NCBI GenBank assembly: GCA_938743325.2
Contig: OW568861.1
Location: 558,001 to 622,000 of the forward strand
DNA length: 64,000 nucleotides
Reading direction: 5' to 3'
Source: Pycnococcus provasolii
Taxonomy: Eukaryota > Chlorophyta > Pseudoscourfieldiophyceae > Pseudoscourfieldiales > Pycnococcaceae
The position numbers and the translations under genes were made by a program. The notes below the pieces were generated by a model that worked only from the letters and a program-made list of their open reading frames with translations, made no database searches and was not told the origin of the DNA. Below, in pieces: positions 1 through 64,000 of the stretch (its first letter is position 1; every line of letters begins with the position of its first letter).

Positions 1-276
1 CGGGGCCCCAATTGAGTTTTGATGATTTTTTTTTTTTTTTTTCTAATCCCCCAAATGCAAAGGCAAAGGGAAGTGCAAAAGGGAAGTGGGGCGGGTTTCG
101 GTCTTTCGGATTCTGTATTTGAGTGGTGGTGGTGGTGGTGGTGGTGGTGTCAAGAATGGACTCGTTCGGTTGTGGAATCACTCGTCGTGACTTCTTGTAT
201 TGATTTTTGGTTATATTTTTGATTTTATGTTATGTTTATCTTTATTTTGTTGCTTGTTGTTTTTTTCTTTCAAGAA

Positions 277-853
277 TCACAAGCGCGCGTTTGCCACAGC
301 CTTCTTGATTACCGTCGGCATGCTGCTCATGAGCGTCTTGCAATCAATGCACGCCTCGAGTGCCGCCTCCGTTGTCATCTCGGGGGGGCAGAAGATTCCT
401 TTTTCGAATCGCAGGACGAGGTAGTTTTCTCCGGCGTCGGTCTGTTCCACGGTGACGTCGACATCAGCGGCGCTCCCAAACTCGTTCGCCGACGGTGCTT
501 TGGTGACTGTTTTTATTTATATGTGTTAGGTTGTTAGTGACTTTTGTTTGTGCGCCGTGGCTGGGTATAGAGGTAGGCTTACTGAAGCTCAGTTTCATGC
601 TCGACTCGCTGATTCGGTCCACCTTGAGCGGCAGCGCTAGTGGCAGGTTCGCGCCGTCCGTCGTCACTCCGCTCGTCCATGCGTACACCCCGTCGATGAC
701 TTTGTTGGCGTCGACGTCAGCGGGTATTTTCGCGGATCCGAGCTGAATGGCCTTAGCCAATACAGTCGTCGCATGTCGAGATCTGCTTTTGTGAGACGCG
801 CGAGCACCGAAGCGAGCAAGAGAGAGTGGTCGTGACGCGCGCGAGGAGAGCAT
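277..853 (-). CDS. Small plastid-type protein of unknown function, two exons
   Basis: Two exons on the minus strand, 853..583 and 506..277, encode 166 residues. The intron (582..507) has a GT donor and AG acceptor and splits one codon, and the joined frame stays open to TGA. I start at the internal ATG at 853 because the basic, Ser/Arg/Ala-rich first 30 residues look like a plastid or mitochondrial targeting peptide. The mature part has the pattern 'LGSAKIPADVD ... GANLPLALPLKVD', which I recall from a plant and algal plastid family of unknown function (possibly DUF7148, from memory). No catalytic motif is visible. It is divergent from the BAP31-like gene at 1127. The gene call is fairly sure; the function is unknown. 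Confidence 0.7.
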
Positions 854-1017
854 CGTGAAGAGTGCTGTGATCAGTACACGACTTGGAACCTGAACGTACT
901 TGTGTGGTCTGGGGAGTGGGGTGGGGCGGCCCACCAAATATCTACTTTTAAGGAGCAACCAGCGAGGGCAAATCTACTCCTATGGGCTATGGCTAATCTC
1001 ACACCAAAAAAGCATTC

Positions 1018-1050
1018 GGGTTAGGGTTAGGGTTAGGGTTAGGGTTAGGG
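1018..1050 (+). repeat. Interstitial TTAGGG array
   Basis: Five uninterrupted TTAGGG units follow a GGG. The array lies 77 bp upstream of the BAP31-like ATG, and the G-rich strand is the sense strand of that gene. It is internal rather than a chromosome end. Confidence 0.95.
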
Positions 1051-1126
1051 CTCGGCGCGTTCCCTTCCCGCGTTCCCTTCTTGCCCTTTGAGCCTCCCTC
1101 CCTTCCTCGGTTAGTCTAGTCTAGGT

Positions 1127-1918
1127 ATGGCGCTGCTCATCACGCTCGTGCTGCTACTAGCGCTCGAGGCGGCCGTCGCCTGCCTCCTCATATGCCCCGT
1201 GCCGTCCGTCCAGAAAATTGGCACGTCCATATGCGGCGTGCTGCGAACACCCTCCGGCGTCGTCGTCTCATACACAATCGGAGCGGTGCTCTTCGCGCTC
1301 TTCGGAATCTCCGCATGGGAACTGCGCAGCTTTGGAAACAAGCTCGACGCCGTGAGATCCGTGCACGGACCGAACGTGCCGCACCCCGTTTCGGAGTCAA
1401 GGATGTGCCTCGCCCAGCTGTCGTGCGTGCTCGCCGGGTGCTGCCTGCTCATCATGGCTCTCGTCAGACAGCTCAGCGAGTGCATCGTGCAGAATGAGAA
1501 AACCAAACTCAGCCTGAACGTGCTCAAAAAGCAGGCTGAGGGCATGCGAGCAGAGTACCTCAGGCAAGTCGACAACGCCGCCACGACGAGCGCAAACACC
1601 ACCGCCGGAGGGAAGGACGACAACGCAGATTCTGAGCTCAAGCCCCTGCGCAAGCAGCACGGTGAGCTTGTCTCGCAGCTTGCAAAGATGAAGCGCATGC
1701 TCGAGGACGAGGCGAAAGCAAAGGCAGCTGCCGAGTCGAGCATGGAAGCTTTAAAGAAGCAGGCGGAGGGACTCGAGCGCGAATACGACCGCGTGTGCGA
1801 CGAAAACAACGCGCTTGAGCGGAAGATGCGCAGCGTTACCGGTGGCGTCGGAGGTTCAGGCAGTGCGGAGAACACGCCCAAGCCGATGTGGGCGCACGGT
1901 GATATGAAAGATGACTAA
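1127..1918 (+). CDS. BAP31-like endoplasmic reticulum membrane protein
   Basis: The 263-residue single-exon protein has three hydrophobic segments near residues 1-22, 45-65 and 95-115. A long charged coiled coil follows, from about residue 125 to 235, interrupted by a Ser/Thr/Ala/Asp linker. This is the layout and length of the BAP31/BAP29 family (Yet1/Yet3 in yeast), ER cargo-receptor and chaperone proteins with three N-terminal membrane helices and a cytosolic coiled coil. The C-terminus ends MKDD, so the classical KKxx retrieval signal is absent. The ATG at 1127 is the first in frame and sits just before the first membrane helix. A TTAGGG array and the pentamer pair TAGTCTAGTCTA lie in its leader. 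Confidence 0.8.
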   Translation: MALLITLVLLLALEAAVACLLICPVPSVQKIGTSICGVLRTPSGVVVSYTIGAVLFALFGISAWELRSFGNKLDAVRSVHGPNVPHPVSESRMCLAQLSCVLAGCCLLIMALVRQLSECIVQNEKTKLSLNVLKKQAEGMRAEYLRQVDNAATTSANTTAGGKDDNADSELKPLRKQHGELVSQLAKMKRMLEDEAKAKAAAESSMEALKKQAEGLEREYDRVCDENNALERKMRSVTGGVGGSGSAENTPKPMWAHGDMKDD

Positions 1919-2030
1919 AAGAACGAAACAGAATGGCGTGGGTGCGTTTGTATGGTCGTGTCATATGTGTTACAATTCTCTCATTTTTTTTTCCTTTACC
2001 GTACGTAGCAACTACATCAAACCAACTCAC

Positions 2031-2315
2031 TCAGTCGAAGTCCATTTTTTTCAGTTGTTCTTCTTGAAGTCTCCGCAGTGCCTCCTGCTTCGATGCGCTG
2101 TCTCTCACCTTGATTCCTCGCACGACGACGTTTTTCTTAATTTTGATGCCCTTCTTTTTCTTTTTGACGACACCACCGCTCGCATCCATCGCCTTGGCCA
2201 TCTTTTCCTTCCTGGCTGCCGCCTTGGCTTTCGCCTTTTCCTCCCTCTCGCGTTCTTGCTTCAAGTCAACTTCTCTCGCCGCCGCGTCACGCACGCGTTT
2301 CGCCTGCTTCGCCAT
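2031..2315 (-). CDS. Short basic, lysine-rich protein, unidentified
   Basis: A 94-residue protein begins MAKQAKRVRDAAAREV. It has a Glu/Lys/Ala helix, a run of five lysines near residue 52 and a tail ending LKKMDFD. The composition suggests a nucleolar or ribosome-associated protein, but I do not recognise the family. It converges on the BAP31-like gene, with about 110 bp between the two stops. The inverted-repeat element at 2427 lies upstream of it. That it is real rests on the open frame, the ATG and the non-random composition. Confidence 0.5.
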   Translation of the reverse strand: MAKQAKRVRDAAAREVDLKQEREREEKAKAKAAARKEKMAKAMDASGGVVKKKKKGIKIKKNVVVRGIKVRDSASKQEALRRLQEEQLKKMDFD

Positions 2316-2426
2316 AACTTACCCAACTATATTTTGCTATGACTGTACTGTATTGTGGCAAATGACGAGCTGGAGTAAAGCTTAAAGAGGGCTGGAGGGA
2401 GAATGGCGGCCGAAACTATGAGTAGT

Positions 2427-3069
2427 ACCAAGGGGTTATTACAATGGGGTAGCGACTCCCGTTGTAGCCCGATGAAAACTGAACTGTCCGGTAGGGGTTT
2501 CAAAATTGAATAAGACCTTGCCAAACCCCAACCTTTAAAAAAAATTTGAACGGAGACTCTCGACCATGGCGTCGTCTGTGCGCGACGATGTCACGCCACA
2601 AGCTGGTACGTACAAACCATGCTAAAGTCCACAAAAGCAATGCTAAGAACCTCTTACCAACACTGTTACCTCAAACACCCCACACTCAAAACATGTGAAA
2701 TTTTGTTGTGGATTGCGAAATTTCTCTTCGCGTACGTAACACTCGGTGGTCTACTACGGGCACTCCAAGTGTGTTAGGAGCGCGCATGCCGCATAGGTGC
2801 GCCGACGCGGCATGGGCGGTGCGAATACGTAGTCCTGCTCCTGCCTGACCGAACGAACTCCACATGGCGCGTTTACAAGCCTCTGCGCGCCGCGCATGCC
2901 TCACGGCGCGTGCCTCGCCGCGCTGCGCGCACTACCATGAGATGGGGTAGAGTCTGGGGGGGGGGAAGGGAGGAACCGTGCGGTCGGTCGGGAAAAAGCA
3001 AAACCCTACCGGACAGTTCAGTTTTCAGGATGCCCCGGAGTCGCTACCCCATTGTAATAACCCCTTGGT
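2427..3069. mobile_element. Non-autonomous DNA element (MITE-like) with ~71-bp terminal inverted repeats
   Basis: The two ends are reverse complements. The first 33 bp (from ACCAAGGGGTTATTACAATG) match exactly, then about 12 bp differ, then another 23 bp match exactly. A 3-bp direct repeat, AGT, flanks the element at 2424..2426 and 3070..3072. The 643-bp body has no long reading frame, so it would have been moved by a transposase in trans. A 3-bp target duplication fits the PIF/Harbinger or CACTA superfamilies, but the TIR sequence does not decide between them. Inside, at 2565, an ATG opens a 14-codon frame ending at a GTACGT splice-donor-like site. This could be a captured exon fragment or chance. 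Confidence 0.75.
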
Positions 3070-3123
3070 AGTACTAAAGGTTACCAAGAACAAACTTTAG
3101 GAAGAAATCGTGCCAGGTTGGGT

Positions 3124-3132
3124 TTCGGGGTT
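3124..3132 (-). promoter_or_regulatory. AACCCCGAA motif upstream of INO80B-like gene
   Basis: TTCGGGGTT on the plus strand, 137 bp before the ATG at 3269. It is one of nine copies of this 9-mer in the window, all in intergenic DNA. Confidence 0.45.
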
Positions 3133-3268
3133 TTATTACGGGGAGCAGGTGCCCCAACCAACCCCCAACCCAGACACCTGCCAAGGGCTTTGGCGGCCGT
3201 CCCGTGTTCGCGACCTGTGTTCGCGCTTCCATTCCCAAACGCTTTCTTCTTGACGTTTGTTGCTCCCG

Positions 3269-3919
3269 ATGCCGCGCACCGTGCGATTCAGCCTTGGGGG
3301 CAAGAAAACTCCTCCTTCCACAGCAGCTACCACAGCGCCAACCACAGCAGGAGCTCGAGCTCGAGGAGACCCTGCCGTCCCTGCGGTGGGGTCGCTCTCC
3401 GATGTGCGCTCCGCGGGAGACTCCGGACTCGCAACGACGGCGGACGACGAGGAGGAGCTTGAGGAGGAGGAGGAGGAACTGGTGGATGACGATGACGAGG
3501 TGCTGGTAGATGACGAAGAAGACGAGGAGGAGGAGGATCCGCTGGCGGGCGATATTGACGACGACGACGACGATAACAACGCGGCGGATGAGCGGAAAAG
3601 TCGAAAGCTGGAGGCGGCGGCGAGGAGGAGAGAGCAGGCAATACAGAAGAAGCGTGAGGCGAACGCGTCCGCCATTGCCAAAATCATGTCAGGGGACAGT
3701 TCCATACGCAGGAAGCGCGAGCTCGCGGAGGCGGAGGCGGAGGAGCGTCGCAAGCGTCGCGTGCTGGACGGCGCGCTCGCGCCTGGGTACGTGCGTTTGC
3801 GTCAGCGCGCGGACGGCACGCGTATGCTTGCGACGGGGTCTGGTGACGGCGGCGGAGGCGCGTTGTGGGCGTACGGTCAGTGCGCTTCGTTCGTTGGGAC
3901 TAAAAAGACGAGTAACTAA
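3269..3919 (+). CDS. INO80 complex subunit B (IES2/PAPA-1) like protein
   Basis: The 216-residue protein begins MPRTVRFSLGGKK. It has a Thr/Ala/Gly-rich N-terminus, a very acidic stretch (about residues 55-100), then a basic Arg/Lys/Glu helix (residues ~105-165) and a terminal module containing YVRLRQRADGTRML. A basic helix followed by a short beta module is the arrangement of the PAPA-1/IES2 region of INO80 chromatin-remodelling complexes, where IES2 stimulates nucleosome sliding. I start at 3269 because the residues just upstream do not resemble the family and the ATG is the better placed. The acidic block is low complexity and weakens the match. Its neighbour downstream is the RAMA-OTU gene, another chromatin/ubiquitin candidate. 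Confidence 0.6.
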   Translation: MPRTVRFSLGGKKTPPSTAATTAPTTAGARARGDPAVPAVGSLSDVRSAGDSGLATTADDEEELEEEEEELVDDDDEVLVDDEEDEEEEDPLAGDIDDDDDDNNAADERKSRKLEAAARRREQAIQKKREANASAIAKIMSGDSSIRRKRELAEAEAEERRKRRVLDGALAPGYVRLRQRADGTRMLATGSGDGGGGALWAYGQCASFVGTKKTSN

Positions 3920-4091
3920 CTACCGACAGGATGTACACTAAAAACATAAAGCACAACCAGTACAGCACAGTACACAGCAACGCCATCCCAAATACCTATA
4001 CACAAAACGCAACCTACCTTAGTCTAGGAAGCCTGAAAACAAAAGGGATCCGTCAAGGCCTGAGCAACCTGCCTGAGCAGCGAATCTGGCT

Positions 4092-4144
4092 AACCCCGAA
4101 TAGGGAACGCGAGTCAAACCCCCTCTTCCCACCCCAACCCCGAA
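4092..4144 (+). promoter_or_regulatory. Two AACCCCGAA motifs upstream of the RAMA-OTU gene
   Basis: Direct copies lie at 4092..4100 and 4136..4144, 139 and 95 bp before the ATG at 4231, in the sense orientation. The 311-bp gap 3920..4230 otherwise holds only a pyrimidine-rich leader. Confidence 0.5.
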
Positions 4145-4230
4145 ATCCGATTCCCCCGCTTCCCTGCTTTATTTTATTTTCAAACCACCTGTCTGTCGTC
4201 TTTTTCTTCTTTTCCGCCTTCCCAACGGCC

Positions 4231-5646
4231 ATGGACGTCTCGGACGACGCGGCGATAGCGCGCATGCTCGCCTTGGAGTACGAAAATACGCACATGGGCA
4301 CAACACACGGGTTCGGGTACGGTCGTGCTGACTTCCTTGACGATGCCGGTGCCCTCGATGATGACTCCTCGGACTCTTCGTATGGAGGCTCGAAACGTCG
4401 CGCAAAACGCAAGGCTGGTTCGAAAACGAAGTCTCGCTCGGCTGGTAATTCTTCTTCCGCAAGAAGGAAGAAGGCTTCAAAGGTCGCGACGAAATCGCAG
4501 GGAGTGCCGCCGTGCTCAGAAGATGCGAACAAGGAAAATAGGGCTGGCCAAGGCCGTTCCGTTGAAGGGGACGACGCAGACTTGACGGAAGACGATGAAA
4601 AGACCATTCAAGAGAAAACGCCGCCGCCGCCGCCGCCCGCGGGGAAAACCCAACCTCAAGGTGGTAATGCCGGTGGCGGTGGACAAAAGAGCAGGGCGAC
4701 AGTCACGCTTGGAATGCTCGTTGATGCCGGTGCACTCACGCCAGGCGTGGATAAGCTCTCCGTGAAGTGCCACGGACACACGCACAAGGCGGAGCTTCTG
4801 CAGGACGGACGCATCCGTTTTCAGGAAATCACGTTCGAGTCGCCGAGCGCGTTCAGCCTTTACTGCAAACGAATGCACAACCCAACACGACGCGCGGACG
4901 ACGGGTGGGGATCGGTCACATACGACGGCGTGACGCTCGGCGACATCAAGAAGAAGGCGCAGGAGGGAGCGGGTGACGTCGCCAACGCGGTAAGGGACGC
5001 AGTTGCTGAGGCGGAGAGGGCTGTGGCGGCGAAAGCAGCAACCAAGCAGCAGAGCAGCAAGCAAAACGCCAACAAAAGGCCGCCGGTGCCCACACAGCCT
5101 GCACAGCCCGTGCAGCCTGCCGTTGACCGTGCACATCTCCGCCGCGCGGCGGCAGTCGTCAGCAACGTCGGTGACTGCGACGAAGACGTGGACATGGCAA
5201 GGGCGCTGCTCGACTCACGGCTAGAGCAGTGCAAGCTTGTGGAAAAGGAGATGGCTTCTGACGGAAACTGCCAATTCAGAGCTCTCGCAGACCAGCTCTA
5301 TTCCAAAGAGAGCGTGCACGCCGAAGTGCGACAAAAAGTTGTTCAGGAGCTTTCTAGCAACCGCGAAAGGTACGAGCCCTTCGTCGACGGCAACTACGAC
5401 GTGTACGTGACGAGAATGCAGATGGATAAAGAGTGGGGAGATGGCGTAACGCTGCAGGCGGCAAGCGATGCATACGGAGTCAACATCAGCGTGATCACGA
5501 GCTACAGCGAGAAATTCTTCATCGAGTTGACACCAGAGGTGCCCAAGATGCCCGAAGAACAAACTCTGCGTCTTTCATTGTTCGTCGACACGCACTACAA
5601 TTCCGTGTACCCCTCGAGCGAACCAGCCGCTGCAGCGGGCGCTTAA
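4231..5646 (+). CDS. RAMA domain - OTU cysteine protease fusion (putative deubiquitinase)
   Basis: The 471-residue protein has three parts. The N-terminus is disordered and basic, with a poly-proline run. Residues about 155-245 match the RAMA domain as in animal MPND: 'TLGMLVDAGALTPG', 'DGRIRFQE', 'ESPSAF', 'CKRMHNP' and 'GWGSVTYDG' occur in order with family spacing. After an Ala/Gln/Pro linker, residues about 330-460 form an OTU protease with D344-G-N-C347 and H455 in HYNSVY, the catalytic Cys and His positions of the family. OTU enzymes cleave ubiquitin chains. RAMA in MPND is reported to recognise N6-methyladenine DNA and is fused there to a JAMM-type domain. The start at 4231 follows a long leader and gives MDVSDDAAIARML. 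Domain calls are firm; the substrate is inferred. Confidence 0.88.
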   Translation: MDVSDDAAIARMLALEYENTHMGTTHGFGYGRADFLDDAGALDDDSSDSSYGGSKRRAKRKAGSKTKSRSAGNSSSARRKKASKVATKSQGVPPCSEDANKENRAGQGRSVEGDDADLTEDDEKTIQEKTPPPPPPAGKTQPQGGNAGGGGQKSRATVTLGMLVDAGALTPGVDKLSVKCHGHTHKAELLQDGRIRFQEITFESPSAFSLYCKRMHNPTRRADDGWGSVTYDGVTLGDIKKKAQEGAGDVANAVRDAVAEAERAVAAKAATKQQSSKQNANKRPPVPTQPAQPVQPAVDRAHLRRAAAVVSNVGDCDEDVDMARALLDSRLEQCKLVEKEMASDGNCQFRALADQLYSKESVHAEVRQKVVQELSSNRERYEPFVDGNYDVYVTRMQMDKEWGDGVTLQAASDAYGVNISVITSYSEKFFIELTPEVPKMPEEQTLRLSLFVDTHYNSVYPSSEPAAAAGA

Positions 5647-5708
5647 ACGCTTTATTTGTTGTGTTGAAACTTACTTCTATCATTACAATCAATTGTTCCG
5701 TTGTCACT

Positions 5709-7151
5709 TCAGTACCGACGAGTTCTATCCCTCGGTGGCCTGTACTCGAGTGGGTGAGTACTAGGAGTCGCCGTAGGATCCTCCTTGTAGAAGCGCAGCG
5801 TCTTGTCCGCAGCGCCAACGATCAGCCTTGTGCCAGTGCCGTCAAACTTGCCACAGTAAATGGCACTCTCGCTTTCGAGGCTGCCAGGCTGCAGCGGCGA
5901 CTTGATGTCCTGAAATCGGTGGCCGCTTCTCCAGTCAAAGAAACAAAGAATGCCCTCCTCGTTTCCAGTGACCATCACATCCTCGTCGTTCAGCGCGCTG
6001 AAGTTCGCGATTCCTGCGGGGCTTCCGGCGCTGCCAACGGCGGTGCCGCAGACGAGCGGCATCGAGCCGTTCGCCGTGAGCCCCATATTCATGAGAAATT
6101 CGCCATGAGGTAACTTGTACTTTTTGACGGCATCCGCAGAGCATGCTGAGAAGCAGAACTCGCGAGGGTGCATCTGAAGCGCTCTCACGCCCTTCTTGTG
6201 GTACGTGAGCGTGGACATCGTCTTACCCGCGGCAAGATCCCACAGCTTGATCTGGCTGTCCTGCGAACCACTTATGATTTGGGGGTCCACCTTCTGTGTC
6301 GCGAGACTAACAACCGTGTTGCTGTGCCCGGAAAGCACATGCACCTGTGCGCGCGTTCTGATGTCCCACACGCGCGTGCAGCTATCGCGTCCGCCGGTGA
6401 AGAGGATTTCGAGGCTTGGGTGCAGTGCGAGGGAGTACACACCGCTCAGGTGGCCGTGATAGCTGCGAATCACCTTGTTGTACTCTAGGTCCCAGCACTT
6501 GACCGACTTGTCAATGCCAGCACTAAATAAGTACGGAGACCGCGGCGACACGGCGAGACCGGTAACCTGCTCGGTGTGCCCGGTGAGCGTCAGCTTCAGC
6601 GTTCCGGAGGCGAGATCCCATAACTTGATGGTGCGGTCCGCGGCACCTGTGCAGAACCACTCGTTGGCTGGGTCGAATGCAATGCTGCGAACCCACCCCA
6701 TGTGCCCACTCACAACGCGGTATAGCGTCCACGGAGCGTGCCACGTGGGTCGTGGATACTGGCTCTGTGCGTTGAGCCTGCGCTGAACCTCGTGCTGCGG
6801 CAATGTCGGAACGTTCGCCAGCGCCAGCGCACCCATATCAGCCCCTGTGGCGGCGGTCGCCTCTGGCACTGCAGCGGCGTGAGCGCCTTTTTCTTTCTGC
6901 ACAGCAAAAGGGGCGTCCGCGCCGCTGGACGCTTTTGCGGGTGCCGGTTGCGCCGCCGACGACGCAGGGACCATGTGGCGCACGAGTTTGTACTCCGAGC
7001 GCAGCTTGTACTCGATTCGCGCGCGCATGGAGAGCGCGTCGGGCGGGGGCATCGCGGCGGCGTCTGCGAAGAGCGCGAACGTGCGCTTGCGTTGCGCGTC
7101 CGCCATCGCGCCGAGCGGAGGAGGAGAGTCGTCAACGTCGGCGGGGGGCAT
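5709..7151 (-). CDS. PRL1: PRL1/PLRG1-type WD40 splicing factor
   Basis: The 480-residue protein has a disordered N-terminal third and a seven-bladed WD40 propeller from about residue 150. Repeats carry GH...WD dipeptides ([40 protein letters not shown]). The lead-in '[23 protein letters not shown]' and the HP/SGG pattern are diagnostic of PRL1/PLRG1, a core Prp19/NineTeen complex protein needed for spliceosome activation and, in plants, for stress and sugar signalling. Length agrees with plant PRL1. The gene converges on RAMA-OTU, with 62 bp between stops. An AACCCCGAA motif in sense orientation lies about 80 bp upstream of its ATG. Confidence 0.92.
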
Positions 7152-7232
7152 CGCAGGGAACGCAGTGGAGGATGTTGGCGGCGGCGCAACGGAGGGAAAT
7201 AAATCAATAATAGGTGGATGGAAGTTAGTTTT

Positions 7233-7241
7233 TCGGGGTTG
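7233..7241 (-). promoter_or_regulatory. AACCCCGAA motif upstream of PRL1
   Basis: In sense orientation for PRL1, 82 bp upstream of its ATG at 7151. The surrounding gap, 7152..7389, separates PRL1 from the stop of the next minus-strand gene. Confidence 0.5.
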
Positions 7242-7389
7242 GTCTTTGGGAAATGAAAAACGTTAAAATTGGGGGTTAAGGAAGTGGCTGAGGTGACGAA
7301 ATACGGTTAAGTTACCCTAATCAAAAGGTAAAAGACTTGTTGTTGAGTGAGATGAAAAATCACCTTCAATAATCAAAGGTTGTTGCAAT

Positions 7390-10300
7390 TTACAAATAGC
7401 TATCCTTAAGCCCAAGCTTTGTTAACCTTGTTGTCGATAGCGAGGCGCCGCCGCGCGACATGAGGCGCAGCTTGCGCTTGGGGTTGCCTTTAAAAAAGCC
7501 CTCGTGGAGCTTCACGCCGCTTGGCATGCGAGCAAGGGCGGCTTTCGCCACAGGGTCTTTCCCTGCTCTCGCGCCGGCGTCATCGTCCTCAATGTAGTTC
7601 GCTAGAGAATGTTGAGAATCGTCCAAAGGTTCCTGCGAATGGGCTCGCCTGTGCATACGCTTTTTCACGGCGCTCAGCATACCCATGGCGAGGTTCCCAA
7701 AGCTCACACCTGACAACTTCGTCGGCGACTCAGGTGCATCCTTAGGTTCACTTGCCCCAGGCAATCGAGAAGGCGAGCCACCAATTCCATATTCACCAAG
7801 CTTCCTCTCCAGCTCCTCCAGCTTCGGCTTACGCTTGACACGCTTGTTCGCGTTCATGCCCTCCAAGATGTCAACAAGACTCAGCTCGTCACCATGACCG
7901 GATGTCTGCTCATCCTCCTTTAATGTGTAGTCCGTGCCGTCGCCCATTCTGATGAGGTTTTCCTTCTTCATCACCCACGCGCGTGCCGCAAGCATGTTCA
8001 TGAGCCAGTTGTATACGTGCAGAAGGCTGCTCGCGGATCGCGCAACATTTCTGCGGGAGCCAATGTTGATTAAAATCGAAGTCGCCTCGTCGTGTGCCGC
8101 CTCGACGTCTGGGATACTCTCCATGGGCGTTTTTGGTCGAGACTCGTCCAGAGTCTCTGGACGAGCATCTTTCACATCGTCACGATCGAGCTCACCAGAT
8201 AGACGGCTTGGTGCAGCAACGGACGAAAGCACAGAATCAGAGCGTGCCTGCGAAGATGGGCGGTTGAGGTAAGAGGAAAAGGCAGATTCGCCGCGGGCAC
8301 TTACCATTGCCCTGCTCTGCCTCGACGCACCGGGCATCGCTCTTGCCATCGATCTCGCCTCCTGGTCTGTGAGAGGTGCATTGACGCAAAGTTGTTCCAG
8401 GGAAACTCGTCCAATGATAAGCGCCTTTCGAATCTCTTCCCACAGCTCAGTTTTTTGATCGCTGTCTGCCTTTTCGAGGTATTGGCCAAATTTATGTTTG
8501 TATGCAAACACGTACGGTCTTGTGTGCTCACTTTCCGACATCGGCTCCTCCTCCCTTCTTAGATTCTTCTCTCTTCTAAGACGAGGACTCCCCGCCGGAG
8601 AGTCCTCGTCCTCGTCGTTACCATGCATTGGTACGTTCTCAATTTGCGGGATTTTAACGCAAGTAACGCACAGCGTGGCCAGCAAAACTTCAACCGCAAA
8701 GCGCGGAGGGATCGTGTAGTCTCTCAGCTCTCTCAGCATGCTTCGCGACGATGCAGTCGACAGACGCATCTGCAATTGCTCGCGCATCACTCGCGCCTGC
8801 GCAATGAGCTCCATGAGCGCCGCCGTGCTCTGCTGGTCCTTCACACGCATGTTGTGCTGTGCGACAGCAAATTGTTTGAGCTCCTTTGCCGCTGCGAGCT
8901 GCGCTCTGTACACGATTATGGATAGATTCAGTGCCACTTTGCGAATTGTGTCCTTCTGTCCCTCCGAGAGCCTGGTTGTTCCGTACTTGCAGCGACTTGT
9001 GTCTACACCGAGCACACCGAAGCTCTTCCGCGTATTTTTGGTGTCATAATCTTGAGGAGGTGGTGTCGGGCCGTCGCGCTTGCCAATCAAGCTGCACAGA
9101 GGAACAGCGAAGAAATTGCATTCAAGGGATTGCGCAATCTCCTCACTGCGCTCCTCTGCGTTGCGACAGGTTCGCAGTGCCACCTCTAACCACGGATCTA
9201 GATCGGCATTTTCAGCCTCTGCGACATTCACGTGCTTAAATTGCTCGTGCATCGTGTTGTGCGCGGAAAAGCACAGCGAGTCCACTTCCATGTTGATGCT
9301 TTCGCCAAATTCCTGAACGTGCTCCTCGCCACCCGGAATCTCCGGTAACAGAGGACTCTGTGTCAAGCTCTTCAAGCTCGTGCGATAGCTTGACACGTTG
9401 AGCGGCTGAAGCTTGTATTTACTGACGAGAATTTCCTCTGGGGTCATTTCGTAAATCGGCTTTTCCTTGAAGACTTTCTTCGGTGAAGTTGACTCGTAGT
9501 TTGAGTCCAAGTCGATAGCCTCGACAGGAGTTCCAGGAACGAGAGCAAGAAGCACACTGGAACCCCCACCTAGGCTTGCTGCGAGCAGGTCGATCATTGG
9601 GGCAAGATCTTGTGTGAGCGTGTGGTGGTCCCATGCAGCTGCACCTACGCTGTCGGAATCCATCATTGGCGGCACCTTAGACAGCATGCAGCGCTCAAGC
9701 TCTGCATAGCTTGTCATGCCGATACTCTCGAGGTACGTTGTTCGCGTCTGCAGATTTGCCAGCTCTTCGCGTATCTGCACGACGTCTTTCGCTCTACCCT
9801 TCAGCTGGAGGATTCTTAGCTTTTGACCCGCGTCATTAACAATTCTTCGAATTCTCTCATGTCGCCAACGCATGTGTATCATCGCAACGGCGCTGTCCAA
9901 AGCCAAGCTTCGATCGTGGTAAAAGTCTAATTCGTACTGCAGTTTAGGCACGCTTTCTTTGAGCTCCTTGAGTTGATGAGCGTTCATGGACTCAATGCCA
10001 GATATCGCAATCAGCCTTTCGAGGTCCCCAAGCTTCTCCTCAAGGCGACGCACGTACCCATGGAAGTACTTGGGTGCCCAAAGAATGGGCTTTGCCTTCT
10101 CCGCCCTCTCTGTCGCCGTTCTTTCCGCAACACTCGTGGCGATAAGCATGGCGTCGCGAATTGCCGGGTTGCCGCCGCGAAGTCCGATGTGCAGCGGAGG
10201 CTTGCGCGATTCTGGCATGGACACCGCCGTTTGTGGCATTTCCGGTGCATTTTCGCCGTCGTCTGTCATGCTTGGTAGACGGCGCGGCGTTGGAAGACTG

Positions 10301-11550
10301 CGAGCAGATGTGGGTAATTCAGCCTCAGCAACGGCGATTGGCCGGCGCTCATTTCCAATGGTGAGATGCACAGACACCCATCCTGGCGCAGGCGACCACC
10401 CGCTGTTGCTTGCAGCGGTGGGTGGCGGCACATCAGGCGAGGTTTGCTGTACCCGCGGCGTACGACGCGATGTCGACCCGCCATCATCGACCTTACGCGC
10501 TTCGGCTGTTCCGGGGAGGCCGCGAAGCGCTTGGAGTCGCTTCTTACGGTGCTTCGGCACATACGACCAGTCGGGGGGCGCAGTAGATACCTGCCACAAG
10601 GGCGGAAGCGTCGGCGAAGCGGCAGCGGCGTACTCGCGCGCGAATGTGACGGGCGAGCGCGCTGCCTCCGGCAGCTCTGCCACCCCACCGCTCGCACGCA
10701 CAAGCGCATTTGGCGAGGGGCTGTACGCGGCATACACGTGTAGAGCCGGCGCGCTTCCCGGCGGCTTCTGCATTTCACCAGTTGGTCCTGCAGGATTCAA
10801 GCCCCCTCTTGACAGGCGCGACCGCGCCACAGCCGACATGGCCGCCTCGACAGCGGCATCGATAGCCGACGCGGCACGTCCGGTGGGCGTGTGCATAGCC
10901 TCAGCCACTTCCGACGCCCTGGTCCTTGCTCGCAGGAGCGCGTTCGGCGAAGGGCTAAGCGCCGCATACGTGTACCTCGCCTCCGCCGTTCTCACGGCGC
11001 TTCTCATGTTTTCGAGCGCCTCGGCGTCGTCGAGCGGCGACTGCGGCACAGCCTCGTTAAGTTCTCTTCTGTGAAGGTCCGCGCGAAAGAGCACAATGGG
11101 CGAGCCGGTGTACTGTGTCCTTGGACTTTCTTCGCCCTGTCCACGCTGCTGCACGAGCTGAGGCAGGCTCGCGGTTCGTTGCACTGCGTCTGGCGACGAC
11201 TCGGAGTCGTCAGCGGCAATGGCAGCGGCAGCGGGAGTATGTTCCACCTCTTGTGTCTCATATCCATCCATCTCTGCGCCTTCCGCGTTGGGTGTCGTCG
11301 TCGTTGGCGTTGTCGTTTTGTCATCCAGCGTCGCGTTTTTAATGTCGTCTTGCGCCCCTGTACCAGTCTGCTCCGTCTCCTCCACCGCCTGCCTGGACAC
11401 CGGCCTTCTTCGCGCTCTAGACGCCGGTCTTGAGGAAGGCTTATCTTCACTTAAGACGTTCGCGGAGTCTTCGGCCACGAGTGGTAGCGCGTCGCCTTCT
11501 GCAGATACAGGAACACCTGGTGTGTGTGGAACCTCAGCCTCGTCGGACAT
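7390..11550 (-). CDS. Large protein, disordered N-terminus and helical C-terminal half; possible dynein-stalk-like region
   Basis: A single open frame of 1386 residues. The first ~480 residues are Ser/Pro/Ala/Thr-rich and hold a duplicated motif, YAALSPSPNALLRA near residue 192 and YAAYSPSPNALVRA near residue 272, with many SP/TP sites. From ~480 on the protein is helical with coiled-coil segments. Near residue 945 comes 'YTIPPRFAVEVLLATLC', followed by 'LWEEIRKALI' and, near residues 1169-1192, 'RSASSLLHVYNWLMNML'. This order (PP.., W..I, S.A...L..W) resembles the coiled-coil stalk of dynein heavy chains. No AAA ATPase module is present. I do not recognise the full-length family, and the stalk resemblance is a pattern judgement. 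It is divergent from RBBP5 across 475 bp. Confidence 0.7.
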   Translation of the reverse strand: MSDEAEVPHTPGVPVSAEGDALPLVAEDSANVLSEDKPSSRPASRARRRPVSRQAVEETEQTGTGAQDDIKNATLDDKTTTPTTTTPNAEGAEMDGYETQEVEHTPAAAAIAADDSESSPDAVQRTASLPQLVQQRGQGEESPRTQYTGSPIVLFRADLHRRELNEAVPQSPLDDAEALENMRSAVRTAEARYTYAALSPSPNALLRARTRASEVAEAMHTPTGRAASAIDAAVEAAMSAVARSRLSRGGLNPAGPTGEMQKPPGSAPALHVYAAYSPSPNALVRASGGVAELPEAARSPVTFAREYAAAASPTLPPLWQVSTAPPDWSYVPKHRKKRLQALRGLPGTAEARKVDDGGSTSRRTPRVQQTSPDVPPPTAASNSGWSPAPGWVSVHLTIGNERRPIAVAEAELPTSARSLPTPRRLPSMTDDGENAPEMPQTAVSMPESRKPPLHIGLRGGNPAIRDAMLIATSVAERTATERAEKAKPILWAPKYFHGYVRRLEEKLGDLERLIAISGIESMNAHQLKELKESVPKLQYELDFYHDRSLALDSAVAMIHMRWRHERIRRIVNDAGQKLRILQLKGRAKDVVQIREELANLQTRTTYLESIGMTSYAELERCMLSKVPPMMDSDSVGAAAWDHHTLTQDLAPMIDLLAASLGGGSSVLLALVPGTPVEAIDLDSNYESTSPKKVFKEKPIYEMTPEEILVSKYKLQPLNVSSYRTSLKSLTQSPLLPEIPGGEEHVQEFGESINMEVDSLCFSAHNTMHEQFKHVNVAEAENADLDPWLEVALRTCRNAEERSEEIAQSLECNFFAVPLCSLIGKRDGPTPPPQDYDTKNTRKSFGVLGVDTSRCKYGTTRLSEGQKDTIRKVALNLSIIVYRAQLAAAKELKQFAVAQHNMRVKDQQSTAALMELIAQARVMREQLQMRLSTASSRSMLRELRDYTIPPRFAVEVLLATLCVTCVKIPQIENVPMHGNDEDEDSPAGSPRLRREKNLRREEEPMSESEHTRPYVFAYKHKFGQYLEKADSDQKTELWEEIRKALIIGRVSLEQLCVNAPLTDQEARSMARAMPGASRQSRAMVSARGESAFSSYLNRPSSQARSDSVLSSVAAPSRLSGELDRDDVKDARPETLDESRPKTPMESIPDVEAAHDEATSILINIGSRRNVARSASSLLHVYNWLMNMLAARAWVMKKENLIRMGDGTDYTLKEDEQTSGHGDELSLVDILEGMNANKRVKRKPKLEELERKLGEYGIGGSPSRLPGASEPKDAPESPTKLSGVSFGNLAMGMLSAVKKRMHRRAHSQEPLDDSQHSLANYIEDDDAGARAGKDPVAKAALARMPSGVKLHEGFFKGNPKRKLRLMSRGGASLSTTRLTKLGLKDSYL

Positions 11551-11814
11551 TGCTCGATATATCGTCTGATAAATACAAAGTCAGACCCTAACCGAAGTGA
11601 TGGGAGGAAAACGGGTAAGTACCGGGTAGAGAAGAGTTCCGGAACGACCGGTCTAGTGGTAATAAAGTACACTGTAAAGGTAGAACCACACCAAGATGCC
11701 CCATTGAAGTGTGATCAGTGGGCTATTCAATAATTGACGGAGTGTCCCTCAACGGTATTTAGAACAGGTCAAAAGGGGAATCCATCCACGGTCCACCGCA
11801 TCGTCTTGGATCCA

Positions 11815-11859
11815 AACGGTGTGGAAAGGTCTCAAACGGTGACATCGTTCCACACCGTT
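11815..11859. repeat. 12-bp perfect inverted repeat with 21-nt loop
   Basis: AACGGTGTGGAA at 11815..11826 is the exact reverse complement of 11848..11859. The hairpin directly abuts the TTAGGG array in the divergent promoter of the 1386-aa gene and RBBP5. Confidence 0.8.
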
Positions 11860-11860
11860 C

Positions 11861-11911
11861 GGGTTAGGGTTAGGGTTAGGGTTAGGGTTATGATTAGGGT
11901 TATGATTCGGG
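11861..11911 (+). repeat. Interstitial TTAGGG array, slightly degenerate
   Basis: Five TTAGGG-phase units are followed by variants (TTATGA, TTAGGG, TTATGA). It lies 115-165 bp upstream of the RBBP5 ATG, with the G-rich strand sense to that gene. Confidence 0.9.
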
Positions 11912-12025
11912 TTTCTGTTCGGGTTTTTCCAGGTGTTTTTTCCCGCCTCTCCTCGTCATCCTCACCCTCGTGCGAGTCATTTTCCTGCTTCGCGTTCGTC
12001 GACGATAAAGACGAGAATACCATCC

Positions 12026-13864
12026 ATGTGCGACGCCGTCCGTCTCCTGGAAGAGTGGTCCGTGCCTCACGGTAATCACGTAACATCGTCTTTGAATAGC
12101 TCGTTTGAGGTGGTTGAGGACTACATCGACGGACTCCCAGGAGGAGGAGGTGGTGGTGGTGCTCCATCCTCCTCCCAGGGGGGACGGGGGGACTGGGATC
12201 CCGACATCACGTGCGCCGCCTTCTCCCGAAGAGGAACGCTCATCGCACTCGGAACCGCCAAGGGACGAATCCTTATCGCAGACACGGACACGAAGGGAAT
12301 TGCACGCGATATCACAGTCACGCCGAACCAACCAGCGCCCGTCAGGTTCGTCAGCTGGAGCAGATGTGGACGCACCGTTGCGGCTGTCACCGACGACGAC
12401 GTCGCGAGAACATTCGACATCGTGCAGGCGAAGCAGAGCTCGCAGAGAAAACTCCCGTTCCGACCAGACGCGTGCGAGCTGAGACCCAGCAGAAACGCCC
12501 CGCGAGCCGTCGCCGCGAGCGCGGAGGGAAAGGGTGTGCACGTTCTGGAGCTTGAAGACAAAAACAAAGGCTGCGCCTTGCCGAGACTCGAGGATGGCGC
12601 AGCGCCAACGTGCTTTGCTTGGGCGCCAAGAGGACAGTGGCTCATGTGTGGCACCGACAAGGGTACCATCGCGCCGTTCGACGATGGCGCAAAAGTCGGA
12701 CAGTGGAGCGCTGGGGCTGCGTCGCCGTCGGCGCCGACGCCCGCGACTTCGCCCGGGTCGTGCAACTGCGTCGCCATCAGCAGAGACGGCGCGCGCGCCG
12801 CCGCCAGCTTCGAGGATCGAAGTGTGCGCGTATTTTCGCTGAGCGACGATGGCAAGCCGCCAGCGCCCATTGCGGTGCTGCGTGGCACGCTAGATCGCAC
12901 AGGGCTCACTTGGCGCCACGTTGCATTCAGCCACGACGCGCGCCGCGTCGTCGCCGCCGCGGCTTGGCTTCCGCCGACGCCTGCTGGCGCAGCCTTGGCA
13001 GTCGGTGGCACGCTGCACGTGTGGGACGTCGAAAAGAGCGCGATGGACCGTGTGCTTGAGCTGCCGAAGGGGTGTATGACGCTCGGCGTTGCTAGCCACC
13101 CACATCGCGCACTGCTGTGCCACGTGTCTCGTACACCCGCAGAGGTGGCGGGCGAACTCGTGGATCTCGCGCCTGCAGCGGCCACAACGACAAGCGCGCC
13201 TGGGCCTGCACTCGCGGAGGCTGCCGCGGCAAACGGGAGCGGTGACGCGGGTCCAGCCGCTGACGCCGCTTCCGGCGCGCCCGCGGCTGAGCTCGCGAGC
13301 GCACCCGATCAGCTTCCGTCATCGGCAGCGGCGGACGGTGCACCGCGCATTCCGGCGAGCGTTGCGTACCTCTGGGCCCCCATTCATCGCGAGAATTGGT
13401 CGGCGTTCGCACCTGGCTTTCGCGAGCTCGAGAAGAACGAGGAGTACGACGAACGCGAGAGCGAATTCGACGAGTACGACGAAGATGGCCAGGTCCCCAC
13501 GGGCAACTTCGTCGTTCACCCCGGCGGCCGGCGCGCGTCCGTGAGTGCAGGCACGTCCGCCTCTCACGCGAAGCTGGCGGTGTCTCCTCTCTGTGCGCCG
13601 CGCGACACGCTGTCTCGTCGCCTGGGCCGGCTAGCGTACGTTCCCATTGACGGCGCAATCTACGGCGACAGCGACGGCGACGACGACGTGGACGCCCTTC
13701 CCGTGATTCCGTGCGCGATGGATGCTTCGGTACTAGCCGCCGCGGACTTGAAGCGTGATTCTCGGAGGGGCAAGTCTGACGGCAAGCGCGGCGGAGGCGG
13801 CGGAGGAGGCGGAGGAGCAGGAGGCCTCGGTTCTTCACAGTCACGCAAGCGCGCACGATCGTAG
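12026..13864 (+). CDS. RBBP5/SWD1-like WD40 subunit of Set1/COMPASS H3K4 methyltransferase
   Basis: The 612-residue protein has WD40-type repeats over the first ~370 residues (AFSRRGTLIALGTAKGRI, WSRCGRTVAAVTDDD, AISRDGARAAASFEDRSVRVFSL, LHVWDVEKS). Near residue 456 comes the highly conserved hinge 'ENWSAFAPGFRELEKNEEY' followed by ERESEFDEYDED. In RBBP5/SWD1 this segment carries the activation and ASH2L-binding regions that stimulate MLL/Set1 methylation of H3K4. A Gly/Ala linker separates the propeller from the hinge, and the protein ends in a glycine run and SRKRARS, a likely nuclear signal. I chose the ATG at 12026 (MCDAVRLLEEW); the upstream in-frame residues are leader-like. Identification is firm. 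Confidence 0.9.
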   Translation: MCDAVRLLEEWSVPHGNHVTSSLNSSFEVVEDYIDGLPGGGGGGGAPSSSQGGRGDWDPDITCAAFSRRGTLIALGTAKGRILIADTDTKGIARDITVTPNQPAPVRFVSWSRCGRTVAAVTDDDVARTFDIVQAKQSSQRKLPFRPDACELRPSRNAPRAVAASAEGKGVHVLELEDKNKGCALPRLEDGAAPTCFAWAPRGQWLMCGTDKGTIAPFDDGAKVGQWSAGAASPSAPTPATSPGSCNCVAISRDGARAAASFEDRSVRVFSLSDDGKPPAPIAVLRGTLDRTGLTWRHVAFSHDARRVVAAAAWLPPTPAGAALAVGGTLHVWDVEKSAMDRVLELPKGCMTLGVASHPHRALLCHVSRTPAEVAGELVDLAPAAATTTSAPGPALAEAAAANGSGDAGPAADAASGAPAAELASAPDQLPSSAAADGAPRIPASVAYLWAPIHRENWSAFAPGFRELEKNEEYDERESEFDEYDEDGQVPTGNFVVHPGGRRASVSAGTSASHAKLAVSPLCAPRDTLSRRLGRLAYVPIDGAIYGDSDGDDDVDALPVIPCAMDASVLAAADLKRDSRRGKSDGKRGGGGGGGGGAGGLGSSQSRKRARS

Positions 13865-13960
13865 TAACGTTTCACCTCTTCTGCGAGTTTCCTTTTTCCG
13901 TGACGTACTTAAGGACTACTATACCACCGTTCCCCTAAAGCAGGTACTGTACCAAGAGTA

Positions 13961-13989
13961 GTTAGGGTTAGGGTTTGAGTTAGGGTTAC
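13961..13989 (+). repeat. Short degenerate TTAGGG repeats
   Basis: Three TTAGGG-like units (GTTAGGGTTAGGG, then a diverged TTAGGG) lie between RBBP5 and the NDUFS5 exon, about 170-195 bp before the NDUFS5 ATG and in its sense orientation. Confidence 0.7.
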
Positions 13990-14156
13990 GATGATAGACT
14001 ACTCGTAGGGTTCCGACTTGCATCCGATAGACTAAAGTTAAAAAAAAAGGGGTGGTCGTCGTACGTCGTCGTGGTAAATAAACCCTAGCTCGCTCGCCCT
14101 CCCCTCCCCTCCCCTCCCCGGCGGATTCCCTCCCCCCCCTGGGTCATCAGCTTACC

Positions 14157-14682
14157 ATGGCGTCCGGCTTCGGTCTCAACGGCAACGTCGGCCGCTGCTA
14201 CAAGTTCTGGCAGGACTTCTCAAAGGTATGTCACTGTGCGTTCTGTGCTCTTGATGTGTGCTCTTTCTCTGTTTGTTTTTTCTTTCTCTGTGTGTTCTTT
14301 CTTTCTTTGTTCTTTCTCTGTGTATGGTTGCCAGATGTTTCCCTTGCCTATTTATTATTTTGTAGTGAGGAGACTTGTGGGTGGTGTGGTGTGACGTGGT
14401 TGTGGTTCGCTCGTAACCTTGACGAATAAATGGAGCAAAGTCTTTTTCATGGCAAGCCTGGCGCCTGACTGAAAGAAAAACACGAACTCACCTCCTCAAC
14501 CTCCCAACCTGCAGTGTGCGGTGGAGGCGGACATGCCTGGCGACTGCCGCATTCTCGCGGACGACTACTTCGAGTGCTTACACCACAAAAAGGAGTACGC
14601 GCGCTACAACGAAATTGCCAAGCGCGAGAAGGAGCTCAAGGCACAAGGAAAGGCTCCACCTCGTCCAGACTACAGCACTTGA
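14157..14682 (+). CDS. Mitochondrial complex I subunit NDUFS5 (15 kDa), two exons
   Basis: Exons 14157..14225 and 14515..14682 encode 78 residues. The 289-bp intron has donor AAAG|GTATG and acceptor CAG|T, is pyrimidine-rich (TTTCTTTC tracts) and lies between codons. The protein starts MASGFGLNGNVGRCYKFWQD, like plant NDUFS5, and has two exact C-x9-C pairs (C14/C24 and C33/C44), the twin CX9C fold oxidised by the Mia40 relay in the mitochondrial intermembrane space. It is an accessory subunit of respiratory complex I. Length fits plant and algal homologues, and the splice is unambiguous because the C-x9-C spacing forms only after joining. Confidence 0.93.
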
Positions 14683-14741
14683 CGTGCTGGGTTGCTTGAA
14701 AAGAAAAGGTAACAATACTAGCGCTTCTATTTTACAAAGTT

Positions 14742-15710
14742 TCATCGTTGCACACTGCCGCGCTTGTTGAGGCGACGTATCTTACGCACCGCGTCCGCGC
14801 CCGTTTCGTTGAGAAACAGGAAAAGCCCACTGCTCGGCATTTTGTAAGCGAGACGTGGCAAGATACCGCGGAAGCAGGCACCTACACCGTCCTCGCGCGT
14901 CATATTTCTGAGGCAGCGCAACGTGCCGCCTGCGCCACGATACATGCCACGCACCACCCCTCTTGACGTCATAATGCGCGTCTTCGCGGCGTCGAGAGGG
15001 CTCGTGACCACGACTGCAGCCATCCCACCGAGCGCGCCGCTAGGTATCCGCGACGCGAGGCGAACGAGAGGGTTCCTGCTTGTCTCCGCCGACGCGGCTG
15101 TGCGCTGCTGCCACCGTCTCACCGCCTCGTACGTGCCGAACTGCACGGCGGCGTAAGGCACGTCACGGAGCACCTGCGCAGAGTACCCTCGGTAGAATGC
15201 TGAAAATCCGTCCTCTCTCCACATTCCCACTGCTGCTTTCGCAAGGTTCGGGTAGAGTCCCGCCTGCACGCGCTGCTTCATGACCTCTGGCGGTACGCGC
15301 ACGGCACTCGCTGCGACGTTCGCGAGCGCCGCGGACGCGAGAGTGGCTGACACAGCGTTCGTGCCCGATGCGATGGCGTTTGCCTTGATTGCGTTGAAGA
15401 TGGCGAAGAAGAGTGCGGTGGATGGCGTGACGTACACGAGCGTTGCGGGCAGACCTCTGTAGAGCGACTTCGGTCCATATTTTGTGACTGTTGCGCTGAC
15501 GGCGAGGATTGCGTTTTTTCTCTGTGCCGGCGTGAGTCCCGAGGTTCGCGCGGAGCACTGCGTGAGCGTTTTCGCGGTGTCGAGCGGTTGGATGACGAGC
15601 TTGGTGGTTGCGGAAGCGATTGCGGCGACGACAAAGTGCTCGGTCCAGTCGAGCGTAACGGACGAGTCCAACGTGCCAGGGTAAGCACGAGGTAAAGCTG
15701 ACGACGCCAT
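14742..15710 (-). CDS. Mitochondrial carrier family protein, SAM-carrier-like
   Basis: The 322-residue protein has the three-fold carrier structure. Signature motifs are QPLDTAKT (near residue 40), VPPEVMKQR (near 145) and SPLDAAKTR (near 235), each at the end of an odd-numbered helix. 'VPPEVMKQRVQAG' and 'YRGYSAQVLRDVPYAAVQF' are closest to the S-adenosylmethionine carriers (SAMC) of mitochondria and plastids, which exchange SAM for SAH. The GRGxR-type matrix motifs and the final 'FRGILPRLAYKMPS' also fit that group. The ATG at 15710 is the first in frame. Its stop faces the NDUFS5 stop 59 bp away. Family firm, substrate likely. Confidence 0.85.
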   Translation of the reverse strand: MASSALPRAYPGTLDSSVTLDWTEHFVVAAIASATTKLVIQPLDTAKTLTQCSARTSGLTPAQRKNAILAVSATVTKYGPKSLYRGLPATLVYVTPSTALFFAIFNAIKANAIASGTNAVSATLASAALANVAASAVRVPPEVMKQRVQAGLYPNLAKAAVGMWREDGFSAFYRGYSAQVLRDVPYAAVQFGTYEAVRRWQQRTAASAETSRNPLVRLASRIPSGALGGMAAVVVTSPLDAAKTRIMTSRGVVRGMYRGAGGTLRCLRNMTREDGVGACFRGILPRLAYKMPSSGLFLFLNETGADAVRKIRRLNKRGSVQR

Positions 15711-15847
15711 TGGCACCACTCACTCACTAGGTTGGTACAAATGGGTGCTACCAACTACCCACAGGATATTGCAAAACACAAAACGCAAAAAAATCCAAAC
15801 GAAGTTAACTGACAGAAGAAGGTGTTGGAAAATGCGCGCGCGGAAAA

Positions 15848-15945
15848 AACCAAAAACCAAACCCCAAACCAACCCAAACCAAACCCCCAAACCAAACCTA
15901 AACCAAACCAAACCTCTAACCAAACCAAACCAAACCCCCAAACCA
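15848..15945 (-). repeat. CCAAACC-rich low-complexity array (GGTTTGG on minus strand)
   Basis: About 100 bp of AACC, AAACC and AACCCCC units lie between the mitochondrial carrier (minus) and tyrosine aminotransferase (plus). The G-rich strand is sense to the nearer gene, the carrier. The rest of 15711..16125 shows no gene. Confidence 0.85.
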
Positions 15946-16125
15946 GAATCCAAGATTGTGGTTCATACAAGGAAGGATCCCCCAACAAAGATTTGCAGTG
16001 CGAGGTTTTAGGTTCAATCAAATATGTGGCTGGTGCGCCTTTTCCTGAGGTGGAATTGGAATTCCGTCTGACTATTTGTCTGCGCCAGCCAGATACTTCC
16101 CCTCACTCTCATTCTAACCAAAGAG

Positions 16126-17634
16126 ATGTCCCGCCCTGAAAACGCCTCAGGCGTGCGTCTGCGTGCCAACTCCTTCGACGGCGTATCCGTCGCTCGTCCG
16201 CGATTCACGGACTTCACGGGCGCACTTGCACCTGCACCTGCGCCGTCGTCGTCGATAGCAGCCTCCGCCCTCTTCTCGTCGGCGGGGGGTCCCCCAGGGG
16301 GAAATGAAGCAGAGTACAATGTCATCGACGAAAAGTCGCCGTACGCGCGACTGCGTGCGCCCATCAATATTCTCGCCGCCACGAACCCAATACGTGCAAT
16401 CACAGACGCGCTCCCGACGCCAACCAACGAGATGTACGCGCACAAAACGATCAGCCTCGCTGTTGGAGACCCCACGGCGGCGGGACTCACGCCGCCGGAA
16501 AAACTTACACGAGCTCTAAGAGACACGGAAAGACACGGGTACCCGCCGTCCGTTGGACACACCGACTGCCGAGCAGCCGTCGCGGCGCACATCAACGCCA
16601 ACACCGAAGACGTCATGCTCACCGCTGGGTGCAGCCAGGCGCTCGAGCACGCAATACGATCGCTCGCATCGCAGGGAAGCTCCGTGCTCATACCGTCGCC
16701 GGGCTTTCCACTGTACGAGACGCTGTGCAAGCTGCACGGCGTCCAAGCAAAAAGATACCCGCTGCACGCGTCGCAGAATTTCATGCCTGACCTCAACGCG
16801 TGGAGGCGTCTCGTAGACGATACGACCGTCGCGGTTGTGGTGTGCAACCCGGGAAATCCGACGGGGCACGTCAGCACGCGGACGGAGCTCACGCAAATGG
16901 CAAACGCAGCTGCCGAACTCGGGCTCGTCGTGCTCGCAGACGAGGTGTACTCCAGCCTCGCATTTGCAAGGCCCTTCGTGCCGATGGCATCCGTGTCCGA
17001 ACGAGCGCCGGTGCTGTCCCTCGGCGCAATCTCAAAAAATCTGTACGCACCCGGCTGGCGTCTCGGCTGGATTGCCGTGCACGATCGCGCCGGCATCCTC
17101 GAGATGAGCGGCGTGCGCCGCGCGCTTCTCAACCTATGCCAGGTTAGCCTCGGGCCCTGCTCGCTCGTTCAGGGTGCCGTGGCGCGGTACTTCACCGATG
17201 CGCAAGTCGCCGGGTCAGAGGCTCAGCGCTGCGCGGAGTCTCACATCGCAGATGCGTGCTCGACGCTCGCCAAGCGTGCCGCGGTAGCGTGCCGCCACGC
17301 GACGGAGGCGGGTACCGCAGGCGGTGGTGCACCACTCTTTGAGCCGCCAGCACCACCTGCGGGTGCGATGTACCTCTGGCTGCGCCTTGCCCCGGGCACG
17401 TGCCGGAGCCTGAAGATTGGCAAGGACGACGATGCCGTCGACGACGACGTCGCCTTCGTGAGCGAGGTGCTGCGCGAATGCGCTATCGTGATGCTTCCGG
17501 GCAGCTGCTTCAGTGCGCCGGGGCACGTGCGCATCTCCACGGTGGCTTCCGAGGATGCCTTGTCAGAGGCGTTCCACCGCATTGAGTTGTGGTGTGCATC
17601 CCTGCGGGGCGATGCACCGATGGATGCGGCGTAG
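16126..17634 (+). CDS. Tyrosine aminotransferase-like class I PLP enzyme
   Basis: The 502-residue fold-type I aminotransferase has the substrate-entry segment 'VGDPTAAGLTPPEKL', the cofactor-binding stretch GCSQALEHAI, 'NPGNPTGHV', the DEVY pair and the Schiff-base lysine K304 in SLGAISKNLYAPGWRLGW. The spacing and 'LSLGAISKNLYAPGWRLGW' fit the tyrosine/nicotianamine aminotransferase group, which converts tyrosine to 4-hydroxyphenylpyruvate, the first step toward homogentisate, tocopherol and plastoquinone. The N-terminal ~60 residues are Ala/Pro-rich and may be a targeting region. Alternatives are other aromatic or alanine aminotransferases of the same class. The window also carries homogentisate prenyltransferase, a later enzyme of the same route. 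Confidence 0.82.
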   Translation: MSRPENASGVRLRANSFDGVSVARPRFTDFTGALAPAPAPSSSIAASALFSSAGGPPGGNEAEYNVIDEKSPYARLRAPINILAATNPIRAITDALPTPTNEMYAHKTISLAVGDPTAAGLTPPEKLTRALRDTERHGYPPSVGHTDCRAAVAAHINANTEDVMLTAGCSQALEHAIRSLASQGSSVLIPSPGFPLYETLCKLHGVQAKRYPLHASQNFMPDLNAWRRLVDDTTVAVVVCNPGNPTGHVSTRTELTQMANAAAELGLVVLADEVYSSLAFARPFVPMASVSERAPVLSLGAISKNLYAPGWRLGWIAVHDRAGILEMSGVRRALLNLCQVSLGPCSLVQGAVARYFTDAQVAGSEAQRCAESHIADACSTLAKRAAVACRHATEAGTAGGGAPLFEPPAPPAGAMYLWLRLAPGTCRSLKIGKDDDAVDDDVAFVSEVLRECAIVMLPGSCFSAPGHVRISTVASEDALSEAFHRIELWCASLRGDAPMDAA

Positions 17635-17760
17635 TTGATAGCGTGATAGCTTTAGACTGACTGGGTTAGCTTTAGACTTGGTAAGCTCTTAGACAAGGTA
17701 GACTAAGCTTTTAGGCTAGTGGCCGCTTTTGTAAACTTTCTTTCCTGTTTGTTTTTTTAA

Positions 17761-18546
17761 TTACAAGTCGACGTGAATGTGTGCGCTAGCCACAGCGTGC
17801 GCATCCATCAGCAACACCTCCTCGCGCTTCTTGCGTGACATCGGCCGGCCCTTTTCACCTCGATTCGCCTTAACTTGTGCATATCGGAATGCAAGTTGTA
17901 CGCCATCCGTTGGAGCATCATCGGGTGAGTACATGAGCGTTTCCGCACGCCGTTTTCCCCCTTCGTTCGTCCACACGACGTCGAGCGGCTGTCCCTTGAA
18001 CCGCTCGAGCTCGTCCGGAACGTGCAACGCTCGGTTCGCGCCGGCGGTCGACACCTCGACGTCCACTTGCTCGAGCGGGAACGAGCCATCATCTTCCCAG
18101 CTTGCCTCGAGTCTTCTGAGAAGTTCTCTGCTGAATGACTCGACGTGCACGAGTGACGGTGACCCGCGCGGGTCGTCGAGGTTGTCAAGTCTCACCTCGA
18201 GTTTTGTCGGTCTGGCGTCCACCGCGTACAGCGCGAGGTTGAACGGTCCATTTTCGTTGACAGCACTGAGAGCAGAGGAGCAGTGCTGGAGTGCGTTCGT
18301 TCCCCAGGATACGTTGTCAACTTTCATTCTCCTTTCGTAGCTCTTTTCCGGTTTTTCGGACGACATGTCTGAAGACGAGGAAGAAGAAGAAGAAGAAGAA
18401 GCCGCCGCCGCCGCCAGGACGACACCGTAACCCGCCGTAACCCGAGTAACCCGAGCACTGCGTGAGACAAATGCTAAAGGTATGTCCCTGGAATGAACTA
18501 GACGTCCCCTACACGTTTTCGTGAGTGTTGTGATGGCGGCCATCAT
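17761..18546 (-). CDS. RimP-like (DUF150) ribosome maturation factor, probably plastid
   Basis: The 261-residue protein starts with a basic, Ser/Arg-rich targeting-type N-terminus and a run of ten serines. From about residue 75 it matches the RimP N-terminal domain: 'LALYAVDARPTKLEVRLDNLDDPRGSP', 'ESFSRELLRRLEA' and 'VDVEVSTAGANRALHVPDELERFKGQPL' correspond to the bacterial blocks ending in the SPG...L..p.hf pattern. RimP assists assembly of the 30S head in bacteria, and plants keep plastid homologues. It is divergent from the next gene, whose ATG lies only 155 bp away. The polyserine codes from AGAA-type triplets and is probably a spacer. A second C-terminal RimP domain is poorly conserved here. 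Confidence 0.75.
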   Translation of the reverse strand: MMAAITTLTKTCRGRLVHSRDIPLAFVSRSARVTRVTAGYGVVLAAAAASSSSSSSSSSDMSSEKPEKSYERRMKVDNVSWGTNALQHCSSALSAVNENGPFNLALYAVDARPTKLEVRLDNLDDPRGSPSLVHVESFSRELLRRLEASWEDDGSFPLEQVDVEVSTAGANRALHVPDELERFKGQPLDVVWTNEGGKRRAETLMYSPDDAPTDGVQLAFRYAQVKANRGEKGRPMSRKKREEVLLMDAHAVASAHIHVDL

Positions 18547-18620
18547 GAAAAACGGAATAAGAAGAAATGGGGCTGCCAGAAATGTCCGTCTTGGCGAGCC
18601 TCCCTATGGATAACGCGGAG

Positions 18621-18629
18621 TTCGGGGTT
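18621..18629 (-). promoter_or_regulatory. AACCCCGAA motif in a 155-bp divergent promoter
   Basis: Sense for the RimP-like gene, 75 bp from its ATG, and antisense, 73 bp before the ATG at 18702 of the other gene. Confidence 0.5.
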
Positions 18630-18701
18630 TTAAATTTTAATAAGTGCGAATTCGTTTTCTTATCCGGTTCTCCCCATCCAATTATCCGTCAGTCATTTTC
18701 T

Positions 18702-19988
18702 ATGTCGTCCGCCTTAACACGGAACGATGCCGGCACTTCACCACTTCACACACGTGTGTCTCTCTCGGCCCGTCTTCTTCACACCTGTCGTCGTCGTGTA
18801 GTAAGAAGCAAGAAGCCTGTGCGATGCTCCTTTCTAGCAGCTCGTCGACCCTGCTCCGCGGAACCCGCCTTCCTCGACGCAATCGTCGAACTGCCGTGCG
18901 ACACGTACCGCGCCATCGCCGCGACGGACCCCTTCACGTCATCCGTGCCGCTCATTGAAAGATTAATGCGACCGAGAAAAGCGAGGCAGCTCTGGTGGTA
19001 TGCGACCGACGAATACACGCTCGTTGACCCCAAAAGGAAGCAAATGCGCGAGCGATTCAGGTCGAACAGCGTCGCGTTCCCAAGCTCGGGTGACGTCATT
19101 CTCCGAGAATATACTCACAACGGCGCGCTCGAACTAGCCATGGGAAACGGGGGGGCTGTGCAATCCGTGCACTTTGCCAACGACGCGTTCACAGGTGCCA
19201 TCCTGTGGATGCCCTACCTCAGATCCATGCTATCCGCCGCCGGTGCTCTCACCGACCGCAAGACGCCGTGGCGCGTGCTGAACCTGGGACTCGGGTCGGG
19301 TTGCCTTGCAGGATATGTCGCGGAGAACTGCGCCGATCACGTCATCTCGGTGGAAATTGATGCCGCCGTCGTTGCAGCTGCGCAGACTGGAGGACTGCGA
19401 TGCGTTGTGATGGACAACGCCGAGGATGCGTTCGCAGCGAATGCGAGACGCGACGAAGACGACAGCAAACGAGCATGTGTTGTCGTCGCTGATGCTAATG
19501 CGGTAGTGACGGGTACAAAGTCGCCGGGCAACTTCGACGTCATCTTCTTCGACTGTTTCGATGGCAGCGGCGACGTCGCAACGCTCGCAACGGAGAGCTT
19601 CCTGCTTCAACTACTGAACGAGCGCTGGCTTGCGCCGGGCGGGTGTGTCATTTGCAACACGCCGAATGGCATGAAAGGATCTCCTGAGCGACATGCGTAC
19701 CTTGGCTTCGGGGCGGCCATGGTTCGCGCGTGCAAGGCTTCGAAATCAGACTTCACGCCGCTGACATTTGCCATTCCAATGCAGCCTCAGAATAACGTAC
19801 TTGTCGCCGCGCCGGGCAGGCCCAACGAGTGGTCGTTGTCAAGAGTGCAAGCAAATGCCGGGTCATTTGCAGACCGCTCCCTTCCGAAGGGTGCTTCTCA
19901 CGTGGACGCCGCATCGTGTGTGACTGATGCCTACGCGCTAGATGTGGACGACGTTAAGGGTGAGCTCGTGGAGAGCCTTCTCTTGTAG
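18702..19988 (+). CDS. Spermidine-synthase-like SAM-dependent enzyme, probably plastid
   Basis: The 428-residue protein has a basic, Ser/Arg-rich N-terminus of targeting type. The Rossmann-type core has 'LNLGLGSGCLAGYVAENC' (SAM-binding glycine loop), 'VISVEIDAAVVAAA' with the acidic residue that binds the ribose, and 'FDVIFFDCFDG' as motif 4. The segments 'EYTHNGALELAMGNGG' and 'PYLRSML' upstream resemble the N-terminal strands of the spermidine synthase-like family. The polyamine-binding Asp pair is not obvious, so a methyltransferase role is equally possible. I take the ATG at 18702; one at 18567 is in frame but would place the AACCCCGAA motif inside the protein. Family probable, substrate unknown. 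Confidence 0.68.
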   Translation: MSSALTRNDAGTSPLHTRVSLSARLLHTCRRRVVRSKKPVRCSFLAARRPCSAEPAFLDAIVELPCDTYRAIAATDPFTSSVPLIERLMRPRKARQLWWYATDEYTLVDPKRKQMRERFRSNSVAFPSSGDVILREYTHNGALELAMGNGGAVQSVHFANDAFTGAILWMPYLRSMLSAAGALTDRKTPWRVLNLGLGSGCLAGYVAENCADHVISVEIDAAVVAAAQTGGLRCVVMDNAEDAFAANARRDEDDSKRACVVVADANAVVTGTKSPGNFDVIFFDCFDGSGDVATLATESFLLQLLNERWLAPGGCVICNTPNGMKGSPERHAYLGFGAAMVRACKASKSDFTPLTFAIPMQPQNNVLVAAPGRPNEWSLSRVQANAGSFADRSLPKGASHVDAASCVTDAYALDVDDVKGELVESLLL

Positions 19989-20856
19989 CTTTAGTTCTAT
20001 TGTTTATTTTATCTTCGATTCGTCATGGCCGTCAGGTATGAATAGCCGCCCTACTTCCTATGGCTAGTCTATCGTAGTGGTAAAGTTTAGCAGCAAATTA
20101 ACCTGCCATAGAACATGCCGATATGCTGTATTGTGACACTCACGGCGAGATCTCTTTGTTGCCAACAAGTGCTCGGAAGATGAATTGAAAAGGAACAGGC
20201 GAGTCGTGACATCACGATGTAAACCTGGTGCAAAAAGGCCGGGGAAGATACAGTGGTAGTCACATGACTGCGAATCGCACGTGCGTCCAGGCAGCCCCCT
20301 ATGTGGGGCAACAAGATAAACTAGCCGTTGGTGGCTTGGCGGGAGCGATGGACACCAGGGGCCATCAGGCAGGCTGTCTCAATGTCTCAATCTGCATCTG
20401 CGAATGATAGACTACAGTAATGGAGGGCTGTGCTTGCCTCAAGGAGTCCCAACGAGAGGAGAGAGAGGAGTGCAAGTCCGACGTTGATGAATTCATGCGC
20501 TGAATTGCCGTTTGTTGAACCAAATCCCCTTCCTCATAGACTATGCTTCAATAGTTCAATCATGCTGCACCTGGGCACCTGGCCGGACCTCGGTCTTAAT
20601 CGCGGGAACCTGTTTCTTCCGACGATCTCTTCCGAGTTCCGACAGTCCGACGTCCGTGGCGAACGCGTGAAGAAGGAAGACCTCGCACCTGGTGCCTGGG
20701 AAGAATTCATGAGGGCGAGCTTTCTTCACCTCCCTCCCTATTATTATTACCGCCATCCAATCTACGACGAAGTTTAACAACAAAACACCGTCCTTAAACT
20801 GACAAAGTCGTTCGCAGCATTTTCTGTGGTTGGTACGTCCTCGTTGCTCGTTGCTC
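19989..20856. other. 868-bp intergenic stretch without a recognised gene
   Basis: No convincing coding exon is visible. A 75-codon minus-strand frame at 20314..20087 carries a faint transposase-like motif (LPHIGGCLDA) and then nothing supportable. Several copies of TAGACTA or its complement occur. The right end is the presumptive leader of the MurA gene. Confidence 0.5.
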
Positions 20857-22595
20857 ATGCTCGTTGGCGGCGGCCACGGCCACAACCTGCTAGCTGACAC
20901 GTCTTGTCGTGTGCAGCGATTAGTGCGGAGACATAATAGCACAACCACCAACAACAACATATGTAAGAGTAGGAGGCAAGGGAATAGAAGGAGCAGTGCG
21001 GCGTGCAGTGTGCAAGCAACGGCAACGGATGAAAGTTTGCGGAGATGGCAGGAGAGGTCAGGGCAGCACACGATCACACCAGGCACACAAACGGGACTCG
21101 AGGTAAGTTTGCAAGAATGAAAAGGACAAACCTAGTCTTTGTCTCTCAGCTCGTTGACTAACGAAAAACCCGCCACCAAAACACTATATAAACACAGATT
21201 ACTGGCGGAAGGCAGCTCTCCGGCGAGGTGGGCGTGTCCGGTGCGAAGAACTCGGCGCTCGCGCTCTTTGCTGGCGCACTCATCGCAGGAGGTCCTGTGA
21301 AGCTGCGCAACGTCCCGGTCGAGCTTAAGGATGTCATCCGCATGGCGGACGTGCTGCGTGACATAGGACTCGACGTGGAGGTGGGAGTCGACGGGCCCAA
21401 GACGGTCGTTATCGTTCCGCCGCCCAAAAGTCACCTCAACCCCGCGCCGAACGAAAAGCTCGTCAGCGCGCTTCGCGCATCCTTCTTCGTCATCGGCCCG
21501 CTCCTCGCACGGTGCGGTGAGGCGGTGGTGCCTCTGCCTGGTGGCTGCGACATTGGCGCGAGGCCGGTGGACTTGCACCTTCGTGGCCTTGCCGCGCTTG
21601 GCGCCGACGTGCGCCTCGAGGCGGGTGCCGCCGTCGCTTCTGCACCGCGAGGGCTGGTGGGCGCGCGCATTTACATGGACTACCCGTCCGTGGGAGCGAC
21701 GGAGACTCTTATTATGGCAGCGTGCGTCGCGGATGGCGAGACGGTGATAGAGAACGCCGCGCAGGAGCCAGAGGTGGTGGACCTCGCGAACCTGCTCAAC
21801 GCATGTGGTGCTCGCGTAAGAGGTGCCGGCTCGGCGCGCATCTGCGTGACGGGTGTTCCGCCATCCAAGCTCACCGGATGCGAGCACACTGTCATTCCCG
21901 ATCGCATAGAGGCTGGCACCCTCCTCGCCGCGGGGGCCATCACGCACAGCACCGTGAGCCTGTCTCCGGTGGTCCCCGGACACCTCGCGGCAGTCATCGC
22001 AAAGCTGCACGCCGTTGGGTGTCGCGTGACGTGCGCCGACTCAGGGAACCCAGCTGACCCATTCGCGATGACACCGACAAGGCTGACACTTCACCCCGCG
22101 TCACGACTTCGCGCGACGGACGTGAAGACTCTCCCGTACCCCGGCTTTCCCACGGATATGCAGGCGCAGTTCACGGCTCTTCTTACACAGTGCGAGGGTG
22201 CGAGCACAGTGCACGAGACTGTGTTCGAGAATCGCATGAAGCACGTTCGCGAGCTTCAGCGCATGGGCGCGCAGATCAAGATTCACGGCGCAGACGTGGC
22301 AACGGTGAGCGGCCACGACGCGCGCGCCGCCTCCACGGCAGACAAGGAGGATGGCGCGCCGGGCGAGCTTGTAGTTGTGAGTGGGCTCGGCCCGAACGCA
22401 CGGCAGGCGCTGCAGGGTGCGCTCGTGCGCGCAAGCGACCTTCGCGCGGGCGCCGCTTTGATTCTTGCCGCGCTTGCGGCTGAAGGCACGACGACGCTCG
22501 CTTCGATGGCCCAGGTGGACCGCGGGTACGAGTCTCTGGACTTGAAGCTGCTGAGCTTAGGCGCGGACGTGCGTCGCGTTGAGGCTGTCGAGTAG
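20857..22595 (+). CDS. murA: MurA, UDP-N-acetylglucosamine 1-carboxyvinyltransferase, plastid-targeted, two exons
   Basis: Exons 20857..21102 and 21198..22595 encode 547 residues. The 95-bp intron has donor GAG|GTAAGT and acceptor ACAG|ATT and keeps the frame. Exon 1 is a Ser/Thr/Arg/Asn-rich transit-type peptide of about 82 residues. Exon 2 begins ITGGRQLSGEVGVSGAKN, the MurA N-terminus, and holds PGGCDIGARPVDLH with C199, equivalent to the catalytic Cys115 of E. coli MurA that carries the PEP adduct and is the fosfomycin target. Both EPSP-synthase-type lobes are complete. MurA makes the first committed peptidoglycan precursor (UDP-GlcNAc-enolpyruvate). In algae it acts in the plastid peptidoglycan route. 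Exon 1's ATG is the first in its open frame. Identification firm, plastid location inferred. Confidence 0.93.
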
Positions 22596-22841
22596 TGATT
22601 TTCATTGAAATGTCGTCTGTTACTATCGTACTGATTCCATGTTTGTTTTTGTTCGATACGACCGGGTACTGTAAGTTGAGTGGGGGTTATTACCCGGTAG
22701 TAAACTTAGAACGGGGGTTTTGTTTTTCCCTCCCCTGGCACCTGGTCCCCCCCCTCCAGTCCCCCCTCCTCCTTTGGTTTTCGTTTCGTCCCCTTACGTC
22801 ATTGTCACTACCCGGCACAAACTCTCTGTTGTTAAGTGGCG

Positions 22842-23165
22842 ATGTCTGATGCGTCCTCCTCTGGGGTTAATGGCTCTCCCGGGGTTCGTGGTGTTTCGAA
22901 GCGCGCGGAGTCGGGTCTTCGCTACATGATGGTGGAGGAGGCGCGTCGTCGCTGTGCGTCGATGTTCGAGGCGTACGCATCGTGCACGTCCACGACGTTC
23001 TTTCTGGCGGTTCCTTGGAGTTGCCGCGGTGACTTGGACGCTTTGAATGCGTGTTTGCACCGCTACACGACGGACGCTGTGCTAGATGAGTACAAGCGGC
23101 GTTGGATCGCGGCGGGTGCGCCGAGCGACTTCAAAGAAGCCTTGAAGAAGGTGGCATCATCTTGA
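22842..23165 (+). CDS. CMC1-like twin CX9C mitochondrial assembly protein
   Basis: The 107-residue protein has C-ASMFEAYAS-C and C-RGDLDALNA-C, two exact C-x9-C pairs separated by a segment containing VPW. This is the CHCH arrangement of the CMC1/CMC2 group, intermembrane-space proteins that help assemble cytochrome c oxidase (CMC1 acts with COX1). 'RYMMVEEARRRC' before the first Cys is typical of the family. The ATG at 22842 is the first; the frame extends further only through a GTG. A TC-rich leader precedes it. It is the second CX9C protein in the window, after NDUFS5. Family firm, exact member likely but not certain. Confidence 0.82.
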   Translation: MSDASSSGVNGSPGVRGVSKRAESGLRYMMVEEARRRCASMFEAYASCTSTTFFLAVPWSCRGDLDALNACLHRYTTDAVLDEYKRRWIAAGAPSDFKEALKKVASS

Positions 23166-23399
23166 TGACATACACACCAAGCACCGTGTAATTTAATTTG
23201 GAAAACCCCAACCAACTACTTCTTACCTTGGATAGAATTCTGAAACCCCCATTCTTCAGAATTCGGGTGACGTATTCCGTATTCGTTTATTATCCACTGG
23301 AGTTTTCGGTTAAGTTCGCTCCTCCCCACACGTCCCATCCCACGTCAAAAGTCTGCATCCGGAAATCTTGCGCAAAAGGTAACCACAGTAGTTGTACAT

Positions 23400-25430
23400 A
23401 TGGCGGCGCGGTCTTTCTCTCCGTCGCCGTCACCGTCGCAGTCGCAGTCGCAGCCGTGTGCTCGGGGTGTCTCTGTTCCTACTTATCTTGCATCTCGTCC
23501 TCGTGTTTCTTCTCGTGGTCCTTGTGGTGTCTTTAAAGCTCGTTCTTCTCGTGTCGTCGTCTCAGCTGCAGCCTCTGCGTCACGTGGCTCAGCAGCACGA
23601 CGGAAAGGGGATTTGTCATCACAACACACCTCTCGTGGTGGTGGTGGTGGTGGTGGTGTCAGTGTTCGTTCTGCTTCCTCGCTGTTGACCTCTCGTTTCC
23701 ATCAGAGAAGGTTACAGTGCACGCACATATGCAAATGCAAGAATCCAAAATCCGACAGGGACAACGATGACAACAATGCGACCACGTCGACAACAAATGA
23801 CGAACAAACGGACGACGACCCGCTCACGACGTTCCTCCAAGCCTTGCCAACGTACGCACTCGTCGAAGGTGCCGTCGACGCGATTGCAGACGGAAACGCC
23901 GCAAGACGGGCTGTGCGCGCGCTTGCAGACCTCAGACTTGCGATTGCTGAGCTGTTCGCGCTTAGCGCACTCTCCGCGCTCGGAACAGCTGTCACGCAGA
24001 ACCAGGCACCGGACTTCTACGAAATGAAGTACCCGTCGTATCAACTGCTGATGCCCACGTTCCTGCCCGAGGAGACGCGACAGTCCGCCGCAGACGCACT
24101 TGACGCCGTGCTGCCGTCGCCGGGAGGCGTCGCCGTGCTGCTGGGCTTCGACCACATGTTCATCAGCCCCGTGTTTCTTGCTTGCGGAGTAGGACTCGCC
24201 GCCAGCCTCGCAGCGTGCACGTACACGAGACAGATTCCCATGGTGAAGGTGGCACGCAGGTGGAGGTACATCACGTCGTCCGCGCGTTTTGCAAGCCTCG
24301 ACGCGAGCAGCCGCATGCAAGCACCGGAGGCGCACGGACGTGCGAGGAGTATCGCAAAGGAGCTCGCAACACGCGGATATCGCGTCTTTTTCGACGCGGC
24401 CAGTGCAGGTGACGAGGCAAAGGCGTACGCCTTCAAGGGACTGAGCGGACGACTTGGGCCCATCGGCGTGCACGCGAGCTTACTGCTCATCCTCTTTGGC
24501 GCAAGCTACGGTGCGCTCGCATCGTGGAAGGGCAACGTGTTTCTCCCTGGAGGAACGGATGTCATGGTGTCGGAGGTGATGCGTCCCGCAGGCGTACTGT
24601 CCACGTCGTTCCCCGCACTCGACAGCCGCCTTCGCGTCGACGACTTTCGCATCGCGTATACGCCAGATGGCAAGGTGGACCAGTTTTACGCAGACGTCGC
24701 GCTCGACATGCCGGGATCGGAAGCCCCGGAGCCAGCGACGACAATTTCTGTGAATGCGCCGCTTCGAGGACGCGGCTTGACGGTTTACCAAGGAGAGTGG
24801 AAGGTGGCTGCGGTGCGCGTGCAGGCACGTCCCGTCACGCCCCCGCTCAACGAGGAGACTGGTGTGCAGCCTGCACCCGCCGCATGGCGCGAAATCGCCC
24901 TTCCCATGGCTCCTCTGCGTTCCGGAGGCGGTGCGGCGGGAGGGGAAAGGTACGGCGCGTTTGTACCACTTGACGACGACGACGTCGGTGCATCCGCCGC
25001 AGCACGCCGCGGTGGCGCTCTGTATGGCGCAAGCCTCGTCGCACGTGACTTGCAGCAGGTTGCCATCTACGGCCCCGATGGCAACTTCGTCGGCGTGCGC
25101 CGACCTGGATCGAACAAGCCAATTGTCGTGGGTGGCACGGAGATCATCGTCGACGAGCTGAGAGGTGCCGCGGGCTTAGACCTGAAGGTGGATCCTGGCG
25201 TGCCCTACGTATACGCGGGATTTGCCGGTCTACTCGTCACGGTGTTCGTTTCCTACGTGAGCCATTCCCAAATCTGGCTTTGGCAGGATGGCGACGAGCT
25301 GTTCGTGGGTGGCACGTCGAATCGCGCGAAGCTTGCGCTTCTGAAGGAGCTCGAGGAGGTTCTCGCATTAACGAATGCCGCCGGCGTCACTGCGAAGGAG
25401 ACGGCTACCACCACCACGGTGATGAAGTAA
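23400..25430 (+). CDS. CCS1/ResB plastid cytochrome c biogenesis protein
   Basis: The 676-residue protein starts with a long Ser/Arg-rich plastid targeting region (about residues 1-110). It then has the ResB layout: a membrane helix near residues 175-200 (LRLAIAELFALSALSALG), a second near 255-280, a third containing GPIGVHASLLLILFGASYG near residue 350 with the conserved His of the haem-handling helix, a large lumenal domain, and a last helix 'VYAGFAGLLVTVFVSYVSHSQIW' followed by the stromal tail 'LWQDGDELFVGGTSNRAKL'. CCS1 works with CcsA in System II to attach haem to apocytochromes f and c6 in the thylakoid lumen. The membrane segments and both ends fit the family. Identification firm. 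Confidence 0.9.
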   Translation: MAARSFSPSPSPSQSQSQPCARGVSVPTYLASRPRVSSRGPCGVFKARSSRVVVSAAASASRGSAARRKGDLSSQHTSRGGGGGGGVSVRSASSLLTSRFHQRRLQCTHICKCKNPKSDRDNDDNNATTSTTNDEQTDDDPLTTFLQALPTYALVEGAVDAIADGNAARRAVRALADLRLAIAELFALSALSALGTAVTQNQAPDFYEMKYPSYQLLMPTFLPEETRQSAADALDAVLPSPGGVAVLLGFDHMFISPVFLACGVGLAASLAACTYTRQIPMVKVARRWRYITSSARFASLDASSRMQAPEAHGRARSIAKELATRGYRVFFDAASAGDEAKAYAFKGLSGRLGPIGVHASLLLILFGASYGALASWKGNVFLPGGTDVMVSEVMRPAGVLSTSFPALDSRLRVDDFRIAYTPDGKVDQFYADVALDMPGSEAPEPATTISVNAPLRGRGLTVYQGEWKVAAVRVQARPVTPPLNEETGVQPAPAAWREIALPMAPLRSGGGAAGGERYGAFVPLDDDDVGASAAARRGGALYGASLVARDLQQVAIYGPDGNFVGVRRPGSNKPIVVGGTEIIVDELRGAAGLDLKVDPGVPYVYAGFAGLLVTVFVSYVSHSQIWLWQDGDELFVGGTSNRAKLALLKELEEVLALTNAAGVTAKETATTTTVMK

Positions 25431-25704
25431 TCATATATGTTGAGTCGTAAAATCATATTTGTTGTTACTTTCTTGTTTGAGGTAGATCGACCGTCGCGCA
25501 AAGAGCGTTTGATTCATCGTTCGTTTATTCCTCGCAACTCATTCCTGCTATGTATATTTAGATCATCTCCTCTACAGTCTACCCTTCATCCTGTACAACC
25601 GATGTCATCACCCACCCATCCATCCACTCACCTCTCCTCTCCTCTCCTCCACACAACCGCCAATCCATCCTCATCATCTTAAGTACTACTAAGGCAAATC
25701 ACGA

Positions 25705-27651
25705 TCAAAGCGCAGCGGCGATATCGTCGCGAGCCTTGTTCAGAAGCTCGAGGCGGCGTGCGCAAGCGTCGCGGCGGCGTGCCACACTCTCATCCTCCTC
25801 TAGAAGTCGAGCGAGGTAGTCTTTCTCCTTGTTCGAGTGAATGCTGCTGACACTATCAACAGCGGCGGACGCCACCTTCGTGGTGAGTGCCTCAAGAAGA
25901 GATCCGCGCGAAGCTTGCACCTGGCAATACACGCACGCCTTGGGCACCGTCTGCCTCATTTGCATGACCACACTCTTCACGTACGCACTGCAGTGAGCGC
26001 CAATGCGGCGAAGGTGTTTTTCTTCAAAATCGGACGAAATGCCCGCCGCCGTGGATGAGGACTGCGCAGCTTCCCCTGCGGGCGCCGCCGCAGCTGCGGG
26101 AGCCCCGCCTGCCGCTGCCTCGGTCGCCTCGAGGTTGCGAAAGAACTCCGCCGTGAGGTAGCTCTTCTCCATCTCGACCATCGTCACGACCATAGCCTTC
26201 GCCTCCTCCTTAAGCTTGTCGAGCGTCTTGAGACTGGCGCTGAGCACCTCCGTCTTGAGCACGCGAAAGCTGTTGAGCATTGGCACGTTCTCCCCGACGA
26301 CGCGCTGCACCATCCCGCAAAGCAGCTGGTGGATGTCGTCGACGCATCGCTCGCACGGCGCGCGGAGAAGGCCAAGACCCTGTTCAATTAGCCGGCGATA
26401 TCCCATCTCTGGTGCAATTAGGTGTGGCTGGTATCCATCCGCCTCGTTAATCGTCGTGGCGACATTCGCAAGGCTGAATATGCCCTTGAAGTTCTGCTTG
26501 TGAATGCTATCCTTCAGACCGCTCTCGAACACGCCAAGGATGCTCTCGCCGCCGTTCTTGCCGCGATCGAGCAGTGTCTCGTACGCACGATCGAACTCGC
26601 GGCACAGCGTGAGCACCATGTGCAACATCTCCCCGCGACTTGCCATTGCCGGTCCACCGAGCGAACGCAGCTCCGCCTGCAGAGCTTGGATGCCCTCTAG
26701 CACGAAGTTCTGGATGTGCGGGATCTGGTCGCGAATGGTCTTTTCCAAAAACGTGCTGAGCTTCTTCGACAGCGCCGGCGTGCCGACGTTGTGCAGTCCT
26801 CGGTACGCAGGATGCGACGTGAAGAATTCCATCTCAGCGCGGCGCGCGGAGGCGAGGTTCTTCTTGCCGTCGATGTCCGCCTGCGACCTGTTGACGATCC
26901 CAATCCATCCATGCTTGAGCGTCGCGTTGCGATTCGTTAGGATGAGGTGTGCGTCGGTGCCACGATCCATGATGTCCAGCTTCGTCAGCACGCCAATCGT
27001 CCTTTCGCCGGCAGGATCCACCTCCTTCGCGAGCCTGAGCGCATCGCTCGTCGCGGCGTCCGCGTTGGCGGGCGTAACAGCGAGTATGATTGCATTCTTG
27101 CCCTGAATGAATTGACGCGCCATGTTCTCGATGTCGCGCACGATGCTCGCGGGCTGTCCCTCAACCGCCACCTTCGTCAGTCCAGGCAGGTCAACGAGCG
27201 TGAGGTTCGGCACCGAGGGACTGCGGATGGTGAGGTTGATTGGATCCGAACTGATGCTGTACTTTCCGAGACTGCGATGCGTCTCCGCGTCAATCTCCCT
27301 GCGTATCTGCTCGTAGTCGTGGAATTTCTGATTTTTTTTGTGGAGAAACGTTCCATACTCCTCCTCCGCGCTGGTCGTCTGAATGAGCTGCAGCAGCAGC
27401 GGGCGTCGCGTGACGATTCCAGAGCCACGCGGCAGAAAGTCGTGCCCCACCACCGCCTCAAGCACGGAGCTCTTTCCCGAGCTCTGCCCACCAACGACGA
27501 CGATACTTGGCAGCGCCTCCCACAGGCTTGGGAGATCCACACCACCACCAGCACCGTCCGCACTGTCGCCACTCCCCGTGTCGCCGAGCAGCGTGCATGA
27601 CGCCTGCAGCTTGTTGACTAATTTCAGAAGGCCCGTCTCGCCGAGCGACAT
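25705..27651 (-). CDS. Dynamin-related GTPase, DRP1-type
   Basis: The 648-residue protein has the dynamin GTPase domain at the N-terminus (P-loop GGQSSGKS at residues 54-61, DLPGLT switch II motif and TKLD guanine-specificity motif), a middle stalk region containing 'DGYQPHLIAPEMGYRRLI', and a C-terminal GED ending in 'EEDESVARRRDACARRLELL'. There is no PH domain, which places it with plant DRP1 phragmoplastin-type or DNM1-like proteins (endocytosis, cell plate or organelle fission). An Ala/Gly-rich insert lies before the GED. It is in tandem with, and on the same strand as, the GTPase-less dynamin-like gene at 28246..30345. Identification firm, cellular role open. Confidence 0.9.
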   Translation of the reverse strand: MSLGETGLLKLVNKLQASCTLLGDTGSGDSADGAGGGVDLPSLWEALPSIVVVGGQSSGKSSVLEAVVGHDFLPRGSGIVTRRPLLLQLIQTTSAEEEYGTFLHKKNQKFHDYEQIRREIDAETHRSLGKYSISSDPINLTIRSPSVPNLTLVDLPGLTKVAVEGQPASIVRDIENMARQFIQGKNAIILAVTPANADAATSDALRLAKEVDPAGERTIGVLTKLDIMDRGTDAHLILTNRNATLKHGWIGIVNRSQADIDGKKNLASARRAEMEFFTSHPAYRGLHNVGTPALSKKLSTFLEKTIRDQIPHIQNFVLEGIQALQAELRSLGGPAMASRGEMLHMVLTLCREFDRAYETLLDRGKNGGESILGVFESGLKDSIHKQNFKGIFSLANVATTINEADGYQPHLIAPEMGYRRLIEQGLGLLRAPCERCVDDIHQLLCGMVQRVVGENVPMLNSFRVLKTEVLSASLKTLDKLKEEAKAMVVTMVEMEKSYLTAEFFRNLEATEAAAGGAPAAAAAPAGEAAQSSSTAAGISSDFEEKHLRRIGAHCSAYVKSVVMQMRQTVPKACVYCQVQASRGSLLEALTTKVASAAVDSVSSIHSNKEKDYLARLLEEDESVARRRDACARRLELLNKARDDIAAAL

Positions 27652-28245
27652 TATTATTTTTTGTGTAGCAAGTGCTTCTCTACGCGGTGAGGAGGAAAGT
27701 GCGAGTGAGTGAGCGTGGGAGGGCGAGTGGAACAGGTGGAACCTACCTTGGACAATTTCCTGTTTGGGGGTTTGGATGGATCTGAGTTCGAAGCGGTTTT
27801 CGCGCGTCTTCGGTTCCGGAATAGACTCGTTCGAACCATCTTCCGGAGTGTCTTCTGCATGGCGTCCACGCTGCTATTTGCTGTTTGCTTGAATAGTGGT
27901 TGTGTAGTACATAGTAAAGTAACGAGTGAGTGTTGTTATTGCTCCATCCAATAATAGAATATCTGAGTACTATGCGCTTAGTTGGTGTGTGTTGTCGTTG
28001 TGGTGGTGGACGATTCCTTTCGACCGAACACGAGGTATCGATCGACAAATTTCCTCGTCGGTTAATGATTGATTGATTGACAGACCCGAGAAGAAGAAAG
28101 TGTTTCTTTTTTTTTACCACAGATGTTGTCGTCGTCGTTGTCCCACCCACAACAAGTATCGTTGACGATTTCTTTGTCTTTCGTGATCGTCGCAACTCGC
28201 AACACAATTATCACTGGCTCATCGTTGTCCACCATCACAAGTCAC
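27652..28245. other. 594-bp spacer between the two dynamin genes
   Basis: Nothing gene-like is visible. It holds the presumptive promoter of the DRP1-type gene and the downstream region of the dynamin-like gene. No AACCCCGAA motif or G-rich array is present here. Confidence 0.5.
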
Positions 28246-30345
28246 TCAAGCTGCAGATGGGGGTGGAGGAGGGGGTGCACGCCTGCCTCCCCCATTTGGC
28301 TTTCGCGGTGGCACTGGCGGCGGCTGTTGTTGTTGCTGCTGAGACGATGTCTTCTTCGTCTCCTCCATCATCCCTTCCCTGGGAGAAATGTCCCTAGGAG
28401 ACATGCCGGCGGCTGTGAGAACGTGACGTGGTACAAAGACGACACTCGCCTGTCCTGGTCCCGTTTCGATCTCCGTTGAGTGCCGTGACAACCACTCAGT
28501 CGCCGACTCGAGCTCCGCCACCGTACTCTCAAGCTGAGAAATGCGCTCGTTCGCCGCGTCCACCTCGTGCTGATTTGCCGTGAACAGGCGTGCGAGCGCA
28601 CGCGGCGAAAGATCAAAGACGCTCTTGTACAGGCGATCGACAAGCTCGCGTTCTGCGCGGCGCACCATCAGATGCACGACCGCCTTGGGAATTGCTGAAG
28701 ACAGAGAACCGAGCGTCACATCCACGTAGGCATTCAGGCGAACTGCCGCTTCATGAGCTTGGAGTGCCGTCGGTGGCGGTGCGTTGCTGTGATAGGTGAC
28801 GGTGATGTCTTCTCCCACGGTGCTGGCAACCTCGTCATCTTCTGAGTCGGATTCCTTGTTCTCCATCGCCATGTCGGTGGTGCTGTTGCCGCCTCCTCCT
28901 CCCCTTGCTAACAGCGCCGCACGCCTCCCGGACTCTATGCTCGTTGCCGAGCGCAGCTTAGCAAACCACTCAAATTTTGTCTCGATGCTTGGACAGCGTA
29001 GCACGACGGTTGGGTGATCCTTCCACACGGGCTTGCCCTTCTCCTTGTTGCTGATACCAAGCAAAAGACTGACCGGCTCCTCACCCACGCCCATGTCGAC
29101 AGCCATACGCGAATCACGAGCCTGTGGTGAACCAGCAGAAATTTTCATGTCCGTGACAATCGCATCGAGCAGATCGATACGCCCACGAGGTGGCGCGCTG
29201 TGATGCTCCTTGTCCTCCTTGTAGTAAAAAAGACAATTTCGCGATGTGTCGAGCACGAACCAGCGTCGTTGCCAAACACCGTGCTTGTTTTGTTTTTCGA
29301 GGTATTCCATGTCGATGTCCAGAGCACGATCTTTCGACGACGATGGAAGTCGGCTATCCCGTGCCTTGTTAGCATCCGCAGTCGGCGGCGTGGTGCGAGA
29401 CGTGGAAGGGGCACTCGTTGTCGTCGACGACGTGGTGGTGGTGTCGCTCGCATTCGTCTCGTTTGTACCACTGCGCGAAACCTCACGACGACTCCTGGCT
29501 GCGGCAGCCTCCAGCGCCGCCGCTTCGGTGACATGCCGGAAGTACTTCGCGGAGACGTGGCTCTGCTCCATGCTGATAATCGTCGATACCGCCTTGATTG
29601 CCTCCTCGCGCCAGCGGCTGAGTGCGCTGTCCGCTGACTGAGTCAGCAGAGCGTGACACTGGTGAATGTTTAGCGCACTCTGCTCCTTGACGGACTCGGA
29701 CAAAAGTGCATTTGGCGGTGTTGCCGTGTACATGGCGTCGTCGCAGGCTGCTTTCGCGGCGGACTGCAGGAGTGCGTGCACGTCTCGCACGCACTGCTCC
29801 GCGGGAATTCGTGCTTGCTCGAGCACGTCGGCCATGAGTAGCCTGAGCCCAGCCTCCGGGCTTACGAGGTGCGGTTGGTATCCGTCGCCCTGCCGAAGCA
29901 TGCTGTCGACTCGAGTTTGCTCGAAGGCGGAAGTGAGGTCGATCATGCGCAGACGGTGGCGCAGCCCATCGGTACCTCCCCCGAACGATCGACGTATACG
30001 GCTTGCAATTTCGACGCTGTTGAGCTGCTCCTGGAATTCCCTCGAGAAGAGGCGGCACTGTTCCATGACAAGCGTTTGATCTGGCTTGGCGGCACTCGCA
30101 GCCTCCGGAGCATTCTTCACGAGCGCTAGATCGGTGCGCGCGACGTCCAGCTTGGACGTAATTTTACCGCGCAGGTTGGCGGCGACCGCGCGCGGCACGG
30201 ACGCGCGCGATTCCGAGTGATGGTGACCCAACAAGTCTGACGACGACGCAGATTCTTTTCCAGCTCCTCCTCCTTTTTCAGAAGTAGTTCGTGGTGATGA
30301 CGACGATATTGACGAGAAGAGCTGCTGCATGGCTTTATTTTGCAT
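28246..30345 (-). CDS. Dynamin-like protein lacking a GTPase domain: middle - PH - GED - proline-rich tail
   Basis: The 699-residue protein begins MQNKAMQQLFSSISSSS. Residues ~85-290 match the dynamin middle domain, with 'DGYQPHLVSPEAGLRLLM' aligning to DGYQPHLIAPEMG in the neighbour. A PH domain lies at ~343-475 (MEYLEKQNKHGVWQRRWFVL), a GED at ~535-635 (YVDVTLGSLSSAIPKAVVHLMV) and a tail with PPPVPPRKPN, an SH3-ligand motif. The order matches the C-terminal two thirds of classical dynamin and plant DRP2. No P-loop or switch motif is present before residue 85, and the next gene begins only 277 bp upstream, leaving no room for a GTPase exon here. It may be an assembly adaptor or dominant partner of a dynamin. 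Confidence 0.85.
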   Translation of the reverse strand: MQNKAMQQLFSSISSSSPRTTSEKGGGAGKESASSSDLLGHHHSESRASVPRAVAANLRGKITSKLDVARTDLALVKNAPEAASAAKPDQTLVMEQCRLFSREFQEQLNSVEIASRIRRSFGGGTDGLRHRLRMIDLTSAFEQTRVDSMLRQGDGYQPHLVSPEAGLRLLMADVLEQARIPAEQCVRDVHALLQSAAKAACDDAMYTATPPNALLSESVKEQSALNIHQCHALLTQSADSALSRWREEAIKAVSTIISMEQSHVSAKYFRHVTEAAALEAAAARSRREVSRSGTNETNASDTTTTSSTTTSAPSTSRTTPPTADANKARDSRLPSSSKDRALDIDMEYLEKQNKHGVWQRRWFVLDTSRNCLFYYKEDKEHHSAPPRGRIDLLDAIVTDMKISAGSPQARDSRMAVDMGVGEEPVSLLLGISNKEKGKPVWKDHPTVVLRCPSIETKFEWFAKLRSATSIESGRRAALLARGGGGGNSTTDMAMENKESDSEDDEVASTVGEDITVTYHSNAPPPTALQAHEAAVRLNAYVDVTLGSLSSAIPKAVVHLMVRRAERELVDRLYKSVFDLSPRALARLFTANQHEVDAANERISQLESTVAELESATEWLSRHSTEIETGPGQASVVFVPRHVLTAAGMSPRDISPREGMMEETKKTSSQQQQQQPPPVPPRKPNGGGRRAPPPPPPSAA

Positions 30346-30622
30346 AGCAGCAACAGAAACGTGTCAGTGGCGTCGTGAAGGAAGAAACTATGAGTACCGC
30401 CGTGATGAGTACTACTCAGCAGCGGCGCAACGCGATGAGTTGGTGTTGTGAAATGGCGAAGCAGCTTTGGCTGGAAAAAAAAAAAGCGGGTTCGGTTCAG
30501 GTCGGAATTTCGACCGTTTGAAAAATGCGATTTTCTCATTCTCGTCCTCGGTCTCGGTCCAGCAAAATGCTCATTCCAATCCCCGATTCAGTTGGGGCTT
30601 TGTATTTTGTGGATCATCATCA
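30346..30622. promoter_or_regulatory. Divergent promoter region
   Basis: The 277-bp gap lies between the ATG codons of the dynamin-like gene (minus) and the NCS1 transporter (plus). No discrete element was recognised in it. Confidence 0.35.
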
Positions 30623-32369
30623 ATGGCGTCTCCACCGGCGATTACGGCTATCGTCGAGGAAGACAACAAAGGACCAACTAGGCAGCGCGAGGGGAAGCAG
30701 ACGAAGCGCTGCAAGCGAAACGACGGCGGCGGCGTCGTGCACGAGGAACAGCTCGCGCCACTGGCGCCGGAACTCCGCACGTGGCCGTGGTGGTCATTCG
30801 CAGCTCTATGGGTTGCCATCAATGTGAACCCGGCAACCTTCTCCATCACCGCAAGCCTCTTCGCCAGCGGATTCACGTTTGCAGAAGTCCTCGCGAGCAT
30901 CATCTTTGGAACGTTGGTCACGAACGTCGCTCTGCTCGCCAATAGCCACGCGGGCGCGAAGTACGGAATTCCATTCGCCGTGTACGCGCGCTCAGCTTTC
31001 GGATGTGAAGGCGCGAAGTTCGCCGCGGCGTCACGTGGCGTCATCGCCGTCCTGTGGCTATCATTTCAGATGTGGCAGGGCGCCTATGCATTCATCATGG
31101 GACTAAACGCGCTCGTGCCTGGAGCAAACACATGGATCAACCTGTGGCCACCAAATATCCTGTCACTTGGTCAACTGCTTTCCTTCGCGGGTGTTGCCAT
31201 AATACACGCCGCGCTCGTCATCTACGGACTCTTCCGCTTCTCAAAGGTGCCAATGTTCGTTTTAGCTGCCATATGCAGCATAGGCTTGATCGGACTGTGG
31301 ATTTGGTCAATTCAAAACCTAGGCGTTGTCAACTTCAACAAAGCTGCTAACGATCTGTTAAGGTCGTCAAACGCCCAACCCATCAACCGAGACAATCCTG
31401 GCTGGGTCATCCTCGTGGTGCTCAAAGGAACGAATGTCATCGTTTCCAATTGGTAAGTCTACCTTCTAACCATCCATAGCGGATAAACAAACAATTCACT
31501 AACACCCTAACACACTAAGGTCAACAATGATACTTAACATGAGTGACATTTCACGCTATGCAAAAACACAGCGCGCACAGATGATTGGCCAGACAGTTGG
31601 CATCAACCTCTCCATGCTCGTCACCGCCCTTGCAGGCGTGGCGGGGTCAATCGCGTCGGTGCACGTCGGCGCACCGGCACCCGTCTGGCAGATCGTCGAA
31701 TTGTTCGTATATTGGCAGCCTGCGTGGGCATTTGTCGGTGGTCTGCTTGTTCTTATCGCCGTGATCAATGTCAATGTCTACGCGAACATCATTCCACCCG
31801 CCTTTGATTTCTACAACTTGGCACCGCAACACTTGGGCTTTCGAGTCTGCGCGCTATTCAGCATCGTGGTGGCATTTGCTGCATGTCCATACGCATTGTT
31901 CACGACAGCTTCAAACTTTGCCTTTCACTTTCTAGCTGGCTATGGCGTGGTCACTGGTGCCCTCTTCGGCGTCATGGTGACACACTACTATGCGGTCCAG
32001 CGCACGAACTTGAACATGTCTACGCTTTACCCCCCTGACTATCTCGACGAGGAGCCGGCGGAGGAGCCGGATGCATCAACGGTACATATGACATCGCCCA
32101 TCCCGTGTTACCACGTCTGTACCACCGGGCACTGCTGGCAAGCAATCGTTGCACTACTGTGTGGAATTCTACTGCCTGGAATTGGGTGGATCATGAGCTT
32201 CATCCCATCTGCGACGAAATCGTCGTACTTCGCGGTGTTTTCAATCTTCGATGACGTGAGCTGGCTCCTCTCAGCCACAATCTCGTCGCTCGTGTACCTA
32301 GCATGCTCGTGGCGGCACATAAAGTTATGTGGGAAGTGGAAAACACAACAAGAAGAAGATGGTATTTAA
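30623..32369 (+). CDS. NCS1 nucleobase:cation symporter-family transporter, two exons
   Basis: Exons 30623..31452 and 31520..32369 encode 559 residues. The 67-bp intron has donor TG|GTAAGT and acceptor AAG|G, splits a Trp codon, and restores 'SNWSTMILNMSDISRYAK', a hallmark junction of the NCS1 family (plant PLUTO, fungal FUR/FCY, bacterial Mhp1 types). Around twelve hydrophobic segments follow an acidic, basic N-terminus. Conserved stretches include 'NPATFSITASLF' and 'WLSFQMWQGAYAF'. These proteins import uracil, cytosine, allantoin, thiamine or hydantoins with H+ or Na+. The substrate cannot be read from these motifs. The last ~50 residues are a polar tail with QEEDGI. Family firm. Confidence 0.87.
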
Positions 32370-32404
32370 TAATTGGAATTAATGTAACGATTACTATTCT
32401 AAGG

Positions 32405-33922
32405 TTACTTGCCCTTGCGCCTCATCGTCACGCGGCGTTCGTTCGGATTGCGACGCAGGTACGGGTTGCCACGATTGTCAACGACGGGCGTCGCTCCACT
32501 GCCATCCAAACCGTAGCCGAGCCTCTCTGCTGCCGCTGCCACGGCAACGTCGCGCTTACCCAGCCCACCTCCCTCGTGGCGATGCTGCTTGAAGACGTTC
32601 GATGCACCATACTCGCGAGCCGCGCGATCCTCCTCCTCCTCCTCCTCCTCATCATCATCACCATTGCCCGTGCGACGTCGCTGCGTGTCTTGCCGCGGCG
32701 CATCACCCGCAGCTGCGGTGCCCCTCAACTGATCCTCGCGAAGCACGACGTTCACGGAATCGCGTCCTCCACGAGGCTTGGGCAGAGAGTAACGCGTTCC
32801 GCGAAGAGCGCGAAGCTTTTGCGCGGAATTTTGGTCAACCACCACCGTCGCGCCGGACGTTCCCACCTCGACCGTCGCTCGCACGAGCGTACCCCAATTG
32901 CCGCAGTTGCCGCAGAAGCCTGCGGCTGTTCCTTTGCGCGAGAGGTCCGCCATTTTCTGGCATGCGCTGCACTGCAGAACATACCGCCGAAGTCGGTCCA
33001 CCACCTCACCAGTCGGGCTGACGAGCTTGAGCTTCATTTGCAGTGCAACGTTCTGCATCGCGCGATCGGCAGTGACGAGCGCCACGGCAGCAGGCGTTGC
33101 ATCGTCGCCGTCACCGCCGTCGTCTTCGTCGGCCACATCGCCGTGCTCGTCAACGTCATCGTCGTCGTCGTCGCCGCCGCCTTCTTCACCTTCCTCAGCC
33201 GCCGCCGCCGCGGCGGTGGTGTTTACACCAGCCGCCGCCTCCTCTAGCTCGCGCACCGCCTCCTCCTCCTTCTCTCGCCGCCTAGCGTCACGACGCATGG
33301 ACATGCGCTTCGCTGACCGGCTTTGCACGGGCTCCCACTCGTCGGCGCCGCCGTCCTGCTCTGCTGCCGCCACTGGTGCCGCCGCCGCCGCCGCCGCCGC
33401 CTCGTCGCCGTCGTCGTCCTTCTCCGCCTCAACAGTCATGGGTGTCGGTGCGGCTGCGACTCGGCTCGGCTCCTGCTCGGCTGCTGCTGCGTCGTCCTCC
33501 TCGTCAAGCTCGTCCCACCCATCGTCGTTCTGTGTATTCTCGACACCCCAGCCGGGCAAGGCTGTCGTTCTCCTGTTGTGCCTCGCGGTTCGCTCGAGCG
33601 GCGGCGGCACGCGTCGTATGTGCTTGTCGTGTCCCGTCACCTCGCGTTCGACCGTGAGCGTGAGCGCGAGCAGGCGCACGTCCGCCCGCGACAGTGCCGC
33701 GGCGTCTCCTGTCCTCCTTGCAAATCGCACGACCCACGCGACGTCCTCGTCAGCCGGCTCGCGTGTGTCGATTCCGCCTGACGCGTCAATCAGCGACGCG
33801 AACGTGCGTGCGTGTTTATCTCTGACTTCCGCGAGCACTTCTGACGTGGATAGCAGTTTGTGTGCGACGCGTCGCACGTCGAACGCCGTGATGAGTGCAT
33901 TTGCGTCGACGACAGCAGCCAT
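32405..33922 (-). CDS. NOB1: NOB1 endoribonuclease, 20S pre-rRNA D-site cleavage
   Basis: The 505-residue protein starts with the PIN domain 'VVDANALITAFDVRR' and carries the acidic positions D6 and E29 (SEVLAEVR) and later D/R motifs. A long acidic and Ala-rich insert follows (about residues 140-300, poly-Ala and EEEEE runs). Then comes the zinc ribbon 'CSACQKM ... FCGNCG' with C-x2-C twice, and a basic tail. NOB1 cleaves 20S pre-rRNA at site D in late 40S maturation. The insert is much longer than in yeast and low in complexity, but the PIN and zinc ribbon order is diagnostic. It is divergent from the coiled-coil gene at 34517. Confidence 0.9.
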   Translation of the reverse strand: MAAVVDANALITAFDVRRVAHKLLSTSEVLAEVRDKHARTFASLIDASGGIDTREPADEDVAWVVRFARRTGDAAALSRADVRLLALTLTVEREVTGHDKHIRRVPPPLERTARHNRRTTALPGWGVENTQNDDGWDELDEEDDAAAAEQEPSRVAAAPTPMTVEAEKDDDGDEAAAAAAAAPVAAAEQDGGADEWEPVQSRSAKRMSMRRDARRREKEEEAVRELEEAAAGVNTTAAAAAAEEGEEGGGDDDDDDVDEHGDVADEDDGGDGDDATPAAVALVTADRAMQNVALQMKLKLVSPTGEVVDRLRRYVLQCSACQKMADLSRKGTAAGFCGNCGNWGTLVRATVEVGTSGATVVVDQNSAQKLRALRGTRYSLPKPRGGRDSVNVVLREDQLRGTAAAGDAPRQDTQRRRTGNGDDDEEEEEEEDRAAREYGASNVFKQHRHEGGGLGKRDVAVAAAAERLGYGLDGSGATPVVDNRGNPYLRRNPNERRVTMRRKGK

Positions 33923-34516
33923 GGCTGTGGAGGATCACGGGTGTGATTTCCGGTTGTGATTGTGATTGTGATGCAAAACAAAATTAAGTCACGGCACTGA
34001 GTGATGGCGGCGGCGGCTACAAAAAAGAACGGGGGCAAATTGACATTCGGGGTTAGGAATCCCAACCCCGAAATGAAGAGGGCGAATTCTTGAGAGAACA
34101 GAACCCCCAAAACCCTTGAGCGCGAAACTCTTTTTTTTCGTTTTCTTCCATCCATCCCCGGATTTCTGTAACCTCCCGGTAGGTTTTACCCAAAAACCCT
34201 TGACTGCCGCAGGACGGAGCAGCAAGGCCGCAACTGCCTCCGGAGTCCGGCCCCAGTTATTTTTCTGCACAACAACCACTTGACAGACCTGTAGAAAGTT
34301 TGTTTTTCACACATATGGACACAATTCTTCGACCGTAATTTTACAATTTGATAAGGTTTTATCGAATTGTCCGAAACTGACGGTCGTGGTGAATTTTCCT
34401 CCCACCCCAACCCCTTCCCCCTTTCCTACCGGTCCCGCCGGTGGTCTCCCTACAGGTTTTTTTTGTTTTTTCTTTTGTGGATAAACCTCGTCATCTCACA
34501 AATTCAAACAAGAAGA
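33923..34516. other. 594-bp divergent intergenic region
   Basis: No gene seen. It holds the inverted AACCCCGAA pair at 34046..34072 and a pyrimidine-rich leader near 34450 before the ATG at 34517. Confidence 0.5.
34046..34072. promoter_or_regulatory. Inverted pair of AACCCCGAA motifs
   Basis: TTCGGGGTT at 34046..34054 and AACCCCGAA at 34064..34072 form a perfect 9-bp inverted repeat with a 9-nt spacer, 124 bp upstream of the NOB1 ATG. Confidence 0.6.
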
Positions 34517-36340
34517 ATGGCGGCAGCGGCGGCATCCTTGTTGTCCTCATGTCCTCCTAGTAGTTCAAAGAGTTCGTTGTTGTCGTCGGCGGCGGCCTCT
34601 CCTCCAGGTCCTCGACGCACAACACGATCACGCAGAATGACGACGACAGCTCCACCCTCCGCCGCACCCGCGGCGAATCCAGCCACAACGATCATGCAGG
34701 AGGAGGAAAGAGCTCGCGCGATGGCGACGCAACAGATCAAAGTATGGAATGCGCGAAGGCAGGAAATGGAAGCTCGCGCAAAGGCGTTCACCGAGGCAAA
34801 GGCACAGCAGGTGATGGAGAGCTTCGCGACGACGAGTGATGCGTTGGCGGCAAACTTTGAAGAGAAAGTTCGCGAACGAAATTTATTTGCCGATGCGACT
34901 CGGCAGCAACAACAACAAGTGATGTCCGCACGTCAGCAGGACGCGGAAGCTCGGGCAAAGGCATTTTCTGAGGCGAAGGCGCAGATGATGGGATTTGCGC
35001 AGGAGAACGTCGCGGTCAAGAAGGCTGCTGCCACGGAACGCCTTCATGCCGCGGAACGAGAACTGCAAGAACTATTCGAAAACGGAGGAGGCGCACCGAA
35101 GGCAAGCGTCGTCGCGAAGCTGAGGTCGGAAATCAACACCCTCCGGCAGCATGCTGGACCGCACTACTACACCGAAGAGGGGGATACATCCGCAGCTGCC
35201 GCCGCAAGTGCAGTGATCCTCGAGAAAAGGTGGTCAGAAAAGGCTCCTGAGCCTTGGAATTTCGCAATCCCAACATTCGCGTTTGCGTTTGCATTCGCAG
35301 AGGCACATGCCGAGCAACAGCTCATGTCTTCCCGTCAGCAGGATGCAGAGGCTCGTGCTCAGGCTTTCGCTGAGGCAAAGGCAAAGCAAACGAGGGATGC
35401 GCAAGCTCGTGCAGAGGCATTCGCCGAGGCGAAGGCGCAGCAGCAGCAAATGATGAGGGACACGACGACGACAGAATTTCGTGCTAATGCGTATCATCAT
35501 CATGACCAGTCGCAGAAGTACACGACGATGACGAGTCAAGAGGAGCAAGTTGCCGCCGAGATTGCGGCAAAGCTTCAGGAAAAGACGAAGCAAATGGCTG
35601 ACATGGAAGCGAGGGCTAGAGCTCAGCGACAAGAGCAGGAGCAGGAAGCTCGTGCGAGGGCGTTCGCGGAGGCCAAGGCGGCGCAACTTTCCGCCACTGC
35701 TTTCACCGAGGAGGTGGAGGTGGAGCAGGTGCAGCAGCAGGAGGAGGCTCGCCAAAATTTTGCAGCCTTTGGACTTGTTGGATCCGTGGTGGACAGCATC
35801 ATCGCGGAGAAAAATGCGAGGTTGGAAGCTCAAGAGAAAGCTGAGGCTGAAGCTAAGGTTGTAGAAACAGCTAGGGCTCAGCAACGCCGGATGGACCTTC
35901 GTATGAAGTCGCTCAAGATGGCCCTGAAGGCGGAGCAGCTCGCCGCGGAGGTTAAGATGATTGCCAATTCGGCGAGGAACAATTGCTTGGCGATGGAAAG
36001 CTTTGACGAGGAGGCTGCCGAGGCTGAGTCTGACGCGGTGTGGGCCACCGAGATCAACAAGGCGAAGGCTGAGGCGCGACAAAGGGCTGAAGCTGAGGTG
36101 ACGGTGAATGCGGCTTGGAACGATGAGTTGCGGAGGGAGCTTGAGCAGTACAAGCGATCGGAGGCGCGCATGCAGGCAAAGGCTCGTGCTCATGCCTTCA
36201 CGAAGGCTTTGGTGGACAACGGCCTCGCGTCATCTGGCTTAGACGTCATTCCTCACGAGGATGGCAGTTTCCGCATTACTGCACGCCACGACGACCGCCA
36301 TCTACAAGACAACGTACGTGACTACGACTGGAGTATGTGA
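34517..36340 (+). CDS. Ala/Glu-rich coiled-coil protein with repeated EARAxAFxEAKAQ motif
   Basis: The 607-residue single-exon protein starts with a Ser/Ala/Pro-rich leader and Arg pairs (RRTTRSRR), which look like a plastid transit peptide. The body is almost wholly helical and charged. A ~15-residue motif recurs six times: RQEMEARAKAFTEAKAQQ, QQDAEARAKAFSEAKAQM, QQDAEARAQAFAEAKAKQ, RDAQARAEAFAEAKAQQ, QEQEARARAFAEAKAAQ and a diverged last copy near residue 555. The motif also appears, diverged, three times near the N-terminus of the giant protein at 47596 (for example EDAKARMEAFTEAEVKQ). No enzyme motif is seen. I do not recognise a named family; structural or scaffold roles are the obvious guess. 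Confidence 0.75.
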   Translation: MAAAAASLLSSCPPSSSKSSLLSSAAASPPGPRRTTRSRRMTTTAPPSAAPAANPATTIMQEEERARAMATQQIKVWNARRQEMEARAKAFTEAKAQQVMESFATTSDALAANFEEKVRERNLFADATRQQQQQVMSARQQDAEARAKAFSEAKAQMMGFAQENVAVKKAAATERLHAAERELQELFENGGGAPKASVVAKLRSEINTLRQHAGPHYYTEEGDTSAAAAASAVILEKRWSEKAPEPWNFAIPTFAFAFAFAEAHAEQQLMSSRQQDAEARAQAFAEAKAKQTRDAQARAEAFAEAKAQQQQMMRDTTTTEFRANAYHHHDQSQKYTTMTSQEEQVAAEIAAKLQEKTKQMADMEARARAQRQEQEQEARARAFAEAKAAQLSATAFTEEVEVEQVQQQEEARQNFAAFGLVGSVVDSIIAEKNARLEAQEKAEAEAKVVETARAQQRRMDLRMKSLKMALKAEQLAAEVKMIANSARNNCLAMESFDEEAAEAESDAVWATEINKAKAEARQRAEAEVTVNAAWNDELRRELEQYKRSEARMQAKARAHAFTKALVDNGLASSGLDVIPHEDGSFRITARHDDRHLQDNVRDYDWSM

Positions 36341-36401
36341 ATGAATAATGAGAGGTGAAGTGTAAGACTGAAATGAAGGTAATTTTTTTGAGTATAAATC
36401 C

Positions 36402-36410
36402 AACCCCGAA
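36402..36410 (+). promoter_or_regulatory. AACCCCGAA motif upstream of the GST-like gene
   Basis: Sense orientation, 111-119 bp before the ATG at 36521, and immediately followed by CGATCGGGG. Confidence 0.5.
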
Positions 36411-36520
36411 CGATCGGGGCAAATCAAGGTAAAAGTCCTTGGTTCAGATTTGCCTCCCCTCCCCCCGCCCCTCATCATTGCACGTCCATCCTCGCGATCC
36501 ATTTGAAGAAGACTCGTTTT

Positions 36521-38131
36521 ATGGCTGCATCGCACGTTCACACCAACACGCGCGTTCGCCTCACACAGCCGACGACACAGCAGTCGCGCCCGCGCTCACG
36601 ATCAGTTCGAAACCGCGCACTTCCAGACGGTGGTGCTCCCAGTGGTCTCCCAGCCATCTTCTCGTCCATCTTCTCAAAGCCTGCGACCTCGTCAGAGTCG
36701 CCGTCGTCCATGGGACAAAAACAAGCTTCTCGATCCTCGACTTTCGCAGACACCGCACCTTCGTGGGAGTCCATACAGAGCTCTGCACAGCGCATTCTCG
36801 ACAAGCACAGCCTCAAGGCGACGTGGGACTACGAAACCGGCGCGCCGTCACCTTGGGCGACCAAGCGCACGTTCGGCGACGGTGCAAATAGAGTCACGTT
36901 CTACCGCGACAGCGCGTCGTGGTGCCCATACTCGCAGAAATGCTGGCTTCTCCTCGAGGAGAAGCGCGTCTCGTATGACGTGAAGAAGATCAACATGAGG
37001 TGCTACGGTGACAAGCCGGCGAGCTTTCTGCGTCTCAACCCGTCGGGAACGCTGCCGGCTGCTGTGATTGAAGGGCGCGAACTCACGGATAGCAGTGACA
37101 TCGTGCGCGCTCTGGAGGCAACCTTTCCGGAAACGCCGATGATGCCACCGGAGGATACGCGAGCACGCGTGCTCGCCGACCAACTGCTGCGGCTCGAGCG
37201 AGGCGTATTCTCAGCTTGGATGCGCCACGTCACATCTGGCTGGAACGACGACGAAAATCGCATGGGCGTCGAGCTTACGCTCCAGGCGGTCGAGGATGCG
37301 CTCGCGAGTACACCTGGCCCGTACTTCCTCGGTGCACGAGCCGAAGGTGCAACGGAAGACGAGGCGAGCCCAAACGACGATGGTTTCAGCTACGTGGACA
37401 TCGCGTTCGCACCATTTCTCGAGAGATTGGCGGCAAGCGAGCTGTACTTCAAGGGCATGGCGGTTCGTGCACCGCCCGGCGACGGTCGACCGTGGCCTTA
37501 CCTGAATGCGTGGTACGACGCCATGGAAAGTCGCCCAACCTACTACTCCACGCGAAGCGACTTCTACACATCGGCGTACGACCTGCCGCCTCAGCTGGGG
37601 GGTTGTGCCGAGAGCAAGGAGGGCACGAGTGCGCGTCAGGCAATTGACGGAGGAGAGTGGACGCGCGACGTCGCAGCCGGAAACAGCGAAAGTGTAGAGT
37701 ATGTCAACTCGCCACCGGAGCTTAGAAATGCGCCACCAGAGGCGCACGCCGCGATGGCCGTGGCGCGCGTAGCGCTCAATGCAAAGGCGGTTGCGCGGTT
37801 TGCCGCGCGCGGTGCGCTGCCCCGCGGATCGTCTCCAAAGCCGGTTTCTGCGCCGCTCTCGGATCCGTCGGCGGAGGAGATTGTACAGGAGCAAGCGGCC
37901 GCCGCGGCGGATGCGGCGATCCGCAGAGCTTTACTCAGACTGCTCCCATCTGACGAACGAGAGGAAGATGAAGGAACGGGAAGCGAGAAGAAACACGACG
38001 CGGCGGTTGGAATTGCATCGATGCAATATCTACAACGCCGTGTTGGGGTGCCGCGAGACATGCCGCTCGAGGCGGCGCGATGGCTTCGTGCGGCGCTTGG
38101 CGAGGAGATGGAAGAGCTTTCGAGCAAGTGA
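36521..38131 (+). CDS. GST-like thioredoxin-fold protein with a long C-terminal extension
   Basis: The 536-residue protein has a Ser/Arg/Thr-rich N-terminus of transit type (about 60 residues). Near residue 130 comes 'FYRDSASWCPYSQKCWLLLEEKRVSYDV', a GST/glutaredoxin N-terminal domain with CPYS in place of the usual Ser/Tyr catalytic motif, then 'LNPSGTLPAAVIEG' (the cis-Pro loop) and 'LTDSSDIVRALE' (the glutathione-binding SNAIL-type site). A C-terminal helical GST domain follows to about residue 345, ending in YLNAWYDAMESRP. The last 190 residues are not part of the usual GST fold. CPYS suggests thiol transfer rather than plain conjugation. The ATG at 36521 is the first in frame. Family likely, function unknown. 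Confidence 0.7.
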   Translation: MAASHVHTNTRVRLTQPTTQQSRPRSRSVRNRALPDGGAPSGLPAIFSSIFSKPATSSESPSSMGQKQASRSSTFADTAPSWESIQSSAQRILDKHSLKATWDYETGAPSPWATKRTFGDGANRVTFYRDSASWCPYSQKCWLLLEEKRVSYDVKKINMRCYGDKPASFLRLNPSGTLPAAVIEGRELTDSSDIVRALEATFPETPMMPPEDTRARVLADQLLRLERGVFSAWMRHVTSGWNDDENRMGVELTLQAVEDALASTPGPYFLGARAEGATEDEASPNDDGFSYVDIAFAPFLERLAASELYFKGMAVRAPPGDGRPWPYLNAWYDAMESRPTYYSTRSDFYTSAYDLPPQLGGCAESKEGTSARQAIDGGEWTRDVAAGNSESVEYVNSPPELRNAPPEAHAAMAVARVALNAKAVARFAARGALPRGSSPKPVSAPLSDPSAEEIVQEQAAAAADAAIRRALLRLLPSDEREEDEGTGSEKKHDAAVGIASMQYLQRRVGVPRDMPLEAARWLRAALGEEMEELSSK

Positions 38132-38265
38132 TGTAATCCATTCTCTTCTTTTCACATTGTCTCCTCCTTGTGAATGGTACGGTACAAAGTATTTTACACG
38201 TATCATTGGTACATTTCAAATCCCTCTCGAAGGGTTATCCATGGCTCAGCCTTGCTACTCATAGT

Positions 38266-39585
38266 CTATTTTACATGTGGATTGCTTTGCATGTTTCTAT
38301 CGTAGGAAAAGCAGTTGCACGCACCTTCGTTGTTGCTTACAACGCTTAGCCTTCGGTCGCCGCGCACGCACGCCTCGCGTGTTCCGTCGAGGCTCGGGAC
38401 GCGTGCGCAAAAGTCCGCGGCGCCATCAACCAACGAGACGCTCACCGCACCCGTGCAGCTTCCGTCAAGCGTTCTCGGCGGCGCGTACTCCGCTAAGAGC
38501 TTGACGCTATTCGTGAATCTCCCGAACTTTGCGAGCACTGCGTGCTGCGCATAGTAGATCGTCATCGCCACCGCACGCTCGTTCCATGACGGCAACATCG
38601 CCACGCTCGTCGCATTCACAGTACCCGCCGCGAGTTGGAGTATGCCCCAACGTTCTGGAAGGTGCATTTGCACTTCACCCTGCCGCGACCACACCCAGTT
38701 GTCCTCATGCGGATACGCTGGGTCCTTCACGTAGCGTCCACCACGACTCATGACGTGCCACTCCACGCGGCTAAAGTTGATGCGCCAGAACTCACCGGGA
38801 CTCGGCGTGTAATTTTGCACCGTGTTGTTTAGTTTCAAACCGACGAAAGGCAGTCTGAGCTCGACGCTCCAGCCACCGTTGCGTACTGCCGGGTCGTTGA
38901 TGGGACCGCGCACGCGCGCACGTGCCATGAGCGGAGGCACCATGTTTGCCATGTCGAAGCCGTGCGCACCGAGCGTCCTCGAGCTGTTCTCTCCGCCGCC
39001 GTCGCCGTATGGCTTGTTCAGCGAGAGGTCCCACGTGACACCGAGCGCGTTGACTTCCGTCTCCTTGTAGTACGCGTTCGAGCCGCTGATGTCTACGAAC
39101 ACCTCGAAGTCGTTATCATGAAAAATTACGTCGTCATGCTTCGTGACGTTCGCCCACACGTCCGGTTCCTCGAGCTGCGCGGCGACGTACAACGCATCGT
39201 CCGTCCATCTTATTTTTGCGCGCGTTTCAAAGCGTGGTTTGACATGATTGGCGATATCGACGAACGGTTCTGTGAATGGCACTTGTTGCCACGCGACGTC
39301 GTTTAAGTTTCCGTCAAGGATGGGTGCTTCTGACGGCGGGAGGTAGTACGCGACGTACTGCCTCGGGTAGACGAGGTACTGCGGAGTTGACATATTACCT
39401 GTATGTCGCCAGAACGGACACACATGCGTGGCCATGTCCCCCAAGCCAACGGACCCAGCTCCTGAAGGCAGAGACCCCCCAACTACTCCTCCTGAAGTGA
39501 AGAAAGAAAGGAAACATGCAAGCAAGGAATACACCAACAAGCGTGATGGAAGACATGAACAAGAGGAAGAAGGGAAAATGAACAT
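38266..39585 (-). CDS. Secreted protein with CBM9/DOMON-like carbohydrate-binding domain
   Basis: The 439-residue protein starts with a hydrophobic segment 'LLVYSLLACFLSFFTSGG' that serves as a signal peptide or anchor. From about residue 78 comes 'PPSEAPILDGNLNDVAWQQVPFTEPFVDI', the standard lead-in of the CBM9-like family ('DG.ldd..W...'), followed by 'RAKIRWTDDALYVAAQLEEPDVWA' and 'DNDFEVFVDISGSNAYYK', also typical. The domain continues with 'GWSVELRLPFVGL' and 'WRINFSRVEW'. CBM9-like domains bind plant or microbial polysaccharides. No glycosidase domain is visible. The C-terminal ~120 residues are Cys-containing and may form a second module. Its role in an alga (cell surface or scavenging) is not readable. 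Confidence 0.68.
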   Translation of the reverse strand: MFIFPSSSCSCLPSRLLVYSLLACFLSFFTSGGVVGGSLPSGAGSVGLGDMATHVCPFWRHTGNMSTPQYLVYPRQYVAYYLPPSEAPILDGNLNDVAWQQVPFTEPFVDIANHVKPRFETRAKIRWTDDALYVAAQLEEPDVWANVTKHDDVIFHDNDFEVFVDISGSNAYYKETEVNALGVTWDLSLNKPYGDGGGENSSRTLGAHGFDMANMVPPLMARARVRGPINDPAVRNGGWSVELRLPFVGLKLNNTVQNYTPSPGEFWRINFSRVEWHVMSRGGRYVKDPAYPHEDNWVWSRQGEVQMHLPERWGILQLAAGTVNATSVAMLPSWNERAVAMTIYYAQHAVLAKFGRFTNSVKLLAEYAPPRTLDGSCTGAVSVSLVDGAADFCARVPSLDGTREACVRGDRRLSVVSNNEGACNCFSYDRNMQSNPHVK

Positions 39586-39663
39586 TGGGCCATCACTAAC
39601 TCACTCACCAAGCCGCCATTAATGGGAGGCACTGAAGTCTGAAGCACGGGAGGAGGCAACGCC

Positions 39664-39672
39664 AACCCCGAA
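39664..39672 (+). promoter_or_regulatory. AACCCCGAA motif between a divergent pair
   Basis: 79 bp upstream of the CBM9-like ATG (antisense to it) and 212-220 bp upstream of the JmjC gene (sense). Confidence 0.45.
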
Positions 39673-39883
39673 CGAACGGATCAAAAGTACCACCCTAGGT
39701 CAACGAGCGCCACGGGTTCCATCGTGTATCCCCGGTAGAGCGAGATTAACAGGGGTTTCTGCTAGAACAGTTTGTTCCAAGGGGTTGGTTTCTTTCTCCT
39801 CCCTTTCTCAACGTAACTTTTCCAGGTGTCGGAATTCCTACCCCTTACCATTATTCCCTTAAGCTTACAGTGACAGGCTTAAC

Positions 39884-41119
39884 ATGCGCGGCCTGAATTT
39901 GCGTTGGCGTAACATCGTGTCCGTTCTCACCATGCTCCTCGTCATCCTGCTGGTCATCTTCTGGGTCGATATGCAAGACGAGCGGTCGTCAACGACGACT
40001 AGACTGAAGGGGGATGCCTACAAGTTCTTTCACCTTCCTCGCGACTTCAAGTGCACGCGCCTGGACGCCAGAGGTGGCATGCAAGCTGACGTGCGTCGCA
40101 CGTTCGAGCAGCACGTCGAAAGACGCGAGCCTGTGATTCTGCAGCTTGGCGACGCGCTCTTCGATGCCAGCAACGGGTTCAGGTGGCGCAAGTGGATGAA
40201 ATCAGACGACGCGCGCCAGCCAGACCTCGCATATCTGGAACAGACCGTCGGCGCAGATGCCGTGGTGATGTCGAAGCGCGCGCCGTTCGGAGGGGAGACG
40301 TGGTCGTTGTCAAGAGCTGTACGCAAGCGCTTCTTTTCCCAGAGTTTTGGTGACTTCGTACGTGACTTGGATCCGTCGAATTCAACAGGTGGAGCACTCT
40401 ATCTGGGTATTCAAGGCAAGCAGGCGAAACTCACAGGTGCTTGGTATCAGCATCCGCCGCTCAGTGCGTTGAAGGACGACTTTGACTTTCCACCATTCAT
40501 GCAGGAGGCACTGCAGAAGATTGACGAAGGGTGCGAGGTGAATGGCGACGGAAGCATATCGCGCGAAGAATTTGCGTCCACGCTGTGGATGGGAAATCCT
40601 CGCGTGCCGAGCATATCGGGAACGCATTTCGACGCATTTCACAACCTCTTCGTCGTGCTGAGTGGGCACAAGAGTTTTCACATCCACAGCCCGAATGACG
40701 CCTTCTTCCTTCATCGAGACGGCGTCGTTGGTACGGTAGAGGATCATGGCAAACCGATGACGAGTTTCGGGCGCCAACGTCGGCCCATTGGCAATTTCGC
40801 GTCGTATGCCGATCTTGCACTCTCTGGCAAAGATGATAACGCGACAATGTGGTACAATCGTGCGAACCACGGTTTGTGCGACGTCGCCGCTGGCGAAGCG
40901 TTGTTTTTGCCTGCATACTTCTTCCACAGGGTCACGACAAGTGGTCTAACGATCGCGGTAAATTTCTGGGCCAACCAGCACCCGAAGTGCACAGGTCCTA
41001 TGCACTGGGACCATACGTTGCAGGCTTGTGTGCGTGACTTGACAAAGTGGCTGTTGGAACGCCTCAAGGAAACGCCATCACGAAGAAAAACGTCGTCGAA
41101 AACGTCAAAAACGTATTGA
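39884..41119 (+). CDS. Membrane-anchored JmjC/cupin-8 oxygenase-like protein
   Basis: The 411-residue protein has one hydrophobic helix near residues 12-31 (VSVLTMLLVILLVIFWV) and basic residues before it, which suggests a type II membrane protein with the enzyme in the lumen. The C-terminal half is a JmjC-type double-stranded beta-helix: H248-x-D250 in THFDAFHN binds Fe(II), H348 in FFHRV is the distal ligand, and 'GHKSFHIHSP' and 'LFLPAYFFHRVTTSGLTIAVNFWAN' are typical of the cupin-8/HSPBAP1-like group. Such enzymes hydroxylate proteins, sugars or RNA using 2-oxoglutarate. Residues about 220-231 read NGDGSISREEF, an EF-hand-like loop between the two halves. The substrate is unknown. Confidence 0.78.
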   Translation: MRGLNLRWRNIVSVLTMLLVILLVIFWVDMQDERSSTTTRLKGDAYKFFHLPRDFKCTRLDARGGMQADVRRTFEQHVERREPVILQLGDALFDASNGFRWRKWMKSDDARQPDLAYLEQTVGADAVVMSKRAPFGGETWSLSRAVRKRFFSQSFGDFVRDLDPSNSTGGALYLGIQGKQAKLTGAWYQHPPLSALKDDFDFPPFMQEALQKIDEGCEVNGDGSISREEFASTLWMGNPRVPSISGTHFDAFHNLFVVLSGHKSFHIHSPNDAFFLHRDGVVGTVEDHGKPMTSFGRQRRPIGNFASYADLALSGKDDNATMWYNRANHGLCDVAAGEALFLPAYFFHRVTTSGLTIAVNFWANQHPKCTGPMHWDHTLQACVRDLTKWLLERLKETPSRRKTSSKTSKTY

Positions 41120-41466
41120 CGTATGAGCAAGGGCATATTACAGCATTCTTAAGATTCTTAAGACAGACAGTACAGCCGACAGTCTCGAGCCTTACAAGGT
41201 CTTGTAACATAGATGGAGACATGTACAATAAATGTCACATGGAAATCGATATCGTACCGGTGGCCGATCCTGGATCCATCCATCCTCCCCCAGCCTTACC
41301 CATTTCCTTCATGCAATTGTGTATCCCCGTTTTCCACGAGCCCTTCCCCTCCCCCTCCCTCCCTCCCTCCGGGGGTTTCTCCCTCGTCGATGCAGATTGC
41401 CGGAGCTGCCCTCCTCTTCAACTTTATTTTCATTCTGCGTTTCTGCCATACCTCGTACCCGGTACC
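41120..41466. other. 347-bp leader and spacer
   Basis: Pyrimidine-rich stretches (CCCTCCCT type) precede the golgin ATG at 41467. No gene, array or AACCCCGAA motif was seen. Confidence 0.45.
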
Positions 41467-44400
41467 ATGCGCGGGCTGGGTGAGAGGTTCAAGAAAATAA
41501 TCTCGCCTGGTGCCTCCTCAGGTGGTGCAGGCGCAGTGGCTCATGGCCTTGGTGTATCATCTTTGGGATCGATTGGGGGTGCGGGTGGTGGTGGTCATGG
41601 TCGTCCTCCTTCCACTCCTTCCACTCCTCCGTCAGCGGCAGCGGCAGCATCAGCGGCAGCGGCAGCGGCGTCGCAGGCGGTCATCAAGCTGCCCATAGAA
41701 TCCGCGAAGAAACTCAGGTGGTTCGACAACAACGACCTGGCGGAACTCGCGACCAGACACGCAGAAGAGAGGCAAGACGTCCTCGCGGAAAATAGGGCGC
41801 TCAAGAATATCCTACAGCAAAGAGCGGGAATCGACGACGCGGCGCTCAACAAACTCCTGCCCGACAAAAAGGCGGAGGTGATCAGACGCGCAGACGACGC
41901 AGTCAACAGGGCAATGCTCATCGCCGCGAGGAGCGAAATCGAAAGGCTCAGGATGGAGGTGAAGGGTAGCGCGGGCGGAACGGGCGGCTTGCAGAAGCAG
42001 GTGGACGCACTCGAGTGGACGCTCGGGGAAAAGGAGGAGGAGGTGGACGCGCTGAAAGAAGAGGTGGCAGACCTCACGAGAAAGCTCAACAACGCCAACG
42101 CTGCTGGGGGAACGCCGTCGACGCCAACGCCAACACGCGGCGGCGGAATGACGCTCGGCGCCTCGCCAGCCGCGCCGTCGGCGGAGAAGGTGGAGAAGAC
42201 GGAAAGGGACCTGCGAGCAAGCAAGGCGGAAAACGTGCGCCTCAAGCGCGAACTTGCGACGGCACGCAAGGAGGCGAAAGAAAATCGGGAGGCGGCGGAG
42301 GCGGCTGCGTTGTCAGCCGCAACGTCGGTGTCGGCGTCAACCGCGCCCACGCCAGCCGTATCCACGGAGCTGGTTTCGAATATCACCGCACTTCTGAATT
42401 CCTTTGCCGATGCACAGGATGCAGCCACTGCCGCCACGTCGCGCATGCGAACCGAAGAAGCACAGCTTGCCGAAGCGGCATCCGCCACGTCGCGAGCAGC
42501 CGCCGGAATTGTCGAGGCGACGCGAGATGCATCAACGGCGGCGGCGCGGTGCCGCGCGGAGGCGCAGCAGGCTCAGCAGGCTGCGGCAAAGGCGGCATCG
42601 GCACGGCCGACGGCGGCGTCCTCCACCGACTCCGACGCCATTGCCCTGCTCTCCACGGAGCGAGACCGCCTCTCGCGGGAGCTCACCGCGTGTAAGCGCG
42701 ACCTCAGCGTCGCGCGCGTGTCACTCGACGAGGCACAGGCGCGCCTCGAGAGCCAGAGCCGCGCCTCGAAGCGCATGGAGGAGAGCATGCGAGAAAGCCA
42801 AAATCGCATCAGCGAGCTTGAGGCTGAGCTCGACGGAACGTACGAAGAGCACAGGTCGCTGGTGGCGGCAAAGAGTGAGGCGGAACGCTCGCTGGATGCT
42901 GCAAATTCCGAGCTGGTTTCGGCACGCGCCGAGCTCGAGCATGCTGAGACGCGCCGCGTGGAAAAGCTGAAGGAGATCAAGGGTGGCGTGACTGCGCTTG
43001 AGAAGCGCGCCGAGTCAGCCGAGGCTAGCCTTGAGAAGGAGAGGATTACCCTGGAGGAGGAGCGCCAGCGCGTCGCAAAGCTGGAGCGCGAGCGCGACAG
43101 CCTGCACAAGAAGGTGGCTCCGCTCGAAAAGGCGCTCGAGAGCGAGAAGGCGCGAGCGCGCGATGCAATCGCAAGCCTCGAGGAAGTACGCGCAGAGAGG
43201 CAAAGGTCGGTGGCCGAGCTCACTAGCATGCGTGGAGAGCTCGACGCTGCGTCCGCGTCCGCCGAACGGCTCAACGTCACGGCTGCCGCTCTCGCCAGCC
43301 GCGAGGCGGAGGTTGCGGAGCTCAAGCGCCAGCTGTCCACGGCAGAGGGAGCTGCGTCGAGCGCCCGCCGCGACAGCGAGTCGATGTCGGAGGAGCGCCT
43401 CGCGCTGCAGGATGCACTTGCCGCTGCTCGTGCGGAGTGCGCGCGAACCGCGAGAGAGGCTGCGAACCTGCAAGCTGCGGCAGTCGAGTGGGAGGCCAAG
43501 CGAGAGGCGCGAGAGCACTGGCCGGAAAGCGCAAAGGGCATGGTGCTGGAGCTCGAGGAGCAGCTCATGTCGTCCCGCTCGAAGGTGGACGCATTGGAGG
43601 CATCGACAATGGCTGCGCAGGAGCGTGAAGATCGCATCGCTCGCGAGGCGGCGGAGGCTGGAGCCAGCGTGGAGACGCTCGGGGAACGTCTGCGCGTGGC
43701 GGAAAAGCACTGGCGCGAGGAGTTTGAAAAGAAGGAGGCTGAGCTTTCAGCTGCAAATGACGAGGTGCGGACGCAGCGAAGTCGCGCGGACGAGCTCGAA
43801 TCTTCCGTGGATGAGTCAGCGGCAAGCCGTGCCGAGGAGCTGGCGACGGCGCTCAGCGCTGTGCGCGCCGAGCTCGAGGCGCGCACGGAGGAGTTGGATC
43901 GTTTGCGGTCGCGCAGCCGAGCGCTCCTGGAGGAGAAAGAAACCGAGCTCGCGCACGCACGATCGCTTCAGAACTTGCAGAGCTTGAGCGGCAGCTCCTC
44001 AGACCTTGCGGGCACAGGAAGCGCTGCTGCTGCTGCGGCGGCATCGGTCGCGACACCATCAACTCCCTCGACGCCGCCACCTCCAGGCACCGCCGCCGCT
44101 GGTGTTGTGGACGGATCGTCGCCGCGAACGCCCGCACCGGCGACTGAGGGCGAGTCTGGCGACGACGCAGACTCGGCGTTGTTGCTAACGGCTGAGAAGC
44201 GCCGCAACGAGGCTCTTTTGATTGCGCTTCGCGACTCGGAGCGCATCAACGAGCTTAACGAGCAGGCGAAGGAGGTTCTCAAGACGGAGCTGAACGACGT
44301 TCGGCGCGCGAATGTGCCTCGCACGCGCGATGGCGTTGACCTGTTGTACCTGAAGAACGTGGTGATCAAGGGCTACGAGACTGGCGAAGTGCAGCGTCTT

Positions 44401-44553
44401 CTCGACGTGCTTTCAACGCTGCTTCAGTTCACGCCCGACGAAGATCGGCGTGCACGCAAGTCGTTCTCGCGAGGCGTCGGCTCAAGTGCTTCGTCGTCCG
44501 TGCTTGGTCTGATCCCACCCGGCTCTCCATTCGCGAAGCTGTTTGGGTCGTGA
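41467..44553 (+). CDS. GRIP-domain golgin
   Basis: The 1028-residue protein has a Gly/Ala/Ser-rich start (MRGLGERFKKIISPG), then a near-continuous coiled coil from about residue 80 to 820, a Ser/Thr/Pro linker, and a C-terminal domain at about 955-1005 reading 'VDLLYLKNVVIKGYE...VQRLLDVLSTLLQFTPDE'. This matches the GRIP domain (conserved aromatic and hydrophobic ladder with the Tyr used for ARL1 binding). GRIP golgins tether vesicles at the trans-Golgi. The ATG at 41467 is preferred; the frame continues upstream into what looks like leader sequence. It does not share the repeat pattern of the next two coiled-coil genes. Identification is secure on the GRIP domain. Confidence 0.88.
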   Translation: MRGLGERFKKIISPGASSGGAGAVAHGLGVSSLGSIGGAGGGGHGRPPSTPSTPPSAAAAASAAAAAASQAVIKLPIESAKKLRWFDNNDLAELATRHAEERQDVLAENRALKNILQQRAGIDDAALNKLLPDKKAEVIRRADDAVNRAMLIAARSEIERLRMEVKGSAGGTGGLQKQVDALEWTLGEKEEEVDALKEEVADLTRKLNNANAAGGTPSTPTPTRGGGMTLGASPAAPSAEKVEKTERDLRASKAENVRLKRELATARKEAKENREAAEAAALSAATSVSASTAPTPAVSTELVSNITALLNSFADAQDAATAATSRMRTEEAQLAEAASATSRAAAGIVEATRDASTAAARCRAEAQQAQQAAAKAASARPTAASSTDSDAIALLSTERDRLSRELTACKRDLSVARVSLDEAQARLESQSRASKRMEESMRESQNRISELEAELDGTYEEHRSLVAAKSEAERSLDAANSELVSARAELEHAETRRVEKLKEIKGGVTALEKRAESAEASLEKERITLEEERQRVAKLERERDSLHKKVAPLEKALESEKARARDAIASLEEVRAERQRSVAELTSMRGELDAASASAERLNVTAAALASREAEVAELKRQLSTAEGAASSARRDSESMSEERLALQDALAAARAECARTAREAANLQAAAVEWEAKREAREHWPESAKGMVLELEEQLMSSRSKVDALEASTMAAQEREDRIAREAAEAGASVETLGERLRVAEKHWREEFEKKEAELSAANDEVRTQRSRADELESSVDESAASRAEELATALSAVRAELEARTEELDRLRSRSRALLEEKETELAHARSLQNLQSLSGSSSDLAGTGSAAAAAAASVATPSTPSTPPPPGTAAAGVVDGSSPRTPAPATEGESGDDADSALLLTAEKRRNEALLIALRDSERINELNEQAKEVLKTELNDVRRANVPRTRDGVDLLYLKNVVIKGYETGEVQRLLDVLSTLLQFTPDEDRRARKSFSRGVGSSASSSVLGLIPPGSPFAKLFGS

Positions 44554-44666
44554 AGTGCCAGCAGTGGAAGTGAAAAAAGTAACATAACACAACAAGTGAA
44601 AAGTAGTATATATAACTCTGGGCGTGATGTGATGTTCCCAATCCCTCTTAGGAAAGTGGTTTTATA

Positions 44667-46544
44667 ATGGATCCCCCATTTGGTTTTTTTCAACACTCCC
44701 TTCCCGCGCCGGTATCTCCTCCCTGGCCCTCGCCGTCCGCGCCTCCCGCCTCCGCGTCGGAGGGGAACGGAACTCCCGGCGCACTCCATCAAAAGCAAAA
44801 GCTTGTGATGCCGCCGGTTGTTCTCATCCGTGGTGATCGATTCGTGGCGTCACCCCGACTTCCCTCTCGTGCTCGTGCTCATTCCCGTGTTGAAAGCCGT
44901 GGTGAGCTTAAACTTCCTCGTGCCTCTTCCTTGTTGCCTCTTCGTGCGACAGACTCGGACTCGGACCTCCTCAGTGACCTCCCGGTGGATGAAAGTGCCG
45001 TGGATCTTGGGGAAGCCGTGGATCACGACCTTGTCGCTGCGGCAATTGCCGAGGCGGATGCAGCAGCCACCGCAGAGGCGGAGCAGGGCGAGAAGGTGAC
45101 GCTTGACGAAGACGTCACGGAGGCGATTGCGACTGCCGAAGAGGCGTTGGAAGATACACCCGGCTCAGGCTCTGATTACAGCAGCACGAACGACGGCAGC
45201 AATAGCCTGCCGGAGAAAATCACAACGGGAACGATTGGTGTCATTGGATACGTCGGTGCTAGCGCGGGCATCAGCGTCGCATTCGGCATCGCCTCCGCGG
45301 CGAAGAAGGCTGCGAGTTCACTGCCTGGCGGGGACGTTTTGGTGGTGACCGCGCTCATCGTGGGACTTGGAGCGGCAGGCGTGAGCCTTGCGAACGTCTT
45401 TGGCACAGACGAGGGGCGGCAAAAAGTTTCCTCTTGGATACTAACAAATGCGACAGCTGACGCCACCGCTCGCAACGCCGGAAAGCTCAGCGACGACGAC
45501 GACGATGCCAGCGAGAGCACTGCGCTCGTGTCCACGGAGCGAGCGGCGCTGCAAACCGAGCTTACCGCGGAAACGCTCGCCATCATCGAGGAGGAGACGG
45601 AACTCGCGGATGGTGGTGCGCGGCTTATCACGGATGCACCTCGGCTGGCAGGCAAGCTCGCGACCAACTATGTCAAGCGACTAGAAGTGGCTCTCATCGA
45701 CTGCCGGCTTCTGACTCGTCGTGTTGAAAGTCTGGAGGAGGCGCTCGAGGAGGCGGACAGAGAAGCGGCAGACACACAGGGAACTCTGCGCCAGCGCGAG
45801 ACGGAAGTGCGGTTGAGAAAGAGCGAGGCGATCTCGCTGCGCGTTGAATTCGACTCGCTACAGAAACGTCTCACGTCGGCGCAAGCAAATTTGGATTCTG
45901 TGCGAATGTACCAAGATCGACTCGAGCGGCAGGCTGATGAAGCGGCGTCGGAGATCGCGTCTCTGACGGACAAATTGCGTGCGGCGGAGGCTGCGAATCA
46001 GGACACGACGCGCATGCGAGAAGAGCTTGAGCAGCTCAATGCGAGCGCCGTGGAGGCGGAGGGGAAGCTGATGCAAGCGGAGGAATCTGTAGATGATTTG
46101 GCGACGAAGGCGGAGTTGAACGCAACGGAGCTGGCGCGTCTCGAGGAGGCTGAGACTGCAGCGTCAAGGACGGCGTCGGAGGCGCAGAGCGAGGCGGCGG
46201 CGGCACTCAGTCGCGCCGTCGCGGCGGAGGCGCGGGCTGAGAACCTTGCGAAGCAGCTGGATGACCTAGAGCATCAGGCTGAGGTGGCGCAACGCGAGAT
46301 GGAAGAGACTAGGAGGCAAGTGGAGGCTGCGGCATCGTCGACGGACACGAACGCATCCATGGAGGCGGTGATCGAGGAGGCGGAGGCAGAGACGCGGAAG
46401 ATGCAGGACACGAAGAAGTCGGGCCTTCCGGCGCTAAGTCGCATGCGTAAAGCCGAGCTCGTGGCGGAGTGCACGGAACGTGGCATAGACGCGAGCGGCA
46501 CCGTGCCTGTGCTGCGTGCGCGTTTGCGCACCGCAAGAAAGTAG
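44667..46544 (+). CDS. Coiled-coil membrane protein with C-terminal SAP domain (MFP1-like tether)
   Basis: The 625-residue protein begins with a Pro/Ser/Arg leader of transit type (about residues 1-90). An acidic stretch follows, then two membrane helices at about 188-212 (GVIGYVGASAGISVAFGIAS) and 223-246 (VVTALIVGLGAAGVSLANVFG). A coiled coil runs from ~280 to 580. The end reads 'LSRMRKAELVAECTERGID...TVPVLRARLR', a SAP motif, usually DNA-binding. This layout recalls plant MFP1, a thylakoid-anchored coiled-coil protein that binds nucleoid DNA, although MFP1 does not end in SAP as far as I recall. The gene is the shorter paralogue of the giant gene at 47596. A single exon is evident. Plastid nucleoid attachment is my inference. 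Confidence 0.78.
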   Translation: MDPPFGFFQHSLPAPVSPPWPSPSAPPASASEGNGTPGALHQKQKLVMPPVVLIRGDRFVASPRLPSRARAHSRVESRGELKLPRASSLLPLRATDSDSDLLSDLPVDESAVDLGEAVDHDLVAAAIAEADAAATAEAEQGEKVTLDEDVTEAIATAEEALEDTPGSGSDYSSTNDGSNSLPEKITTGTIGVIGYVGASAGISVAFGIASAAKKAASSLPGGDVLVVTALIVGLGAAGVSLANVFGTDEGRQKVSSWILTNATADATARNAGKLSDDDDDASESTALVSTERAALQTELTAETLAIIEEETELADGGARLITDAPRLAGKLATNYVKRLEVALIDCRLLTRRVESLEEALEEADREAADTQGTLRQRETEVRLRKSEAISLRVEFDSLQKRLTSAQANLDSVRMYQDRLERQADEAASEIASLTDKLRAAEAANQDTTRMREELEQLNASAVEAEGKLMQAEESVDDLATKAELNATELARLEEAETAASRTASEAQSEAAAALSRAVAAEARAENLAKQLDDLEHQAEVAQREMEETRRQVEAAASSTDTNASMEAVIEEAEAETRKMQDTKKSGLPALSRMRKAELVAECTERGIDASGTVPVLRARLRTARK

Positions 46545-46762
46545 TCTTAAGTTCAAGGCTACTGAAGTAAGTTACTATGATTTTGTTTTTTGTTTCCTTC
46601 GACAATTCCTGGTGTCCATTGGTGTGGCCGGCAGAAGTGGCCGGCAGAAGTGGCCGGCCGGCCTCATCCGTTGGAGTGGGGGTTTCCTATGCAATCTAAG
46701 GGTATGCAAATCAAGGTGTAGGTCCACGTGGTTGATGAGGGATCCCAAAGGGGTGAAAGGGG

Positions 46763-47175
46763 GAGTTTAAGACATTTCATAGGCTGTTTGGCCCGTTTTT
46801 AGACATTTCATAGGCTGTTTCAGATTGATCACATTTTATTTGGTAAAATAAGTCCATGATTTAACCTGCAAGCTAGGTCGGCAGAAATGGTCGTACCCGG
46901 CAGAAATTATCGTAATTATCGTAAATAGGCTTGTCTGCAGAACTCACACAAGGACAAGGAAGGCCCTGGGAGGTTGCACCTTGCACCTTGCAACTTGCAA
47001 CTTGCAAGCCCCCATACTCTGGAGACGCGACCATTTCAACCGACCTAGATGAATTTCACGATCCTCGACCTGTCCCGCCGACCAAAAAAATGCCGACCTA
47101 TTTCGCCGACCAGTCTAAAACAGCCTATGAAATGTCTAAAAACGGGCCAAACAGCCTATGAAATGTCTTAAACTC
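46763..47175. mobile_element. Mutator-type MITE with perfect 58-bp terminal inverted repeats and 10-bp target duplication
   Basis: The ends start GAGTTTAAGACATTTC and the two arms are identical over 58 bp. Each arm contains a tandem partial duplication of GACATTTCATAGGCTGTTT separated by GGCCCGTTTTTA. The 10-bp direct repeat GTGAAAGGGG flanks it at 46753..46762 and 47176..47185, a length typical of Mutator-like elements (9-11 bp). The 413-bp body has no transposase and repeats GGTCGGC-type motifs. Perfect arms and a perfect TSD indicate a recent insertion. The remaining spacer 46545..47595 has a 13-bp GGCCGGCAGAAGT tandem at 46625..46660. Confidence 0.88.
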
Positions 47176-47595
47176 GTGAAAGGGGACGATGGACGGCTGC
47201 GGCAATTCCCAAACTACCAGAAGAAAATGGAGGAGTACATAAAGGCTGAGAGGTGCAACTCCTACCACTACAACGAGGTGTCAAGCATACACCACGTACA
47301 GTACAGGTACAGCAAATTGACATCATGGAAAGCGGATTGATGTGATGGGATCTGAGCGTTGCTTCCTTCCTTGCGTTGCATCTGATTATTTTATGTATTG
47401 CTTGCCCTTGATTGGTACTGTAAACTTTACCTTTCCTTTATCCAAACTTTCCGCAAGTGAAGTGCTTTTTGTGTGCTTTCCGCCTCTACCTTAGGCTCCA
47501 TTGCATCTTACCCGCCACATCTCACGCGTGTGTGTCAAGGCCGGCGGTGGCTCATCCACCTGGTGTACTGTAGGCGTTAAGCAGCTTAGGGTGCG

Positions 47596-50500
47596 ATGGC
47601 GCCAGGGTCCCTTGGCCCCTTGGCGGCGGCGGCCCCCAGGAGAGGGCGAGCGGCCGGGCGGGGAACCAGTCCGCAGCGCTCGCGAAGCGGGGGCAGCGTG
47701 GGGCGTGGTGGGCGTGGCGTGGTGCTACCTCTCAAGGTGGCGAGAGATGCGAATGGGGGGTCGTCAGCGCACAACGAGGATAGGCACGCAAGCAAGCAGA
47801 GGGAGGCGGATGAACGCACAAGCGGGTATGCCGACGCGCAACTTCTGGTATCCACCGCAGAAGAACACGACGAGGATGCCATCTGGGCCGCCGCGGCTGC
47901 CGCAGCCGCCGCAGAAGAGAGCGAGATTGCGGGCGGTGAAGACTTGCAGGCCACCCGGCAAAGGGAGACGGAAGAGCGCGCCAGGACCTACACAGAGTCA
48001 AAGGGGCAGGACTTCTGGCTACCTGAAGACAACGTTGCGGCAGACAACGACAAGAAGGACCTGGATCTTGATGAGCAACTGAAGAAGTTAGAGGCGCTGC
48101 AGCAAAAGCTAGAGCAAGAGCTATTGAACAACGAGCAAATGGCGGTTCAACTCGGCGAGCTAAGCAAAGATGAGCGTGACCTAGAGTTGATGAATGAACT
48201 CGATGAACTCGAGGGGAAGGCGGAGCACGAGGAGGAGCCGGAGCCAGAGGCAGCGGCACCGCCTGAGCCGGAGCCGCAGGAGCCAGAGCAGGAACATGTC
48301 GTTCGCGACGCATTTGCAGCTGACGCGATACCAGATACCCGCGTTGATGAAGAGGCGAAAGAAAATGCGGAGGAAGAAACGGAGGGAGAGCTGCACGCCG
48401 ATCGGCGTGAAGACGCAAAGGCTCGTATGGAGGCGTTCACCGAAGCGGAAGTGAAACAGCTGGCTATCCCAGCAGCAGCCTATATCATCGGGCTTGGATC
48501 GGCAGGCGTGAATCTCGCTAATATGCTCCGAGAGAACCAAAGTCTGGTGAGCAGCACAATGCACAACACCAGTACTCGAGATTTCGGCGACGAAGGCGAG
48601 GGGAAGGATCGCACAATGCTCGTTCGCAGTGAGTCCACGGCGCTGGTGCCTACAGAGCGCAGGGCATTGCAAGATGAGCTCGCCGCGGAGACGCTCGCCA
48701 TCATAACAGAAGAGTCAAAACCCACGAAAGATGGGGCACTGGTGATGACTGGCGCACCACGACTTGCCGGCAGGCTTGCGAACGCATATGTACAGTGCCT
48801 GGAGGTAGCACTCGAAGATTGTCGTGTGCTGGCAAGCCGCGTCGAGAGCCTCGAGGAGGAGCTTGAGGGGGCGGGCAAAGCCGCGGCTAGTGCCGAGGGA
48901 ACTCTGCGCGAGCGCGAGGAGGAGATGGATTTCTACAGAAGGGAGGCGATCTCGCTTCGAGTTGAATTTGACACACAGCAAAAATTTCTTGCATCGGCGC
49001 AGAAAAATCTCGAGAAGGCTCAAAGGTACCAGAATGGACTTGAGCAGCAGGCTGAGAGTGCAGCTGCGGAAGTGGCGGCACTAATAGATCAGCTTCGCAC
49101 GATAGAGAATCAAACTCACGACATGACGCTTTTGCGGGAAGAGCTAGCAGAGCTCAATGCGAGTGCCGTGGAATCGGAGGGAAAGCTGACGCAAGCAGAG
49201 GAAGTGATCGACAAGCTTACAAAACAGGATGAACTTAACGCAGTCGAGCTCGAACGCCTCAAGGAGGCCGAGGCTAAGGCGTCGACGACGGCAGCGGAGG
49301 CGCAGAGTGAGGCGGCGGATGCGGTGCGTCGTGCCGAAGAAGCGGAGGCGCGAGTCGAGAGTCTGACACAAGAACTGGAGGAGGCGGAGTCGAATGCGAC
49401 GGAGCTCGAACGCCTCAAGGAGGCCGAGGCTGACGTTACTAGGGCGCAGAGCGAGGCGGCGGATGCGGTGCGTCGCGCCGAAGAAGCGGAGGCGCGAGTC
49501 CAGAGTCTGACACAAGAACTGGAGGAGGCGGAGTCGAATGCGACGGAGCTCGAACGCCTCAAGGAGGCCGAGGCTGACGTTACTAGGGCGCAGAGCGAGT
49601 TGGCGTTTGCGGTGCGTCGCGCCGAAGAAGCGGAGGCGCGAGTCGAGAGTCTGACACAAGAACTGGAGGAGACGGAGTCGAATGCGACGGAGCTCGAACG
49701 TCTCAAGGAGGCCGAGGCTAAGGCGTCGACGACGGCAGCGGAGGCGCAGAGCGAGGCGGCGGATGTGGTGCGTCGTGCCGAAGAAGCGGAGGCGCGAGTC
49801 CAGAGTCTGACACAAGAACTGGAGGAGGCGGAGTCGAATGCGACGGAGCTCGAACGCCTCAAGGAGGCCGAGGCGAATGCGTCGACGACGGCAGCGGAGG
49901 CGCAGAGCGAGGCGGCGGATGCGGTGCGTCGTGCCGAAGAAGCGGAGGCGCGAGTCCAGAGTCTGACACAAGAACTGGAGGAGGCGGAGTCGAATGCGAC
50001 GGAGCTCGAACGCCTCAAGGAGGCCGAGGCTAATGCGTCGACGACGGCAGCGGAGGCGCAGAGCGAGGCGGCGGATGCGGTGCGTCGTGCCGAAGAAGCG
50101 GAGGCGCGAGTCCAGAGTCTGACACAAGAACTGGAGGAGGCGGAGTCGAATGCGACGGAGCTCGAACGCCTCAAGGAGGCCGAGGCGAATGCGTCGACGA
50201 CGGCAGCGGAGGCGCAGAGCGAGGCGGCGGATGCGGTGCGTCGTGCCGAAGAAGCGGAGGCGCGAGTCCAGAGTCTGACACAAGAACTGGAGGAGGCGGA
50301 GTCGAATGCGACGGAGCTCGAACGCCTCAAGGAGGCCGAGGCTAAGGCGTCGACGACGGCAGCGGAGGCGCAGAGCGAGGCGGCGGATGCGGTGCGTCGT
50401 GCCGAAGAAGCGGAGGCGCGAGTCCAGAGTCTGACACAAGAACTGGAGGAGGCGGAGTCGAATGCGACGGAGCTCGAACGCCTCAAGGAGGCCGAGGCGA

Positions 50501-53500
50501 ATGCGTCGACGACGGCAGCGGAGGCGCAGAGTGAGGCGGCGGATGCGGTGCGTCGTGCCGAAGAAGCGGAGGCGCGAGTCCAGAGTCTGACACAAGAACT
50601 GGAGGAGGCGGAGTCGAATGCGACGGAGCTCGAACGTCTCAAGGAGGCCGAGGCTGACGTTACTAGGGCGCAGAGCGAGGCGGCGGATGCTGTGCGTCGT
50701 GCGAAGCAGGCTGAGGCTCAGGCAGCGAGGGTTCTCGAGCAACTCGACGAGGCGGAATCGCACATGACGGAGCTGGCACGCCTCAAGAAGGCCGAGGTCG
50801 ACAATGCGGAGGCCCAGAGCAAGGCGACGGATGCTATGCGTCGTGCAGAGGAAGCAGAGAAGCGAGTCCAGAGTCTCACTGAGCAACTGCAGGACGCGGA
50901 GTCGACACGAATAGACGTGGAAGAGTTACGCACAGATCTGGCGCGCCTCGAAGAAGCTAAGTCTCTCGCATTGTCTGCAGCGGAGGAGGCGCAGAGTCAG
51001 GCCACGGAATCGCAGACACGTGCGCAGGAGGCAGAGGCGCGAGCTTGGAAGTTTTCAAAGCAGTTGGAGGAGGCAGAGTCGAACGCGACTGAGCTTGCGC
51101 GTCTTCAGAAGCTCGAGGCTGACGCGATCAAGGCGAAGAGCGAAGCTCACATGGCGGATGTACGAGTCGAGAATCTTCATAAGGTCCTCGCCCAGCAGCT
51201 TGAGGAGGCGGAATCAAGTGGAATTAAGATAGCAAATCTCGAAAAGGCAAAGTCAGACTCATACAGGCAAGCGGCAAAGGCGCAGAGCTTGGCGTCAGAG
51301 GCGTTACGTCGCGCCGAGGCTTCTGAGGCGATTGCTGCAAGCCTCGCACAGCAGCTTGAGGAACTGGCGCAGCTTCGAAACGAGGTGATGCATCTTGAGG
51401 TCGCTAAAGCAGAAGCAGTGCACGCAATGGAGGAAGCACGAATCAATGGCGAGGCGCAAGTTCAGAGCCTTTCTGAGCAACTCGAGGAGGCGAATTCAAA
51501 CATGACAGAGCTCGAACGCCTTAGGGAAGATCAGACCGATGTTACGAGGGCGCAGAGCGAGGCGGCAGAGGCGCTACGTCGTGCGGCGGATGCGGAGGCG
51601 CGAACCACAAGCCTAAGTCAGGAAATGCAGGAGATGCAAGACAATATAGAGAGAGAGCGGCACCAGGAGATTGAAGAAATCGGGCAAGAGATGGCTCGTC
51701 TCCAGGAAGCTACAACTGACGCGCAGCGCGACGCTGCAATAGCTCGTCACCGGGCAGAGATGTTAGAGGTTGAAGCTCAACTGAGTCAAGAAAGGCAGGA
51801 GCAAATCACAAATCTCCGCGATGAGATGGCACGGCGCGCAGAGGCGGAGGCTGAGACGTCGAAACAGCATGTCGAGGAGATGGAGGAGCTTCGTGCTGCA
51901 ATAATGCGTCTCGAGAATGCAGAGGCTATCGCATCCAAAGAACAGCGTGAGGCCATTGAGCGACTACGTATTGAAATTGCACGTCTGGAGGAAGAGGAGG
52001 ACCAGTTACGCGCTGAAATGGTTATGGCTGCCGATGCAGCGACGGAAGCACAGAATGACGCGACCGCATCACGCAGCCGCGCGGAAAAGGCGGAGGCGTG
52101 CGCATCGGAACTCACACAGAAGCTGCTTGCTTCACGAGATCGCCTCGATGAGCTTGAGAAGACGCAAGCTGAAATGACTGGGCGCGCGGAGGCTGAAGCT
52201 CACACGTCTAGTCAACGTCTCAAGGAGATCGAGAAACTGCGTGCCGAGATGGCTGAGGTCGAGCAGCAGAAGGCGGACGCATCTGCGGCGGCCGAAGCCG
52301 CGCAAAACGATGCGACGGCATCTCTGAGTCGCGCGGAGGAGGCCGAGGCGCGTGCCGCCAGTCTGACCGAGCAGCTTGACGAGATGACAGAGCGCACAGA
52401 ATCGCAGGAAACAATATCGAATTCGCGACTGGAGGAACTGCAGCAGGTGCGTGCTGAAATGCTCAAGCGCGAAATGGCCGAATCGGACGCGAAGGCAGAG
52501 CTGCAAGCACAGATGGAGCAGCTGCGAGCTGAGATCACACGGCTTGAAGAGGCGGACGCGGAGGCGAAAAAGCGACAGCGCGACGAAATGGAGCAGCTAC
52601 GCGCCGAGATGGCTGAGGTCGAGCAGCAGAAGGCGGACGCATCTGCGGCGGCCGAAGCCGCGCAAAACGATGCGACGGCATCTCTGAGTCGCGCGGAGGA
52701 GGCCGAGGCGCGTGCCGCCAGTCTGGCCGAGCAGCTTGACAAGATGGCACGACGCGCAAAGTCGGTGGCTGAAGCATCGCGAGAGCGTCTCGAGGAGCTC
52801 AAACAGGTGCGCACGGAAATGACGGAGCTCGAAGAGGCGAGCGCGGACGCGAAGGCAGAGCTGTACGCCGAGATGGAGCAGCTGCGTGCTGAGATGGGAG
52901 AGATCGAGCAACAGAAGGCAAATGCTACTGATGCGGCGACGGAAGCACAGAATGACGCGACCGCGTCACGCAGCCGCGCGGAAGAGGCTGAGGCGTGCTC
53001 CTCAAACCTCACGCAGCAGTTGCTTGCATCACGAGATCGCCTCGATCAGCTCGAGAAGATGTTTGACGAGATGACAGAACGTGTCATGACAGAGGAACAA
53101 ACTTCGACTTCGCGACTGGAGGAACTGCAGCAGGTGCGTGCTGAAATGCTCAAGCGCGAAATGGCCGAATCGGACGCGAAGGCAGAGCTGCACGCGGAGA
53201 TGGAGCAGCTGCGAGCTGAGATCACACGGCTTGAAGAGGCGGACGCGGAGGCAAAGAAGCGACAGCGCGACGAAATGGAGCAGCTACGCGCCGAGATGGC
53301 TGAGGTCGAGCAGCAGAAGGCGGACGCATCTGCGGCGGCCGAAGCCGCGCAAAACGATGCGACGGCGTCTCTGAGTCGCGCGGAGGAGGCCGAGGCGCGT
53401 GCCGCCAGTCTGACCGAGCAGCTTGACGAGATGACAGAGCGCGCGGACACGGAGGCGCAAACGTCTCGACAGCGTCTCGAGGAGCTCGAGCGGCGTCGCG

Positions 53501-56500
53501 CCGAGATGGCACAGCTCGAAGAGGCGAACGCGGACGCGAAGGCAGAGCTGCACGCGGAGATGCAGCAGCTTCGCGCTGAGATCGCGCGGCTTGAAGAGGC
53601 GGACGCGGAGGCACAGAAGCGACAGCGCGACGAAATGGAGCAGCTACGCGCCGAGATGGCTGAGGTCGAGCAGCAGAAGGCGGACGCATCTGCGGCGGCC
53701 GAAGCCGCGCAAAACGATGCGACGGCATCTCTGAGTCGCGCGGAGGAGGCCGAGGCGCGTGCCGCCAGTCTGACCGAGCAGCTTGACGAGATGGCACGAC
53801 GCGCAAAGTCGGTGGCTGAGGCATCGCGAGAGCGTCTCGAGGAGCTCAAACAGGTGCGCACGGAAATGACGGAGCTCGAAGAGGCGAGCGCGGACGCGAA
53901 GGCAGAGCTGTACGCCGAGATGGAGCAGCTGCGTGCTGAGATGGCTGAGATCGAGCAACAGAAGGCTGATGCTACTGATGCGGCGACGGGAGCACAGAAT
54001 GACGCGACCGCATCACGCAGCCGCGCGGAAGAGGCTGAGGCGTGCTCCTCCAACCTCACGCAGCAGTTGCTTGCTTCCAAAGAGCGCCTCGATGAGCTTG
54101 AGAAGACGCAAGCTGAAATGACAGGGCGCGCGGAGGCTGAAGCTCACACGTCTAGTCAACGTCTCAAGGAGATCGAGAAACTGCGTGCCGAGATGGCTGA
54201 GGTCGAGCAGCAGAAGGCGGACGCATCTGCGGCGGCCGAAGCCGCGCAAAACGATGCGACGGCATCTCTGAGTCGCGCGGAGGAGGCCGAGGCGCGTGCC
54301 GCCAGTCTGACCGAGCAGCTTGACGAGATGACAGAGCGCGCGGACACGGAGGCGCAAACGTCTCGACAGCGTCTCGAGGAGCTCGAGCGGCGTCGCGCCG
54401 AGATGGCACAGCTCGAAGAGGCGAACGCGGACGCGAAGGCAGAGCTGCACGCGGAGATGCAGCAGCTTCGCGCTGAGATCGCGCGGCTTGAAGAGGCGGA
54501 CGCGGAGGCAAAGAAGCGACAGCGCGACGAAATGGAGCAGCTACGCGCCGAGATGGCTGAGGTCGAGCAGCAAAAGGCGGATGCTACTCATGCGGCGACG
54601 GAAGCACAGAATGACGCGACTGCGTCACGCACCCGTGCAGAAGACGCTGAGACTCGCGCTTCAAATCTCACGCAGCAGCTTCTTGCTTCACGAGATCGCC
54701 TCGATGAGCTTGAGAAGACGCAAGCTGAAATGACTGGGCGCGCGGAGGCTGAAGCTCACACGTCTAGTCAACGTCTCAAGGAGATCGAGAAACTGCGTGC
54801 CGAGATGGCTGAGGTCGAGCAGCAGAAGGCGGACGCATCTGCGGCGGCCGAAGCCGCGCAAAACGATGCGACGGCATCTCTGAGTCGCGCGGAGGAGGCC
54901 GAGGCGCGTGCCGCCAGTCTGACCGAGCAGCTTGACGAGATGACAGAGCGCGCGGACACGGAGGCGCAAACGTCTCGACAGCGTCTCGAGGAGCTCGAGC
55001 GGCGTCGCGCCGAGATGGCACAGCTCGAAGAGGCGAACGCGGAGGCAAAGAAGCGACAGCGCGACGAAATGGAGCAGCTACGCGCCGAGATGGCTGAGGT
55101 TGAGAAACAGAAGGCGGACGCATCTGCGGCGGCCGAAGACGCGCAAAATGATGCGACGGCATCTCTGAGTCGCGCGGAGGAGGCTGAGACTCGCGCTTCA
55201 AACCTCACGCAGCAGTTGCTTGCAACGCGAGATCGACTCGATGACGTCGAGAAGATGTTTGACGATGTGACAGTGCACATGGAAAATGAGTCACAGATAT
55301 CGAGTGCGCGACTGGAGGAACTGCAGCAGGTTCGTGCTGAAATGCTCAAGCGCGAAATGGCCGAATCGGACGCGAAGGCAGAGCTGCACGCGGAGATGGA
55401 GCAGCTGCGAGCTGAGATCACACGGCTTGAAGAGGCGGACGCGGAGGCAAAAAAGCGACAGCGCGACGAAATGGAGCAGCTACGCGCCGAGATGGCTGAG
55501 GTCGAGCAGCAGAAGGCGGACGCATCTGCGGCGGCCGAGGCGGCGCAAAACGATGCGACGGCATCTCTGAGTCGCGCGGAGGAGGCCGAGGCGCGTGCCG
55601 CCAGTCTGACCGAGCAGCTTGACGAGATGACAGAGCGCGCGGACACGGAGGCGCAAACGTCTCGACAGCGTCTCGAGGAGCTCGAGCGGCGTCGCGCCGA
55701 GATGGCACAGCTCGAAGAGGCGAACGCGGACGCGAAGGCAGAGCTGCAAGCACAGATGGAGCAGCTTCGCGCTGAGATCACACGACTCGAAGAGGCGGAC
55801 GCGGAGGCGAAAAAGCGACAGCGCGACGAAATGGAGCAGCTACGCGCCGAGATGGCTGAGGTCGAGCAGCAGAAGGCGGACGCATCTGCGGCGGCCGAGG
55901 CGGCGCAAAACGATGCGACGGCATCTCTGAGTCGCGCGGAGGAGGCCGAGGCGCGTGCCGCCAGTCTGACCGAGCAGCTTGACGAGATGGCACGACGCGC
56001 AAAGTCGGTGGCTGAGGCATCGCGAGAGCGTCTCGAGGAGCTCAAACAGGTGCGTACTGAGATGGCTGAGATCGAGCAACAGAAGGCTGATGCTACTGAT
56101 GCGGCGACGGAAGCACAGAATGACGCGACCGCGTCACGCAGCCGCGCGGAAAAGGCGGAGGCGTGCGCATCGGAACTCACACAGAAGCTGCTTGCATCAC
56201 GAGATCGCCTCGATGAGCTCGAGAAGACGCAAGCTGAAATGACAGGGCGCGCGGAGGCTGAAGCTCACACGTCTAGTCAACGTCTCAAGGAGATCGAGAA
56301 ACTGCGTGCCGAGATGGCTGAGGTCGAGCAGCAGAAGGCGGACGCATCTGCGGCGGCCGAAGCCGCGCAAAACGATGCGACGGCATCTCTGAGTCGCGCG
56401 GAGGAGGCCGAGGCGCGTGCCGCCAGTCTGACCGAGCAGCTTGACGAGATGACAGAGCGCGCGGACACGGAGGCGCAAACGTCTCGACAGCGTCTCGAGG

Positions 56501-57543
56501 AGCTCGAGCGGCGTCGCGCCGAGATGGCACAGCTCGAAGAGGCGAACGCGGACGCGAAGGCAGAGCTGCACGCGGAGATGCAGCAGCTTCGCGCTGAGAT
56601 CGCGCGGCTTGAAGAGGCGGACGCGGAGGCAAAGAAGCGACAGCGCGACGAAATGGAGCAGCTACGCGCCGAGATGTCTCAAGTTGAAGAGGCGAGAGAG
56701 TCATCTGCGAAGTTGGCAACACAGGCGCACAACGAAGCGGCTGTTTCTTTGAGCCGTTTGATCGACTCTGAGGCAAGAGTGGTACAGTTGACTAAAGAGT
56801 TGGAAGAAATTGACATGTTGCGTGTGGAACTTGCGCAACTCGAGGAAGAAAAGTCGGTTGCATCAAAACAGACAGCGCAGGCGCATAGCGATGCAGCGTC
56901 GTATTTGATGCGCGCGGAAAAGGCTGAGAAGCGGATCGTGAAACTTGCTCTTAATGTAGAGAGCCACAAAGAGGCGAGAATTCAAGCACTCCAAGTGGCA
57001 GAGTTGGCGCAAAATCAAGCCACGATGGCATTTGAAGAGGCGGAGGAAGCTGAGTTTCGAATGCGAAGTTTAACCAAGAAGTTGGAATCTGTAGATGATT
57101 TGGCGACGAAGGCGGAGTTGAACGCAACGGAGCTGGCGCGTCTCGAGGAGGCTGAGGCTGCAGCGTCAAGGACGGCGTCGGAGGCGCAGAGCGAGGCGGC
57201 GGCGGCACTCAGTCGCGCCGTCGTGGCGGAGGCGCGAGCTGAGAACCTTGCGAAGCAGCTGGATGACCTCGAGCATCAGGCTGAGGTGGCGCAACGCGAG
57301 ATGGAAGAGACTAGGAGGCAAGTGGAGGCTGCAGCATCGTCGACGGACATGAACCCATCCGTGAAGGCAACGGCCGCTGAGGCTGGCGCTGGGTCGTCCA
57401 AGCTTGTGGCGCTAAGTCGCATGACGAAAGTGCAGCTCGTGGCAGAGTGCATGGAACGACGCATAGACGCGGACGGCACCGTGCCTGAACTGCGTGCGCG
57501 TTTGCGCACAGCAAGAAGAACAATCAACGTATCGGCCATGTGA
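47596..57543 (+). CDS. Giant (3315-aa) coiled-coil protein with SAP domain and homogenised internal repeats
   Basis: A single exon, with the ATG at 47596. The N-terminal ~280 residues are Arg/Pro-, Glu- and Ala-rich with three diverged EARAxAF motifs. One hydrophobic segment (residues ~290-312, 'IPAAAYIIGLGSAGVNLANM') is equivalent to the second membrane helix of the 625-aa paralogue, and the first helix is missing. From 'STALVPTERRALQ' the two proteins align. The giant then carries nine 48-52-residue units (49246..50625), an irregular block, and a 120-residue-type repeat region (about 52020..56690), before the shared C-terminus and SAP motif 'LSRMTKVQLVAECMERRID'. The whole body is a heptad coiled coil. 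Fully open through nearly 10 kb. Function inferred as a long tether. Confidence 0.85.
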   Translation: MAPGSLGPLAAAAPRRGRAAGRGTSPQRSRSGGSVGRGGRGVVLPLKVARDANGGSSAHNEDRHASKQREADERTSGYADAQLLVSTAEEHDEDAIWAAAAAAAAAEESEIAGGEDLQATRQRETEERARTYTESKGQDFWLPEDNVAADNDKKDLDLDEQLKKLEALQQKLEQELLNNEQMAVQLGELSKDERDLELMNELDELEGKAEHEEEPEPEAAAPPEPEPQEPEQEHVVRDAFAADAIPDTRVDEEAKENAEEETEGELHADRREDAKARMEAFTEAEVKQLAIPAAAYIIGLGSAGVNLANMLRENQSLVSSTMHNTSTRDFGDEGEGKDRTMLVRSESTALVPTERRALQDELAAETLAIITEESKPTKDGALVMTGAPRLAGRLANAYVQCLEVALEDCRVLASRVESLEEELEGAGKAAASAEGTLREREEEMDFYRREAISLRVEFDTQQKFLASAQKNLEKAQRYQNGLEQQAESAAAEVAALIDQLRTIENQTHDMTLLREELAELNASAVESEGKLTQAEEVIDKLTKQDELNAVELERLKEAEAKASTTAAEAQSEAADAVRRAEEAEARVESLTQELEEAESNATELERLKEAEADVTRAQSEAADAVRRAEEAEARVQSLTQELEEAESNATELERLKEAEADVTRAQSELAFAVRRAEEAEARVESLTQELEETESNATELERLKEAEAKASTTAAEAQSEAADVVRRAEEAEARVQSLTQELEEAESNATELERLKEAEANASTTAAEAQSEAADAVRRAEEAEARVQSLTQELEEAESNATELERLKEAEANASTTAAEAQSEAADAVRRAEEAEARVQSLTQELEEAESNATELERLKEAEANASTTAAEAQSEAADAVRRAEEAEARVQSLTQELEEAESNATELERLKEAEAKASTTAAEAQSEAADAVRRAEEAEARVQSLTQELEEAESNATELERLKEAEANASTTAAEAQSEAADAVRRAEEAEARVQSLTQELEEAESNATELERLKEAEADVTRAQSEAADAVRRAKQAEAQAARVLEQLDEAESHMTELARLKKAEVDNAEAQSKATDAMRRAEEAEKRVQSLTEQLQDAESTRIDVEELRTDLARLEEAKSLALSAAEEAQSQATESQTRAQEAEARAWKFSKQLEEAESNATELARLQKLEADAIKAKSEAHMADVRVENLHKVLAQQLEEAESSGIKIANLEKAKSDSYRQAAKAQSLASEALRRAEASEAIAASLAQQLEELAQLRNEVMHLEVAKAEAVHAMEEARINGEAQVQSLSEQLEEANSNMTELERLREDQTDVTRAQSEAAEALRRAADAEARTTSLSQEMQEMQDNIERERHQEIEEIGQEMARLQEATTDAQRDAAIARHRAEMLEVEAQLSQERQEQITNLRDEMARRAEAEAETSKQHVEEMEELRAAIMRLENAEAIASKEQREAIERLRIEIARLEEEEDQLRAEMVMAADAATEAQNDATASRSRAEKAEACASELTQKLLASRDRLDELEKTQAEMTGRAEAEAHTSSQRLKEIEKLRAEMAEVEQQKADASAAAEAAQNDATASLSRAEEAEARAASLTEQLDEMTERTESQETISNSRLEELQQVRAEMLKREMAESDAKAELQAQMEQLRAEITRLEEADAEAKKRQRDEMEQLRAEMAEVEQQKADASAAAEAAQNDATASLSRAEEAEARAASLAEQLDKMARRAKSVAEASRERLEELKQVRTEMTELEEASADAKAELYAEMEQLRAEMGEIEQQKANATDAATEAQNDATASRSRAEEAEACSSNLTQQLLASRDRLDQLEKMFDEMTERVMTEEQTSTSRLEELQQVRAEMLKREMAESDAKAELHAEMEQLRAEITRLEEADAEAKKRQRDEMEQLRAEMAEVEQQKADASAAAEAAQNDATASLSRAEEAEARAASLTEQLDEMTERADTEAQTSRQRLEELERRRAEMAQLEEANADAKAELHAEMQQLRAEIARLEEADAEAQKRQRDEMEQLRAEMAEVEQQKADASAAAEAAQNDATASLSRAEEAEARAASLTEQLDEMARRAKSVAEASRERLEELKQVRTEMTELEEASADAKAELYAEMEQLRAEMAEIEQQKADATDAATGAQNDATASRSRAEEAEACSSNLTQQLLASKERLDELEKTQAEMTGRAEAEAHTSSQRLKEIEKLRAEMAEVEQQKADASAAAEAAQNDATASLSRAEEAEARAASLTEQLDEMTERADTEAQTSRQRLEELERRRAEMAQLEEANADAKAELHAEMQQLRAEIARLEEADAEAKKRQRDEMEQLRAEMAEVEQQKADATHAATEAQNDATASRTRAEDAETRASNLTQQLLASRDRLDELEKTQAEMTGRAEAEAHTSSQRLKEIEKLRAEMAEVEQQKADASAAAEAAQNDATASLSRAEEAEARAASLTEQLDEMTERADTEAQTSRQRLEELERRRAEMAQLEEANAEAKKRQRDEMEQLRAEMAEVEKQKADASAAAEDAQNDATASLSRAEEAETRASNLTQQLLATRDRLDDVEKMFDDVTVHMENESQISSARLEELQQVRAEMLKREMAESDAKAELHAEMEQLRAEITRLEEADAEAKKRQRDEMEQLRAEMAEVEQQKADASAAAEAAQNDATASLSRAEEAEARAASLTEQLDEMTERADTEAQTSRQRLEELERRRAEMAQLEEANADAKAELQAQMEQLRAEITRLEEADAEAKKRQRDEMEQLRAEMAEVEQQKADASAAAEAAQNDATASLSRAEEAEARAASLTEQLDEMARRAKSVAEASRERLEELKQVRTEMAEIEQQKADATDAATEAQNDATASRSRAEKAEACASELTQKLLASRDRLDELEKTQAEMTGRAEAEAHTSSQRLKEIEKLRAEMAEVEQQKADASAAAEAAQNDATASLSRAEEAEARAASLTEQLDEMTERADTEAQTSRQRLEELERRRAEMAQLEEANADAKAELHAEMQQLRAEIARLEEADAEAKKRQRDEMEQLRAEMSQVEEARESSAKLATQAHNEAAVSLSRLIDSEARVVQLTKELEEIDMLRVELAQLEEEKSVASKQTAQAHSDAASYLMRAEKAEKRIVKLALNVESHKEARIQALQVAELAQNQATMAFEEAEEAEFRMRSLTKKLESVDDLATKAELNATELARLEEAEAAASRTASEAQSEAAAALSRAVVAEARAENLAKQLDDLEHQAEVAQREMEETRRQVEAAASSTDMNPSVKATAAEAGAGSSKLVALSRMTKVQLVAECMERRIDADGTVPELRARLRTARRTINVSAM
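49246..50625 (+). repeat. Nine tandem coding repeats of 156 bp (seven) or 144 bp (two)
   Basis: Each unit begins GAGCTCGAACG and encodes ELERLKEAEA...EAESNAT. Seven units have the STTAAEAQ insert (52 residues) and two have the shorter DVTRAQ form (48). Their sum, 1380 bp, equals the measured span. Units are near identical in DNA. A tenth, diverged unit follows. Confidence 0.92.
52020..56690 (+). repeat. Higher-order coding repeats, ~360-bp modules
   Basis: About ten copies of the module starting LRAEMAEVEQQKADASAAAE occur, with alternative continuations (TERADTEAQTSRQRLEELER or ARRAKSVAEASRERLEELK) and five copies of a related ATEAQNDATASRSRAE block. Modules are shuffled in order rather than strictly tandem, and neighbouring copies are nearly identical at the DNA level. 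Confidence 0.85.
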
Positions 57544-57633
57544 GAACAACGGCGGAAAACCTGATTTTCCTCCGTTCTATATATTAAAAATATTACATCA
57601 TTTCATTCGTTCTAAACTTGACCCAACACCCGT

Positions 57634-58539
57634 CTATCCTACTGGCGCGCGCTCGTGGCGCTTCAGCTCTGAGGCGAGGCTTACGCCGTGGCCTTCCCAA
57701 GGAAAGGCCATGCGCGTTACGGGCAATTTTCGCCTAAGCTGCGAGAGTGCACCTTCCTCGGCGTTCGCCATCGCACTGGTGAGTTGCTTGAGATATTTCG
57801 TCTCCGCCTTTTCAATCGCCTCGACAGCGGCTTTTGCAAGCTCCTGAGGGTTAGCCTTGTCCTTGACGTCGAGCTCAATACTGTCAAATGTGTTTGTTGA
57901 GGACATTTGCACGTTCCCATCCTCGTAGCAGTGCGTGAACACGTGCGCTTCTCCCTGCAGCGTGGCTTTCTTTCCTGCAGCTTTCGCGTTCGAGAGCTTC
58001 CACCTCGCACGCCACGCTCCTGCCAAGAAGCTCGTCTCGCGTGACGCGCGATTTGTGATAACGACTACGAGCGTGTCACCATCATCCTTTGCAACGACGG
58101 CGCAGTTTCCTTGCGGCACGGTTCGCTTGAGGTACCCTTGCATGGCTTCGTCCATCGCGTCGCGCGCCTTGCTGACTGGCGCCTCCTGCTCCGTGGCGTC
58201 GCGCAGCACCTTTCCCTTCATCGCCACGGCGTCGACCGTGACAACTTTGCGCGTTCGGGGCTCAACAAAGAGGGTGGCGCCGCCGTCCTCGTCTTTCTTC
58301 TCGTCCGGGGGAGGCAGCTGCAGGTCCTCGCACACGACGGCGACGGCAGCCTCGTCGTCGTCCAAGGGAAGTGCGGCATACGTCGCTAGGTGGTGCGCGA
58401 GGAAGGCCTCCGCGGCGACGTCTTCGAGCGTATCTTTCGCGGCGGACCCCAGTTCGGCGACACGCGCGCCGACGACGGGCAGCTGTCCCGGCGGTGCGGC
58501 CGCGAGCAGGTTCGAGACGAGGTTGGCGTGGAAGTCCAT
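57634..58539 (-). CDS. F-actin capping protein alpha subunit (CAPZA)
   Basis: The 301-residue protein has the CapZ alpha architecture. The N-terminal helices are followed by 'GNCAVVAKDDGDTLVVVIT', 'SFLAGAWRARWKLS' (family 'ngrWRS.W') and 'LQGEAHVFTHCYEDGNVQMSS', the HYYEDGNVQL-type signature, here with Cys in place of one Tyr. The terminal helix 'LKQLTSAMANAEEGALSQLRRKLPVTR' is the usual 'tentacle' start. CapZ caps barbed ends of actin filaments as an alpha/beta heterodimer; the beta subunit is not in the window. I use the ATG at 58539, before DFHANLVSNLL. It converges on the giant gene, 90 bp apart. Confidence 0.87.
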   Translation of the reverse strand: MDFHANLVSNLLAAAPPGQLPVVGARVAELGSAAKDTLEDVAAEAFLAHHLATYAALPLDDDEAAVAVVCEDLQLPPPDEKKDEDGGATLFVEPRTRKVVTVDAVAMKGKVLRDATEQEAPVSKARDAMDEAMQGYLKRTVPQGNCAVVAKDDGDTLVVVITNRASRETSFLAGAWRARWKLSNAKAAGKKATLQGEAHVFTHCYEDGNVQMSSTNTFDSIELDVKDKANPQELAKAAVEAIEKAETKYLKQLTSAMANAEEGALSQLRRKLPVTRMAFPWEGHGVSLASELKRHERAPVG

Positions 58540-59119
58540 GAAAGAAATCCGGGAAGTCCAGGAAACAAAGTGATGGAAAAGCCCAAAGGGGGGTAACTGC
58601 CACACCAAAAGAAAAAAACAACGGGCGCACGGGCAGGCAAGGCCTTCAATTCAAGGCGCTGCAGCGCACGTCCAAAGTCCAACAACAAGGGGCCACACCA
58701 AAGTCCAAAGACAGTACACGAGCTTAAGGGAAGGCGGACGGACCTTTTCGAAACCCGAACAGGTAACCCTAACCCTAACCCTAACCCTAATCCTAACCCT
58801 AACCCTAACCACTAAGGAGGTTGATCAATGTGCCCATGGGGGGAAGGGGATCCGTCCATTTGTCGTGGGATCCCTCGCAACCATTTGCATTTGTTTGTTT
58901 TGTTGCTTTTGGCCGTGTTCTTTTGCGGTGTTCCCTTTCCTTTCCGACTTCATTCAAGCTGTCCCTGACCAGCCTGAGGAGGAGGTCAGGAGGGCCGCGG
59001 GGGAGAGCTCCCCAAAGTTTGAACAAACTGTGTTTTTGCCAAAAGGTCAGCCATTCCATTCCGCCTTTCTTCGTGTGTTTTCTTGTGAGCTCTTGTTAAG
59101 GCCTTTGTTGAGTCAGGAT
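58540..59119. other. 580-bp divergent region between CAPZA and dynein-2 LIC
   Basis: It contains the TTAGGG array described separately and, to its right, an open but leader-like frame that lacks an ATG. No gene is supported. Confidence 0.5.
58764..58810 (-). repeat. Interstitial TTAGGG array
   Basis: Eight CCCTAA-phase units with one variant (CCTAAT) lie on the plus strand. The G-rich strand is sense to the nearer gene, CAPZA, 224 bp from its ATG. Confidence 0.93.
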
Positions 59120-60367
59120 ATGGCGGCGGCGAATGCAGCTGCGGCGAATGCGGCCGCGATCCTCATGGCGCCCAAGTCGGCGGCGTCAGGGCCCACCGCG
59201 ATGGGCGACAAGAGGACGATATGGGCGCAGGCGATCGAGGCGAACAAGGCGGCGGTGAAGAACAGCGAAGGAGGAAACAGGCCGGACGGGAACGTCTTCT
59301 TCGTCGGAAGCAGGCGAGGGGGCAAGAGCATACTGCTGAACCGATTCCTCTACCCGGAGAAATCCGAAACGCCCAAGCCAACGGAGGGCATGGAGTACAC
59401 GTACATACGCAAGAGCCAGGTGACGGACTACGAGCGCAAGGACGTCGCTCACCTCTTCGAAATCAGCGGAAGTGACGCGCTCACTGCCGAGGTGAGCTCC
59501 AGGGATGCGCTCTTCCTAAGCATGAGGCAGGTCACGACCGCCGCAGTCGTCATCGTCGTCGACCTTTCCAAACCAAACGAGGCGATGGACACGCTGGAGT
59601 CGTGGCTTAATATCGTACGTAACCGAACGGAAAAGGTGTACGAGCGGCTCAGGCAGAGAGGATCGAAGCTGCCTGACCAGCTCAAGGCTCGCGCGAGAAA
59701 GCAGTTTGTAGCAAAACCGGAGGAGGGCAAGGCACCCGAGCCACACGAGGACGCAGCCAGTATCGACTTTACTGGAATTAACGTCGTCGTCGTCGCGACG
59801 AAGTGGGACATGTTCGCGAACACAGACGCGGAACTAAGGCGTGTCATGGCTCGCACGCTGCGCTACTTGTGCCACTGCGCTGGCGCGAGCCTCCTGTATG
59901 TGGGCAATCTGACTGGCAATAGCGAGCAGCGTACCGCGCAGGCGGACCGCATGCTGATGACCAACTTCCGTTCCCTTCTCAACTTCCTTATCTTTGGTCC
60001 GTCAACAAGCGGCCCGCGAAGCCTGTACGGTGCGCTCAAGCTGCCCGTGCAGCTCGACCACCTGCAGCCGCTTGTGATTCCCGCAGGTTCTGACAAGCTG
60101 TCGCTGATTGGCCGCCCGCGCGGCGGTGGTAGCGCCGCGGGCAGCTTGGAGGAGTGGCGCGAGGTGTTCAGAGCGCTCTTCCCGCCGAGCGGGAGCGAAG
60201 TGGCGAAGGCGACCGGATTCGACAGCCCCGCGTACCAGAAGCAGTACGCGGAGGACGACGTGGACGAATTGGAAAAACGCAAGAACGATGAGCTCAGGGC
60301 ATACATCGAGCAGCAGCAGCAGAATGTGGAAAGGTGGAAGGCGGCGCAGCGCGTCGCGCGGAAATAG
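59120..60367 (+). CDS. Cytoplasmic dynein-2 light intermediate chain (DYNC2LI1/D1bLIC)
   Basis: The 415-residue protein carries a Ras-like fold with P-loop GSRRGGKS (residues 63-70), then 'KPTEGMEYTYIRK', equivalent to the KPTLALEYTYGRR of DYNC2LI1, 'VAHLFEISG' and the base-recognition position 'NVVVVATKWDMF'. After the G domain come 'LDHLQPLVIPAGSDKLSLIG' and a coiled coil ending in KAAQRVARK. This subunit stabilises the retrograde intraflagellar transport dynein. Its presence implies that the alga forms or retains a flagellum. The ATG at 59120 (MAAANAAAANAAA) is the first in the open frame; the upstream residues read through a leader. Good family match, member assignment likely. Confidence 0.85.
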   Translation: MAAANAAAANAAAILMAPKSAASGPTAMGDKRTIWAQAIEANKAAVKNSEGGNRPDGNVFFVGSRRGGKSILLNRFLYPEKSETPKPTEGMEYTYIRKSQVTDYERKDVAHLFEISGSDALTAEVSSRDALFLSMRQVTTAAVVIVVDLSKPNEAMDTLESWLNIVRNRTEKVYERLRQRGSKLPDQLKARARKQFVAKPEEGKAPEPHEDAASIDFTGINVVVVATKWDMFANTDAELRRVMARTLRYLCHCAGASLLYVGNLTGNSEQRTAQADRMLMTNFRSLLNFLIFGPSTSGPRSLYGALKLPVQLDHLQPLVIPAGSDKLSLIGRPRGGGSAAGSLEEWREVFRALFPPSGSEVAKATGFDSPAYQKQYAEDDVDELEKRKNDELRAYIEQQQQNVERWKAAQRVARK

Positions 60368-60438
60368 TAGGACTAGCGACGATGCATGCAACAACACAAA
60401 GTTCTGTAACAACTTGAAAAGATCTCACACCAACAATT

Positions 60439-61749
60439 TCACAGGTAAACGAATGGAAGCAGGAAGTACTCGGCGTAAAAGAGCTTCCAGACCATCATGT
60501 AGAAGCGCTTGATGGCGCCGTCGTCGTCGGCGTCGACGCGACGCGCGTTGAGGAAGAGCACGGCGCCGAGCGCAACGTGCGCGAGCGCGGTGACAACGTT
60601 CACGGGTAGGAACGCTCCTCCGAGACCGGCGATGAAGATGACGGATGCCGCGAGCGCGTACGTGCACAGCAGCATGGCCACGGCGAATCGGAAGACACCC
60701 TTTCGTCCGGCGCGCACGGACATCGTGCGCACGCCGTGTTTTGCATCTCCCGCGGTGTCGGGTAGGTCCTTGCACAGTGCGATGGCGACGGAGAATGCCG
60801 TCATGAAACACACGCCAAACCACACGGCTGCGGGCGGAGGCGGCACCATAGGCCATCCGCTGGCGCGCGCGAGCGAAACGGACGCATGGTCGTAGAAGCC
60901 GAGTTGCACTGCGATGGCACGCACGCCAAAAATGCATGCGGCTGCCAGCGTTGGATTGCGCTTCCACCGCAGGAACGGCAGATCTACGGAGTAGGCAAAT
61001 CCGAGCGCGAGCGACGCGCCGACGGTGGCGAGAAGGCTCGGGGTTCCTGCGACAGCGGCACACGCGAGCGCCACGATGGCGCACGCGATGCTAACCGCCT
61101 TGCCCGTTGCAACGGACATCTCGCCTGCGGCAAGCGGCAACTCAGGCTTGTTGATGCGATCGATTTCCACGTCGTACACCTGGTTGATGCCGACGATGGC
61201 AACGTTCGCCAGCAGCGCGGCGACGAGCGCGCTCGCGAGCGTCGCGGCGAAGGGCATCCAAGGCACGGCCGGTGCGGGCGCGTTGAACAGGAAGGCGTCA
61301 GCGGCGGCGGCGGCGACGTGCTGCAGGAATGCGAGCAGGCTGATGGATACGACGGAGATGGCGGTTCCCCAGATGGTGTGCGGTCGGCTGAATCGCCAGA
61401 GTGCTCCTGGCGTTATTTGTGGCGTGGTTGTTGTGACTGCAGCCTGACTTTCGTTGCTGCTGCTGCCAGCGGCGGCGGCGGCGGCGTTCTCTGCTTGTGT
61501 TCCTGGTGTCCCACGAGGGAGATCGTCTTTACCTAGAGATGCCGCCAGAGGTTGTAGGCGCCGCCTACAACGATGATCAGGTCGGCTATTACAAGAATGG
61601 TTCGCTAATAAAAAGGTAGAAGATGGATTATGACGACGACAATACGTCATGAAAGTTTGGTGGAGTTGTCGACTGCAAGCACGACTCGCACCACCATGAC
61701 AACAACCAGGCGGCTTTCGCAAGGTCGTCGTCGTCTTGATCGCCACCAT
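60439..61749 (-). CDS. Homogentisate phytyltransferase (VTE2-type, UbiA family), plastid
   Basis: The 436-residue protein has a Thr/Arg/Ser-rich transit region (about residues 1-100). It then has a membrane prenyltransferase with the two Asp-rich motifs: NQVYDVEIDRINKP and, after the sixth helix, CKDLPDTAGDAKHG. About nine hydrophobic segments are visible. 'FSRPHTIWGTAISVVSISLLA' resembles the tocopherol-type VTE2-1 more than the plastoquinone-type HST ('RPHTIRGT..'). The enzyme joins homogentisate with phytyl-PP in tocopherol synthesis on the plastid envelope. It is head to head with the polyprenyl-PP synthase gene. Family firm; phytyl versus solanesyl preference is inferred. The ATG at 61749 is the first in frame. 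Confidence 0.85.
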   Translation of the reverse strand: MVAIKTTTTLRKPPGCCHGGASRACSRQLHQTFMTYCRRHNPSSTFLLANHSCNSRPDHRCRRRLQPLAASLGKDDLPRGTPGTQAENAAAAAAGSSSNESQAAVTTTTPQITPGALWRFSRPHTIWGTAISVVSISLLAFLQHVAAAAADAFLFNAPAPAVPWMPFAATLASALVAALLANVAIVGINQVYDVEIDRINKPELPLAAGEMSVATGKAVSIACAIVALACAAVAGTPSLLATVGASLALGFAYSVDLPFLRWKRNPTLAAACIFGVRAIAVQLGFYDHASVSLARASGWPMVPPPPAAVWFGVCFMTAFSVAIALCKDLPDTAGDAKHGVRTMSVRAGRKGVFRFAVAMLLCTYALAASVIFIAGLGGAFLPVNVVTALAHVALGAVLFLNARRVDADDDGAIKRFYMMVWKLFYAEYFLLPFVYL

Positions 61750-61869
61750 GTTGTGGAATCGAAGGGCACGGGACACCTTTGGCGGGCGAGAACTGACTGG
61801 AACTTTTTCCTGAGAGGCGTCAGAGCGTTCGGTCAGAGCGAAGAACTACGAAGAAGAAAAAATGAAAAA

Positions 61870-61955
61870 TCCCCAAACCCTAAAACCCAAGCCCAAACCC
61901 CCAAACCTAAAACCAAAACCAAACCCCCAAACCAAACCCCCAAACCAAACCCCCC
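61870..61955 (-). repeat. CCAAACC/CCCCAAA array (G-rich on minus strand)
   Basis: About 85 bp of AAACCCC, AACC and AACCCCC units lie in the 508-bp divergent promoter of the prenyltransferase and the prenyl-PP synthase. Its G-rich strand is sense to the nearer gene, at 61749. It resembles the array at 15848..15945. Confidence 0.88.
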
Positions 61956-62257
61956 GATGAAACTCTTTGCAAATTGCAATTGAGGGGGAGCGGTAACTTA
62001 TGATTTTTTGCTCCATAAGTACTATCCCCATACTCTATGGCAACGAAATCTCACGGCGCCGACAAGACAACGGGCAGACGGGGAGGGCCCAGCCAGCAAA
62101 CCCCCCGGGGGTCTCCCTCCCCGAAACCCTGAGATCTTCTGGGACCCTCTCCAGCACTCTCCCTCCCTGTTGCCTGTAGGAAGTACGGGTCCCGTCGACG
62201 TCGACGCGCTCAACCCCTTCACTCCACCCCTCACAATCTCGCATCAAGCGTATCATC

Positions 62258-63757
62258 ATGTCAGGAATGGCGACAACAACAACAATGCAAGCAGTGCAAC
62301 TGTGTCTAAAAGGATCTCCATTGAGAGTGACTCACTCTGTAGTAGTTTATGGTGCGCTCTCTTTTTCGTCACACGCCGCCTTGTGCGGAAGCTGCACTTT
62401 GGCTTCCCCTCCGTCCCCTCCTCCTTCCAGTGCAGCCTCCGCGCAACCATCACCACCGACTCCACAAACGATCCGAACGAATACTTTGCAGTACACACAA
62501 AGAAGGGGCTTCACGTCGCTCGCTGCTAACGCACCCGACTTGAGAGGCGACTCGGCGGCGGTGTCCTCCTCCTCCTTCTCGTCTTTAAACGGCCTGTTCT
62601 CGTGCCTCCCTCACCAGGCGCCGCCGCCGTGCAACTCGCAAACGCCGCTGGCAAAGCCCAACCCGCAGGCGCACGACCCGTTCGCGCTCGTGCGCGACGA
62701 GATCTCAAACGTCGGCGAACGCATGCGGCGCTCGATTGTCACCGACGTACCAATGCTTGGAGACGCGGCGGACTACTTCTTCGCGAAAGGCGCGTCGGGA
62801 AAGCGCGTCAGGCCTACCGTGCTCCTGCTGCTTGCGAGCGTGCTGTCCGGCTCCGAAAGACCGCCGAACGTCGCGGATGTCGACCGCGCGGCACCCGCCG
62901 CGCATCTCACCGCCGTCGACGAGACGGCTGACGCGCCGTCGTACTTGCGAAGCAGGCAGCAGCGCCTCGCGGAGATCACCGAGCTGATTCACGTCGCCAG
63001 CCTGCTGCACGACGACGTCGTCGACGGCGCAGACACGCGGCGCGGCGTTGCCAGTCTGAACGCGCACGCGTCGAACAAGCTCGCGGTGCTTGCGGGAGAC
63101 TTCCTGCTCGCTCGGGCGTCCGTGCAACTGGCGAACCTGCGCGACCCCGACGTCATCGTGCTGCTGTCGACGGTGCTCGAGCACCTTGTTGCCGGCGAGG
63201 TGATGCAGCTGAACGCCGACCGCACGGAGCGCCTTTCTTACGATCACTACATGAAGAAGACATACTACAAGACGGCATCGCTGCTCGCGCACAGCTGCGA
63301 GGCGGTGGCAGTGCTCGGCGGGGCGACGGCCGAGGAAAGGCGAAGCGCGCACCTGTACGGCAAGCACCTCGGCATCGCATTCCAGCTCGTCGACGACGCA
63401 CTCGACTTCGACGTCGACAACGCCGAGCTAGGCAAGCCTGGCGGCGGCGCGGACATGGCGAATGGGCTCGTTACGCTCCCCGTGCTTTACGCGATGGAGG
63501 GAAGCGACGAATTGCGCGCGATGGCGTCGAACAAGTTCCGCGGCGACGGCGCTGTCGCGCGCGCTCTGGAGATCGTGCTCTCCGGCGATGCGGTGGAGCG
63601 CACGCGGCAGCTCGCCGCCTACCACGCGACGATGGCCCGCGACGCGTGCATGAGCCTTCCTTGCTCGCGTCGCGTTGCACAGACGGGCACGCACGCGACT
63701 CGGTGTCGCGACGCGCTCGCGGAGCTCGCGGCGCGGGTGGTGGTGCGTTCGAGTTAA
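62258..63757 (+). CDS. Long-chain polyprenyl (solanesyl-type) diphosphate synthase, plastid-type
   Basis: The 499-residue protein has a Ser/Ala/Pro-rich transit region (about residues 1-140), then a trans-prenyltransferase. 'GKRVRPTVLLLLAS' and the first Asp-rich motif DDVVDGADTRRG lie near residue 250, followed by 'LAGDFLLARAS', 'YKTASLLAHSC' and the second Asp-rich motif DDALDFDVD near residue 385. Both motifs are of the DDxxD form and bind Mg2+ and isoprenyl diphosphate. The first-motif region fits chain lengths of C40-C50, as in solanesyl-PP synthase for plastoquinone, but chain length cannot be read safely. It is divergent from the homogentisate prenyltransferase gene. Identification firm. 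Confidence 0.87.
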   Translation: MSGMATTTTMQAVQLCLKGSPLRVTHSVVVYGALSFSSHAALCGSCTLASPPSPPPSSAASAQPSPPTPQTIRTNTLQYTQRRGFTSLAANAPDLRGDSAAVSSSSFSSLNGLFSCLPHQAPPPCNSQTPLAKPNPQAHDPFALVRDEISNVGERMRRSIVTDVPMLGDAADYFFAKGASGKRVRPTVLLLLASVLSGSERPPNVADVDRAAPAAHLTAVDETADAPSYLRSRQQRLAEITELIHVASLLHDDVVDGADTRRGVASLNAHASNKLAVLAGDFLLARASVQLANLRDPDVIVLLSTVLEHLVAGEVMQLNADRTERLSYDHYMKKTYYKTASLLAHSCEAVAVLGGATAEERRSAHLYGKHLGIAFQLVDDALDFDVDNAELGKPGGGADMANGLVTLPVLYAMEGSDELRAMASNKFRGDGAVARALEIVLSGDAVERTRQLAAYHATMARDACMSLPCSRRVAQTGTHATRCRDALAELAARVVVRSS

Positions 63758-64000
63758 AGCAGTTCTCCTATCGTAAGTAAATTGAGACGTGAGATTTAGA
63801 CTATGGTAGAGTCTATGGGGGAGCCCTACTTCACCCTAGCTAACCCTAGTTCGTCTGAGTTTAGATTTTTTTCTGATTTCCGGGTTTCCACCACAAGATT
63901 TCTGATTTCGCCCAGGCAATCTGAGCCCCTCGTTCTCTTTGGCCCCTGGCCCCTGGGCTCTCTCCGTGTGGGTTTTTGAGTCAATTTTTTGTGTGGTTCA

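Follow-up and report, generated by a model that had tools for sequence, protein, structure and literature searches.

A single open frame in the genome of Pycnococcus provasolii joins a RAMA domain to a protease domain of the OTU family. The gene lies in a stretch of 64,000 nucleotides, referred to here as the window, and its product is best explained, by a slim preponderance, as a nuclear, chromatin-tethered deubiquitinase: RAMA would sit on double-stranded DNA and OTU would deubiquitinate nearby chromatin proteins, likely in the region that follows transcription starts. The gene and its parts are the following:

4231..5646, + strand: RAMA-OTU gene, 471 amino acids in one open frame (ATG to TAA, Pfam, match to NCBI protein P0001)
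4246..4290, + strand: N-terminal helix, residues 6-20 (full-length model, low confidence, block means 44-46)
4384..4500, + strand: basic, NLS-like stretch, residues 52-90, with 15 K/R and 0 D/E (residue count)
4666..4956, + strand: RAMA domain, residues 146-242 (Pfam PF18755, E 1.2e-20; 7ydt; Foldseek 7ydw_B)
4840..4908, + strand: stretch S204-W226, with S204, S206 and W226 corresponding to S113, S115 and W135 of MPND (alignment; PMC9963953)
5191..5622, + strand: OTU protease domain, residues 321-464, with D344, C347, H455 and N457 (Pfam, Foldseek, residues)

The frame from 4231 to 5646 runs uninterrupted through 471 codons. The ORF as called mechanically opens at an earlier ATG (3931, 571 amino acids; the preceding stop lies at 3913), and 4231 is the start used in P0001, a protein of Pseudoscourfieldia marina which also counts 471 residues and whose sole difference from the Pycnococcus protein is residue 106. 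Moreover, RAMA and OTU each score above their curated Pfam cut-offs within this one frame, and NCBI lists the two together as one protein in the second organism. An artefact, or a read-through across two genes, is scarcely credible as the origin of the fusion: it has been found in one lineage only, but the frame is unbroken, the P. marina protein is equally long with one difference, and the assembly has a QV of 58.2 (PMC11130579). Two genes or a read-through were discarded on account of the unbroken frame and of the P. marina protein. The 18S sequences of Pycnococcus and P. marina are 100% identical (PMC11130579); P0001 thus establishes that the fusion is real, but not that it is widely distributed.

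In agreement with the initial annotation, a RAMA-type domain precedes an OTU domain with D344, C347 and H455: both domains are matched in Pfam and the residues stand at these places. The RAMA profile, on whose significance that annotation had staked its reading, matches residues 146-242 with 73.8 bits (cut-off 35.2, E 1.2e-20), and in a sequence search the region matches the crystallised RAMA of mouse MPND, 7ydt, with E 2.5e-13. Five models of the domain were built from the window segment together with three MPND-type sequences; the best reached a mean pLDDT of 86.9 and the other four were weaker (65.2 to 46.0). With Foldseek, the best model matched the MPND-DNA complex 7ydw_B (TM 0.81, E 4.6e-9), and at E <= 0.001 four matches were obtained, namely two chains of 7ydw, apo MPND 7ydt and CcrM 6pbd. 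In the full-length model (overall mean 55.8), confidence is high for residues 321-460 (block means 84-95); the rest of the chain is poorly modelled, the RAMA part included (block means 34-63 over residues 161-240).

In MPND, the DNA backbone is bonded by S113, S115 and W135, whose replacement by alanine nearly abolished binding (PMC9963953). The equivalents S204, S206 and W226 are invariant in all five aligned RAMAs, four algal and that of mouse MPND. The position of R63, which in MPND is seen over the DNA major groove (PMC9963953), is taken in the algal RAMA by Ala156, with Arg155 as its neighbour. Between the RAMA of the window and its paralogues, dN is 0.19-0.22 and dS 0.39-0.46 (NG86, rough).

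The animal protein MPND is the natural term of comparison, as the initial annotation had recognised from the sequence alone; the match to 7ydt, the fold match to 7ydw and the kept DNA-contact residues all bear this out. In both proteins RAMA lies upstream of a domain of the deubiquitinase class; the two RAMAs are 36-40% identical, share the same predicted fold and have the three reported DNA-contact residues in common. They differ in that R63 is not kept in the alga and, above all, in that the catalytic domain of MPND is a zinc JAMM/MPN domain, whereas that of the alga belongs to the OTU family of cysteine proteases. No JAB match was found in the RAMA-OTU protein at E <= 0.1 (Pfam). An orthologue of MPND was thus rejected, RAMA being present and the JAMM/MPN domain absent. 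RAMA was found at four places in the 32.3-Mb genome (six-frame, exon-wise search with introns disregarded), none of which coincides with any of the eight JAB/MPN loci found, and the claim of a protease class other than that of MPND holds on both counts.

The OTU profile of Pfam matches residues 343-433 (50.6 bits, cut-off 23.3, E 3.4e-13). D344, C347 and H455 are present, with a DGNC motif, and N457 stands two residues after H455. The closest folds of this part in Foldseek are DUBA/OTUD5 (3tmp, E 1.3e-10), OTUD3 and OTUD1, so that the Foldseek comparison proposed for the two halves of the protein led to MPND for the one and to OTU deubiquitinases for the other. A domain that is catalytically dead and merely binds ubiquitin is very improbable: close to the catalytic His the fused copy departs from most of the aligned relatives, with LSLF in place of LSFW or similar, but it retains D344, C347 and H455 as well as the HYN motif, and dN/dS is about 0.2 (dN 0.22, dS 1.09 against the paralogue L017; NG86, rough at this distance).

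This paralogue, on C3, is an OTU protein lacking RAMA. It is 62% identical to the fused domain over 141 residues and, the window itself apart, is the closest to it among the OTU loci found in the genome. A tree of 28 OTU rows, 11 of whose 24 inner branches remain open, places the two as sisters (99/98). This relation suggests that the fused OTU probably arose by duplication in the Pycnococcus/Pseudoscourfieldia lineage and acquired RAMA afterwards. More widely, 23 OTU homologues among the matches listed share 31-49% identity with it over the stretch that aligns, some of them being named OTU12-like. The plant OTU12-like deubiquitinases resemble the algal domain, as does the unfused L017 of the same genome; a difference from the fusion is that a precomputed RAMA match is present in none of these 23.

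The Arabidopsis proteins OTU11 and OTU12 work at the plasma membrane as lipid-activated K63 deubiquitinases and have been seen in the nucleus too (PMC9653390), so kinship cannot give the substrate of the algal enzyme. It is conceivable that the OTU domain acts off chromatin, on K63 or K48 chains of membrane or soluble substrates, RAMA being then a protein-binding or regulatory module. OTU12-like proteins are among the named plant relatives and the Arabidopsis enzymes are membrane-activated, but the basic stretch and the kept DNA-contact residues speak for chromatin, the ancestral job could have stayed with L017, and such a role is considered improbable.

A nuclear location of the RAMA-OTU protein is suggested by its basic stretch (residues 52-90), just as tethering to DNA is suggested by the conserved contact residues and protease activity by the catalytic ones. 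The predicted helix at residues 6-20 resembles a ubiquitin-interacting motif of the MIU/UIM type. The basic stretch is preceded by an acidic one (residues 36-51, 6 D/E and 0 K/R), both lying upstream of RAMA; in MPND, acidic regions help histone binding (PMC9963953).

The three other RAMA proteins of the genome are relevant to the place where the enzyme may act:

C10:894500-904499, frame 1-6288, + strand: L005, a frame of 2096 residues with PHD, extended PHD, RAMA and SET (Pfam)
C4:281500-291499, frame 1128-6557, + strand: L006, a frame of 1810 residues that combines RAMA with a PTM/DIR17 Tudor domain (Pfam)
C44: L007, RAMA alone (Pfam)

The SET domain of L005 is closest to Set1 (126.4 bits), followed by MLL (93.5) and SETD2 (64.1). 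In L006, AP2-like repeated segments were noticed by eye only; its C-terminus, taken by eye for a SET domain, was rejected as such after no SET match appeared in the Pfam and PDB searches. The RAMAs of L005, L006 and L007 are 83-89% identical mutually and 65-74% identical to that of the window, a likeness which suggests that the domain spread by duplication in this lineage. Their mutual dN/dS of 0.62-0.79 (NG86, rough) suggests weak constraint or youth.

Furthermore, the genome encodes a methyltransferase of the AMT1/MTA1 type, L008 on C7, which has a DPPW motif and scores best against structures of the MTA1 complex (237.8 bits). Against chain B of 7yi8, a structure of that complex (PMC9852454), it scores 235.6 bits, compared with 117.7 for METTL3, 56.8 for METTL14 and 24.2 for the chain named MTA9, and is hence closer to MTA1 than to METTL3/14. 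Chain B, labelled 'MT-a70 family protein' in the entry, would be MTA1 itself. Short MT-A70 frames were also seen on C10 (L009) and C30 (L010), 88% identical and with neighbouring frames similar by eye on the two different chromosomes, and a fragment on C3 (L012); these three possibly belong to a mobile or virus-derived element with an adenine methyltransferase.

According to a survey of 2025, robust 6mA occurs only in AMT1-bearing species, after transcription starts, and overlaps H3K4me3 in the unicellular eukaryotes profiled by ChIP-seq (PMC12695648). In the prasinophytes Micromonas and Ostreococcus, too, 6mA lies after transcription starts (PMC12695648). With a writer of this type encoded here and 6mA in these two genera, the 6mA background that the initial annotation assumed for green algae is plausible. 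The survey leaves open the order of cause between 6mA and H3K4me3 and calls the identification of readers key; the word RAMA is absent from its main text (PMC12695648).

Whether RAMA could be such a reader is a matter on which the literature is conflicting. Sensing of 6mA by MPND was reportedly described by Kweon et al. 2019, as cited by later papers. According to PMC11037411 this preference could not be confirmed, and MPND was found to bind double-stranded DNA independently of sequence, through the backbone, with no effect of 6mA (PMC9963953). Any 6mA selectivity of the algal RAMA is putative, and the 'methyl-DNA-guided' deubiquitinase of the initial annotation is, in that wording, unsupported, since the binding of MPND to DNA is unaffected by 6mA. 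The main rival to the favoured explanation follows from these results: RAMA would be a general anchor to double-stranded DNA or nucleosomes that does not sense methylation, so that the enzyme is simply held on chromatin and any link with 6mA is coincidental. Both reports on MPND fit such an anchor, as does the fact that the residues kept in the algal RAMA are the backbone-contacting ones, but the sensing attributed to Kweon et al. and the occurrence in one genome of an AMT1/MTA1-type writer and of RAMA on a Set1/MLL-like protein fit a role as reader, and the rival is judged a substantial but lesser likelihood.

Returning to the tethered deubiquitinase, RAMA would hold the protein on double-stranded DNA by backbone contacts of S204, S206 and W226, while the OTU domain (Cys347/His455, probably with Asn457) would strip ubiquitin off chromatin proteins in the vicinity, for instance histones H2A/H2B or chain-bearing factors. 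The likeliest place would be the region past transcription starts, where 6mA gathers in AMT1 organisms, beside the RAMA-bearing Set1/MLL-like SET protein, and perhaps where 6mA and H3K4me3 meet. Ubiquitin on H2B promotes H3K4 methylation by COMPASS, so that the enzyme could oppose or recycle this mark beside the RAMA-SET enzyme. The substrate of the enzyme, the site at which it works and a preference for 6mA, if any, are inferences.

A broader and rather unlikely proposal is that in Pycnococcus/Pseudoscourfieldia RAMA, spread by duplication onto several chromatin proteins (the OTU deubiquitinase, the Set1/MLL-like protein as an H3K4 methyltransferase, and the Tudor protein of the PTM/DIR17 type), would form a 6mA-reading layer. 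At promoters methylated by AMT1 this layer would write H3K4 methylation and edit the ubiquitin on histones, and its members would be the readers still lacking between 6mA and H3K4me3 in algae. A related idea is the 'DNA-read-histone-write' proposal for SETDB1 variants of bdelloid rotifers (PMC8885841), which, like L005, combine a candidate reader of methylated DNA with a histone methyltransferase; the rotifer case differs in its MBD, 4mC and silencing, as against RAMA, putative 6mA and a SET domain of the H3K4 type in the alga. The genome offers physical links for such a proposal, with RAMA on the deubiquitinase and, separately, on the SET protein, and with the writer encoded, which makes the RAMA-OTU protein a testable candidate for how algae read adenine methylation. 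Should these RAMAs turn out to prefer 6mApT, the direction leading from 6mA to the histone mark could be put to the test; otherwise they provide an independent case for doubting MPND as a 6mA sensor. Either way, deubiquitinases of two unrelated protease classes have been joined to RAMA.

The joining as such is already known: fusions of RAMA with deubiquitinating domains are described as frequent in eukaryotes, MYSM1 being named (PMC9963953). These fusions share with the algal protein the general idea of RAMA plus deubiquitinase; they differ in that OTU is not mentioned in the sections of PMC9963953 covered here, and the MYB-MPN protein of the alga itself (L032) has no RAMA match in Pfam. A common N-terminus of L032 and the RAMA-OTU protein, suspected by eye, was dismissed (best 19.2 bits, E 0.38). 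The OTU version, a cysteine protease, is a different architecture, found nowhere else in searches of limited reach. A literature search returned no paper describing a RAMA-OTU fusion. RAMA domains are said to have been surveyed by Iyer et al. 2016, where such fusions may already appear.

Among proteins of about 259-824 amino acids, a search with the whole protein gave at least 26 matches, from 7991 candidates scored, and a search with the RAMA region gave four, MPND not among them; in each case both domains occur only in P0001 (precomputed Pfam). Given this size range and the failure of the RAMA-region search to recover MPND, a fusion that is more distant or longer could have escaped these searches. 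A profile built from the four algal RAMAs and that of mouse MPND returned 603 matches, and among the 120 listed OTU is found only on P0001. Four of these 120 (P0001, P0002, P0003 and P0027) belong to this lineage, P0003 coming from a very similar source; the remaining 116 all have a RAMA match, and the named ones are animal MPN-domain or hypothetical proteins. With tblastn, no relatives were found in the viral contigs (52 pattern matches) or the prokaryote contigs (57) searched; these negatives say little, because the patterns were narrow and RAMA exists in bacteria (Caulobacter). The expectation of the same domain order in related algae was thus borne out in part: it is present in Pseudoscourfieldia marina and, within the limited reach of the searches, nowhere else.

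Finally, the initial annotation had pointed to a COMPASS subunit and an INO80B-like gene nearby, and frames of both kinds were recovered among the neighbours:

3257..3919, + strand: PAPA-1 (INO80B-like) frame (Pfam PAPA-1, E 8.3e-7, 30.2 bits, cut-off 25)
5709..7151, - strand: PLRG1/PRP46 splicing factor (475.9 bits to PLRG1)
11933..13864, + strand: RBBP5/Swd1-like COMPASS subunit (E 5.8e-26 to RBBP5)

PAPA-1 corresponds to INO80B. The PLRG1/PRP46 gene lies tail to tail with the RAMA-OTU gene, with 63 bp between their ends, and the RBBP5/Swd1-like frame opens 6.3 kb past the RAMA-OTU stop. Elsewhere in the window, positions 48001-56000 show a GC skew of 0.15-0.23 and an AT skew of 0.33-0.37, above most of the window, and an open frame of 3315 amino acids runs on the forward strand from 47596 to 57543 under this strong skew.
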